NCBI GenBank assembly: GCA_028753945.1
Contig: JAPNXP010000006.1
Location: forward strand, 1,302,001 to 1,366,000
Reading direction: 5' to 3'
From: Hexactinellida sp. DTS-2022
Taxonomy: Eukaryota > Porifera > Hexactinellida
DNA length: 64,000 nucleotides
Below the pieces are notes generated by a model. It searched no databases. It saw only the letters and a program-made list of their open reading frames with translations, and was not told the origin of the DNA. The translations under genes and the position numbers were made by a program. This document shows positions 1 to 64,000 of this stretch, one piece after another; position 1 is the first letter of the stretch, and each line of letters begins with the position of its first letter.

Positions 1-1646
1 GTTTCAGTAAAACTGTTAAATCTATTTCCATTGTTTCAACTTGTAATAAATATATTGATTAAACTTGTTAAATCTTACACTATTGTTTAAACTTGCGATA
101 ATCATATTGATTCCACTTGTGAAATCGAGTTGGCTTCTATTTAATAATTGAAAAACTAAGATTTTACATTCCATAACAACAACAGATTATGTGATTATAT
201 TTACTTCTGCGTGAATATTCTGCACAATGGATACACTGACATAATTAATCGCTCTGTCTTCAACTTATAGAGACTGTTCCAATTAGATTATTGGGGTTAT
301 CGAGTGTGCGGAATAGAAATTTGATAGCCAAATTAATTAATTTATTATTTATGGCAAAATAATTTAAATTAATTATTGTAAGTTGACATTGAAATTGGTG
401 TTATATTAAAATAATATTAATAAATATTTATACTAATTAATTAAATATCATAAATCTCAGAGATCATAGAAGATAGAAACAAACTTTCAATATATCAATT
501 GGCCCTTATGGCACGTGCCACCTATACAAGTGGATCTTGACACCTTGAGGTGATGATGACATCGTCAAAAAAATGTGTTTTTACAATTTTGTGAATTATA
601 TATATCGAATGGGTTGGTTGGTGTTGGGTGATCACCCAACACGCATCTAAAAAATGCTGACTCATCACTTATTATATTCTACTGAAACTTGAATATCTTT
701 GAAATGAAGTGAGCTAAAACGAAACTTCCAACTCATTAAGAGTCGTTGCCTTTTGAAACACCTTTCTGAAATAATTTAACACCTTCATAGTGATGATGAC
801 ATGGCGGAAAAAATCCAAAATTGCATCTGTACCGACAGCATGTTCCTTTGGAGGCACTATCAATAAAACAACCACCAAAATATAGTGCCACCAAAGGAAC
901 ATGCATCGGCACAGCTGCAATTTTGGATTTTTTTTATTTTTTCTCCGTAGCAGGTGCCCTGGCCACACCTGTATACATTGAGGGCTGAAATTTGGCATGT
1001 AGTTGCGGAGTGACCGTCTAATTTGCACCTGGGGTTACGATTTTTTATCAAATGATTTCAACACCTATTTAAACTAATTATGGCTCATAACATGAAATAA
1101 TTAATATTGAGCTTGATAAAATTTACATGTACGGATAGAGAAGTAAATTCTACACCTTTTGGCAATTCACAAATGTTCCAATTTAGCCTAGGTTTGTGCC
1201 ATAATTGGGGTGCCAATCTCCTGTGTTTCCTCACACTTCAGATTCAATAAAACTGTTAAATCTAATTCTATTGTTTCAACTTATAATAATTATATTGATT
1301 TAACTTGTTAAATCTATCACTATTGTTTCAACTTGGGATAAATATATTGATCTAACTTATAAATTCCAGCTGGCTTCTATTTAATTCTAGTATTACTATA
1401 CAATGGATTAAATAAAATAATTTAATATAAGGAATTTGTTGACTTAACTCATTCACCGTGGATAACATTGCTAAAATAAATAACTAATAATATAATTAAT
1501 TATCAATACATAATGAATGAATGGCAGTAAACTCAAGATGGTTTATGATAGAAACAAACATCAAATTTATCTACCGTTCAATTTGACTCGGACTAATTAA
1601 CAAATGGTTCTTGACACCTTGAGGCGTTGATGACTTGGCGAAAAAA
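1..1646. repeat. Overlapping copies of a dispersed repeat (left block)
   Basis: Bases 1-935 are one copy of a dispersed repeat whose start lies outside the window. The stretch around 60-330 matches 15370-15580, and 460-935 matches 15935-16395, including an 18-base hairpin-like core containing GGGTGATCACCC. Bases about 1030-1400 hold part of a second copy. No gene is visible; short reading frames here are translations of repeat. Confidence 0.75.
811..932. repeat. Palindromic MITE, copy 1
   Basis: A roughly 120-base element whose two arms are nearly reverse complements. It opens with AATCCAAAATTGCA and closes with TGCAATTTTGGATT, and both arms carry CATGTTCCTTTGG or its complement. The same element recurs at 1647, 16266, 27883, 51153 and 51703, with a half copy near 6447. 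Confidence 0.85.
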
Positions 1647-1768
1647 AAATCCAAAATTGCAGCCTGTGCCGACAGCATGTTCCTTTGGAGGCACTATCAA
1701 TAAACCACCAACAAGATATAGTGCCACCAAAGGAACATGCGACGGCACAGCTGCAATTTTGGATTTTA
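1647..1768. repeat. Palindromic MITE, copy 2
   Basis: Same element as at 811-932, with arms pairing over about 50 bases around a short CAATAAACCACC loop. It directly abuts a copy of the second dispersed repeat that starts TGTGCCGACTATAC. Confidence 0.85.
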
Positions 1769-1770
1769 CT

Positions 1771-2281
1771 GTGCCGACTATACTATAGTATAGTGGCCCA
1801 GTTCTAATCTTACTGCCTTGGTTATTAATATTATTGGTCCGTATCGTCTCCACAGAACAGAGTTATAATTTCTAAGAACTAAAATTTTCAGGATATGTGT
1901 CTCATGGGTTACAGATGTGCACCTGGGGTCACGATTTTGTATTACATTTTTTTGGACACATTTTTTCACCTGTTTAATATTGAAACAGGAACAATAAATA
2001 GTACCCGAAAATTAAATTTATATGCATTCGATAGAGAATTAAATTCTACACCTTTTCACAGTGCACGAATTTTCAAATTGTACTTAGTTTGTGCCACAAT
2101 TGAGTTGCAAGTTTCCTTTGTTTACTAACACTTCAGTTCAATTGAAAGTGTTAAATCTAATTCTCTTGTTTTAACTCGTTATTATTATATTGATTCAACT
2201 GGTGAGATCGAGTAGGCTTCTATTTTCCAATTGAAAACTAAGATTCTACATTCCATAACAACGACAGATTATGTGATTATA
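1771..2281. repeat. Dispersed repeat family B, copy 1
   Basis: Begins TGTGCCGACTATACTATAG and contains CTCATGGGTTACAGATGTGC and a CAGAACAGAGTT block. Related copies lie at 14957-15560, 32838-33655 and 50792-50960. This copy stops at 2280, where a TA is followed by CAGGTAAACCTCCC, the likely terminus of an inserted pogo/Tigger-type element. Confidence 0.8.
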
Positions 2282-2419
2282 CAGGTAAACCTCCCAAAGC
2301 GGCACCAATCGGGAGAATGATTTTGTGCCGCTTCTCGGAGGTTGCCGCTACTCGGAGGTTGCTCGTATACACCCTTAATATATTATTCAAAAGCTTAATA
2401 GCATATATTGATACTAATA

Positions 2420-2518
2420 CAGTAGTAATCGGTTATAAGAACATCGGTTACATGAATCTAAATTGGTTATAAAGACGTTTTTCTCTACTTCCGATGCTCT
2501 TATAACCGATTACTACTG
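2420..2518. repeat. Tc1/pogo-type MITE (ATCGGTTATAAG family)
   Basis: About 99 bases with inverted ends CAGTAGTAATCGGTTATAAG and its complement. It resembles MITEs at 34679, 38361, 54649 and 63720, whose ends read CCGGTTATAAG. Confidence 0.7.
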
Positions 2519-2523
2519 GGGGC

Positions 2524-4919
2524 CTAATTAATACTAAAAAAATCACTAAGGGATGATTGGCTCAATCCCTTGAGCTTGTAGTCCACGCATGATTCTATTG
2601 TGGCAGCAATCCCCGATGCCTCTGCTCCATGGCCACGCACTTCCAAGAACTTTTGAACATTTTCCAGGGCCACTATCACCTCTTTATAAGTATTCAACAC
2701 TAGTGGAGCATCCTCTACAATTTCTACATCTTCAATGTGGTCACTTTCCGGATCTGTGATCTCACCTTCTTGGGCAGGTTGACCGATATCTTTCAAAAAA
2801 TTGTCTTCCCAATTACAATCTAGATTTGTACACACTGACCCATCGCAATGTATATATTCATTTACGTTACAACCTTCATGAACGGTCTTGTCAATAAGAG
2901 TCTGTAGTCCTATTAGATATTGATCTGATTCTAAAAATGGGTCATCGCTGTCATCATTTCGTAGAGTCCACGATTAATAACATCCATGGAACCACTCAGA
3001 ATACCAGCATTTCTGAAACATTTAGAAATAGTTTCAGGATTAACCATGTCCCAAGCATTGGGACATGGTTAATCCTGAAAAGGCAATCCCATTGGATTGC
3101 CTTAAGTATATTCACTGATTTAGAAACATCAGATGCTGTGTCGCATTCATCAATCTTAGCAAGAACATATCTCAGAAAAAAGCGGCGATAGTGAACTTTG
3201 AAATTTTGTATGACCCCAAGATCTAGAGGCTGAAGCTTGGATGTAGTATTTGCAGGTAGAAAGCAAATGCTAATATTCGTGAATTTTCCTAGTAGATAAT
3301 CTGGATGGCATCCTGCATTATCCATGAATAGTAAGACTGAGCGAGATTCGCGAATCAATCTGGAATTTATTCGCGTGAGAATAGTTTTTAGGATATCAGC
3401 AGTCATCCAAGCTTTCTTCTGATCAAAATATATAACAGGCAACATACTTTTATCCATTTTCCCGAAGCATCTTGGATTTTTCGATTTCCAAATGACTACA
3501 GGTGTTTCTTTTTCACCAGTAGCTGTGACTATAAGAGTCACTGTCAGTCTCTGTTTGCATTTTTTCCCTCCTGGACATCGTTTTCCTTTCTCTATGAATC
3601 CACGATCAGGCAAAGCCTGACAAAATAAACCAGTTTCATCTAGATTCCAGATATCTTGTTTTCTATAGCCATGCACAATCTCTGGTAACCTCTCCTTCCA
3701 AGAGTCAATCGTCGTTCCAGCTACATCACCAGATTCTCCACAGACTTTTAATTCTTTCATGTTATATCGTTTTTTCCATTTCTCCAACCATGGCCTACTT
3801 AATATACGGCTATATATGTTTCCGAGAAGGCCAAGAAAGAAGAAGGCCAGTTTCTAATTTTCATTTTAGGATAAACTATGCCTCCTATTGTTGTTATTTG
3901 GGTTGTATATGTGGTAATCAACCATTGCGAGTCGAATGGAACCACTTTTGAGAATCTCAGATTTGTGGTTAAGCTGTTTAGGCGCAATTTAATGATGACG
4001 GTAACAATTTATGGTAAAATGAATTTTTTCAAATATCATTAATTTCAGTTTCTTCCTACTTTCTAATAATTTTATAATAGGAATACTAATATAGGGATAT
4101 ATTTCATACCCCAAAGGCTACTAAATCACAAAATGGCGACATTCTAAAAAAATGAAAAATTATAAAGCAACCACATGCTAAAATACAAGTAGTATCCGAA
4201 TTAAAACTTACTATTTTCGTACATAAAACGTATATAATTGCTGGTTTATATATATTCATTATCAATATATATCCGGAAAATGTATTCGAAGTATATTAGC
4301 AAATTATTTTCATTTTCTCGCAGTTCTTTATACTCAAATTTTATATTTTTGTATATTTGTGGTGTCATCATTAAATTGCGCCTAAACAGCTTAACCACAA
4401 ATCTGAGATTCTCAAAAGTGGTTCCATTGGACTCGCAATGGTTGATTACCCCATATACAACCCGAATAATAACAATAGGAGGCATAGTTTATCCTAAAAT
4501 GAAAATTAGAAACTGGCCTTCTTCTTTCTTGGCCTTCTCGGGAACATATATAGCAGTATATTAAGTAGGCCATGCTCCAACCAGCCATTGCTCGCTTTAA
4601 AATGATGCTCCCCGAGGCGTGTAGCGATCTGCATTCCCATTTCAATCAGTTGTGGGCCCCCTGGGTAAATCTTTTTCGAGCATGCAAGAGTGTACCATTC
4701 ATATAACAACCTATTAGTTTCAGTATATTTTGATATGCGCTCAATCTTCCCACTGAACACTCGGCTTCCTGAAACATTTTTGAGATACAAAGACATGATA
4801 GAATCCTTACTCCTCAGTATTTTAGATATTTGTGTTTTTCCACATCCGAAAATCTTCCCTAAGGCTGCTATTTTAATTCCAGGATTGTTTTCATGTGTCT
4901 TGATTACATCTACTCTCAT
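2524..4919 (-). pseudogene. Tigger/pogo (DDE_1, CENP-B-like) transposase, broken
   Basis: Reading the minus strand from 4919, the first part (to about 4584) is the CENP-B-type helix-turn-helix region, with KIAALGKIFGCGKTQISKIL followed by the second HTH. The catalytic part runs from 3787 to about 3080 and shows the DDE_1 signatures WNLDETGLF (first Asp), [11 protein letters not shown] (second Asp) and [12 protein letters not shown] (third Asp). The acidic tail ends at 2524 with QSSLSDFF, typical of Tigger proteins. The frame is broken twice: a foldback element splits HTH from catalytic core, and a local inverted duplication near 3040-3110 replaces the segment after the third Asp. It is therefore dead as it stands. 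The family moves Tigger elements by cut and paste at TA sites. Confidence 0.92.
3789..4574. mobile_element. Foldback element inserted in the Tigger transposase
   Basis: About 786 bases with long inverted arms: 3789-3966 is nearly the reverse complement of 4370-4574. The ends read CATGGCCTACTTAATAT. The 9-base direct repeat CTCCAACCA flanks it at 3782-3790 and 4575-4583; the last two bases may belong to the terminal repeat, giving a 7-base duplication. It has no coding capacity. The interior (about 3967-4369) is AT-rich and unrecognised. Confidence 0.88.
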
Positions 4920-5650
4920 TTGTAACGTTAATTAATGTTTGTGAAGACTTCAAATGTTTAATTAAATTAATTAAAGATTAATTATTACAAATAGAAATTA
5001 GGAATACGTGCTAGTATTTACGTTACTATTTTGAATAATAGAATTGACATCATCATCAAATTGTAAAATATTTCAACTTCCAAGTGTTTTAATTGCACTT
5101 GTATGAAACACATATTCACTTACAAACCAATCAATAACAGTCATTATCTTTAGTAGGCTTATGTAATATGTTCTATTGTATTCAGTATACTATAGTATAG
5201 AGTAATTACAATATGGAGAAGATGGCTGATTTATGTAAATAATCGATAATAAAACGTAGAATTGATTAGCGACCTAATAATTTTAATTGATATATAGAAA
5301 GAACATCCTTAGGAGAATACAACCTCTATATTTTCAATAACTAATTCGAATTATTAAAGAGTCACTGGACCAGAATACAAATTTCGATATAACTGACGAA
5401 CAAAAGCGAAATTGAGAAATCAGGCTTCGAGGTGATCATCTCCAGGAAATTCTATATCTCCTGTCCAAATTTGAAATCTCTATCACCAATGGTTTAGTCA
5501 GGCCATCGCGGACGGCCGGCCGGCCGGAAGTCCGACAGAGGTAAATTCAAGTGTGCACTTATAGTATAAAACTATAGTAGGACCCTACTATAACGTTTTT
5601 TACTAGAAGAAGCACACTAAAAAGGGTTGTATTTTGTTGAGTTCGCTTGG
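4920..5650. other. Intergenic, no gene seen
   Basis: AT-rich DNA without a convincing reading frame. A short GC palindrome, GGCCGGCCGGCC, sits near 5513-5527, and an ACTATAGT-containing stretch near 5560. Nothing else recognised. Confidence 0.6.
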
Positions 5651-5679
5651 GTGTTTAGGATGTATTTATTATAGTTACA

Positions 5680-6198
5680 GAGGATCCAGTAGCCAGACTA
5701 ACATTACCAGAACTTCTCAACCCTCCCTGCACTGACTCGGCTAACTCAGAATTGTCATGCGATGCGAATAATATAGCGTTTGTACCGCAATACACCATGG
5801 ATGCTGATCTGCAATATTGTTGTTCTGTTTGCTCAAAGAAGTTTGCTCGCAAGCAGCATTTGCGTCAGCACTTGAGTGTGCATAGCGGATACAAGCCGTA
5901 TCACTGTAGTTTCTGTGTTCGTAAATTCCTGTATCCTTCTCTCCTGAGAGAACATCTGAAATTACACATTGAACCTCCTTTCCAGTGCACACATTGTACG
6001 CAGAAATTCATTCATAAAAAGATGTTTGATAAACACGTGCGAACACATCTTCCTGGGAAACCATTTTAGTGTAAGGAATGTGGTAAGTATTCTAGAAGTC
6101 GTGCGATGTTAAAAATGCACTCGGATAAAATGCATGTTTCAACAAAGTTGTTGACAAGTGAGACAAATCTGCAAATGAGTGTGCCTTCACAGTTATAA
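5680..6198 (+). pseudogene. C2H2 zinc-finger protein fragment with in-frame stop
   Basis: The frame opens behind a possible splice acceptor (ends TTACAG at about 5679) and encodes three C2H2 fingers: YCCSVCSKKFARKQHLRQH, YHCSFCVRKFLYPSLLREH and FQCTHCTQKFIHKKMFDKH. The linkers are of TGEKPY type. A TAG stop at 6067-6069 sits exactly where finger four would begin. The same frame then continues with CKECGKYSRSRAMLKMH and runs on to a TAA at 6196. Read in full it has four fingers and would be a DNA-binding regulator. With the stop it is a pseudogene, an allele or a truncated protein. No upstream exons were found, and no specific orthologue is recognised. Confidence 0.75.
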
Positions 6199-6990
6199 CA
6201 ACAAAAGATTGAACCTTTTATACAAGATTTCAGTGTATATGAATATAAGTATCCCATTGAACTGTTGTATGTTAGTAGTAATTGTTTATCATTAATGTCT
6301 AATTGTTTAAGATCAACCATTTTCAACACTGGAAAGGTCATTACTCATTAGTAGTATTAACATCAAAACCACCTTTGTGAATCTGGTTTTTATATTAAAA
6401 AGTGCTTGTTATGAAAAAATTTATTTTCAGATAAGAATAGTAAGAAAAAATTCAAAATTGGAAGCTGTGCCGAGATCATTTCCCTTTGGATTTCTTGATA
6501 ATAAGATTTAAGTTTATTTCTATTCCCCTATATCTTTAATACAATCCGGACAATCAAGCACACAAACACACAACAATCGTTTTCATTATATTATAATATA
6601 CAAAATTCATTTTTCAATGCACCATACCGTCCAAGTTCAACAATACGTTCTCGTTCATTTTCCAGGGTCCGGAGTATATTGACATTATTCTATATCTAAA
6701 CTATTTATAAAATGTTTTTTCTTCTAAATAATAGACGCGTTACAAATATGAATTTACTCGAACATAATATTTTACTCTATTTCTATAAATCAGTTTTGTT
6801 CAAACTATTTGAACAACTTACTAGATACTGTGAACCTCTCCCTTGATTAATTACTTTATTAATCAAAGGATTTTAAATAATATAATAATTCATAAATACA
6901 GCTAGGATCAGGTTAATGATCGAAATCATACCATTTTATAATTTATACAATGTTTATTATATTTATTTATATTTTCCCTAGAATAGCCTG
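6199..6990. other. Upstream region of the RdRP fusion gene
   Basis: No gene seen. A degenerate half of the palindromic MITE lies at about 6447-6490. The DNA just before 6991 is very AT-rich and ends TTTTCCCTAG at 6972-6981, a good 3-prime splice site. The gene may therefore have an upstream noncoding or short coding exon that cannot be identified here. Confidence 0.5.
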
Positions 6991-9900
6991 ATGAATTGTG
7001 GTGGCTGTAATATAGAACTATTAAGATTGGATGACGTCTGTTTCTTCTTGCTTAATACTTCTAAAACTGTGCATTTTATAGTTAAGACTGAGAGGCAAAT
7101 TTTCGCACAGACTAATCTGAAAAGCAATTGGGAATCCAAGAAGATTACAATCGTGAACTGTATTCACTGCGACTTTGTAGTTGGTAAGAAACTGCCTATA
7201 GGCCCTAATAAAGCTGATGTCATCGCTTTCGGTTGTGAGAAAGTTCGGGTATTTAGTTTGGTTAGGACTAGACTTGACAAGTGGGGATTTTTGTATAATC
7301 ATTCGCCGTACAACTCGATTGAACAGAGAACATTGGATGATTTCTTTGGTCGAAACTATTGCTTGTCTCCAAGACAGAATTATATCCCTATACTACAAAC
7401 TAGTATAAAAATTAATTTCGCAGATATAAGTAATATGTCACATTTCGCGGTTAATGACATTCTAATGTCAAGTGTAACACCTAGAGATTATCAGCTCTCT
7501 TGTTACATAGAGGCTCTACAGCGAGACTTAGTTATTGTACTGCCAACTGGATCTGGTAAGACCTTAATAGCGTCATTAGTCGCAGCTAGAATGAATAAAT
7601 TGAATCCCAGTCTCATGACACTGTTCGTTGTAGAGCGTGTTCCGCTCGTCTACCAACAGGGAGAGGCCATCAGTCTAGACACTCATCTTAACGTGTGTCG
7701 TCTCTGTAGCGAGAATAAAACTAGCTTAAAGATTAGACATTTGCGTGAGGGTCAGTTTAATGTGCTTGTATCAACAGCTGGTGCTGTGCTTAACCTGTTT
7801 GACAGTAATGAGTTAGGCATTGAGGCTTTCTGCTTAGTCATACTGGACGAGTGTCATCACACGATTGGACATCATAACTATGTTAAAATCCTTGATATAA
7901 TCAAGTCAGGCGTTTCTCATAATAAACCGAGGATAGTAGGACTGACCGCTTCGCCTCTCTCAGCTAAAAGCGATCTACGTTCTACCACTAAACTCCTGAG
8001 AGAGTTTAGGCAGCTGTTTCTCAATGCCCCTATCTGTCATAACATTCAACTCGATGGGTATACATTTGCGAATCAAAAAATTGAAATAGTTACAGTAACC
8101 AATGGAGATAGTGCTTTTCAGAATTACATACAAATGATACTCGATGGCATGTACATTGTAGCTGATACCATCAATTCTTTACGTGATGAAATTATTATTA
8201 AAAAGGAACAATGGGACGATCCGTATTGTATGATACGTTTAAAGAAATCCTGTGCCATTATAAGACGGGTTTCAAATGAGGTTTTGAGTGCGCAAGTTAA
8301 GCTAATGAGATGCTATATTGCTGCTCTGGAGATAGCAGATTTGGTTGGAGCTACGTATACGAATGAAATTCTCAAAGATACACCATTAGCTTGTAATGTG
8401 CAGTGCGGTTTAATGCAATCACCGCGTCTTATCGCGCTTTTAAATATCCTCATGCATTATCCTGATACTTCTAAAATTATTATATTTGTGCATACAAGAC
8501 AGGCTGGTGAAGTCTTATCTAGAATTCTACAGGAAAATAACGAAATTTCAGATCGATTCTCTCCGTTGAAAATATTCGGCCACGGGGGAGTGCTTGGCAT
8601 GGGCTGGGACAGCGAGCAGGAGCTGGTAATACAAAGGTTCCGTAGCGGTGGCTGCAGCCTGTTGGTTAGCACTTCTGTGTTGGAGGAAGGCTTGGATGTA
8701 CCCGCTTGCGACGTCGTTATTCGGTTCGACGGAATTAGATCTCTAATTTCATTCGCGCAGAGCAAGGGCCGCGCGCGTAAGCTAGAAAACAGTAAATTTG
8801 TACTAATCCTATCTGATAGGCAGAAACGTACATACGATGATATTAAACATCGCGAAATAATACTGAAACAGGCTTTGAACGAAATGGATTCGTTTTCCTC
8901 TGACATATGCCCTTCTAGAACCACACTTATGCTGCAGAACAATGTAAGTGTGTCCAGAGAACATATAATACAAGAATATTTCATTCAGGTTTCAGAGTCT
9001 GCGATTGAGTTTTACATAAGCGGCACACATAACCTTAACAGTTTGCTAGAACAACTTGATAGGATCCTGAACACCGAGAGTTACCTCACTATTAAGCGTA
9101 TTGACGTGGCTAAAGCAAATGCTATATGGAAACGTAAGGGGATATTCCCTGCAGAAGACACGTTAATTATATGCGGCGTACGCTCACGTGACGTCATACA
9201 GTCCTACCGTATCTTGACTACCAAATGGAATTTCTGCATCAACATTATAGATTCAATGCTCTTCGTATGGACGAAATTTCTTATGAATACGAAACAACAA
9301 TTCACTACCTGGCCTGTTGAGAAAATGCAATGGGGATCTTTCATTGATAAATCAACTGTAGCTTTAGCTGAAGAGTACAATGATAATGAAGCCACTATGA
9401 GAATTGTCCATAAACATTCTATTATAATATCTTTGCCTCTTACAGACATTGAAATCGAGATTAGTTTCACTACAATTCATCTGTTTATTCTCGCTTCCTG
9501 GCAAGAAGAACAAGTAACACTATTTATACCATTAACAAGCTGCCCTGTAGCTCGTATTGTACAATATAATGACGATGGATTTATGACAACAACAAGATTG
9601 ACAAGTGATACTTATTGGATTTTAAATTTATTCGCAAAATATCCAGTTCTATCCGTTACACTTCCCTATAAGGCTTCTAATTGGCAACCATTATGGACAA
9701 CTCTCCATAGCTCTGTGATCTTTCCTGTTCCACTTTTCGATTCAAGTATACACATTGTAGACATAGATTCCTCACAAACAACTCAAATGAGCATCACATC
9801 TCCATCTCAGCATTTCTTTGTTAAGCAGCTGGAAGATTGCTTATGGCTGTTGTCTGTATTGAAATGTACACGTACAGTCCGCTTAACACATGATACAGTT

Positions 9901-12900
9901 AATTACATTTACAGGCAAATAACGCAATCTAGTTCTGTTCATGAGGTGAGAGCTATAACAGCAACACTCGCGAAATTCTTAACATTCATCTCATCACCTG
10001 TCACACACTATTTTATTGATATATTAGAATATTTTATTAGAGAATTCAAAATTATTTTGGATTTACAATACCCGTTAATCGAACCACCAAATAACTACCG
10101 TAATATTCAGTATGCCGTTGTAACACCTTCATGTGTGATCTGTCAATTACCAGTCACAATACAATGCAGTAGATTGTATAGGAATTATCCACACACGCGC
10201 TTTCTAATAGTCGCATTTAGAGACGAACAAACTCAACACATCCACAATAAAGAAGTTATTGAACGAATGAGGAAACTGTTGAATATAGGAATTGAGATAA
10301 ATGGTAATCAGTACTATTTTCTATTATCAACCCCGAGTCAATTGAGAGAACGTAGATGTATATTTATATGTGTACCTAACACAATATCTCCTGTTAGTAA
10401 ACTCAATGAGATCCGCGCACAAATATTAGGTCCCACTATAATCTGTGATGAAATAACATATTTTTCTCGCCTTGGATTATTCTCCACTTCGGATATGCCA
10501 GTATGTACCATGGATCAGAGCTCTGTGGGACAGATTAATGATATACGAACCAGCAATGGGATACTATTGACAGACGGAAATGGGAAGATGAATAATGAGT
10601 TAAGCCGTGAAGTATTTTCAAAACTCGGTTATGATCCACACACGAATACACCTTCCGCAGTTCAAATCCGATTTGCCGGTTTTAAAGGTGTACTAACAGT
10701 TGCTAATACAAACGATCCTGACTTTTCTAACGCACTACCTCAGTATAAGATTCTAATCCGTCCGTCAATGAAGAAGATGGAATGGACAGATTCTAGTTTG
10801 AATATAGTGAGTGTACCTCAATACGAACAGTTCTACCTAAACGCATCATTCATTAATCTAATTACAAGTCTGAGTGACCCTCTGAATGAATGGAATCCTA
10901 CAGCAATGCTCAGAGAGCTGCATACTAAAGCGTTAGTGGACTATGGACAAATACTAACTAATATGGAATTAGCTAGTCAAGCAATGAAACAATATCTCTT
11001 CTCCTATATGGATTCTACAATTGAATATTTTGATATTCGTACTGAGCCATATTTCTTATCTCTATTACGTTGCGTATACAATTTTAATGTTAAGAATTTG
11101 ATATCGAAAGCTCGCATTCCTCTGGAGAATGGCGGTCTATTTATGGGCATACCAGACCCCATCGGAGCCCTAGGTGAAGGGGAGATATTCGTACAATACG
11201 AGAGAGATGGGAGAGTTATGAGTATAGTAGAAGGACCCGTTTTATTATACAAACATCCGTGTCTCCATCCCGGAGACCTACTCGCTCCAATGGCTGTTAA
11301 CATAGCAACACTATCTCACCTTAGGAATGTAGTTGTGTTTCCAACTCGTGGTAGAATCTGTCTACCCGCTTCTACGAGTGGTGGGGATTTGGATGGGGAT
11401 TTGTACGCAGTTATCTGGGAATCTAGTCTTATTCCCCCTCAATACTCAATGTACCCAGCTCTCAACTATGGGGAAATAGCAGAGAAAGGTAAAGTCAAGC
11501 AAATAGCTATAGATAAAATCCCATTGTTAGATGATAGTGCGAATATACAACATAGATTATCAGAAGCCTACTGCCGTGTAATTGCTAATGATTCTATCGG
11601 TAAGATAAGCAATCTCCATCTAGCCTTGTGTGATCAGTTGCATGATGGTGCGTGTCACACTCTAGCTATTTCTGTTGCAGAATCTCAGTCGGTAGCAGTA
11701 GACTTTCCTAAGACAGGCGTGGCACCTGTGGTAGCACAGGAAGCTTTGGATTTGGTCAGAGACAAAGGATTCCCAGACTTTATGGAGAAAGAAGGAGTGC
11801 CTTCATACCCTTCCTGTAAGCTATTGGGGGAAATGTATAGGAATGCAAAGTATGTTTGTTATGAAACGAATGAGCTTAGACGTCTTCTGTATGATTCTAA
11901 TGTAAATGTTTTTCACGGACATTCACGAGACATTACAACACATTATCTCTATGTAGCAGGTTGCGAGTTGTACTTGATAGAAGCAGAGAGGTTGTATAGG
12001 GAATATTCAAATGCTATGCAACAAATTATGACGTCATTTGGGATAGAGACTGAAGCTGAGACTGTACTTGGTTTGATATTAAAATGCCATCCATTATTGT
12101 CAGCTGATAAGAAAAAAACAACTAGATCTCTTAACGCGGTTGTACAAGCAGTATTCGCACAATTTCGCGATTTATTCTTTCGAGATGTGTCAGAAGATAA
12201 TTCAACTGAATGCTCGAAAAAGGCATTTGCCTGGTACTATACTGCATACCATCGTGACGACACAACACTATTCTATTCATTTCCTTGGATTATTGGTGAA
12301 TATTTATGTGCTATTTCCCCAAAATTGAAAGATAGAGAGTTTGAATTCCACTCTCTCCTCGGCTCAAGTGTCAGGAAATATATCTATAATAATAAGGAAT
12401 TTATTCTTACAACAGTTGAGTCTAAATTATCCACTTTTCCCATTGTAGAATCTTCTATTGAGAATTATGTAAGCAAAGTTCTTAAATCTCTCGGTCAATC
12501 TATATTCAGTATTTCCTGTTTCGGATCTGTATCACTGTTTCTATGCGAATCTCAATCAGATTTAGATATCTCTATTATTCCTACATCAATAGGTTATGGC
12601 TATATTTTCCCATTACAAAGAGACAGACTCGAATTTAACCAATCTCCATTACAGCAGCAGCGAAAGCATTTGTTAACGAGCTTAGTATTCCCTGCTATAG
12701 ATGGGATCTCACATAGCAAGCTAGACAAATGCACAGCCCAAGTACCAGTTATCTCAATTACAGTAGATTCCCCTATAGATCCAGATAACCAAGTTTCTAT
12801 TGATATCACCATAGACAGTGATGGTGTACAGAAATCTGAGTATATTAAACAGTTGTATTGTAGCACCGGTGGAGTATTCTACGGTTGGCTTTGGATATTA

Positions 12901-14763
12901 GTGCACTGGGCTAGACATGTGGGTATTTTAAAATGTCAGACATCAGTTGAGAATACTGGGATTATTCTCACAGCCGAGTTTCAAGCTTTTGTTTTGTATG
13001 TTTACAATCAAATGTCGAACAAACCGAAAGTTAATCCAATCCCCGATAACTATTTGTCTTGTAGTTTCCTTCTCGACCTGCTAATGAGCACAAGCATTGA
13101 TTTAGTGTTGGGCGCTATGCTGGAAGAATTCTTCTGGCTTGGTATGAAGTTAACTTCTAATCAAGATTGCATTGTGTATGAATGGCCGATTATTGGTAAG
13201 CCGACACACACTATTAATGGCTCTGAACTGAAGAAGATATCTTTTCTTTTATTCCAAGCATGGCATTGTTTAGTCTACACGCATGAAGTAGCAAGCATAT
13301 TCGAGCGAAATGACATTCCTTTGAGACTGAATAAACGTTTTTCCCATAAGGTAAGTAAGCGTATCCGTCCTACTTGTCAATTCCATCAGCAGCGTCTGTC
13401 AGCCCTGACAGGTGCCACTGTCAGTATTGAGGATTCAGGTCGTAATCTGTTGGTATCATCTCACGGGTCTGCTAGCTCAATACATAAACTATCTGTTGAG
13501 CTGTCGAAACTGGAGAAAATAACCTCACTCACTAAAAAATACGCTTTCAACGCGCATAGGTATATTCTAGAAGAAGGATACATTTTAATATTAGAGAATC
13601 AATCGTATAATATACGTGTAAAATTATCTCCATTCATGAATGCGTGTTTCAAGCTCTACCATACTCACAAAGAACGTAGTCATGTCAGTTATGCCAGCGA
13701 GTTCGTAGATACGAATTGGAAGCAACAAGCTATTCCTCGAATAGAAATGTTAGCTCTAATTCAATTGACAAAGTTCCCAATTGATAATAAGAAGTTGTTA
13801 GGTGAACTCTATTTTAAGACTAGATTTGGGTTTTTCTATGCATTGGATTCAGGAGATACTTTTAATAAATTTGGTGGTTCTATTTCATTGCAGGAATTCG
13901 AGCGTTTTTTGGGAAAATCATTACGCTATCGTAAAAAGATAATTCGTGAGTTCACTATTAATCCTTCGAAGGAGAAAGAATCTCATAGAATTCCATTAGT
14001 GCCTTTTGGTAGCCCAGCAGGTCATTCTTTGCAGGAACTTGAAACGATAGAGAAAACTCCTTATCCAAGTTGCTCATTCTGTCCAGGCATTAAGGAAATT
14101 AAAGAATTGTCAGATTCCCAATTATCTCTCTCTATTTATACTTCCGCCTTACAACACTGTGGTTTCATTCTTTACCAACAGCTTCGCCCTTACACGTGGA
14201 TGATGGATGTGAAAGTTTCCCAAAATTTTGACCTCACAATCAAATTAGATGAAACTATGAATATAGTTAGTATCAAAGAGCGTCAATTGCTATGGATGAT
14301 AGCAACCATAATCGCAGATAGGAACGCAGTCCAGAGTCCAGACACTGTGTATGACACTAGATTGCGTATAGATACAAGTGAGAATGTTGATCCTGACTCT
14401 CAGTTATACAAACATATATTCCCTACACAAGTTGTATTTCCATTACTATCTGTAGGCAAGAATGGGGCCCCAGAGGCTTGCGATGAGTTAAAGCACAGAG
14501 TTAAACTTGTGCGCCACATAACTGAGTTTGTATTCTACAAACGGGATTTTGTTACTGCTACTATTCTAATAGGAACTGAGTACAGTGGAAAGTGTTTAAA
14601 GAATGGTAGGAAATTCTGTGAACTGACATTAATACACAATGAGAATGAATTAAGACAAGCTGTAGCAGCTGGCAATAGAGATAATGATATTTTGAAAATA
14701 GTAGAAAATGCAGTTAATGTATCGCTTGAGGTATCTGATGCCCTCTCTAAGTTCTCAATATAA
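6991..14763 (+). CDS. Helicase / RNA-dependent RNA polymerase / nucleotidyltransferase fusion protein
   Basis: A single 2590-codon frame without introns. Residues 1-130 hold two CxxC pairs (C3/C6, C57/C60), a likely zinc site. Residues about 165-620 are an SF2 helicase of the Dicer/RIG-I class: PTGSGKT (185-191), DECHH (286-290), GLTASP (317-322), STSVLEEGLDVP (560-571) and QSKGRAR (590-596). Residues about 1120-1600 are a cellular RdRP of the QDE-1/EGO-1/RDR class: LLTDGNGKM (1192-1200), QIRFAGFKG, IRPSMKKM, HPCLHPGD and the catalytic loop GGDLDGDLY, with D1466, D1468 and D1470. Residues about 1800-2060 are a Cid1-type nucleotidyltransferase: GS (1845-1846), SDLDIS (D1857, D1859), third Asp D1938, then the palm-associated HWARHVGIL helix. 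Residues about 2060-2590 are unassigned. All catalytic residues are present, so it should be an active dsRNA-making silencing enzyme. Helicase-RdRP fusion is known from Dictyostelium RrpA/RrpB; the added nucleotidyltransferase is what stands out. ATG 6991 is the first Met after an in-frame TAG. Confidence 0.95.
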   Translation: MNCGGCNIELLRLDDVCFFLLNTSKTVHFIVKTERQIFAQTNLKSNWESKKITIVNCIHCDFVVGKKLPIGPNKADVIAFGCEKVRVFSLVRTRLDKWGFLYNHSPYNSIEQRTLDDFFGRNYCLSPRQNYIPILQTSIKINFADISNMSHFAVNDILMSSVTPRDYQLSCYIEALQRDLVIVLPTGSGKTLIASLVAARMNKLNPSLMTLFVVERVPLVYQQGEAISLDTHLNVCRLCSENKTSLKIRHLREGQFNVLVSTAGAVLNLFDSNELGIEAFCLVILDECHHTIGHHNYVKILDIIKSGVSHNKPRIVGLTASPLSAKSDLRSTTKLLREFRQLFLNAPICHNIQLDGYTFANQKIEIVTVTNGDSAFQNYIQMILDGMYIVADTINSLRDEIIIKKEQWDDPYCMIRLKKSCAIIRRVSNEVLSAQVKLMRCYIAALEIADLVGATYTNEILKDTPLACNVQCGLMQSPRLIALLNILMHYPDTSKIIIFVHTRQAGEVLSRILQENNEISDRFSPLKIFGHGGVLGMGWDSEQELVIQRFRSGGCSLLVSTSVLEEGLDVPACDVVIRFDGIRSLISFAQSKGRARKLENSKFVLILSDRQKRTYDDIKHREIILKQALNEMDSFSSDICPSRTTLMLQNNVSVSREHIIQEYFIQVSESAIEFYISGTHNLNSLLEQLDRILNTESYLTIKRIDVAKANAIWKRKGIFPAEDTLIICGVRSRDVIQSYRILTTKWNFCINIIDSMLFVWTKFLMNTKQQFTTWPVEKMQWGSFIDKSTVALAEEYNDNEATMRIVHKHSIIISLPLTDIEIEISFTTIHLFILASWQEEQVTLFIPLTSCPVARIVQYNDDGFMTTTRLTSDTYWILNLFAKYPVLSVTLPYKASNWQPLWTTLHSSVIFPVPLFDSSIHIVDIDSSQTTQMSITSPSQHFFVKQLEDCLWLLSVLKCTRTVRLTHDTVNYIYRQITQSSSVHEVRAITATLAKFLTFISSPVTHYFIDILEYFIREFKIILDLQYPLIEPPNNYRNIQYAVVTPSCVICQLPVTIQCSRLYRNYPHTRFLIVAFRDEQTQHIHNKEVIERMRKLLNIGIEINGNQYYFLLSTPSQLRERRCIFICVPNTISPVSKLNEIRAQILGPTIICDEITYFSRLGLFSTSDMPVCTMDQSSVGQINDIRTSNGILLTDGNGKMNNELSREVFSKLGYDPHTNTPSAVQIRFAGFKGVLTVANTNDPDFSNALPQYKILIRPSMKKMEWTDSSLNIVSVPQYEQFYLNASFINLITSLSDPLNEWNPTAMLRELHTKALVDYGQILTNMELASQAMKQYLFSYMDSTIEYFDIRTEPYFLSLLRCVYNFNVKNLISKARIPLENGGLFMGIPDPIGALGEGEIFVQYERDGRVMSIVEGPVLLYKHPCLHPGDLLAPMAVNIATLSHLRNVVVFPTRGRICLPASTSGGDLDGDLYAVIWESSLIPPQYSMYPALNYGEIAEKGKVKQIAIDKIPLLDDSANIQHRLSEAYCRVIANDSIGKISNLHLALCDQLHDGACHTLAISVAESQSVAVDFPKTGVAPVVAQEALDLVRDKGFPDFMEKEGVPSYPSCKLLGEMYRNAKYVCYETNELRRLLYDSNVNVFHGHSRDITTHYLYVAGCELYLIEAERLYREYSNAMQQIMTSFGIETEAETVLGLILKCHPLLSADKKKTTRSLNAVVQAVFAQFRDLFFRDVSEDNSTECSKKAFAWYYTAYHRDDTTLFYSFPWIIGEYLCAISPKLKDREFEFHSLLGSSVRKYIYNNKEFILTTVESKLSTFPIVESSIENYVSKVLKSLGQSIFSISCFGSVSLFLCESQSDLDISIIPTSIGYGYIFPLQRDRLEFNQSPLQQQRKHLLTSLVFPAIDGISHSKLDKCTAQVPVISITVDSPIDPDNQVSIDITIDSDGVQKSEYIKQLYCSTGGVFYGWLWILVHWARHVGILKCQTSVENTGIILTAEFQAFVLYVYNQMSNKPKVNPIPDNYLSCSFLLDLLMSTSIDLVLGAMLEEFFWLGMKLTSNQDCIVYEWPIIGKPTHTINGSELKKISFLLFQAWHCLVYTHEVASIFERNDIPLRLNKRFSHKVSKRIRPTCQFHQQRLSALTGATVSIEDSGRNLLVSSHGSASSIHKLSVELSKLEKITSLTKKYAFNAHRYILEEGYILILENQSYNIRVKLSPFMNACFKLYHTHKERSHVSYASEFVDTNWKQQAIPRIEMLALIQLTKFPIDNKKLLGELYFKTRFGFFYALDSGDTFNKFGGSISLQEFERFLGKSLRYRKKIIREFTINPSKEKESHRIPLVPFGSPAGHSLQELETIEKTPYPSCSFCPGIKEIKELSDSQLSLSIYTSALQHCGFILYQQLRPYTWMMDVKVSQNFDLTIKLDETMNIVSIKERQLLWMIATIIADRNAVQSPDTVYDTRLRIDTSENVDPDSQLYKHIFPTQVVFPLLSVGKNGAPEACDELKHRVKLVRHITEFVFYKRDFVTATILIGTEYSGKCLKNGRKFCELTLIHNENELRQAVAAGNRDNDILKIVENAVNVSLEVSDALSKFSI

Positions 14764-14897
14764 CTTTCTTCTATATTATGTGTTTAGTGTAAGATTACTC
14801 TCTTTCTATTTAATTGTTTAGTTGCTGAATGTGTTTTATTAATTTATATTTTACTATTTATACCTAGTGGAATTTGTATTTTCTTAAGAATTAACGT

Positions 14898-14903
14898 AAT
14901 AAA
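14898..14903 (+). terminator. Candidate polyadenylation signal of the RdRP fusion gene
   Basis: AATAAA lies 135 bases after the stop codon, before the next repeat copy begins at 14957. It is a consensus signal in a plausible place, but AT-rich DNA gives chance matches. Confidence 0.5.
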
Positions 14904-14956
14904 TTATAATCGACCGTATTAGTGGATTATAGAAATCTATGCTTGAAATATATTAT

Positions 14957-15560
14957 ATACTGTGCCGACTATACTATAATGGCCCAGTATTGGTCTTAGT
15001 GCTTTGGTATATTATTTATCCGTAGCCACTCCACAGAACAGAGTTTTATCAACTAAGAACCCAAATTTTTAGGATGGGTGTCTCATGGGTTACAGATGTG
15101 CACCTGGGGTCACGATTTTTGATTACATTTTTTTGGACACATTTTTGCACCTGTTTAATATTTAAACAGGAACAATAAATAGTGCGCGTATATTTAATTT
15201 ATATGCATTCGATAGAGAATTAAATTCTACACCTTTTCACAGTGCATGAATTTTCAAATTGGCCTTCGTTTGTGACACAATTGACTTGCAAATTCCCTTT
15301 GTTTACTAACACTTCAGTTCAATTGAAAGTGTTAAATCTAATTCTATTGTTTCTACTCGTTATTATTATATTGATTCAACTTGTGAGATCGAGTAGGCTT
15401 CTATTTTCCAATTGAAAACTAAGATTATATATTCCATAACGACAGATTATGTGATTATATTTACTTCTCCGTGAATATTCTTGCACAATGGATATATGAC
15501 ATATTTAATTCTAATTAATTCGCTCTGTGTTTACCTTATAGAGACGGTTCCAATTAGATT
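14957..15560. repeat. Dispersed repeat family B, copy 2
   Basis: Begins TGTGCCGACTATACTATAAT and matches 1771-2281 through the ACAGATGTGCACCTGGGG and CAGATTATGTGATTATA blocks. It then continues into sequence matching 235-320, so this is a fuller unit than the left copies. Confidence 0.8.
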
Positions 15561-15934
15561 ATTGGGGTTATCAAGTGCGCTGAATTCAAATATTATAATG
15601 AAATTAAATTAAAATTAATAATAATTGCAAATAATTGAACTTCATTTATTTTGCTATACATAATAGAGAATCCTTATATAGAGCTGAGCTTTGTAGAGTT
15701 CAGATTTTTTCCCATACTAAAAGCCCAGGCTTACTTTCTAAAGGTCAATTTCAAAGCTTGAGAAAAAACTGACCTTTCTCAGTGCCTGAATACACATACT
15801 GAAAAACTGAACTCTACTAGAGCTGAGCTCTATATAAGTAATTTCTACATATAATAATGGTGTTAAATTATTAATGAATTAATAATTATCTATAGTAATT
15901 TGATAAATAGCATTAATATCAGAAATTATACAAG

Positions 15935-16265
15935 ATAGAGACAAACTTCCAATTTATCAATTGATCCTTATGCCACGTAGCACCTCTACAAATGTGTCTT
16001 GACATCTTAAGGTGATGATGACATCGTCAAAAAAATGTGTTTCTACAATTTTGTGAATTCTATATTTCGAGTGGGTTGGTTGGTGTTGGGTGATCACCCA
16101 ACACGCACATAAAAAATGCTGACTCATCACTTATCATATTCAACTGAAACTTGAATATCTTTGAAATTAAGTGAGCTAAAACGAAACTTCCAACTCACTA
16201 AGGGTCGTTTCCTTTTGAAACACCTTTCAGAAATAATTTAACACCTTCATAGTGATGATGACACG
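15935..16265. repeat. Dispersed repeat, same block as 460-810
   Basis: Closely matches 460-810 in the same orientation, including the GTGTTGGGTGATCACCCAAC palindrome. With 14957-15560 it forms one near-complete repeat of about 1.4 kb downstream of the RdRP fusion gene. Bases 15561-15934 are AT-rich and hold a TAGAGCTGAGCTCTAT-type inverted pair around 15675-15840. Confidence 0.8.
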
Positions 16266-16396
16266 GCAAAAAAATCCAAAATTGCAGCCTGTGCCGACAG
16301 CATGTTCCTTTGGAGGCACTATCAATAAACCACCACCAAAATATAGTGCCACCAAAGGAGCATGCGTCGGCACAGGCTGCAATTTTGGATTTTTTT
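16266..16396. repeat. Palindromic MITE, copy 3
   Basis: Best-preserved copy of the element at 811-932. The arms CCAAAATTGCAGCCTGTGCC and its complement pair almost perfectly around an AATAAACCACCACC loop. Confidence 0.88.
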
Positions 16397-16410
16397 CATA
16401 TACTATAGTA

Positions 16411-16531
16411 CAGGGTTGTATCAACTCAATTTGAGTTGGCAGAATCAACTCATTTTCTTGAATGAGTTGAATGAGTTGGTAGACAAAAAATGAGTTGTTT
16501 TGCCAACTCAAAATGAGTTGATACAACCCTG
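16411..16531. repeat. MITE with AACTCA-rich inverted ends
   Basis: Ends CAGGGTTGTATCAACTCA and its reverse complement, flanked by TA on both sides as in Tc1/mariner insertions. The interior repeats TGAGTTG several times. Confidence 0.75.
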
Positions 16532-16533
16532 TA

Positions 16534-16952
16534 ATTAATATACAGTAAGGTAAAGGAACTGATATACTAATTGAATTGACATCGTCAAAGGTATTGATTT
16601 TACCCATGACGTCACAGTCATGAGAAGTCGTAGGTAGCTTTAAATGTATACAATGTAAGAGTTAGAGGCTTAGTAGATCTAAAATGAAGATAATAAAACT
16701 GGACTCCTATTTTTTCAATGTTTATGTTCATCTGTTAATTAAGTTATCTGTTAATTAACTTCTAATAGATTAGAGAATTCAAGATTCAAATCATATCAAT
16801 ATTTTGCATATTTAATTATTGTAAAATCACATGAAATAAAAGTTTGAACAATTCTACAAATATAATTTGAAAATAAAATAAAAAACATCTTAAAACATGA
16901 ACAAAAATATGAACAATTATCTATTTAATTTATAAAGAATAGTAGGAGAAAC
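16534..16952. other. Intergenic, 3-prime flank of the ABC transporter
   Basis: AT-rich DNA with no recognised gene or repeat. Confidence 0.5.
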
Positions 16953-19900
16953 TCAAGTAAACCTTCTCCTGTAGGTAGCCTTGGCTTGTTTGTAAAGAGG
17001 TGCTGACTCACTCCCAGTTTCATTCACAAGACTCGTCAGGTACCCATCAAACTCTTGTAGCATCAACCATGGAATTCCAGACTCTATCACTTCTCCTTTG
17101 TCCATGACAATAATGGTATCAGCATCTATTATTGTATTTAGGCGATGTGCTATCATAAGAACAGTGGAAGCACTGAATTGAGTCCGGATAACTTTCTGTA
17201 TTATTTGGTCAGTGTGCATGTCGACATTCGAGGTGGCTTCATCGAGCATCAGAAGTTTGTTGTTTCTCATGAGAGCACGAGCTAAACAGTAAAGCTGCTT
17301 TTCTCCAACACTGAAATTGTTTCCACCATCAGAAACAGGGTACTGCAGTTGACCAGTTAAACTTAGTGTTTTCTTCTTCATCTGAACTTGCTCGAGAGCT
17401 TTCCACAGCTCATTATCATTGAACTCGTGGAATGGGTCCAGAGTGTCTCTGAGGGGCCCACTGAAGAGCGTAGGGTCCTGTGGTATAATTGAAATTTGAC
17501 TTCTGAGTTCATGCAGACCTAGAGTCTTTATGTCTATGCCATCAATATAAATAGACCCACTTGTTAACTCTACCAATCTGAAAAGTGCTGTCTGTAGAGA
17601 GGATTTGCCAGCACCAGTGCGACCAACTATTCCCACTTTCTCGCCTTGCTTTATTTTCATAGACACATTATCAAGCACAACTGGTAAAGTAGAGGAATAG
17701 CGAAGTGTAGCGTTCTTTAGAATAACCTCTCCTCTTTCAATGCGGAATTTATACTTTGAATTCTTTGAATAGAAAGGTTGTTCTTCAGGTAATCTTGAAT
17801 AGGTAATAATTCTCTCGGCTGAAAGCATGAAATTTTCAACTTGCGCACTTGTTCTTATTACGAACTGTGATGCCCTAGGTACGTGTAGAAGGATGGATAT
17901 CGAGAATGCTAGAACACTAGGATTAATGTGATCACTGAGTATAATATAGATTGTGTATATAAGGAATAGGTAGACAGTCATCATGAAGTATATTCTCAAT
18001 GCAAACCAACGTATCAGCGATAGTGTGGTCGTCCAGGCCCTGAAATGATCATCCTGCAGAGAGTAGAATTTATCAGTAAGCTGTGTTTCCAACTTAAGGG
18101 TATGTATACAAGGAAGTCCATGTAAGGTGGTGGATAGTTGGGTGAAGATGGGACTCTTTGCAGCAGATTCAATGGCTTTCACCTGACGAGAAAATCTTAA
18201 GTAATATTGTCGAAATGCTAGTAAAAATATGAGAAGCAGGATTGTTGGGAATATTACGATCCATTGTGAAATGATAGCTGTTATTAAAGTGTAGAAGAAA
18301 CTCAGAAATAAGCTGATAAATTGAATCATGAAGGGGGGAACTATATCGTCTAATGTTCCAATATCTTTTGAGAAACGATTGATGATGGACCCACTCTGGT
18401 TCATATCGAAGAATCGCATTGGAACTCTCAAAATCTTCCATAGCATTGTATCGTGTAATTTCCTTGATGCGTTGAGGAGTAAGGAATACAGTAATGTATA
18501 ACTTACAAAATATATTACTAGTGTGCCGGTACACAATGCTATGTAGTACATACTCCTTTCACCCGTGGTGGTTGAAGCGAGGGGATTGAATTTCAAAGTA
18601 GTGTTAAATTGTGCGGTCTTATTTTGGCTCAAATTTGTCCATAATACTAAATAATAGTAGACCCCAATCTCCGAGAGGAATTGAGAGAATACGATTAATA
18701 ACAATAACAACACACCAAATACGTTGGCACCTTTCCAGAAGTAGATGAGATAAGTTTTTAAGCTTACACCACCCTTTTCAACTTTTTCTGCAATCATGTC
18801 ACACTCCACATCTTTGCTGCACACGATTGTATTTGGAAACACGTTTTCATTATCTGCAATTGGAGTCGTTGGTTGTGACGCGCATGTTTCATAATTAAAT
18901 TCACTCCCAATTGAATAAATACTGCTCTTTCTGCTCGCGGACCTATTTGAAAAACCATTAGTTTCCCAATACTTTTGGCAAACCTGTTCCACGCAGGATG
19001 GATCAATATCATCGAGTTTTCCAATGCACATTTGGTTTCCTTCATCTAGCACCAACACTTGTGTAGAGTTCTGAATTAATTGAAGCTGATGAGTGGCCAT
19101 GATCACAACTTTATCTCGAAGTAAACCTCGAATACACTTACAATACAATTTCCCAGCTACGATAGGGTCAACAGCACTGAAAGGATCATCAAGGAGATAA
19201 ATATCTCTGTTTGCATATACAGCTCTAGCCAGACTCACTCTAGCAATTTGTCCACCACTCAGAGTCGCGCCTCGTTCTCCCACTACTGTTAAATCTCCTT
19301 CCAAAAATGCCTTCATGTCCTCATCCAGGCAGCAAGCGCCGACCACTTTATCAAACCAGTCCAACTCAAACTTTGATCCGAACACAATGTTCTCACGAAT
19401 CGTACCAGAAAATACCCACGGCTCTTGGAGAGTTATTGCCATACTCCCGTAAATATTGCTGGTTCCGTTAACTAAAGTGTTCTCTCTCGCCAAACCCATT
19501 AAAAGTGATGTCTTTCCGGATCCAATATTCCCAACGATTGAAAGGATTTCTCCCTGCTTCACCGTGAAACTGATATTCCTACACGCCACTTGAGGTCCTT
19601 GTTTGTCATTATCCCAACCGCAGGAAAAATTATCTACACAGACAAATTTTGTCTCTGTTACTTCTGCTATCTCCTCGCTATGCTGTTGTTTACATTGATG
19701 TAACTCTTGGGTGGAGCCTTCCAGTATGGATTGAACACGATGTACTGACGGGTATATTTCTGAGAGATTGATGAGTGCTAAGGAAAATGTTAAGTATAGC
19801 TTTGAAAAATTTCTCAATAATGCAATTACCGTGAATACTTTCGCAGGAGTGAATTCCCCGCCCAATATAGCATAGATCGTTAAACAGACCATTGAACCCA

Positions 19901-20842
19901 AAACTGGAAATGTGAATGCGAGAATGTAGTTCAGGACTTTCAACGGTGAAGATACTAAGAGGAGAAATGTTTCCCGACCTCGTATTTTTTTTACCTTGTT
20001 CTTTACTGCATATTCCCATGCGTATGTTTTTATCAATCGCATCCCTTCGATCACTTCTTTCATTAATCTATTTCTACTGTCTGTTAGTTTGAAAATTTTG
20101 AATTTAATCTTTGAATTCATCAAACTAAAGCACAGACCTATAGGAACTTGTACTAATGCTACAATTCCAGCTGCCAATGCTGCAATCTCGATCTCTCTCC
20201 ACAGTAAATAGACAAACAGTAACAGACCGTATGGGTAAATCCATAACATATTCAAGTAGATGATGCCAATATCCAGTTTATACAGTCCCGAACTGATTGG
20301 TGTGATTATTTTTCCAAAGGATAACTGGTATGACTGATTCAGATTGATTGATAGTACCTTTTTGTAGATGGCAGTTGTCAACATTGTACGGAATTTGATT
20401 CCCAGCAAAGACATTCTCCATTTAACACTCTGAAATATAACATTATCACACAATGCTAGCCCTATTATGGCACATGCAATCCCGAACAGAACGAGTTTGT
20501 ATCTTTCTGAACATGCACTCCTACACTGGAATAATTCCACGAATGTTCCTATTAATAACGGTGTACAGAGATTAATGTTAATTCCAATGAATTCAAGAAT
20601 CGCAAAAAGGATTATTTCCTTATAGAAAGTCTAACAAATGTAAACCATAACTTTGGACAACTCCGCTTGCATTCCTTTTCCCAGACCCGTTGGAAATTTA
20701 TGGACAAATTTTCAGCAGAATCATTCGAATCGGGTTTGGGTAGGTCGTTCAGTGTTATTGATTTCTTAAAAATCGATTTTATAACAGTAATATCCAACCA
20801 ACCAAACACAGGTGCAGTCAAGTTGTGCAAAATTATATTCAT
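16953..20842 (-). pseudogene. ABCC4-type (MRP) ABC transporter, intronless, one frameshift
   Basis: Starts at ATG 20842, two codons after an in-frame TAA. The first 76 residues match the MRP N-terminus (APVFGWLD, then VWEKECKR), then a TAA at 20612-20614 ends the frame. The protein continues one base back in the other frame from about 20625 to 16953 for roughly 1,220 residues. Total coding length is 3890 bases, one short of a multiple of three, so one lost base explains the break. The architecture is complete: TMD1; NBD1 with Walker A GNIGSGKT (about 19500-19535) and LSGGQ (about 19250); TMD2; NBD2 with GRTGAGKS (about 17610), FSVGEKQ, LLMLDEATS and the MIAHRLN switch. Family members export organic anions and cyclic nucleotides across the plasma membrane. 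The rest of the frame is fully conserved, so a sequencing error or recent allele is as likely as a true pseudogene. Confidence 0.9.
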
Positions 20843-21184
20843 GTTTTAATGTTTTGTTTTGTATCACTGATTTTATGGTCTTATATATCAATGGTTAATT
20901 CTCCAATACTCTTATCCTGTATTTATACCACTTGCTTTAGTTACAAAAGCTACAACGAACTACAAGTAGTATACGTATGTAGATATATTGCAAATAAATC
21001 TTTTAATTGTGTTTTCTTACAACTATTTTTTACAACTATTTCATACTTCTACACTATCCAACCAAAAGTTTTGAACAGTAGCATTTTAATACAGACACAA
21101 TATTCGCCTGGTAACTTATTAACGGATTTTTAAACTACTCTGAAAATGACTATAAATCTCTTACTATAGTATTTCTTACAACTA
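20843..21184. other. Intergenic, 5-prime flank of the ABC transporter
   Basis: AT-rich, with no recognised gene, repeat or promoter element. Confidence 0.5.
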
Positions 21185-21353
21185 CAGTGGAGCCTCCCAT
21201 AACGGACACTCCAAATAGCGGACAACCTCTAAATAACGGACAACCCTCGTGGCACGGATTTATTTATTTAGCATATGTCTAATAGAAAAGCAACCTCTAA
21301 ATAACGGACAACGGTTCCGGTCCCAAGGTGTCCGTTGTTCAGAGGCTCTACTG
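21185..21353. repeat. Tc1/pogo-type MITE (CAGTGGAGCCTC family)
   Basis: Inverted ends CAGTGGAGCCTC... and ...GAGGCTCTACTG between TA dinucleotides. Internal ATAACGGACAAC repeats are typical of nonautonomous pogo/mariner elements. Confidence 0.78.
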
Positions 21354-21466
21354 TATTCCCCCAATTATTCGATCCGATGTAAATTATATACTAATTTATA
21401 CAAATTCGTTTCTTAACTTCGTCCTTTTATCAGAATCCCCGATTAAGCGGCTTCTTCTATAATAAT

Positions 21467-21631
21467 GTCATCCAGGCATGCGCTTCGAATTTTTAAAGAA
21501 ACTTTTCTAGGCGCGAGAAAATCGAGGATGCTCCCATAGACGTAAAGCAAATTGAGTATTTTAAGCGCGTGTGAGTGAGCTCAAACATAATCTAGGCGCG
21601 CAGACAATTTTGCCTGGATGAAACCCTGTAT
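21467..21631. repeat. GGCGCG-rich hAT-like MITE, decayed copy
   Basis: Diverged relative of the elements at 25423-25607 and 45367-45551. It shares CATCCAGGC ends, CTAGGCGCG motifs, the CTCCCATAGACG block and GAGCTCAAAC. Confidence 0.8.
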
Positions 21632-22542
21632 GAATTGCAAAACTTCGGGCTCTAGTAAATATTTATTTGATTGGAAGATTATTATGTACGCGTAGTATGA
21701 TTATATAAAATTGTACAGGAATTCACTGTTTGGTACTTACGTATGTAAAATACTGAATATATAAGTTATTATGCTAATTAATTTAGTAAATTTGCTTACA
21801 TAATTATAAGAGATGGATACCTTTAAATAGAATTAACATATACATACAGATGATAATTATTTGATAATTATCTTATATATCCGATGCTTCATTGATCATA
21901 CGTTTTCACACTTAAGTACAAAATACGTATTAAAAACAATTTAAACTGAATTGTTAATACCCTATTGGATCTTGAAACCATTAAATGTATGGTCAAAATA
22001 GTCTATAATTTGTCCTTCTTTTGTTTCGTTTCCAGGTTCAGTATTGATCGCGAGATCGGTACCAAAAGATGCGCAATGTTACAAACATCATAAAATGTTA
22101 ATCAGATTTACAAAATTTTCACACCTCTTTGAGATATGCAGAGCATTTTAAGCGCGCCTCATTTTTTGGAGCGCGCTCCCGCTCCGCGCTCCTAACCATA
22201 AAAAGGAGCGGCGCTCCTGTTTTCGCTCATCCGATAAAATTGGATCACGCTCACTCAGGGCCGAATTAAGGTCTTCGTAGGCCCTAGGCACTTTGAGGAT
22301 ATAAGGCAGCAATTAGGCCCCAAATTTTTCGTTCGTATTGATTTTCTTTTTAGTTTGTTAATCCAGTTAGTAGAACTCGGATAAGACGTACACTCGGTTA
22401 ATACGTGCTATTTCTTTCAAAGCAAAAATTTATTCTCATAAGTAAGACGTACAGTAGGATAGTGCATACGAATTTTTGTTTCCCGAAGTGGTACGTCTTA
22501 TCCGAGTTCCACTGTATATATTTTAGGCTCCCAACTTTCGTA
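21632..22542. other. Intergenic with MITE fragments
   Basis: No gene seen. AT-rich to about 22140, then a GGAGCGCG/CGCGCTCC palindromic stretch (about 22170-22225) and a CAGGGCCGAATTAAG end (22257) of a hAT-like element. A MITE with GAACTCGGATAAGACG ends spans about 22372-22515. Confidence 0.5.
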
Positions 22543-22596
22543 GGGAAACTCGGAATTTGTCCTACAGAAATCGGATTGTGTACTACATTTTTGAGT

Positions 22597-22753
22597 CAGT
22601 GGCGGCGCTAGCATGGGGCTGGATGGGGCGCTAGCCCCATCACATTTTTTCTTAGCCCCATCAGTTGATGGGAAACTGATGGGGCAAGGTTGGCTTAGCC
22701 CCATCAAGAACCCGGGTTAGCCCCATTCAATACGCAGGGCTAGCGCCCCACTG
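22597..22753. mobile_element. hAT-type MITE in the left MULE arm
   Basis: 157 bases with ends CAGTGGCGGCGCTAGC and GCTAGCGCCCCACTG, flanked by the 8-base duplication TTTTGAGT (22589-22596 and 22754-22761). The interior repeats GGGGCTAGCCCCATC motifs. Removing it restores continuity with the right MULE arm. Confidence 0.92.
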
Positions 22754-23049
22754 TTTTGAGTTAGGAATTTGTCCTACGACCAATTCCGGTATTTGTCCTA
22801 CACTATATTAAAGATAGGAATTTGTCCTATGACCAATTCCGGAATTTGTCCTACACTATATTAAAGATAAGAATTTGTCCTATGAACACTCATTTAGCAA
22901 TAATTATTAATTTTGTAATTATAGAAAGAATTATTAATTTTGTAATTAATGTAACACAGTTTGATAAGAGATTAAATGCAATGAAATATATGGAAAAGTA
23001 GAGAATTTGTATTATGGGAAAAATTGTGTCTATTAGACGGGTAGCTGGA

Positions 23050-23275
23050 ATTTGTCCTACAAATATGTAGGAATTTGTCCTACAATCAGTAGTGAGGAAT
23101 TTGTCCTACAAAGAATTCCGGAATTTGTCCTACACTATATTAAAGATAGGAATTTGTCCTACAAAGAATTACGGAATTTGTCCTACACTATATTAAAGAT
23201 AGGAATTTGTCCTACAAAGAATTACGGAATTTGTCCTACACTATATTAAAGGAAGGAATTTATCCTACAACTCGT
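23050..23275. repeat. Tandem GGAATTTGTCCTACA units
   Basis: Several copies of a roughly 53-base unit containing two GGAATTTGTCCTACA motifs separated by ACTATATTAAAGATA. The same unit occurs inverted at 26935-27130. These are MULE terminal subrepeats, possibly transposase-binding sites. Confidence 0.88.
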
Positions 23276-23702
23276 GGTAATGTTTTGTATTTCTCGCTAG
23301 TATTGTATTTACAATAAAAGTCAATAACAAATTTATAGTGATTTGTTTTGTATTTAATAAGACCTAACAAGTGTCTATGTATTCTATAATTGACAATTCC
23401 ACATTACAGTATATACAATTGTATCGAGGTATAAATTGCAAAACTATTCATATTTACTCATTTTGAAATTCTACCAACTATTTCTAAGTGATCTGTTTTG
23501 CCGGAAATGGCCCCCCCTACAGGTTTGTCCCTGGGGGTCCAAATCTGTAAAATATTATTTTGCTTTACAGAAATGGACCCCCCTTTACAGATTTAGACCC
23601 CCCTTTTCTATAATACTGCATAGTCATTTACATGATGCAACTAAATTGCACCAAACCAAACATACATTGTGCACTATTGTTACAGTAACAAAGTTGAATG
23701 TA

Positions 23703-23744
23703 CGTATCTATCTATCTATCTATCTATCTATATATCTATCTTTT
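23703..23744. repeat. (TATC)n microsatellite
   Basis: About ten TATC units with one TATA interruption. Confidence 0.95.
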
Positions 23745-24366
23745 GAAAACAAAATTGTCCTTTGTTTGTGTGTTTGTCCAGAATTAATAGGAAAGTGCAT
23801 ATGCTCTAGAGTCTGAAAATTTGGATGCAGGGGTAATTTACACGCTGACAACGATCTATTGGTTTTCTAAACGAAATAATGGGATTATGACGTAATAAAA
23901 GCACATATTTGGGAATAACTCTTTCAGTTTTTATCCGATTCGCCCACAATTTTAGATGACAGAACAACATAAAATGAGACACATGTGTACCTATTATGGG
24001 ATCCTAAAGTCATGTAGGAACTAATTTTATTTCAGCTCTTACAATTTTGATTCAGTGGACACAAAATTTTGTCACATTATAAAATATATTGCCTTGCATG
24101 TTTCCTAAAAATTTTTACATTTAATTATTATACAGAAGTTAAGTCTAGGGTTAGGAAATTACTTTGCAATACAATTTACTGAATTAATTAATTACGTATA
24201 ATTACCAGCCACAGATTTCAATTACTATTTATAATTTGAAATGGTCCATAATTTTAGGCGCGCGGATACGAATGAACTAAGGCCATAAAGATGACTTTGT
24301 GGGGAATATATATTAATACGCTAAGCAGATTTATACAATAAATATTTGAGCTCATAGCCGTCAGTT

Positions 24367-24417
24367 GAGGTGTGAAGTGCCGACCGTCACGAAGCGACCG
24401 AGACCGAAGGGCTAGTA
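24367..24417 (+). repeat. Tandem short-hairpin motif, copy 1
   Basis: GGTGT-GAA-GTGCC followed by GTCAC-GAA-GCGAC and then ACCGAAGGGCT. It aligns with 36851-36898 and 63671-63722. The paired arms change between copies but mostly still pair, often by G-U. Confidence 0.6.
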
Positions 24418-25079
24418 ATTCCAAAAAATACATTGTTGAATGATAAATGTTAACATATGATGGTATAGAACAGCCCAAGCTAAAGCGAGTTTTTCCAAAT
24501 ATGTACTAACTCTAGCTTTGTCTCTAATTGTATCGTATATGTTTGTACCCAATCTACCCATACTGATTATATATCTTAGCTGCGTGTTTACTGTTAGTTA
24601 ATTAAAATCTTATACTTGTTATTAGTTAGTATTATTAGTCATGTTCTGTATGTGTCGCAGGCGAAAATGAATTTCAGTCCAAATTGAGTCTCAATTTCGC
24701 CTAGTCCAAAATGAGTCTCAATTTGGACTGAAACTCATTTTCGCCTACAACATATGCATTAAACAAACATTCCTATACTTATCTTGAACTAAAACGAAAT
24801 AACTAATGGTTGTGACATATTTTGTATTCACACACTCAAGTAAATGACTGCAATTTTATAGAAAAGGTTGGGTCCAAATCTGTAAAGGGGGGTCCATTTC
24901 TGTAAAGCATTAATATTTTACAGATTTGGCCCGGGGGGGCCAAATCTGTAGGGGGGGCCATTTCCGGCAAAACAGATCTCTATGGAATTTACCATTATTG
25001 AAGGTAAAAAGAAAAATCGTCGAATTATTTTTGTCAAGGTTTCCGTTATATCAAGTCTAGGGAATCTCAATCCTGTATT

Positions 25080-26781
25080 TATGTAAAATGTAGCCTGTTT
25101 CGAACTCAATCTTGTGAATGTTATAGGAAAATAAACAAATCACCAAATTTACTCAACATTTCTACTTTTCACAACCATGAAGCTGGAGCATATAATCATG
25201 ATGCAATTAAACTAAGTAATAAAATTAAGCGAAGAGCGGAAATATCTACTACGAACCTTCGAGAGATATTTAATCATACTTACCGAGAATCTGAGGGGTC
25301 ATCTACTGTTACCTTCAAAAATTGGAAAGTAGTATGTGTAAGAGAAGAATCCTGCAACCTAAATTACCTACTACAGCATTAGAGTTGATCAATTGTTGCA
25401 AGAGTCACAACATTATTCAAACCAGGGTTTCATCCAGGCGTATGCAACGCGCCTCCAGGCGCGTAATTTCAAAAGAAAACTTTTCTAGGCGCGCGAAAAT
25501 CGAGAAATGCTCCCATAGACGCAATACAAATTGAGCATTTTGGGAGCGTGTGAGCGAGCTCAATCTTAATCTAGGCGCGCGGGAAATTTTGCCTGGATGA
25601 AAGCCTGATTCAAACATTTACAAACAGTAATCAACAGAGATAACATTGCTATTATTTATGATTCAAGCTGTATGAGAAACATGCTAAAGAGTTCAACGAT
25701 GATCCACTTTGATGGAATTTTTAATGTTGTTCCACGGCTCTCTTATCAACTGTTTACAATCTTCGTTCACATTGATGGCCATGTTTCTTCCCGCTATACA
25801 TGTTCTCATGACAAGTAAATCTGAAGCTCTTTATCATGCTGTATTTTTATCAATTCGTCAATTATTTCCTGATTTTAAACCTACTTTCGCGATTGCTGAT
25901 TTTGAAATAGCTCCAAGGAATGCTCTAGCACAAACATATCCATATATCACAATAATTGGTTGCTGGTTCCATTTACGAAAGCAGTCTTTGAAAAGGTTAA
26001 GAAAATCGGACTTGCAAAATTATATACGCATAATGCAACTTTCAAAGTATGGATCCGAAAACTAATGGCATTACCACTACTACCAGAAGAAGAGATGAGA
26101 TACTTCCAGTGTATATATCTTTAGAAACACCACATGGCTTAATCGATTCGGACAACGAACTTATCAAAAGATTTCGAAAGTATTTTAATACCACATGGAT
26201 GGATGGACATGTTAACATATCAGTTTTATATCATGAAACCGCGACCAATAATGGGGCAGAAACATATCACAAATCTCTAAAAACATATATAAAGAGCTCC
26301 CATCCAAACATTTGGAAGTTCATGGAATGTTTGAACAATGTTATTTCCGATAACGATTTGGAATTGCAAAGGTTGTTGAATGGGCATGCCACTACAAGAG
26401 GTCCTAATGCGACTACAAGGGATAAACAGATACGCAGAAACCAGTGTAAAGATAAGTATTTGAATGGTACTTATACTGCAGTCGACTATCTCAATGCCAT
26501 ATCATTGACAATAGGGCATGCAAGCGTAAATGATGAATTAGCACCAGGACCCTTTGAAAGTGCTGACAATTTAGGTGATATATCAGATGACATGAATGAA
26601 GAAGACAATGCAGTCAATGTCACGTTTGTCTACTACCAAGAGTGACAAATTTCGCACTTGCGTGCATGGAGGATTCTGTGAGGCATGTGCCAATCAATTA
26701 TTAAATCTTAAAGTTACATGCCCTATCTGTAGAGAAAACATAAAAGGAGTTTACAGATTTTTCAGTGATGTATCAGTCTAA
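25080..26781 (+). pseudogene. MULE transposase with FLYWCH-like start and RING-finger end, frameshifted
   Basis: Translated in pieces, the remnant has an N-terminal FLYWCH-like zinc region ending TFHNHEAGAYNHD, then the MULE core. The first catalytic Asp is in IHFDGIFNVVPR, followed by HVLMTSKSEALYHAVF and the second acidic site IADFEIAPRNAL, then a CWFHLRKQ segment. The middle (26049-26645) carries NNGAETYHKSLK, typical of this family. The last exon-like part has CHVC in one frame and CVHGGFCEACANQLL...CPICRENI in the next, which together make a RING-HC finger split by a frameshift. A hAT MITE at 25423 and several frame changes inactivate it. RING domains can act as ubiquitin ligases; a role in a transposase is inference. 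Confidence 0.85.
25423..25607. mobile_element. GGCGCG-rich hAT-type MITE
   Basis: 185 bases with ends CAGGGTTTCATCCAGGC and GCCTGGATGAAAGCCTG, flanked by the 8-base duplication ATTCAAAC (25415-25422 and 25608-25615). It interrupts the MULE transposase remnant. It has the same length and structure as 45367-45551. Confidence 0.93.
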
Positions 26782-27184
26782 TAGACACAATTTTTCCCAT
26801 AATACAAATTCTCTACTTTTCCATATATTTCATTGCATTTAATCTCTTATCAAACTGTGTTACATTAATTACAAAATTAATAATTCTTTCTATAATTACA
26901 AAATTAATAATTATAATGCTAAATGAGTGTTCATAGGACAAATTCTTATCTTTAATATAGTGTAGGACAAATTCCGGAATTGGTCATAGGACAAATTCCT
27001 ATCTTTAATATAGTGTAGGACAAATACCGGAATTCTTTGTAGGACAAATTCCTATCTTTAATATAGTGTAGGACAAATAGCGGAATTCTTTATAGGACAA
27101 ATTCCGGAATTGGTCGTAGGACAAATTCCTAACTCAAAAATGTAGTACACAATCCGATTTCTGTAGGACAAATTCCGCGTTTCC

Positions 27185-27882
27185 ATTCACAATGTTGGGT
27201 GTAATATTTACAAAAATTGTTTGCGAGAAGTACAGTGATCTAGTGAGCTGCAAGTAAATATGAAATGGTAACAATTATCCAGTTAAATTTGTATACGCAT
27301 GTGCGTATACTGCGTCCCCCTGTGGGCGCCACTGTTTACAATATCGCACAATAATATGAATAACAATCATTATGATAACATTCGTAAATTATAATCTGAG
27401 AGCCGCTACACTTATTAATTAATAATTAAACCCGTAGATGCCATTGGGGTCAAAGGTATATATAGAAAACTTTCAATTGAAATTCAATTAATTTTCAGTT
27501 TCATTTCACATTCCAGGCCAACCGTGAGTAATGGAAAATCGATCTATGCGGTGGAGGCTGATATCTCAATTGGAATTGGTAATTCGTGTGGTTATTACGT
27601 AATGTTTTATTTTAGTCTTTTAATTGTGTCAGAAATTCCATTTATCAAAATTAGTTGTCAACGTGAACTAATCCAATTATTGGGATGAAAAAGAAAAAGA
27701 TACTGGTAAACGCTGTGTACCTGGGATGCGTATGCGCAAGGTACTTGGATGATCAGTGAATATCCATTAATTTATTCTATATAATAGTCTTTGTCAAATT
27801 CTGTGTCGAACAGGTGTTCAGGTAGTTTGACAGTGATTCTTTGTTGCATTGATATTTCTGATTAAATTAAACTAAATTTAGA
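27185..27882. other. Intergenic, no gene seen
   Basis: AT-rich with a short GTATACGCATGTGCGTATAC palindrome near 27290-27310. No gene or known repeat recognised. Confidence 0.5.
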
Positions 27883-28013
27883 AAAATCTAAAATTACACC
27901 TGTGCCGACTGCATGTTCTATTGGAGGCACTATCAACCCACCTGACCAACCACCAAAGGATAGTGTCTCCAAGGAACATACTGTCGGCACAGGCTGCAAT
28001 TTTTGATTTTTTA
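27883..28013. repeat. Palindromic MITE, copy 4
   Basis: Diverged copy of the element at 811-932; CTGTGCCGACTGCATG pairs with its complement around a loop enlarged by a few bases. Confidence 0.82.
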
Positions 28014-28188
28014 AATACAAATGACAGTAAATATGAATTCTGGATAAGTCGGAACATATTTTGACGTTCCCCTGCACTGTTCGTACTAAGAGGCTCTACT
28101 ATATGTTGACAGCTATGTAGGGTATATATACAGTCAGGTAAACATTCGCATTCCATTCTACCGTTGCGTATCTAGGCGTGGTGCTATC

Positions 28189-28417
28189 GGGGGGGGGGGC
28201 AGTCGGAGACGGACTCCACTCAGCACCTGCACCTGATTAACACGGCCCCGGCCCGCAAGGCCTGGAAACTGTCCTACGGCAGAGCCCTTCAGGCCAGCGG
28301 CCTGGGGGGAAGCCTGATAGGGTAGCGGACGCGCAGAACGCGTTTGCTTTCCGGGCTAGCATAAACGGACTGGCGTCTGTCGGGCGATATAAGGGGGAAG
28401 GGAGAGCCTGCATGTAG
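28189..28417 (+). pseudogene. Class I fructose-bisphosphate aldolase, C-terminal fragment
   Basis: After a G-run, the frame reads GGQSETDSTQHLHLIN and then WKLSYGRALQAS, the conserved C-terminal part of class I aldolase. After a frame change it continues AFAFRASINGLASVGRYKGE and stops at TAG 28415. The rest of the gene is missing and two frame breaks are visible, so it is a remnant. The piece is strikingly GC-rich against its flanks. Its stop lies only 60 bases before the ATG of an alpha-tubulin remnant on the same strand, which suggests both arrived together. Confidence 0.82.
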
Positions 28418-28477
28418 CTAATAAGCTAATATTTCCCACTCATTATTTCTGCTAGCAACCCAATCAATCTCTTCTAC

Positions 28478-31077
<2,600 letters not shown>

Positions 31078-31276
31078 TTCCAACTAGGCTACAGTGCAGC
31101 ATTTATTTATCCTGTCTACTACTATGCACTACTTACTCTTCGATCATTCATTAATCGTCAAATTTATTCACTGTTTATGTATAGGGGACAGGGGTATGTG
31201 AACAAAAATAAAGATCCGTGTTTTGCGATTGCATTTTGGAGTGTATTGGTTATCCACAACAAAATTTATACCAAAT

Positions 31277-32460
31277 CGTGACCTTCGTTATATAAGGCCT
31301 TACTACTGAGTAGATTTTGCTGGACCATCGATTACTTAAAGGCCATTGATTATTGGTTAACATATCTTTATCTCAATAGCTAGTATTGAGTATTGACAGA
31401 CCTGATAAAAGCTTTATAATTGTATAGGAAGTTAGGAACATGATATCAAGGCATGCATAACACACTTTAGAATTGTGATATGTCATCATTTGATTACGTA
31501 ATCGCATTTTTCGTGGGAATTATCGTGTTTTTATAGCCTTCTTTTAACATAGTTAAACGCGGTATAAATGTTCAAAATTGGAACATAAGGATGTCCATAA
31601 CTCGTTGAATGAAATATATCGAAATTATAAATGGAATGTTGACACATTCCTCGGTTGCCAGGGAAATGTATATTTCCTAAAATGAGCCATAACTCAAAAA
31701 CTATCTATTTTTTGTAAACTATGCTAGTACTGATCTATCCGCAACTGGTAACTTCCTATTCATTGATAATGCATTTTTTATGCCTATCTTTAATAATCTT
31801 TGAGATAATGAGATTATTAGCACTTAATTCTTTATATGGAAATAATCTCATTATCTCAAAGATTATTGAAGTTAGGCCTAGAAAATGTATTATGAATGAA
31901 TAACGCGTTTAACTATGTTAAAAGCAGGCTATAAAAACACGATAAATCCCACGAAAAATAGCGATTAAGTAATCAAATGGTGATATATCACAATTCTAAA
32001 GTGTGTTATGTATGCCTTGCAGTGCTCAACAAAATGAAATTTAGACCTCATTTTTTCTGGTGGCTAAAGAATAATCAACTGCCGGTTTAACAAACCACTG
32101 ATGTCTTGACAAACTTCCGATGCCGTAAACAACACTAATATCCATAACCAATAATTCAACGAACAATATTATCTACACAACATCAAAATAATTCCACATT
32201 TAATGGTGGATTAGTTAAGCCACCAAAGTTTAAATTTGGTGGCTTAAGAAAGATTTTTGGTGGCTAACGCCACCAACCACCTAATTTGTCGAGCACTGAT
32301 GCCTTGATATCATGTTCCTAACTTCCTATATAATTATAATGCATTTCTCAGGTCTGTCATTACTAGCTATTGAGATAAAGATATGTCAGCTAATAATCAA
32401 TGGCCTTTAAGTAATCCATGGTTCGGAGTAGTAGTAAGGCCTTAAATAACGAAGGTCACG
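31277..32460. mobile_element. 1.18-kb foldback element
   Basis: Ends CGTGACCTTCGTTA and complement. Arms 31277-31560 and 31905-32460 pair over hundreds of bases, including CATGATATCAAGGCATGC. It is flanked by ACCAAAT (31270-31276) and GCCAAAT (32461-32467), a 7-base duplication with one change. A second palindrome, ATAATCTCATTATCTCAAAG and its complement, forms the centre (about 31793-31868). A hAT MITE interrupts the right arm. Confidence 0.88.
32020..32298. mobile_element. hAT-type MITE in the right foldback arm
   Basis: 279 bases with ends CAGTGCTCAACAAAAT and ATTTGTCGAGCACTG, flanked by the 8-base duplication ATGCCTTG (32012-32019 and 32299-32306). Internal TTTGGTGGCTTAAG-type inverted motifs. 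Confidence 0.93.
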
Positions 32461-32579
32461 GCCAAATGTATTTTTCAAATGAGCCACTTGACAGTGAAGT
32501 TGACACCTATGGTTCTAATATAGGAAGGAAAATATGATGGTTTGACACACTCCCTGGATACGGTTTATATGCTCTGGAA

Positions 32580-32763
32580 TTCGTGTAGCTATCCCGAGCT
32601 CCCATAGTCCCTGCAGAGGGAACTGAGAAAACAGCTGATACAATCGTTCGAGACAGACACGGCTCCATAGAGAAGAGATTCGTAGAGATAGGTCAGTTCT
32701 GGTATAGTATGATTGAGGGCATATACAGGACGGTATGCTTTGTATACACTTATTTACAGTAGA
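32580..32763 (+). other. Coding-like fragment of unknown origin
   Basis: Behind a GTGTAG acceptor-like site, an open stretch encodes APIVPAEGTEKTADTIVRD followed by RHGSIEKRFVEIGQFWYSMI and EGIYRTVCFVYT before a stop. Composition resembles real exons here more than the flanking repeats. I recognise no family and see no donor site or partner exons. It could be an exon remnant. Confidence 0.3.
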
Positions 32764-32837
32764 ACCTCGTTAGTATGAACATGGTTATTCAAATTCCGGT
32801 TAATACGAACACTATTTCAGTGCCCTTTCATGTTTTA

Positions 32838-33655
32838 CAGTGCCGACTATACTATAGCATAGTGGTCCAGTTCTAATCATACTGCCTTGTTATTGGTCCT
32901 TAATCCTACACAGAACAGAGTTTTATAAACTAAGAACTGATATTTTCAGGACATGTGTCAGTGGCGTATCCAGGGGGGATCAAGCACGGCTGTATTAATA
33001 GTCAGATGGGCTTCGGTGCAGGCCTAAGTTTCAACACCCATAGCACCCCCCTTAAATTCGGCCCTTAGCACCCCCCTTATGAAAATCCTGGATACGCCAC
33101 TGTGTGTCTCATGGTCATACCTGCCAACCTATTTGAGTCATATCCCTGTACGGAGCTCCAATTTTCCCCTGTACATTGGTAAAAATCCCTGTACACCCGA
33201 AATTTTTTGGTCTCACTCATGTATGGAAACACTATATGCTTGATTAGGAATAGTTACTTTAACAAAATGCTCTCATTTTGAGAGTGAAGACATTTTTTAA
33301 GGTCATTTTTTAGGTGTATTCATTAATTTTTCCCGACTTACAATCCCTGTACAAATGTAATAATTCCCTGTCCAGAACAGCAAAAATGGCTAAAATCCCT
33401 GTACTGTTGGCGGGTATGCATGGTTACAGATGTGCTCCTGGCTCCACGATTTTTGTTTAAATTTTGGGACACATTTTTTTGTCACAACCGGAACAATAAA
33501 TGGTGCCCGAATATTCAATATATATCATTCGATAGAGAATTTAATTCTACACTTTGTCACAGTGCACGAATTATAAAATTGGGTTTCGTTTATGCCACAA
33601 TTGAGTTGCAAATTTCCTTTGTTTACTAACACTTCAGTTCAATAGAAATTGTTAA
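32838..33655. repeat. Dispersed repeat family B, copy 3, twice interrupted
   Basis: Starts CAGTGCCGACTATACTATAG and ends GTTTACTAACACTTCAGTTC, matching 1771-2281. It is interrupted by a CAGTGGCGTATCCAG-ended element (32959-33102) and a CATACCTGCCAACC...GTTGGCGGGTATG element (about 33113-33418). Confidence 0.8.
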
Positions 33656-33665
33656 AGCTTTAGAT

Positions 33666-33840
33666 CAGTGGTTCCCAACCTGGGGTCCATGGACCCCTTG
33701 GGGGTCCACAGAATGTATTACGGACAATGGGAGGGGGTCCACAGAATGTCTAATATTTACTATAGTTCCCAATAATCTAAAGCAGCGATTCCCAACCTTT
33801 TTTTCCACGGTTGAAAAAGGTTGGGAATCGCTGCTTTAGA
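33666..33840. repeat. hAT-like repeat (CAGTGGTTCCCAACC)
   Basis: Opens CAGTGGTTCCCAACCTGGGG, a terminus seen in hAT MITEs of many animals, and ends in a perfect inverted stretch built on AAAGGTTGGGAATCGCTG. Exact borders are uncertain. Confidence 0.65.
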
Positions 33841-34678
33841 TTATTGTACCATACAGAGTATAGAATGCATGGACTGCAATTATTAGTTATTACGGATTTC
33901 CAAACGTATTTCTTATTATTTTATCGAATATAAATTCTAAATACGTCGAACATTGGCGAGTCCCAAAGGACCGAATACTATGAAGTATGAACCCTTATTT
34001 CAAGGAGCGGTGAGAACCTTCATACTACTGCGCTACTGATTACGGACACAAGGTAGTATCTGGACAGGGTTGGTAGGTTCTGGCCAAGTGGTTAAGCATT
34101 ATGAACCTACTATTGTTATTAATGCCTATCTAGTAGGTGGATTAATAGATTAATACTTTTATCCTGAATGTGTGGGCAATAATTAGTGAGCAAATAATAT
34201 CAGAACAGACAATATGAATACGCCTGTTTTGTGTAGAATTAGAAAACACTTCCATTCTGGTATAATTCAAATCCTATATGCATATTAGTACATATACGTA
34301 ATACGCATATGATTCGTAGATATACTTACTACACTCACTCTTAGATTTGTCCAACATAAAGCCCGCGAGAGCAGGAGAATACCGATCACAAATTTGCACC
34401 CAAATTTTCATAAATATTTTTATGGTTACATACAGATCCATTCTAATATCTCCACTGAGTGTGAATAATCTAATAGATATATAATCGTTCATTTGGTGAT
34501 ATATGATTATCACTTTAAAATATTAGGAATTTAAAAAAGTTTCATGGTTCAATTTAGCCGTTTGTAATTACTAGGGGCCAATTTTTGTAATTAATTATTC
34601 AAATGAGTTGGGCAGCCCATGACATTATTAAAGGATTTGATTATTATTTGTTAGTACGTACTTTGTATTATACAAGTA

Positions 34679-34940
34679 CAGTAGATGTCGGATATAAGCA
34701 CACCGGTTATAAGAACCAGAGGCGGAGCATGGATTTTTCGGCAGGGGGGGAGGGGGGGCTAATGCCCCCCCCCCCTGGCTCCGCCTCTGATAAGAACATA
34801 TCGAATATAAGAACACTATGTTGGAAAACGGTTGCCATATACGATATACCCTATATAATTTATGTCGGTTATAAGCACATGCCGGTTATAAGTACATTAA
34901 GTGCAGTTCCCAATGATCTCCTTATAACCGGCATCCACTG
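34679..34940. repeat. Tc1/pogo-type MITE (CCGGTTATAAG family) carrying a nested hAT MITE
   Basis: Ends CAGTAGATGTCGGATATAAG and ...CCGGCATCCACTG between TA dinucleotides. Repeated GGTTATAAGAACA modules. Relatives at 38361, 54649 and 63720. Confidence 0.82.
34717..34789. mobile_element. 73-base hAT-type MITE
   Basis: Ends CAGAGGCGGAGC and CTCCGCCTCTG with G/C-run arms, flanked by the 8-base duplication ATAAGAAC (34709-34716 and 34790-34797). Inserted in the MITE at 34679-34940. Confidence 0.92.
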
Positions 34941-35026
34941 TAATATGTAAATACGCTTCTAGTCCTTGTCTGATCCTATTTTCATACGCGCTAAATTAAT
35001 ATTTTAACAAAAATCATACTCCCATA

Positions 35027-35450
35027 CAGGGCCGGATTTACCATTAGGCTAAGTAGGCTATAGCCTTCGGGCCACTACAGGACCAATGTACAGGACACTA
35101 CAGGACTAATGGGCCACTACAGGACCACTACCGACCAATGTCTATCATGTTCGGGCCACTTGTGTGCAGGCTAGGAAAATTTATGATTTATTTGATTTTT
35201 TTAAGAAATTTAAATCATTGATTTAAATGAACATAACTCAAATTGTATAATAGGTATTCAATTGCGAATTTCGAGGTAAGTATACTTTGTAATATTACGT
35301 CGAAATAACTACGATTGACAATTTTCAAATAGTAAAAATCAACTTTAAATCAATTGATTTTGATTTTGATTTTATTTAAAAAATCATTATTTTACCATTC
35401 CTGCTTGTGTGGTTCAGCCTTCAGGCCACTGAAGGGTAAATTCTGCCCTG
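35027..35450. mobile_element. hAT-type MITE (CAGGGCCGGATTTA)
   Basis: Ends CAGGGCCGGATTTACC and TAAATTCTGCCCTG, flanked by the 8-base duplication CTCCCATA (35019-35026 and 35451-35458). The interrupted target, GGAGCGTCTCGCGCTCCTGG, also occurs intact near 46690-46715. Confidence 0.9.
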
Positions 35451-35720
35451 CTCCCATAGGAGCGTCTCGCGCTCCTGGATAATTCCTTGTGGAAAACATA
35501 ATATTCCCATACTCATTTTATTGCTGTAAAATAATACAATTTACAGAAATTTGGAACCTACTATTTAACTTTGTGTATCTTATTATTCATGGTCCTTGTG
35601 ATAATATATTGACGTCCATTCTTGTATAAATATGCTATCTATTTAATTATATATACAATTTATTTTATTATTATTGAATCAGTTCAATTAGCCCAATTAT
35701 ATTTGTACTATATTGTTTGA

Positions 35721-38700
35721 ATGCCAGAAGTTAATGTGAGGGAATGTTACATACACCTGCTAGATGGATCCAAATTGACTCTTCAAGTCAAGGTAAGATA
35801 GATTATAAATAGATTTTAGTTCGCTTGTTTGATATTCCAGCCTGCTAGAATTTCATCATAATGCTATATAACTAATTACAGTTGTGTTCGCGTAACAGCA
35901 AGCTTACTAAAAAAGATGAACTTGCTATTAGAGTCATTGCTATGGCGAACACCGCTGTATTTCATAATAGCAGATATGAATTTTATCTGGGACTACTGAA
36001 TTTCGGAGTCTACTGAATTTATTATTTTACTCTGCTTTACTAATCTTTACTAATCTTTATATTTACAACTTTATTGAAATATTCATTTTGTTATTACAAT
36101 AGACTTCGTTAGGACGAAAACTAATTCATTCCCCTTCAAAGGCTTTTCTATAAAAATTATACTCATGTTAATACGAATTCCGGAAAAAGGCGAACGCATT
36201 TTTACGATCCCCTGGTAGTTCGTACTAACGAGGTTCTACTGTATACAGTAGAACCTCGTTAATACCAACACCAACGGACGGTAAAATTTTGTTCGCTTTA
36301 TCCGGAGTTCGTATTAACCGGAGTAATACCCACTGAATAGTCATTGTAGGTACCTGATTTTGTGGAACTGTTTGTTCGTCTTATCCGAAATTCGTACTAA
36401 CGAGGTTCTACTGTAGTATATTATACGTATATATGTATAATGTTATCTTGTCTCCAGCCTCTCCAGCTGACCAGTGAGCTGCTGAGCTCAATAGCTAGCC
36501 ACCTCAAGCTCAGAGAGAGGGAGCACTTCGGACTCTACTACGACGTTAACGGGTGAGATAACCTATATCGATGCTATATAGTATGAATCGTGTTACTGTT
36601 TGTTATATTGGGGGCAGTCGATACACTGTTTCATTAACTAGGAAGAGATTCCTAGCCATCTCCTCTACCATGCGGCCATTAACTTGAGGTGCTTACAGAG
36701 GCGTAGCTAGGCCTGCATTAAGGTGCGACACTTGGAAATTATGCGGTGGAATTTCCGCACTATAGTATTATACTTGTGGGCATTTTGGTGGGCACAAACT
36801 TATCTGGATACGGCCTGTGCCCCAAGTCCCGCACCCTGGCTATGCGTCTGGGTGCGTAGCACCGATCTGTCGCATAGCGACCGATTCCGAAGGGTTCGTC
36901 TTATTAAATATCACAGAACAATGTGATTCACCAAGCATACTTTGTATTTATAATTTGCCTCATTGCTTATTTGTCTACTGTGCATAGAAATGAACTTTTG
37001 CAAGAAATCGATTTAGAGTTTCGATTAAAGATTTCGTAAGTCGAAAAACATATAAAGTAGCTTTATAATATACAAAAAATATTTGTTACCGATTAAATAG
37101 AATTTGTTTTGTCGTGTAACTATAGAATTGTTAAGTAGGTAGCCCATCGAAATCATTCAGCTCCAGGCCTCTAGGCCCTTAATCCATATAATCTGTACAC
37201 ATACCTACAATATTATATTCTTTAAATATAATATTATGTATTATATCATACTTGCCAACCTTCCAAGGATTTTTTAGTCGGAACAAACCTTCTGTGTTTC
37301 AACTAAACAATACCTACATCTTGGTTTGTGGAATTAAACTGTACTTGCTTATAACGAAGTCGTTCAATGGTCCGGAAATCCTTCTATCTTTTACATTATT
37401 AGAAATTCGGTTACAACGAAATGGATTTAACGAAGTCATTTAAATCCCATATTTCCTCTAAGTTATTGATTATACTCCGGTTACAACGAAATCAGCTTGA
37501 TATGAACTCTTTTAAGATCGAACTCCGCTTATAACGAATTGAAACTACAACCCGAGCACTTCGTTATAACGAGAGTTGACTGTATATTGGTTTGCCATAT
37601 GCTAGAGCCTTAGAAATGTGTTAAGGGAAATAAGCCAATGTCCCAATTTCCAAGAATTTCTAAATTATTATATTTTACTAAGATAGTAAACTTAATTATG
37701 ATTGTGCAACAATAAATTAACCGTTATTTGGATACTTCACATGAACTCTGCTAATACTGCTATTGCTTATAGCTGCGTAATTTCCTTTCTATTCAATAAC
37801 TATTCCATCATATCATCCAAAAACAATGTAACAGGTAGTTATTACACAATTTAATTGTCCGTTCATATAAACTAATTTCCTACCACACAGTATAAATAGC
37901 TACACTATGTCCACAGTTTCCCTACAGCTCTGTCTCTCATCTCATTCACGGCAGTCAGCACAATGTCTCCGATATCTTTATGAATATCTTCGATTGTTCG
38001 AGAAGCGTCTACTACCTTCCAATGCGGCTCTCGCATTAGCTCGAAGTTAGTCATTACTTTCTCCTGAAAGGAATCCACTTCGTACCGCTCTGCTCCGAAG
38101 CTCTCCCTGCCAGCAGCCTCCGTCTGCGGGAGAGAAAGGAGTATAACCAGGTCCGGCCGAGGGAGCCCTGTATCGGGCCCTTTGCACCAGTCAATGGAGA
38201 ATCCGGGCTTAGCAGCAGTGAAGGCTACTCCAGAGTAAGAATACCTGTTAGGTTACAGACCGTATAAACTATGGATAGTGAACACTTGTACTTTACCTAT
38301 AGTGGGTCGTCTAATTTATTTCTAATTCAATTCCTCTGACATGCTAGCAGACACGACACACAGTAGATGCCGGTTATAGGAACATTATACTGGAAACTGT
38401 TGCCATATATACCCTATATAATTTATGCCGGATATAAGAACATTATATGCACTTCCCGACGATGTTCTTATAACCGGCATCCACTGTATTGCATCATGTG
38501 TTGTATCCATGGTCCAGTAATATAATTATGAAGCATATAACATACCTATCTACTATAAGCGTAGTTCCGCTCTCCATGTCAGAGAGCATGTCTGGCACGC
38601 ACTCCCACCTGTTAGCAGAGAATAGCAAGTGCACTGCTGCGTCGTGAAGTTCTGTCCGCTTGTTCAGATAGTCATCGATTATCTTCCCAACAGATGTTGT

Positions 38701-41700
38701 TCTCAATGGGAAATGCAGGTGTTTACATGGCGTGTTTCTATTGGCCAGAAGTTTGCATAGCAGTTCGCACTGAGTAGACTTACCAGCTCTGTCCAGTCCC
38801 TCTATTACTATTAGCAGGCCTCTCTGCTTGGGGTCTGTTTGCTCTGGCGCTAAAGCAGCCATCTATGCACACAAAGTACAATAAAACCAATTAACCTGAT
38901 GTACACGTATTCATTAATCATGATTAATGTATAGGAATGTTAGGTCAGTGACCTCATCTAATTTATTATCGCTTGTTCTAAAGTAATGTTATTCTAATAG
39001 CAGATGTCCAAAGCTGTTGGTTTGTATTGAGAATACTTACATTGACTCAGGTCCCTTATTATATGAACATTTAGGAAATAAAGCGTGTTATATCTAAGAG
39101 CTGGCTTTCAAAACTTGTCTCGAAAAATTACCAATCATTAATACATGTATGATTACAGTAATAGAATCGGTGTAAATATGCTGCCCTTATGTTGGACATC
39201 CCTGTATTAGTTTACGGGCATTGTGGAATTACGATCAATTGCAATTGTATAATGAGTGTTGGTATTGTAGTTGTTTCATAGCATCACAATTACAGCAAAA
39301 CTAGTAATAATTATTACACAATAGTAGATTAGTCTATTAGTGGCATGGAGTTATGGTTGTGTTGTATATCGTAACAATCCTAGGAGCAATTGATTATCAA
39401 TTTTGGGATAAGTATGCATCGGTTGTACCACCGTCGGCGTCCTAATTAATATTATTCGATTAAAGGACGAGCTGTTCAAACCAATGTGTCCCATTATCGG
39501 AGTCCACTAAATTGCAAGTTAGACATGCGCACTATAGACTCAGTTTGAGAGTACAGTATGGTTTGGCTTCTAATTGTTTTATTGCATATTTCAAGCTAAT
39601 TATGACTGCTGATACCTTCTAATCTGGTCATGAATGAAGTGGCGATGTCCTGATTGTATCCAGTAGACTGGTGTACCTGGGTATTTATAGACTGCCTCTT
39701 ATTGGCCTCTGTGTTAAAGAGACAAATGATTGCTTTGTAAATAACTTGTTAACTGAATAACAGACTTTTGATGCGTCACAATTCTAACCTCAATGTTTAT
39801 ATCAGACTCGCTTACTATGACTTAAATTGAATGTGTTTAACCTATACTTCTTTTCAAAAATGCACTGCACTGTTCCCATAGAAATGCGTCTCATTATATA
39901 ACACTAATTTTGGTCCCTCAAGGTTCAAAATAAGCAAACCTGCCTCGATTAAATTGAAATGTTAATCTGTGGTATTTAGAATTACTATTATGGATAAGGC
40001 CATATAAATAAATAACTTGTTTATCATCCCCGTCCGTCCCAATTTTTACCCCCCGTCCGGATATAATTTATTATTATCTGATAAAAATATTTGTTCAATA
40101 TATTAGCTATAAACTACTCTAATGTATCAATTTTTAATAAGTCTTGTATTTAGAAAATTATTTAATTATTTAAGGATTGTCATGTGATTTTATAATAAAA
40201 TAAAATATTAATATTCATTGTTTTGCATAGGATAATGTTATTTGCATATTAATAGTAATAAAAAATAAAAATAAAATCCCGTCCGCCGTCCGTATTTTCT
40301 GAAAAAATCAAGGATTGTACAAGTTCCCTTTACCGAATACAATTGTACTGTATTTCCCCGAATAAGCGCCGCATCAATACAAATTTGTATGAAAATTGTT
40401 ATCATTAGTTTATAACTGAAGTGTAATTACATTAATTTAGGAAATTTCGATATGTTTAAAACCGTTGGAATCCACCTAAATATTATTTTCTGGACTTTTC
40501 AAAAAAATTGAGTCCATTATTTGTCACGAAACAGATAAGCTCCGGGGCGCTTATTCTGGAAATACGGTACGTAAATCACACCAGTTATTACGAAGAAATT
40601 CTGATTATTAAATCTAACTATTAATGGTTTGCATTTCTGACAGAGAGTACCAGTGCTGGTTACAGCCTGGCCGTCCTGTAGTGGAGCAAGTCTCGGGTAC
40701 AAACCTCGATATTATCATACTACACTTCGGAGCAACGTGAGTTTTCTTAATATACTAATGTTAGTAGCTATTCTCTGATAAGAGCACTATACTATTATAT
40801 TGTATTTGCAGATTGTTCTATGAGAGTTTCAAACAGCTGCATGACTGTGTGGCGAAGAGTTTATACTACAGTCAATGTCAACAACTCATATGCAAGGTAT
40901 CATATGCATATGCTGTAAACAATTCAGTCAACTTCAGTCTTATTGCCTTGAATACGTTTTCTTGGATAAATTATTTTAATTTTAATTCTCAACTCGCTGT
41001 ATTCTGTATAATCAGGTCGGTATGGTAACTATGGTTAATTTGCATCCGAGAATTAGTGAGGTGAGCGAAAATAATTATTTTTGACTACATGGTGTTCGCG
41101 TAATATCAAGTCGCATTTTGCAAGAAAATTTGCGAGACATTTGCGAAATTTTAGAGGAACAAAATTAGCATTAAATGCCCCATGGAGGACTGAAATTAGA
41201 ACGATAACTAATTTAATACAACAATGAATACGTGACAAGTTTAAATGGAAACAAACTTTGATACATTCAGATTATAATTATTACTATTTCCTTTCTTGTA
41301 TAACTTCTGGATAGAGAATGTCCATATAAATATCAGTCTCTTCTTTGTAGTAGCACTTGTCGAGATAGAAATTCCTATTGTACCCCTGTGTCTCTAGGGT
41401 GACTATATAGCAGCCCGTGCATTGACCTATGCATGTCAGAATTCTAACCATTAAGGCGCCAAATCCTCTCCCTCTGTACTTCTCTTCCACAATCAACATT
41501 TCAATTCTCCCGCGGGGATTCGCTCTGTAGAACTTGGGGTCCAATATCAGAGCCCCCGCTGCAACTAGCTTGCCGCTCCCTACATCCTCTATAACCACAA
41601 TGTAGTACTTGCCGTGTGTTGCTCTCAGGTTGCGGAACTGTTCCTTGAACTTGTTGCTGTCTAGGTTCCCGATGGGGTTGAGTTCTGAGAGGAGGTCCCC

Positions 41701-44700
41701 GAATGATTTCTCAAAATCGTTGACAGATAGCGGTCTGATAACACAGCCGTGTTTCTCTAGGTCTACGGTGGGATTAGTTTTATCCAGTAGCTCAGCTGCC
41801 CTCGTGAGTATTGTCGGATCGAATAATAGTTCTTGGTCTATTGATGCCATTCTGACATTGGTGTATTTATGAAGGAAACCAATCCGATAGTTAACACAAA
41901 GTATCTTGTTTGAAATTGATATTTAATTTTATAAATAACTGTAGAAAGTTTTATTTTGATCCACCCATTTTAGAACTAAACTATTACAACACAATTACTA
42001 ATATAAATATACATTGATACTGAAATGTTGACTAGAAATGAACGTGATATTATAAGTGTGATGTATTTTGTATGTTATGAAGTCCTAATTTGAATTTACT
42101 TATTTTCTTGCTTTTTAGAGTCAACTCCAATGTACACCCCATACACTAATAAAGCTGACAGCTATATCATTACAGGTTTGTTAATTGTTGCATTAAAAGT
42201 ATAGAGTAGTTATTTATAGAGTTTTTATACTATATTAGGTACTGTGCTGTGTATCCTCGAATAAGCTGGATTGGGTTAACTTTTGTTTTCGGGAATAGTT
42301 ATTTGTTTTAACACTCTTTGCTTTGGTGGCACAATTTAACATACTAGCTATATTCTTGCCAGTGGTGGCAATTATGTTACAGTATTATCCACAATTCCAC
42401 ATAGTTATAAATATTCGATAGATTTGTATTACGTATTATATAAAAATATTTCATTCGATGGTAAATCAGACGGGAATGGATTAATATTAATTTCAATTTT
42501 TAATTGCATTTTATTATTTGCAACTTCATATAGGCACAACTCGGAGACTTTACTACGTAAGTAAATGTAAACAATATGTTTGTTAGAATAATATTATTAT
42601 GAAATGATTCGTACTATCGTACACTATTAATATTAATACTTTGCTATTCAAGGGGCAATAATAGAACTAGCATTCGTGAGATACTTTTTGAGTTATATTT
42701 ACATTAGAACTCAGATTTCTTTCTCACAAAGGTTTTTATTGATTCATAGCTTGGCACTAATTAATTAAGCCTCAATTAACAGCCGCTACATAACTATATG
42801 GTAGTTGTATCACTATACGGATTTAAGAGCTAGCGTGTTGATCCCACTTAAAATTGCAGAATTTATGGGAAATTCTTTACAAAACAGTATTTAAGTTAAG
42901 TATAAATAGTTCTAATGTTAATTAATATTTATACGTATAGACTATTGATATATTATGTTACTAAGAAGTCTTCCATTTTGACTGTATTATTCCCATACAA
43001 TTTCCGCTCAAATTCCATCAATTCACTTCTGTTATCTTTCATTATGAATACTCTCCTCTTCGTAGTTACCATATCCAATGCTTTTCTGAGGCCAATACTC
43101 TCTCTCTGCATTATATACGCAATTGTAATGGTAGCGGACCTATTTCTCCCGGCCGCACAGTGCACTAATACACGGGCCTCCTCCTGTTTCATTATCTCAT
43201 CCAGATTCTTAAATGCGTCAGCAAACACGCGACTAATGCCCGCGTCCTGTCCCATGTCTCTGACTCCTAAATTGATGTACGTAAACTCCTTAGGATGGTA
43301 GTTGGGCACATCATCTGCTACGTTGAGAATGTGCGTTATTTTCCGCGAATTGAGTTCTTCCAGGTTGTCAGCAGCTGACCCGCCTCCGTAGTAGAGTTTA
43401 TCTTTGTATATTTCTGCCGCGTCCCACAACCGAGTGGTTTTTCTCTTGCCGAACCATTCTGCCAGTGCTGAAGCCATTTTGCTAGTTTAGTATAACAGCG
43501 TATTAGTGCCTACTCTCTAGATACAGTCGATTCTTAAATGGGATATGTTGGTTCTAATAAGTTGAATCGAATGAGTGTATTTTAATTTGCTCTACTTCGA
43601 GTAATAGCAAGTCGCATTTGTACGAAATTTGTTTGCTAATAAGCTAACTTGCTATTGGAGACATAATTAATATAAATCGTCGATTTTATAAAAAATGTGT
43701 ATTTTCCAAGAGAGTTGGGCTCTTGGACATACTCTGGGCCCGGTTGTGCCCCCTGCTTGCTATTAGAGCAAGTACTGTTTGACGAACACACTGTAATTTT
43801 AATTCAGTGTCAAGGAAGGCGTTTATTACAAGAGCTTATTTTTGTGTTAAACTAGTCATTCTCTATGAATTTACTTTGAATGTAATATACTCGATTATAA
43901 CGTATTCCTTCAGGAATGGAAAATAAGTCCGTATTATCCGAATGCACGTATTAACCGAGCATACCCTACAAAGAAATACAGACTGCTATATAAACTGGTT
44001 AAAAATTACTTTACAACCTCGATTATCCGCAGTTATTCCGCATATTGATCATCCGAACTCTTCTATCATTCAAACACCCCAGGATCTATAAGTAGTTCTG
44101 TATTAAATTATCCGAACTTGTTTGACTGGTCCTGTCAAGCCATAGATGGTCCGGCCGGACCCTCCATGGCAACCTTGAATGGTCCCCTTACCCTTATTAA
44201 TATTGAATATAAAACTTCACTCGGATTTTACTGGGAGAACCTCCCTCAAATTCTTAGAATAGTACCACTTCGTGTTAGTATTGTTAGTAATTTATAGAGC
44301 AGCGTAGTCAGTTCAATAGTGGTTAGTAAATAGCCTGACTTGTGCCGCCCATGTTTTACAATAATACCACTTTGTGGTAGTTTTGTTAGTTCTCTATAAT
44401 TTGACAAATGAGGCTAACTAAGCAAGACGCATTGTCTAGACTCTAGAGATTAACTTGCGGCGCCAAAGAATATCCTGAGGTATATACACTACACGCAGAT
44501 TAGAGTCAGAGTACCCCGAATGGTTCCGGGGGACCATATACGGCACCATAGATTGTCCTGGGGGACCTTATATGGGGGCGGAAGGGGACGATCCACAGCA
44601 CCAGTGGTGTATTGGGGGGAACGCCGTCCCCCCCCACGCTTCCTAATTTTAATGAAGTATTTAAAAGTTCACGCCACAGTGTACTAGTGTGGCCGTGTCC

Positions 44701-47700
44701 AAAATGTTGGATAAATTTATTCAAATTTCGAAAAATCTCAGATTTAGACAAGGTTTTTCTCTCTATAATTTTCAAATTTTATGTTGATGACGTAGCATTA
44801 AAATTACTCATGTTATAACACCGTTCCCCCACTTTTCAAAATAGGAATACACCACTGCACGGCACCGTAGATTGTCCGGCCGGACTAACCGTAGGGGGGA
44901 CCATATATGGCATGACAGTCCCAACGAGTTCAGATAATCGAAGTTGCACTGTAGTACTAACCCAATTTAGTTATAAGTTAAAACTGAGTTATACTGTATT
45001 TATATATTTCCTCCAATACTAATAGTACTCGTATTGACAACATCTCTTCACAATAAGCTATTTTGACTGTAAATTAAATAATACTGTACCTTAGGGAACA
45101 AGTGGCTATTGGAGGTCTCAGAGAATTAAAACATCTACCAAACTCCCTCACCAATACAGAGACATATGAAGAATGGTGAGTGACAGAAATTCTATTAATT
45201 TATTTAATTGAATACTCTATTATACTAGTATAACTCATTTACTCTATAATAGCTAAGGGAGTTTAATAATGCATGCATTTATGTAATTACAGTATACAGT
45301 TGAAACCGGATATTTTTAACACATTCTTTACACGAAAATTTGTTAAAAATATCCGATTGTTAAAAACAAGGTTTCATCCAGGCGTATGCAGCGCGCCTGG
45401 AGGCGCGTGAATTTGGAAGGAAACATTTCTAGGCGCGTGAAATTCGATAGATGCTTCCATAGACGTAATACAAAATGAGTAATTTAGGCGCGTGTGAGCG
45501 AGCTCAAACTAAATCTAGGCGCGCGGGAAATTATGTCTGGATGAAAGCCTGGTTAAAAATACCCGATTTTATAACAACAACAAGAATTAATTATTTACAA
45601 GAAAATGTGTTAAAAATATCCGATTGTTAAAAATATCCGGTGTTAAAAATATCCGGTTTCAACTGTACTATTGCTATTATATATTCTGATTTGATATAGC
45701 GAAGAAGAGATATTTGCACAGTATAAACTGCTGGTCGGTATGCAGAAGAATGAAGCTATTTCAATGTATGTAATTATAATGCGTATTATAACACGTAGGA
45801 CATTATGATATTTCGATCCTTGATAGTACGATCCTTTTAGAAATTAGGATCGGGATCCTAGATTCTTTCTTTTCAGGCTCTTATACTCATCACTGATCAT
45901 TCATTTATTGCGTTAAACAAATTTAGGTATTTGGAAATAGTGCAAGAATTGCCCTCATACGGGATGCATTTCTATTCAGTCAAGGTAGGTTTATATGCTC
46001 TTTCCAAACTACCTTCTTATGATATGTTTTAAAATCTGTATTATTCAGAACTATATTGCAATTGCATGTCATTAGTGTGAAATTATGAATTTATACGCAT
46101 CATACTTGTTAACTGGTCCTGGAGTGGGTAATTAGCTAAGTTGTATAATACATTAACTTTCCGCGAATATCGTTAAATAGGTATTAATGTGATAATTATA
46201 CTTTCGTATTAACTAAAAGATTAAGCTATTTACAAAATGAAATATCTAAGGCTTACTTATGCCTGTTCCCAACACCTTTCAATCCCGCTTGGCAAATGGG
46301 AATTATTATTGCCAGTAGCTGGAATGTAGATTTAATATAAGTGTTACCCGATACGATATATAAGTAATTCCATTTTAAAAACTGAGCATCTTTATATAGA
46401 CGGTCTATAAAAGCCCATACAAACTAAGCTAAAATTTGTAGACCGTCTATAAATCTTTGTAGACCAAAGGCCCCTGCCGTCTAAGGGTAATACTATTGTA
46501 TATGTAAGAAAATCGGGTCTAGAAATAGACGGTCTACATCAGTGTATTATACAGCCATTTGTAAATACGCTCCTAATCCTGCTCTGATCCAATTTTCATA
46601 CGCCTAAATCACAAATTAATGTTACGGTATAGGAAAGGATTCCAAATGTTCGCGCTCCTAAGTTGAAATTTTCCAAAAATCATACTCCAAAAGGAGCGTC
46701 TCGCGCTCCTGGATAATTCCTTGGTCTACATATAAGTTATTTCTATTTAACTACATGAAGGGGGGAAGAGTATTGTAACGTAAATATCTGTTAATTATAA
46801 TTAACTACTTTAATTGTTGTGGTGCATTATTTCCACATGAATATATATTTATATATTCAATATATCTTCTGTAACTAACGACATATTTTTTGTAATACGT
46901 GAAACAGCTTCACTTATACGTATGATACATTAACTTATCGACTCCGTATTCTGAACTAATGATTAATGAGGTTATTTATTTCTATTTTTCGATAACGATA
47001 TTATATTCAGTATACTCAGCTTATTAAGAAGAGTCTAGTATATTATTTATACCAACGTCATGCTATGTACGACTTAGATGCTAATACAGTAAAACCTTTA
47101 GAAAGTGAACACCCTGGCGACCAGCCAAAAACGTACACTTTTGAGAGGTGTTCACTTTTCATGATTATCATAATTTTTGTCCAAATCAATGGAGAAAATT
47201 TGGGACCGAGAAAAAGTGTTCATATTTTGGAGTTTTCATTTCTTGGAGGTGTTCACTTTTGGAGGTTTTTACTGTACAACATTATCCGTTGGTTGAGTCA
47301 AATCACGTTTTGTTCTGAGTTCTCTATAGACACATTATCTAATAGCATTTGTACTGAAAATAAGTTAAGTTAATAACTAAATGTTACTTTATAATTATTA
47401 TAGGATAGGAATGAAGAACAGAGATTGATTGGGATAGGATTATATGGAATTACTCAGTTCAGTATCGACAACACAAATCGTCCTGAACAGGTTAGCTCAA
47501 TACTAATTAATTTATAATCCGTATTTACTCGTATAGTAAGTTGCCTAGGCGATTATTAATTTTATGCGCCTACTATTGAGTAGAGCTACTCTTTGCTATT
47601 TTACGTTAATATCATTAACATGTTAACCAACTCCTATCAAGGCTTATGTGGTGTTGTATTCACGGATTTATAGTTACCTACTTATATGTTGGTATATAGC

Positions 47701-50700
47701 ATTTAATTGCGATTATTCATTTTAAACCCGTTAGGGAGGCTACTATTCGAGTAGTATATACTGTACCTATTTTATCAATAAATATGATATTAGGAATTTG
47801 TAAATGCGAAATTCGTGTTAATGCGTTTTAAACACCTTGGTGTTTTGAACCTAAACTACCGCTCGCCCATTGGATGCTTAATCACATTGGACCCATCCAA
47901 AACTTGCACCCCCCCTTGCTAGTTCCACCCATGGAATATAGGCAGGTTTATTATCCTATAAGGAATAGGTGATTTTTATAATTATGCTACGGTTATGAAT
48001 TAGTTAAAAAAATCGATTTATTCGGATTTACAGCAGTTCCATCTATTTGTCCCGTTATAAGTTATCCCGATTATATCAATTATTTACAAACTGTTATTTC
48101 CGCACTATATGACTTACCGCCCTCGCTTATACTTAGACATATTATATACATACTTGAATTGATATGTTGTTATACAGAATAATAATATATAATAATAATT
48201 TATTAATAAAGTTGCTATAGAGAAGGGGATTTTTAAGGCCGATCTTGGTGTAAATTTTGCACCAAGATTTTTGGAGTTACACCATGATTTGGGTCGGCCG
48301 CGGCCGCCGCAGTGCTGAGTTACACCAAGGTCTTAACCTTAAAAAAACCCCTGCTATAGAGTGTCATTTGAAGTATTTATTAGAATCAGTAGTATACAAT
48401 CTGTTCCTTAGGTTTATCTGTGGACATGTATCTCCAAGATCTCCAGCAGAGACAATAAGTTTATGATAGAATTTAACAATCAGTCATTGGACCTAGATAA
48501 GCTACATGTTGATGAGTGAGTACAGCTTAAAATCAGCTTGTATATCCGTCAGTGCAAATGTATAATTAGTAATTACTGACTCTAGAAATGTGTTTGACTA
48601 CAGTGTACCCTCCTATCAATGTCAGAACATAACAACAGTACAAGCCTGGCACTCAGAATCTCTGCAGATGATTAGAGTTATGGAGGAGATGGCAGTAACT
48701 CAGCTAAACTCCTATGAGCAGAGAAAGAAAATACGGGTTAGTATTATATGGCTTGATTAGTTAACTATTTAGACTTCAAATGTTCTTACTAATAACTTCT
48801 TAATTCTTTGAATAATTCATAATTTTTTAATTTTTGCATATTCCATTACTCGCTTCTGTGTACATATTATATTATCATTCATTTCCCTAGCTTTAATTAA
48901 AAGTTTATTTCTTGAGTTAGGTACAATTTTATGAGTAATTTATTATGCTATATTCTGTTGTAGAACTTTCTACATAATTTGTGCAAAAAAATACCTAAAA
49001 TTAAGCAGTAATTATGAAATATGTATAGAGTGGAGTTCTCGTAATAACAAGTACAGTCGAAATCGGGGTTTTTTTGCCTCTCCGGGTTATTTAGCCTCCT
49101 TGCTTCTCCTTGTTTCTTCATAACCTCATAGAACTGTATATTGTTAAATACGGGTTTTTTTGCGTATCGGGTTTTTTTGCCTCTTTTTCCATACATTTAG
49201 GGGGGCAAAAAACCCGATTTCGACTGTAGCATTTTTCACGAAGTACATTTACTTGATACTAGGCGAACTTATATTAGAGGAACGAAGTTAACATTAAATA
49301 CTCGCTTGTTAACTGAAATGAACTTGTTAATAGAGCAATGATGCAATTAGGCGAGCATCCTTACACCAGTATATCAATTCTGTTCATTTGTAAAACCTGT
49401 GTTAATATTAAAACTAATTTATTTATAATTTCATAGTAATTAATAATTATTCGTATGTGTAACCTGTTATATGTAATACTCGTTGCAGTAGTTTCACTGA
49501 AATTTAATTAGAATAATTTACAGTAATATTTCCTATTTACCACGTGTGCGTTTCTACAGTCGCTTATTTCTATCTGATTATCTAATCTACAGAGCAGTTT
49601 TTCTACAAATCAGATTTATGATTTACTAAAGGAACAAGAAAATTACTTCAGTTTATTACAATTTGTACCGAAATTAGTACTTTCAGTTTAATAATTATAA
49701 TAATACTAACGTGGCTGATATCTGTAATACGAATAATACAATTTACAACAGTTATTCCTTACTATTGTTATTATTATATTCATTGTTTGTGTAGATGGGT
49801 ATTCGTCTGTTCAGTTCCGCCTCCTCGACTGGCTCTATCAACAGCATCGGGTCCATAACTCCCTCCTCTTCAGGCTGCACTATTAAGTCGGACAACTCAA
49901 CTAGTTAGTTTCTCTGTTATATACTTTATATTAACCGATTTTCATTCCTAATTACAATGTTACGCATTCTTTTGATACTTATTATACTATACCCATTTAT
50001 TTCCGAATTAACTAAAACATATCAGACTTCTATATATATAAAGTAGTAGGTTTGTGTGTGTGTCTGTCTGTCCTCACATCTCCTCCGAGAGTTCACAACA
50101 AATCTGAACAAAAATTTGTATGCCATCTAGGCGTTACCCCACCACCCTGAATATGGAGTTTTTAAGAGATATTTACATTCCTCGCGAAGTTAACTCAAAA
50201 TATTTGATTTTTTTGTGACCTTCCCATACATTTCAATGGGAATTATCAAAAGTTCACAGAGCTGCTAGAAAAACATTTCAAACGTGCAATCTAGGTTTTA
50301 GTGTATGAGGAATCCAAATATGATATTTTAAAGTGAATATAATGCATAATTTGCAATTTACCACATGCATATTTTTCACACTTTGCGAGGGTACCGACCT
50401 TGACCTATCAGATTGCAGAGTTTTCCCATTATTCTGACTCGAGTTTTATTGGTCTATAGTTCAATGGGTCAATTGTTTATGAAAGAAAACAACAATTGAA
50501 TGTCCCTTGCTATAGCTGACATGATTTAACCAATAAAATTTCAGGTTGCATTGAGTTGTCAATAGTCTCATTCTATGGTCCCCGTAATATTAATACAACT
50601 GTTTACAATATTTTTAAGTTCTGTGAATCCGTCATATTACACATCCCGTGTTATCCGTCATATTTCACATTTCACATCCGTCATATTACATAACGGTCAT

Positions 50701-53700
50701 ATTTCAAATTTTGAATACCGCGGCGAAGCGCGGGCACCCGGCTAGTGTCTGATATTTTTATACGTAGATATGCTTAAAACATGAATATTTTTACTGTGCC
50801 GACTATACTATAGTATAGTGGCCCAATATTGAAATGACTGCCTTGGTTAGTTTTAAACTTTTAGTCCGTATCCTCTCCACAGAACAGAGTTTCATTAACT
50901 AAGAACAAAATTTCAGGATAGTTGTTTCGATTACAGATCCTGGGGTCACGATTTTTGATAATTCACATTTCCCTCTCAATAGGTGACAAAACTTTTAACT
51001 AATTAAATTCGAGGGTTCTCCCAATATGGATTATCTAGTAGCATTCAATTAGTATAAAAGGATTTTCTATCAGTTGTTAAGTGTACAGAGGCTGTAATTT
51101 AATTGGTTGAGAGTATATTCATGCATTCAATCAATACTTTGTGTTCCATCAGTTTTTTTACAGCATTTTCTTTTGGAAGCACTATAATCAACCAACGACC
51201 AAAATATTATGCCTCCAAAGGACATGCTATCGGAACAGTTGTAATTTTAGATTTTTTCGTTATATTTCACAAATTTTATATATAACGGCGGCATAACATT
51301 TGAGAAATTATTTGCTCTTAATACAATCAAGGGCACAGACCCGACTGCAAGTTTTAAGGACGAGCAGCTTGTGTTGTATATCCCAAAGCTCTGCATAAAG
51401 TCAATATACTAAGAAGCCTTCTTACGGAAGGTTTATTAGTTTATTGAATTTAGGCTAGTTAACAATAATATCATTAGGCCACCATGAAGTATTAAATGTA
51501 CCGATTGTGATATCGCATTTATTTAAGTGGCGTACTTACTAACAAATATTTCGCACGATGTCAGGTATAAATACACTTTACAGTACAGCCTTGCTAACCC
51601 GAACCTCGCTAGTCCGAACAGGAGATCCCGACATATATTTGTATAAAATTAGGGGAAAATAATAAATATTTTTATGTTACATTGGAATTATACAAAAATT
51701 ATACAAAAATTATAAAATTACAACTGTGTCGACACCATGTTTCATTTGGAGGCACTATCAATCAAACAACCTCCAAAGTATACGTATAGTGCCATCAAGG
51801 AACATGCTGTCAGCACAGCTGTGATTTTAGATTTTTTCATCTTAAATGACTTCCCTCCTCATACGAACAAATAAAAAAAAAATTATTATTCATCTTCAAT
51901 TAAATTCCAGTTTGCTATAACGACTTACTACGTATTGGGCCAGTATTGAAATGGGTGATTTTATATTATTAAATAATTCAATTTGCGTATTTCTCCGTAT
52001 AAGCCCCGGGCCAATAATAATAATGACATTTGTATGATAAGATTATTACCGATTAGTTGATTAGTTTATGCAATTTATTTATGTTTACTGCCGTTGAGAA
52101 CCATTACAATCTTTCTAAATATTTTTCTGGTTTAAAAAGAATTTTGAGGGTAAATTTGCCCCACGAAAACAATAAGCGCCGGGACTCTTATTCGGGGAAA
52201 TACGGTAATTACTAATTACATAGCAGAATATTTAATAATAATGTTTATATCATATACATTCCTTCTCTTACCTTATCAATACTATAATGTGGTAAGTTTA
52301 CTATAGAATCATGACTGCTCAGGAAATCTTATATTAATACATAGAACCAATAATTGCATATTACCTAATCACTAGAATAAAGACAAATCAATTTACATTC
52401 CGATTGATTACCCATTAACAGATTAACTAGTCAATCTTATTTGTGACTCTAGCTCTAGTCAATAACTAATACGTGGCTTATAATTTGGAGCCACGTAATT
52501 AGTGTTTTAATAGGCAGAGAAGCTCACATTTCCTCTTCAAATGAAAACTTGATTATATTTATTCACTTTGAATCCAGTATTTCTAGTTAGTAAACATTCC
52601 TAAGTGAACCATTTGTTCTATGAATATAATCACAAGATTAAATAACCCTTTTGAATAGTATATACTATAAATAAAATATTGTGTAACCCACCAATGATAA
52701 TTTATTGAAATTATTACCACTATAATAACTATTTCATATCCACACACACACAACATTCCGTTTATATCTATTTGCTCTGTGGATTATGCACAGAATAGAA
52801 ATACAATACTTTCTGTAAAGTAGTTTATTCCTCTAAATGACTTTGAGATATGTAATTTTAACACTGAGATAGTAATTTACTTATTTACTGATTACTTGTA
52901 AGACGTGTCTGGTTATATTACTGGAGTCAATAGCTTGTGTATAAATACTCCGGTTACCTATGTTGTTATTATTATTTGTTACTAATCAATATACACGTAA
53001 ACTCCGCTTAATAAGGACACAATTTTATAGGAAGATACTTCTAATTGATCGGTTGTCCGATAACTGAAAATTGGGAAGGTTTTGCACTTTGTTATTGTCC
53101 CAATTAAGTGGAGTCGACGAAAGTTGTTGGAATAAATCTGTTTTATGTCAATTGTCTGAGAACTAGGTTTAGGGAATCTCGTTAATAATAGCAAAGCCAT
53201 TATATCTTAGATGTTTGCATCGTTAATAGTACTTTGTAAAGTTAAATTCCATAAATAATGAGTTAGTTTGGTCAATAGTTTATTACTCTCATTCATTATA
53301 ACTCAACTTTACATTGTTTGCTGCTCGTTAGCTTCAATGGAGGCCACACAGGCAGCTAGACTAGCCAGCAAAGAGTACTACAACGCTCTCAAGAACAAGA
53401 AGGAGGAAATAGAGAAAATAATCGAGGAGAAAGAGGCGGAGATGAGACGTGTAAAGGTTGAAGAAGCGGTGAGCTATATTCTGGCTTTGTTATTTGGAAT
53501 TATTTATATAGTAGAACCTACATAATCCGGAATTCAGCAGAACCGACGCTTTTCCTTATCCCAATGAGCGTCGGAATATGCATTATACTAGAGTCTATAA
53601 ATCCTAATAATTTGGAAATTCGGCATTATTTTCCTTTCCCAACGTGTGTCGGATTAGACAGGTTCTACTGTATATCAGCCGACACATTTTCAGGCACTGG

Positions 53701-56700
53701 CATGGCCACATCAAAATTTGGCTTTTGCGATCCGGCATTTAAATTGAAAAGTTGCTGACCATAACATCATCTGGAACGTATTTCATTGATCCTATTACAA
53801 CTTGTTGTTTCCTTTATTATTAATATTTCCTTTACATGCTAACTCGGAATCTTAAGAATTGTATTGGTACACGAATTATGTGTTATCTAACTGTTTATTT
53901 GAATAGAAACTGACTGGAATAATCCCAGATGACCTCACAGAGGAGGAGAAGGCTACCCTCCCCAAACAGATGGCCACCTCCTACACACTGCAGTATCTCG
54001 TAGACAGCGATCTGTTCAAGTCCCTACAGAACGAGTCTATGAGTACAACTGGAGACCCTGAGGTGAGTATGCAATCTGATAATATTTAGCGGCAAATTAG
54101 TTCTAGTCAACTTCAGTAAACTCACTTTGATTATATTTCGTTGTAGCAGTGTTCGTTATAACGGAGTAAAGCAATTACTTCATTTATTTAGAGTCATAAA
54201 TACTTTTACAGCTTAAAACAACGACTTAACATGTCCAAATAATAGTTCATTATTTTGGCAAATTTACAAATTTAAACTAGGTATATTTATATTAATGAAT
54301 AAAACTAAAATATTTATTTGTACAGTTTATGATTTGTTGAACATAGAAAGCTAAATTGTTAATTATTGTATTATTAAATTGTATCCTTCTAGAATGACAA
54401 GGATGTTAAACGTCTGTCTCGGGAATACGAAATACAGTGCAATATCGTCAAAGCTCATTATGTGAGTAGGAATTATCTTAGAATAAACTGTATTAATTAT
54501 TTGAGGAAATTAATACTTGTTTCTGTATTTATTAGAAAATATACAAAGGAACTTATACAAGTAAAAAGATAAAAAAGCAAAGAAAGAAGAATTACAAAGC
54601 TAGTGAGAAGAAGGTATGCAAATTGTATTATAGCTCATTTCCTAATACAGTGGATGCCGGTTATAAGCACATCGTCGGGAATTGCACTTAAGGTGCTTAT
54701 AACCGGCATGTTCTTATAACCGACATAAATAATACAGGGTAGATGGCAAACGTTTTCCAACACAGTGTGCTTATAGCCGATATGTTCTTATAACCGATGT
54801 GCTTATATCCGACATCTACTGTATTTCTAATATAATTTCTTCATTCAGGATATCTTAAAAATCCTATGAAACTGTCTTTGTTCATAATACAAGACCTCGC
54901 TTCATATGAAAATTTATATTAACATTAACCTGGATGATTTTCATAAGTTTTCTTTTATTATGAACATTCAAGGGACCAAAATGTGTTCATTAACGAGAGA
55001 CTTTATAATAAGCGAAATGAATACAAATCTTTTATTAGTTTTTCAAATTTGGACCATTCATATTAAACAATTTTCTATATTAAGCAACGAAAAATTTTCA
55101 CTGTGTATACAAATTGAACTCAAAATAATGTCCGTAATACCGAATGGTCAATAAATATCATATTTAACATTGCAATGTGTATGTAACAAATCGTATAATA
55201 TAATTTTATACTGTGATTTGTTTTAGTTGAAGGAAATAGAAAAGGCACTGGAGAAGAGAAAGGACTTTTTGGGAATTTCCTGCCGACAGTCCAGATTCTA
55301 CTCCCAGGTGCCCGAGAAGGAGGAATACAGTTGGGAGGTGTTGGCTTCTAAGAGTTTCACGATGCCACACAAACAGCAGCTTCTTACTCGTAAGTTAACT
55401 TCTGAAATAACTGTGTTTAACCACGAATATATGCAAATCTCGCTGTCAATTATAAATAGGACTTACTTGTATAAAGGGCAAATATAATTTTTTTATGTAC
55501 GAAAAAGGGGCAATATACAGTAAAGTCGAAATCGGGTTTTTTTGCTTATTGGGTTTTTTTGCCTCCTTTTGTCGTGCAAAAATGTGATATCTTAATGTGT
55601 TTCCATCGGTTTTTTTTGCTTATTGGGTTTTTTTGCCTCCTTTTGTCGTGCATTTTGGGGGGCAAAAAACCCGATTTCGACTGTATAAGCAATTCCTTAA
55701 AACAGAACAAATATGTATAATCATTAGTTAATCCAATTTGAATGCCGTTAGAATAAATTTAATTACGTCAACAGACTCCATAATTTAACCATACAGTCAA
55801 GTTCTTTTATTCTGAATATTCAAGGCTCAATAATTGTGTTTATAATAAGGATACTTTATAATAAGCAAACTTGTTAAATTGGCATGGGGCTTGTTCATAA
55901 TAAAAGTTTTTCATATTCAATTGACGAAAAATTGTTCTCAATAAGCAGACCTGACTGTCTTGTGTCTATTACGCAATAATTGGATACTCTCCATAGACTC
56001 AATACAAACTGCAATTTAGCGAGAGACTTATCATTTTGTATATGCCAATCCATTACTATACTAATCCTCTCTCTCTCTTATAGCAAAGCTATCGTCAGTA
56101 GACGAGAACAGAATAACACAGCAGAACGCATCTCTGAAGACAAACAGACACTCCTCTGCTCTTCCCACCACCAAAGTAGACACCTCTCTTTTCAAAATAA
56201 GACAAGCCAAACACAACACCAGTGCTACTGTATACAACAAGGTAAGTATTCAAGTTTGTGTATTAACAATGGCGTACCCCCTTGTATAGCAATGATAATA
56301 ACCTGCTATGATTTTGACAAAGACTGTTTTTTTATTTTTAATGGAATATCAAAAATTATTCCTTACTTCTTTCGGACGATAAGAATTCTAATAGATTGTG
56401 TATAGTCTGTACGGTATGTACAGGACATCAATCAAAATTAACAAAAGCCACTGACATTTTCTTACAATAGGATCATTATACTATAATATAATGTGTATGT
56501 GCCAACAAATTATTTCTATAACCTATTCCTAGAAGAGCAACGCGTCCGACTCGATCTCCACAGCGAGTCCGCTGGACGGGAGTTCCTTCCTGTCGCTCTA
56601 CTCGCGGGACTCCAGCTCCCGCATCAGCTCCTCGGACCTCACCTCTGACGAGGACAGGTGCATATCCTGTCCGGCCACGGAGCAGATGCAGCGGAAGCTG

Positions 56701-59700
56701 ACTAGCAAGATCAGGGACGAGTACGCGCGGCAGAAACGCGTCTCCCAGCACCTCGACCTAGCGCTCCCCGAGAAACCCTACACGGAGAAGAAGGATGAGA
56801 CAATCGATACTCTCAACTTAGACACGCCTTATCAAGTTATATTTAAACCCCCGACTCGCTATCCGAACCCCACCCCAGCCAACAGCCTCCCTTTCCCCTC
56901 TTCCGATCAGTCGCCGAGAGAGTTCTACGCCAGATCTCTGCCGTTAGACTACAACACAGATAACGAGGAACCAAAGCGATTCGACATACACTCGGCTAAC
57001 TTTGGCAAATACCAATTCACATCAGATCAGATCAGCAAGCAGCAGTACGAACAAAAGCTAGCATACACACAGAACAACAGTGCACGCTTTAACAGGACTC
57101 CGAGCCCACACATGACGTATGCTCCTAAGACAAACTACCCCATGGCCTATATGAGGGTGAGTTGTTGAGTATATTTAGAATTGTATAAATGCATCTCCTA
57201 AATATATTGTTTATATGTATTCATTTAATCCCCTCTGTTTATACATTTTTGTGTCAATAGTAAATTGTATTGCTATTACGTATCCTTTCTAGTCTCTAAG
57301 GTAGATGGTAGATATAATTATATTCCTTAATTAAAGGAATTACTTATATACTATTATAGTATAGTGTATCTGCCAACACATTTATTTCTAATGTAATATT
57401 ATGGCACAAGCAAAGGTAATTTTCTTTGAAATTCGCCTTTTGGAATCCGGGTTTTTAAATTGAGAAGGTGTGGACGATATAGAAGAAAGTAATATTCTAA
57501 ATGTATAATTCATATCTATCAAAATACTACCTTTTTATATGGTAATAGATAAAAATACACGCAAAGTTCTAGTTCCTATTCAATCGAATCCCGCTTCTAA
57601 CCAACTTCAGTTATACTTATACTTATATGGAAGGAAATTTAGAATTACCGAATTGGGTAGGATATATAGCTGATATGTATTTTAGTAAACAGAAAAAGGA
57701 TAATAAATATAAACTAGTACATTAGCAGGGGGGTCAGGTGGTGGGTCCCATTATGAAAGGTACATCAGACTACATCCATGAAGTACCTGGTACTTCATGG
57801 AGGGTACGAATCAATATTATTGCGAAATTTTGCAGCAAATTATCAAGAATTTACACTAAGGGTAATTTTTTTAAATCTTATCACGCCTAAAGGTGAGAAT
57901 TGCTGACTAATTAAATTGTAAAAAAAATTAAAAAAAGTGTGTTTTGGATAAAAATGCTCATAGGAAGACTTCGGGGACCAGATGTAATTAACTTCGTATC
58001 AATCGATGCTAATCTGACACAGGTGACAACTCCAGTGTCACTTATGGCAAATACTGAATGGGTGTAGGGGTCCAAAAGCAATAAATTCGTTAAGTACTTG
58101 GTACTTCGTGAGGGGGTGGGTGGGTATGCCCTAAAAATATATTTTTCCATGAAGTCACCTATTGGCTTTAGTATTCTTAAGATTGCCCCCCCCCCCCCCC
58201 CCTGACATTAGCTCATTTAGTCGCCTAAACTCGACCCTGAATTTATTTCCATTTTCGATGAATCATCTAATTGTAGTATAGATTAAATGGGAATTACTCA
58301 ATATTATATTTAGTTATTTTTAGAATAAATCAAAATTATATTTTAGTTGGCATTTTTACAAGTTTCTTCGTAATTATGAATAACATTCACGATTAGCAAA
58401 TTATTTTTATAATAGAGTAGGTTTCCAATAGATGCTATCTCTTTTGCAATTTGAAAGTATTGATCCAACTCATTTTACTAAGAAATTATTATAATCTCTA
58501 AATACCAGTGGTTCAAGTAGTTGCTATGTTTTGTAATTACTTTCAAAGAAAGTATACAGAATGATGTCAGGAAGGTATCCACCTTTCTAAATATTTTATA
58601 AATTTTATTAATTGTTTATACTTTATACCTGCTACTTCCTGTTGTGTTGATATTATTCCGGATTACATACTTTCATATTAATTATTAGATAATTAAACTT
58701 AAGTTCAATTCATTACCTTTAATTAAGAATATTACACAGTGTAATACACACTAAATTCTTCATGGCATAACAAATTTATTTTCAATTGACCAATATTAAG
58801 TTTCTTTAAAAATTAAGATTTGTAGCAAAACTTAATCTCTCCGGCCTCCGCTCTAATGAGATTATTACAAATATTTTCTGTAAATACAGTATGGAATGTG
58901 ATCATATGCTTATACAGACTGAACAATTAATCTATACTCAATTCGAACTACATTTCTTCTTACCTAAGTATACTTTCCATTCCAAAGAGGGTTTAGTTGA
59001 ATTATATCTACAATCTACTTGATTATTATAAATGTTATTGGCATTCATCCTTTTAGGTAAATTCAGTTCCTTATGGCTTACATTCCAGCCAATCTCCTTC
59101 GCACGAAAAGATGACCAGTGTGCAGCCCGGTAAGAACGTGACAAGCTACAGTCACACTCATCTCTCCCCTCACCACTCCTCCTACCCGAACAGTAGTGCT
59201 GCTATTGGGCCGGATAAACTGGCTTATTACTATCAACCACGTCCCAATGGGACCACTCAGACACTGCCTATCACGAGAATACACACAACTCCTGCAAATA
59301 TCACAACGTTGGAGTATACTAAGGTAATAATAATACGGTAGCCTTTGTCTATTAGCAAATTCCTATTCCCTAGTAGACAAATGAATGTTTTGTAATTCCT
59401 CTATAACCACACACTCAGCACAGTATAATGAATACTACTGAGTGTAGTACCACGTTTACGTATAATTAATTATTTCCATTATAGCCCACCCACTACCCGC
59501 AGGTCATCAGTCCTCAACTTAGACACACAAACGCACAAACTCGCTTCCCAGCCAGAGCAGAGCCGCGGGTCTCGGCTCAGAATCCAATTCTCTCTCAGTC
59601 CCACGGGCGCGCACAGAACCCTCCCATCAACAAGTACACCCCTCCCACCTGTCGCATACAGATAACCCCGCCGGAGACTGACCACTGCTCCATCGGACAA

Positions 59701-61056
59701 CACAGGTAGGCTGTTACACTACAGTAGACTCTCGGTAATGCGACACCAGGGGACAGTCGAAATCGAAAATTAGTATTAAACGGAGTTATTGGCATTTGTA
59801 TGGGTTGGGGAATTGGGAATTTTCACATTATTCGTGTTTGTATTAATCAGGACATTTCATGAATCACCTTTTTTGCAACTCGGGTCACCGAGTCTGACTC
59901 GTGAAGAGCCCTGGCACTAATTAGTCTCCTGTATATTCAGATTGTTTTGTTGTCGTAATACCAGAATTAACTTGCTAATAGGAAACTTTACTGAAAGAGG
60001 AACTGATTTAATACAATAAATTTTTTGAATCTTAAAGTCACTTTCTAAAAGCGAATCAAATATTATTACTATTAGCTGCCAAATATTATAATTATTACTA
60101 TTAGCTGCCAAATATGTTTATGAATTATGAATTATGAATACGAACTCATTTTCAAAAGTCACTTGTATAATTGGTAGTTCAAGTTTATGTGGAAGTGGAA
60201 CGATTTACACTATGGATTATACAGAATATACTTTCAAGATTATCATGATTTATTGATTGTATTGGCTATAGAATAGATGCGTTAGGGGCAGGGCCGCATT
60301 AAGAGTCGTCTGGGCCCTGGTGCTGTCCAAAATTTCAGAGCCCCTATTTGTCTTACACTCTCTAGAGGCACGCTATGCGGGCTCCTCAGGCCCTGGGCCC
60401 TGGTGCTGCAGCACCCATAGCCCCCCCCACTTAATGCGGCCTTGGTTAGGGGTAATACGAGAATTTTGATAGTTACTTAAAAGTAGTATTATATTAGCCT
60501 TCTTGTGTACACGTACGTATATCTAGGTAGTATTTGGGAATTCGTTAGGTTAATTAATTGGCCCATATTTCTGCTAAGAAGAAATGCCTACAATAGCAAG
60601 AACTATTTAATATATCATTGCTATAGGTACAAGAGTCCATACAATAATCAGCAATACATACCAGCAGCCCGAGACGACAGATACTACAATCCAGTCTCTA
60701 ACCAAACACATCTGGTTACTCGCCCACAACACGATCCTCTCGCCTTCACCACGTCTCTGCCTATGTCTTCCCAGGAGCTGTCTCCTGGTGTCAGATGCAA
60801 AATAGATTATTGGGAGTATCACTCTACAGTCAATGCTAAGCCTGCAATGCATGTTAGTAAATCTCTTGAGAAAATCAGAAAGAAGAGTGCATCTGAATTT
60901 TCACCGCCTCCAGACAATAACAGACAATCTCTAAACTTCCAAACAAAGTCACACAGCTTCAGAAATTCTTACCACTCAGAAAGCAATACATCAGCTTATC
61001 AACGTGACTACACCAAAGGAATGCAACCTGCCTCAGATGAAGGGACACCTGTTTAA
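35721..61056 (+). CDS. FRMD4: FRMD4-like FERM and CUPID domain protein, 23 exons
   Basis: Assembled as join(35721..35792, 36458..36552, 40644..40736, 40812..40896, 42119..42175, 42534..42556, 45095..45175, 45700..45765, 45927..45984, 47404..47490, 48412..48515, 48586..48736, 49795..49903, 53332..53468, 53907..54062, 54393..54461, 54536..54613, 55227..55389, 56084..56241, 56533..57156, 59057..59323, 59485..59705, 60627..61056). Every junction is GT-AG and in phase, giving 1127 aa. Residues 1-324 are the three-lobed FERM domain (ECYIHLLDGSKL start; LFYESFKQ; LPSYGMHFYSVK). Residues about 361-560 match the coiled CUPID/DUF3338 region of FRMD4/INAVA: ELTG-like KLTGIIP, LSREYEIQ and KKIKKQRKKNYKASEKK. 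The tail is Ser/Pro/Tyr-rich. Family members bind cytohesins and Par3 at epithelial junctions. The 23-base exon six is unusually small. Start ATG 35721 matches the family start. Confidence 0.93.
36246..36413. repeat. Pogo-type MITE (CAGTAGAACCTCGTTA)
   Basis: Ends CAGTAGAACCTCGTTAATAC and its complement. Directly preceded by a partial sister copy (about 36100-36241) with the same right end. Both lie in FRMD4 intron one. A left-end fragment also occurs at 32757. Confidence 0.82.
36696..36850. mobile_element. hAT-type MITE splitting the hairpin motif
   Basis: 155 bases with ends CAGAGGCGTAGCTAGG and CCTGGCTATGCGTCTG, flanked by GGTGCTTA (36688-36695) and GGTGCGTA (36851-36858), an 8-base duplication with one change. 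Confidence 0.88.
36851..36898 (+). repeat. Tandem short-hairpin motif, copy 2 (interrupted)
   Basis: GGTGC-GTA-GCACC, GATCT, GTCGC-ATA-GCGAC, then CCGAAGG. Its upstream part, TTAACTTGAGGTGC (about 36679-36692), lies on the other side of the hAT insertion and matches the copy at 63671. Both stems pair perfectly in this copy. Confidence 0.65.
37905..38862 (-). CDS. DTYMK: Thymidylate kinase (dTMP kinase), two exons
   Basis: Complement of join(37905..38244, 38546..38862), 218 aa. It phosphorylates dTMP to dTDP with ATP in DNA precursor synthesis. The N-terminal P-loop EGLDRAGKST (21-30), FPLRTTSVGK, LLFSANRW and IVDRY (split by the intron after the Arg codon) match animal thymidylate kinases. 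Exon two carries SYSGVAFTAAK, WCKGPDTGLPRPDLVI (dTMP site region), the lid-like GAERYE and VDASRTIEDIH, ending GKLWT. Length is close to the human enzyme (212 aa). The intron has GT-AG ends and holds a MITE. The gene lies entirely inside FRMD4 intron two on the opposite strand. Confidence 0.95.
38361..38486. repeat. Tc1/pogo-type MITE in the thymidylate kinase intron
   Basis: Ends CAGTAGATGCCGGTTATAGG and ATAACCGGCATCCACTG. Same family as 34679-34940. Confidence 0.82.
38863..40643. other. Rest of FRMD4 intron two
   Basis: No gene seen. A repeat with CCCCGTCCGTCCCAATTTTT and AAATCCCGTCCGCCGTCCG ends spans about 40027-40300. A MITE with TATTTCCCCGAATAAGCGCC ends spans about 40348-40570; a sister lies at 51985-52207. 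Confidence 0.55.
41284..41850 (-). CDS. GNPNAT1: Glucosamine 6-phosphate N-acetyltransferase
   Basis: 188 aa, single exon. It transfers acetyl from acetyl-CoA to glucosamine 6-phosphate, a step toward UDP-N-acetylglucosamine for glycans and chitin. The GNAT fold is clear: VIRPLSVNDFEKSF at the start of the domain, GKYYIVVIEDV, then the acetyl-CoA pyrophosphate loop in YRGRGFGALMV (loop 126-131), followed by GCYIVTLETQGYNRNFY. Length matches animal GNPNAT1 (about 184 aa). The usual Glu-Asp after GRI is Glu-Met here, which might affect activity. It lies within FRMD4 intron four, antisense to it. The start MASIDQELLF is the only upstream Met in the frame. Confidence 0.9.
   Translation of the reverse strand: MASIDQELLFDPTILTRAAELLDKTNPTVDLEKHGCVIRPLSVNDFEKSFGDLLSELNPIGNLDSNKFKEQFRNLRATHGKYYIVVIEDVGSGKLVAAGALILDPKFYRANPRGRIEMLIVEEKYRGRGFGALMVRILTCIGQCTGCYIVTLETQGYNRNFYLDKCYYKEETDIYMDILYPEVIQERK
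42953..43477 (-). CDS. Atypical dual-specificity phosphatase
   Basis: 174 aa, single exon, antisense inside FRMD4 intron six. The active-site loop HCAAGRNRS (H106, C107, R113) fits HCx5R, and the general acid is likely D74 in GVRDMGQD. Flanking elements LYYGGGSAADN, ITHILNV and AYIMQRESIGL are typical of small DUSPs, which remove phosphate from Ser/Thr and Tyr (some act on other substrates). There is no MAP-kinase-binding domain. The start MASALAEWFG is the first Met. I cannot name the orthologue. Confidence 0.9.
   Translation of the reverse strand: MASALAEWFGKRKTTRLWDAAEIYKDKLYYGGGSAADNLEELNSRKITHILNVADDVPNYHPKEFTYINLGVRDMGQDAGISRVFADAFKNLDEIMKQEEARVLVHCAAGRNRSATITIAYIMQRESIGLRKALDMVTTKRRVFIMKDNRSELMEFERKLYGNNTVKMEDFLVT
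43478..45094. other. Rest of FRMD4 intron six
   Basis: No further gene seen. Contains fragments of MITEs with CCTCGATTATCCGCAG and GGTCCGGCCGGACC motifs (about 44020-44200 and 44870-44940). Confidence 0.5.
45297..45671. repeat. Mariner-type MITE (CAGTTGAAACCGGATATTTT) with nested hAT
   Basis: Ends CAGTTGAAACCGGATATT and AATATCCGGTTTCAACTG between TA dinucleotides. Interrupted by the hAT element at 45367-45551. Internal GTTAAAAATATCCG repeats. Confidence 0.85.
45367..45551. mobile_element. GGCGCG-rich hAT-type MITE
   Basis: 185 bases, ends CAAGGTTTCATCCAGGC and TCTGGATGAAAGCCTG, flanked by the 8-base duplication GTTAAAAA (45359-45366 and 45552-45559). Same element as 25423-25607. Confidence 0.93.
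45985..47403. other. FRMD4 intron nine
   Basis: Holds the intact GGAGCGTCTCGCGCTCC repeat (about 46640-46730), a GTCTATAAA/TAGACGGTCTA repeat (about 46390-46540) and a MITE with ends ACAGTAAAACCTTTAGAAAG and complement (47088-47276). No gene seen. Confidence 0.6.
48225..48360. repeat. Inverted repeat around GGTGTAAATTTTGCACC
   Basis: GGGGATTTTTAAGGCC and its near-complement flank TTGGTGTAA/TTACACC arms, with CGGCCGCGGCCG at the centre. A small palindromic element in FRMD4 intron ten, type unknown. Confidence 0.55.
49050..49230. repeat. Tc1/mariner-type MITE (CAGTCGAAATCGGG family)
   Basis: Ends CAGTCGAAATCGGGGTTTTT and AAAACCCGATTTCGACTG. Sister copies at 55517-55684 and 62403-62557. Confidence 0.85.
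50029..50745 (+). mobile_element. Nonautonomous Helitron
   Basis: Starts TCTATATATATAAAG and ends with a GC-rich hairpin (CCGCGGCGAAGCGCGG) followed shortly by CTAG, next to T. There are no terminal inverted repeats or target duplication, as expected for rolling-circle elements. No Rep/helicase frame. Lies in FRMD4 intron 13. Confidence 0.78.
50792..50960. repeat. Dispersed repeat family B, copy 4 (short)
   Basis: TGTGCCGACTATACTATAGT start and the CACAGAACAGAGTT block match 1771-1960; then it diverges. Confidence 0.75.
51153..51256. repeat. Palindromic MITE, copy 5 (decayed)
   Basis: TTTTGGAAGCACTATAATCAACCA and complement arms as at 811-932, with losses at the left end. Confidence 0.7.
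51703..51838. repeat. Palindromic MITE, copy 6
   Basis: GTGTCGACACCATGTTTC pairs with the right arm around a CAATCAAACAACC loop. Diverged but both arms are present. Confidence 0.78.
51985..52207. repeat. MITE with TATTTCCCCGAATAAGCGCC-type ends
   Basis: GCGTATTTCTCCGTATAAGC on the left and the complement-type CTTATTCGGGGAAATACGG on the right. Sister of about 40348-40570. Confidence 0.72.
53511..53676. repeat. Pogo-type MITE (AGTAGAACCTACATAATCCG)
   Basis: Left end TAGTAGAACCTACATAATCC and right end GGATTAGACAGGTTCTACTG, with two internal CCGACGC/GCGTCGG modules. Lies in FRMD4 intron 14, 40 bases after exon 14. Confidence 0.72.
54649..54824. repeat. Tc1/pogo-type MITE (CCGGTTATAAG family)
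   Basis: Ends CAGTGGATGCCGGTTATAAG and ATATCCGACATCTACTG flanked by TA. FRMD4 intron 17. Confidence 0.83.
55517..55684. repeat. Tc1/mariner-type MITE (CAGTCGAAATCGGG family)
   Basis: Left end ACAGTAAAGTCGAAATCGGG, right end AAACCCGATTTCGACTG. The TTTTTTTGCTTATTGGG module is duplicated inside. FRMD4 intron 18. Confidence 0.8.
57157..59056. other. FRMD4 intron 20
   Basis: No gene seen. A repeat with GTACCTGGTACTTCATG and AAGTACTTGGTACTTCG motifs spans about 57725-58200 and ends in a C-run of about 18. Confidence 0.5.
60289..60444. mobile_element. hAT-type MITE (CAGGGCCGCATTAAG)
   Basis: 156 bases, ends CAGGGCCGCATTAAG and CTTAATGCGGCCTTG, flanked by the 8-base duplication GTTAGGGG (60281-60288 and 60445-60452). 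FRMD4 intron 22. Confidence 0.93.
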
Positions 61057-61192
61057 TATTTGATGTTGTATTTTAATATTTTATCCTTGTAATTAGCTGC
61101 CCATTTTACACGCTAGAACTGGCCGTTTTATTTTGAATCATTGGCAGATTTCTATCTTTATTTTGAATGTACACGGAATTAACTCATGATAA

Positions 61193-61198
61193 AATAAA
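61193..61198 (+). terminator. Candidate polyadenylation signal of FRMD4
   Basis: AATAAA 137 bases after the stop codon at 61054-61056, a normal distance. Confidence 0.55.
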
Positions 61199-62400
61199 CA
61201 TGTGTTATATGCATTTTATTTACATACCAGATCGGATACCAAATACTAAACTTTAAGGTTGTAAGTTGTAACCTTTTAAATACAAGCATTTTTCTGATCA
61301 TGTCGTGATCGTATTGGGAATTCAATTCTTACATTATTAATAAGTTAAAATAGAAACTAAATAATATTAATTAATTAATTGTTTGTGGTCAACCGAATAT
61401 ATTCGGATTCGTTTTACCAACCGAATATTAACTATGTACACTCAAACCTCCCTTATCCGGGCACTGTTGTCCGGAGGGTGCCCATAACTGGAAATTTGCC
61501 CGAATTTAAGAAATATAATTGCAAGCGTATGTGCCATCCCAAAGTGTATAATCCTTATTTTCTACATTCAATTAAAATCAAAATCTGATGTTTTTCACGG
61601 GCTGTGGATAATTTATGATGTGTGTTTGTTAAAAATGTTTTGTCATTAAACTCCATTATTGATTAAATTAATACATAATTAGCTTGGTTTTACATCAATA
61701 AGGGTGCCCGCTGCCTTGAACTACGTACCGTATTCAGTTGCAACATTGTTTTACAGTAAAACCTGTCAATTGCTACCTTTGCGGCGTCCCTAAAGCGGTA
61801 TCTCGTGGCAGGGTTGTAGATTACAGGTACCACTGTACTATTATTTTAAGAAATAATTTGGCTATTCACAGTTCGTCAAATTCTTTCTGGTAACTTGGTT
61901 GTCAATAATGCGGAATATGAATAATTACATATCTAATTGTACAGTATTAACAGATCACAAAAAATCGGAAAGGATAAATCCGAAACCCAACCAGAGTCTC
62001 GATGGAGAGCTCTTCATACATCAAAACCGATATATATTCTTCGAAACAGTGGCTTATTTATGATTATTATAGTAACCTATTGCGAATACATTTGAATAAC
62101 ATTATGATTGTAACAAATGAATTAGAAATGGCAGGATCCTCTGAGGCATATTAACAGCTGAGCAGCAGTTATACAGGTATGCAGTATGCTTACTCCACTT
62201 AGTAAATATATTATACTTCCAATGGATGAATGACAACTATTCACTTTATCCTAGAGAGATTACTACCATGACAGTTAGCTCTTGTTGCGTGGGATAGTAG
62301 CTGTCCACTATTTCTACTCTCCACTTTGGGAGGGATTTCTAGAGGATTCAGCTCACAGCTAAAGTGAGTGTATTATACCTATTTATTAAAACTAATTAGA
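61199..62400. other. Downstream of FRMD4, MITE fragments
   Basis: No confident gene. A left end ACTCAAACCTCCCTTATCCG (61441) and an ACAGTAAAACCTGTCAATTG repeat (about 61754-61840) are MITE ends. Open minus-strand stretches near 62260-62350 look faintly exon-like but have no recognisable product. Confidence 0.45.
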
Positions 62401-62402
62401 TA

Positions 62403-62557
62403 CAGTCGAAATCGGGGTTTTCCCCCCCCTAAATGCATGGAAAAAGAGGCAAAAAAAACCGTATCGCAAAAACCCGTATTTAACATTATACAGTGCTATG
62501 AGGTTACGAAGAAACAAGGAGAAGCAAGGAGGCAAAAAACCCCGATTTCGACTGTAG
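62403..62557. repeat. Tc1/mariner-type MITE (CAGTCGAAATCGGG family)
   Basis: Ends CAGTCGAAATCGGGGTTTTC and AAACCCCGATTTCGACTG flanked by TA. The interior matches 49100-49200 inverted (GAAGAAACAAGGAGAAGCAA). Confidence 0.85.
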
Positions 62558-63071
62558 TATTAATTAATTAATATAATTATATACTAGCTCGCTTCGCTCG
62601 CAAAGATTGAATTGTTATTCTGATCCAGTGAGCAGAACACTTCTCTGGCTATTCAGGTATCTCTGATTCGAGTATATCCTTGTTGTACTGAGTGGTTAGA
62701 GGATGCGTCTCTTCAATCAATTCGTCAGCTCCATTCTGCTGCAAGCTCCCACGTATACACTAGTATTGTCTGTACAGATTCCTGTGAAATATAATTATAA
62801 GATTTGTGAGAGTCCCTTCCCAAACTATTTCTATTGAATTTCACAATAGTAGAGTAGCACTGAACAAACAGTGAATTGAATGGCAGACATTACTACAAGA
62901 AGCAACTCTAGTTAAATCGGAAACTGGAAACTATCTACTCTAATTTATAATACTACTATATATTATTATGCACTCATATTAAATAGCATTATCTTACTGT
63001 ACTATTTCGTATTAATAATTAAGATTATAGTGATATGTCCGTTTCCCAAGTGAATTGTGCATAAATCTATA

Positions 63072-63157
63072 TTCTGTTTCTATCCCAATCAGCTACAAAT
63101 ACTCTACTATTCATAGAATCTATAGCCACACGCGTGGGATCTTCATCCCATTTAATA
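63072..63157 (-). pseudogene. NHL-repeat coding fragment
   Basis: The minus strand encodes DEDPTRVAIDSMNSRVFVAD then WDRNR, the pattern of one NHL beta-propeller blade (P-x-x-VAID...VFVAD...NR). Upstream frames have stops. A nearby open minus-strand stretch (about 62650-62765) could be another exon. It is a decayed exon or part of a poorly resolved TRIM/NHL gene. Confidence 0.45.
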
Positions 63158-63297
63158 CATGTACCCCACTTGTCTCTACATTAGTATCTTTGTAGGTTGC
63201 ATTGATCTGTTCACACAGTCACAATCTCTGTATGCTTATCGTAAGGGATATCTGTAGAGCCATACCTCCCAAGTTAGAGATGGTCCAATACGGGTCA

Positions 63298-63571
63298 AGT
63301 ATGCTGAACACGAATTTCGCGTTTATAAATTTATAAAATGAATATTTATTGTTGTTTACACAAATAGGTAAACAAATTAATGAAATTCAAAATCAACCTA
63401 GAAGTTAGCTTTCAACGGGTATTATAAGTAAACAAGTATGCTGAACACGAATTTCGCGTTTATAAATTATCATATGAATATTTGTTGTTGTTGTTTACAC
63501 AAATAGGTAAACAAATTATTGAAAATTCAAAATAAACTCAGAAGTTAGCTTTCAACGGGTATTATAAGTAA
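63298..63571. repeat. Tandem duplication, two units of about 137 bases
   Basis: CAAGTATGCTGAACACGAAT begins both units (63297 and 63433), and both end CAACGGGTATTATAAGTAA. Only small differences separate them, so it is recent. Confidence 0.88.
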
Positions 63572-63619
63572 CTAGTATTATATGTATATAACTATGACAA
63601 CTATTATTAACTATGTAAT

Positions 63620-63723
63620 CAATTGTTTAGTGAGGAGTAAGGTCGCGTAGCGGTCGTTAACTTGACTACTTGAGGTGCGTAGTACCGATCTGTCGCAAAG
63701 TGACCGGGACCGAAGGGCTCGTG
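63620..63723 (+). repeat. Tandem short-hairpin motif, copy 3 (extended)
   Basis: Three stems in a row: GGTCGC-GTA-GCGGTC (about 63641), GGTGC-GTA-GTACC (about 63673) and GTCGC-AAA-GTGAC (about 63692), then ACCGAAGGGCT. TTAACTTGA links are shared with copy 2. A CCGGTTATAAG-type MITE end follows at about 63725. Confidence 0.65.
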
Positions 63724-64000
63724 TTCTTATAACCGGCATAAACTATATAGGATATATAGCAACCGTTTTCCAGTAGAACGTTCTTATATCCGATATCTAA
63801 TGTATAAATAAATTGTAATAAAATGGATATTCTCGATAATTTCATAATTTTTTTGGTCCCACAATGGCGAAAATACTAATAATGGCATAGGCTCGAGTGA
63901 ATCTGGTAGTTTGATTTAATGAATCAGCACTATACGTATAGTCTACATTTCTTTTTGCTATTCATTTATTCGATCGAGTTTATCGATTCTATTCGGTTTA

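Follow-up and report, generated by a model that had tools for sequence, protein, structure and literature searches.

In the RNA silencing of yeast, ciliates and nematodes, an RNA-dependent RNA polymerase (RdRP), a helicase and a nucleotidyltransferase meet as separate proteins. In fission yeast (Rdp1-Hrr1-Cid12) and Tetrahymena (Rdr1-Rdn) the three are found in one complex, and in C. elegans the RdRPs EGO-1/RRF-1 cooperate with the RIG-I-type helicase DRH-3 and with the nucleotidyltransferase CDE-1 or MUT-2. In Dictyostelium, an N-terminal Dicer-like helicase is fused to a cellular RdRP; to our knowledge, these fusions have neither a nucleotidyltransferase nor a part resembling the kinetoplastid proteins RESC1/2. 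The window analysed here, a stretch of 64,000 nucleotides from a glass sponge genome, encodes a protein that has the helicase and cellular RdRP in common with the Dictyostelium fusions and carries the nucleotidyltransferase and a RESC-like part in addition. The three enzyme classes that occur as separate proteins in the yeast, ciliate and nematode systems are thus united in one chain.

This protein is encoded at positions 6991-14763 (+) by a single frame of 2590 residues, which runs from ATG to stop without an internal stop, exactly where the sequence-only reading had placed it. That reading had also recognized three enzymes in the frame, and the catalytic residues that we checked are all in place, but it had overlooked the domains at either end, a RIG-I/LGP2-type zinc domain (RD) and a RESC-like barrel. 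Judged by sequence or by predicted fold, the chain has five modules in the order RD, helicase, RdRP, nucleotidyltransferase and C-terminal domain (RD-HEL-RdRP-NT-CT), and it aligns over its full length with 53 other proteins (54-row alignment). Excerpts of the genome paper on the glass sponge Aphrocallistes describe single-exon genes as numerous (PMC10282587), so that an intronless frame of 7.8 kb is not odd in a glass sponge and a retrocopy origin need not be invoked. An AATAAA motif at 14898-14903 (+), approximately 135 bases 3' of the stop, is a possible poly(A) signal, although it is short and may be due to chance.

The superfamily 2 (SF2) helicase occupies residues 155-640 (7453-8910, +). 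Pfam helicase parts matched residues 163-322 and 482-595, and the nearest PDB sequences were of the Dicer/RIG-I class, the best being the reconstructed AncD1D2 (2.9e-42). The motifs GKT (189-191), DECH (286-289) and QSKGRARK (590-597) are present, and the motif residues that we checked are intact in 48/54 aligned rows; the coral proteins P0042, P0044, P0045 and P0046 deviate at the second arginine of motif VI. These motifs, together with the grouping of the module with helicases of Dicer and the RIG-I-like receptors (RLRs), mark it as an SF2 helicase of the Dicer/RIG-I/archaeal type. A Dicer would have tandem RNase III domains; neither Ribonuclease_3 nor PAZ was among the seven Pfam families that matched the fusion protein (P0001) at E <= 1, and in this respect it is no Dicer.

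A helicase tree was built from 80 chosen rows, with five archaeal ones as the root. One clade of 39 rows (SH-aLRT 99) consisted of 37 fusion helicases plus two RD-helicase records, and it was joined by the Dicer rows in the next clade (SH-aLRT 99). Nine nematode rows, to which we assigned DRH or RNA helicase labels, paired with one mollusc receptor row (96) and, unlike the window helicase, fell outside the fusion and Dicer clade. By this phylogeny, the sister group of the fusion helicase is formed by Dicer helicases rather than by the sampled nematode helicases or RLRs. The proposal that the protein is a one-chain analogue of RdRP-helicase-nucleotidyltransferase assemblies stands, whereas its equation with nematode EGO-1/DRH-3 does not: with a Dicer-sister helicase, it is not simply the nematode set in one chain. 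For the helicase, the grouping of the nine nematode rows with the mollusc receptor likewise rules out that EGO-1 and DRH-3 represent a split of the fusion.

Residues 641-1043 (8911-10119, +) are a conserved stretch, either a linker or an RdRP N-terminal region, which aligned across the 54-row set and had no Pfam matches; this stretch and residues 2114-2192 lie outside the five assigned modules. The cellular RdRP follows at residues 1044-1780 (10120-12330, +). Pfam family PF05183 matched residues 1044-1618 with an E of 1.5e-114, covering positions 1-581 of 582, and the nearest solved structures by sequence were 7w84 (1.1e-55) and RDR2 (2.7e-48). The full domain and the DxDGD catalytic loop, here DLDGD within GGDLDGD (residues 1464-1470; 11380-11400, +), identify a cellular RdRP, and the loop is present in 54/54 aligned rows. 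The RdRP core is common to plant RDR1/2/6 and to ascomycete and basidiomycete RdRPs, but the other four modules scored in none of these.

The nucleotidyltransferase (residues 1781-2113; 12331-13329, +) gave a weak Pfam match at 1824-1952 (E 0.0038, under the cut-off). Its predicted fold and its GS...DxD...D triad are of the Cid1/TUTase type, with GS at 1845-1846 and DLD at 1857-1859 (motif stretch 1843-1861; 12517-12573, +), and with the third catalytic Asp, D1938, located by alignment and motif check in VSIDITI (12793-12813, +). The fold lies as close to the uridylyl transferases Cid1, TUT4 and TUT7 as to poly(A) polymerases. The complete set of GS, DxD and D1938 was found in 44/54 aligned rows. 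Seven of the ten incomplete rows (P0047, P0049, P0054, P0057, P0059, P0060 and P0066) belong to the rotifer-side group of the trees described below, in which tailing consequently looks dispensable; the other three are P0038, P0046 and P0052, the last of which was aligned but is absent from the trees.

The N-terminal domain (residues 1-120; 6991-7350, +) is predicted to adopt the RD/CTD fold, and alignment and motif checks identified its zinc ligands as the pairs C3xxC6 (6997-7008, +) and C57xxC60 (7159-7170, +), all four cysteines being complete in 46/54 aligned rows. An RD fold with four zinc cysteines is a mark of the RLRs, the fold here being that of a predicted model only. Foldseek ranked RLR rows first, followed by Mss4, Mis18, MsrB and cereblon chains, all at E >= 0.001, and the N-terminal sequence profile gave near-equal matches to the Dicer-related-helicase domain (E 0.014), Yippee (E 0.017) and Mis18 (E 0.033). 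RD hits at i-E < 0.01 within 327 sequences numbered 20, and the other 96 of 116 fell short of this threshold. The RIG-I_C-RD profile gave no signal anywhere when run on the sponge's own genome, so that its silence there is uninformative. An RD fold and a related helicase in one chain are also found in RIG-I, MDA5, LGP2 and DRH-1. The layout differs, however, in that RLRs carry the RD C-terminally, after the helicase (residues 889-1009 in DRH-1), and have no polymerase, whereas in the window protein the RD is N-terminal and an RdRP follows the helicase.

For the C-terminal domain (residues 2193-2590; 13567-14760, +), Pfam and PDB sequence searches gave significant matches in 0/12 members, and a profile of the 12 C-terminal sequences reached a best E of only 0.72 against PDB chains, which leaves the fold search as the sole lead on its identity. 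The predicted fold is the barrel of RESC1/2, and the best 50 matches listed for an 810-residue model were solely RESC and nucleotidyltransferase/poly(A) polymerase chains; other barrels may follow beyond these 50. The chain letter and residue range suggest that the best match, 8cdp_A, is RESC1. If so, the match is to the partner without triphosphate binding, since excerpts of the paper on this pair place the RNA 5'-triphosphate in the RESC2 tunnel; in the same excerpts, the authors state that RESC1/2 have no sequence homologues outside kinetoplastids (PMC10201420). Trypanosome RESC1-RESC2 is a mitochondrial heterodimer of guide-RNA binders, and no sequence match to PDB chains was found for the barrel of the fusion protein. 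A review of editing complexes does not mention RdRP. On the strength of the modelled fold, the domain is a candidate relative of RESC1/2 outside kinetoplastids.

The nearest proteins were 29 records (P0002-P0030), which share 42-82% identity over the RdRP region; three carry the name of a glass sponge, Oopsacas minuta. Searches with the RdRP region gave 94 matches among proteins of similar length and 106 among shorter proteins (427-1289 aa). Module HMMs were built from the alignment of 54 long proteins, and modules were called at a summed score > 20 bits and E < 1e-3 in this small set. All five parts were detected in 49/201 proteins (window included), the RdRP only in 118, and partial sets in the others. 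Because the HMMs derive from the 54-protein alignment, 46 of these 49 rows (window included) are seed members, with P0078, P0080 and P0090 outside the seed; and because the second search returned shorter proteins only, the figure of 118 is no measure of rarity. The module order never departed from RD-HEL-RdRP-NT-CT among the 201 proteins, and with 49 carriers the uniqueness of the architecture had to be dropped. The earlier interpretation is accordingly partly supported: it was right in kind but mistaken about uniqueness and about which helicases are nearest. Named five-part carriers include Oopsacas, Rhopilema, Hydra, Acropora, Montipora, Macrostomum, Prorocentrum, Phlyctochytrium and Brachionus, while Paramicrosporidium has four modules and Paratrimastix and Symbiodinium have three. 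The four checked sites (DxDGD, helicase, nucleotidyltransferase and zinc cysteines) are jointly present in 37/54 rows.

Seven of the 201 records comprise RD-HEL-RdRP only: a partial Symbiodinium record and the proteins P0061, P0062, P0064, P0070, P0074 and P0075 (1639-1657 aa), which are without tailing or RESC-like parts and whose RdRP matches 72-74% of the query region. In another genome, the records for a close relative of the fusion gene list two proteins, one with the helicase and one with the RdRP (P0096 and P0202), apparently on one contig of 275819 bases; this is either a gene-model split or a real lesion. The names given to relatives in public records include 'RNA-dependent RNA polymerase 1-like' and 'uncharacterized protein'. 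No paper describing the five-module architecture was found in the literature searched, which contained few subscription papers and no bioRxiv preprints, and within that scope the statement that no such protein had been described held good. The words helicase, sponge, Porifera and nucleotidyl are absent from the main text of an animal RdRP survey (PMC6396948), as are RdRP, Argonaute and Dicer from the main texts of the papers that describe the genomes of Oopsacas and Aphrocallistes.

Two RdRP trees were built, one of 95 rows picked from 207 with SH-aLRT only, and one of 61 rows with bootstraps, from which 34 rows were omitted, among them long branches (including the chytrid P0058), both SF1-type paralogues and redundant rows. 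In both trees the fused forms were split among three groups. One comprised glass sponges, Hydra, Rhopilema, Macrostomum and dinoflagellates, another united corals, scallops, nematodes and a mite, and the last was a rotifer/Paramicrosporidium group. The stand-alone sequences of plants, fungi, oomycetes and diatoms came together in one group, which in the 61-row tree had 12 rows (100/98). Stand-alone nematode and mite rows, together with a microsporidian in the 61-row tree, were interspersed among fused rows and are read as losses, while Paratrimastix and Phlyctochytrium took no firm position. The simplest reading of these trees is a single origin of the fusion with repeated loss, the direction of which hangs on the unplaced root. 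Dinoflagellates among otherwise animal rows, as far as these are named, could reflect transfer. It is conceivable, but on balance unlikely, that the five-module chain was an ancestral, self-contained small-RNA factory of early eukaryotes, that stand-alone RdRPs are later, reduced derivatives of it, and that RESC1/RESC2 descended from its C-terminal domain; as the root of the RdRP tree is unknown, 'ancestral to all' corresponds to one rooting only.

The window corresponds to G000:C15:1302001-1366000 of the sponge genome (112.4 Mb, 18 contigs). In this genome, ten RdRP matches resolved into seven genes with frames of 2106-2785 codons and one decayed remnant on C1, which accounts for three matches, two of them with a stop inside. 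The decayed copy (L015; G000:C1:10115500-10125499, about 3479-8662, +) consists of many short pieces in three frames. Four genes have the one-frame chain, namely the window gene, L009 (for which the stretch examined stops within the C-terminal part), L010 and L011, and a fifth (L012/L032) is interrupted near codon 335. Of 16 helicase matches in the genome, only those in the four one-frame genes were near full-length, and two half matches lay in the fifth. The interruption in L032 (G000:C4:4490000-4499999, about 783-4392) is a P-element-type transposon with an 856-aa frame (THAP and TNP-like RNase H), an 8-base target duplication and terminal inverted repeats that are exact across the tested stretch; P0009, a close relative elsewhere, is uninterrupted. 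A second RdRP fusion type was seen in L013 (G000:C18:868000-877999, 339-6656, -) and L014 (G000:C8:2294500-2304499, 4289-10000, +), with an N-terminal AAA_28 ATPase, an RdRP and a C-terminal UPF1-like SF1 helicase; the best PDB matches of L013 were UPF1 (8.3e-58) and ZNFX1 (9.9e-40). Hrr1 is a UPF1/ZNFX1-type helicase, and the second fusion thus resembles an Rdp1-Hrr1 pairing in one chain. Among 15 Piwi-domain matches in the genome, six were frames of 895-1052 aa that cover most of the domain; RNase III gave nine matches, several of them in pairs.

On this evidence, the fusion protein is probably, though far from certainly, a single-chain RNA-silencing/antiviral RNA synthesiser. The modules and their residues are observed; the steps below, and their order, we infer. 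The N-terminal domain and helicase would capture an RNA end or a duplex and feed it along at the expense of ATP. The nucleotidyltransferase would add an untemplated tail to a 3' end, most likely that of the template, which might serve as the entry point for the RdRP. Excerpts of a C. elegans paper offer a parallel, in which MUT-2/RDE-3 adds pUG tails to templates, thought to recruit the RdRP RRF-1, and the 22G products of RRF-1 bear a 5'-triphosphate (PMC11347159). The RdRP of the sponge protein would initiate without a primer, so that its product would carry a 5'-triphosphate, and this end may be retained by the C-terminal tunnel, the N-terminal domain or both. The duplex would then be handed to RNase III and Piwi-domain proteins, which this genome encodes in genes of their own.

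CDE-1 provides an example of small-RNA uridylation that limits the RNAs concerned, and it is possible, if doubtful, that the nucleotidyltransferase of the fusion uridylates new small RNAs in like manner, coupling synthesis to turnover. A fold as near Cid1, TUT4 and TUT7 as poly(A) polymerases is consistent with such product tailing, but it is uninformative on nucleotide or substrate and does not distinguish product from template. The RIG-I/LGP2-type end domain, as modelled, would also suit an antiviral sensor working without an Argonaute-guided step, in which this domain and the helicase sense viral ends and the RdRP amplifies the dsRNA signal. Excerpts of published work list Nematostella RdRP1-3 under the poly(I:C) response (PMC8476169) and report no evident RNAi function for Branchiostoma RdRPs (PMC6396948), so that an RdRP need not mean RNAi. 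However, the Piwi and RNase III genes of the same genome, and a helicase that is placed with Dicer rather than with the sampled RLRs, argue against a pure sensor, which we regard as somewhat unlikely.

Much less likely is that the C-terminal barrel acts as an RNA 5'-triphosphatase trimming RdRP products. Three metal-binding glutamates mark the Cet1-type enzymes. RESC1/2 are described, in the excerpts cited above, as similar to Cet1-type tunnel triphosphatases, and among 12 family members D2455 is invariant and R2457 and R2540 almost so; yet RESC1/2 themselves are missing two of three metal ligands (PMC10201420), and in the strand at 2273-2285, taken as motif a, [KR][FL]G occurs in 9/12 members and is preceded by an ExE pair in 0/12, the motif equivalence being guessed from strand order. 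An artefact, with adjacent genes joined by assembly error or annotation, is extremely improbable. The orthologue recorded as P0202 and P0096 on one contig might point that way, but 7.8 kb are open without a stop, four long single-frame copies exist in the genome, and the five-module order recurs in 49/201 proteins on many contigs; given these copies and the conserved order, assembly fusion was ruled out.

As a widespread natural chain, the protein would fix the stoichiometry of all three enzymes and would provide a single enzyme for testing template loading, tailing and copying. The two flanking domains have, by modelled fold, known relatives that grip RNA 5' ends, and these end modules, together with the breadth of the family, make the finding worth specialist attention. 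The chain would link a number of animal groups with dinoflagellates and fungi of the chytrid side through one old architecture, and RESC1/2 of kinetoplastid RNA editing gain candidate outside relatives.

Elsewhere in the window, a DDE_1 transposase frame, presumably of the pogo/Tigger type, lies upstream of the fusion gene (2996-3787, -), and an ABC transporter with two ATPase and two membrane stretches is encoded by a single frame of 1195 aa (16953-20540, -). Frames for a GNAT acetyltransferase (41284-41850, -) and a dual-specificity phosphatase (42953-43477, -) were also observed.
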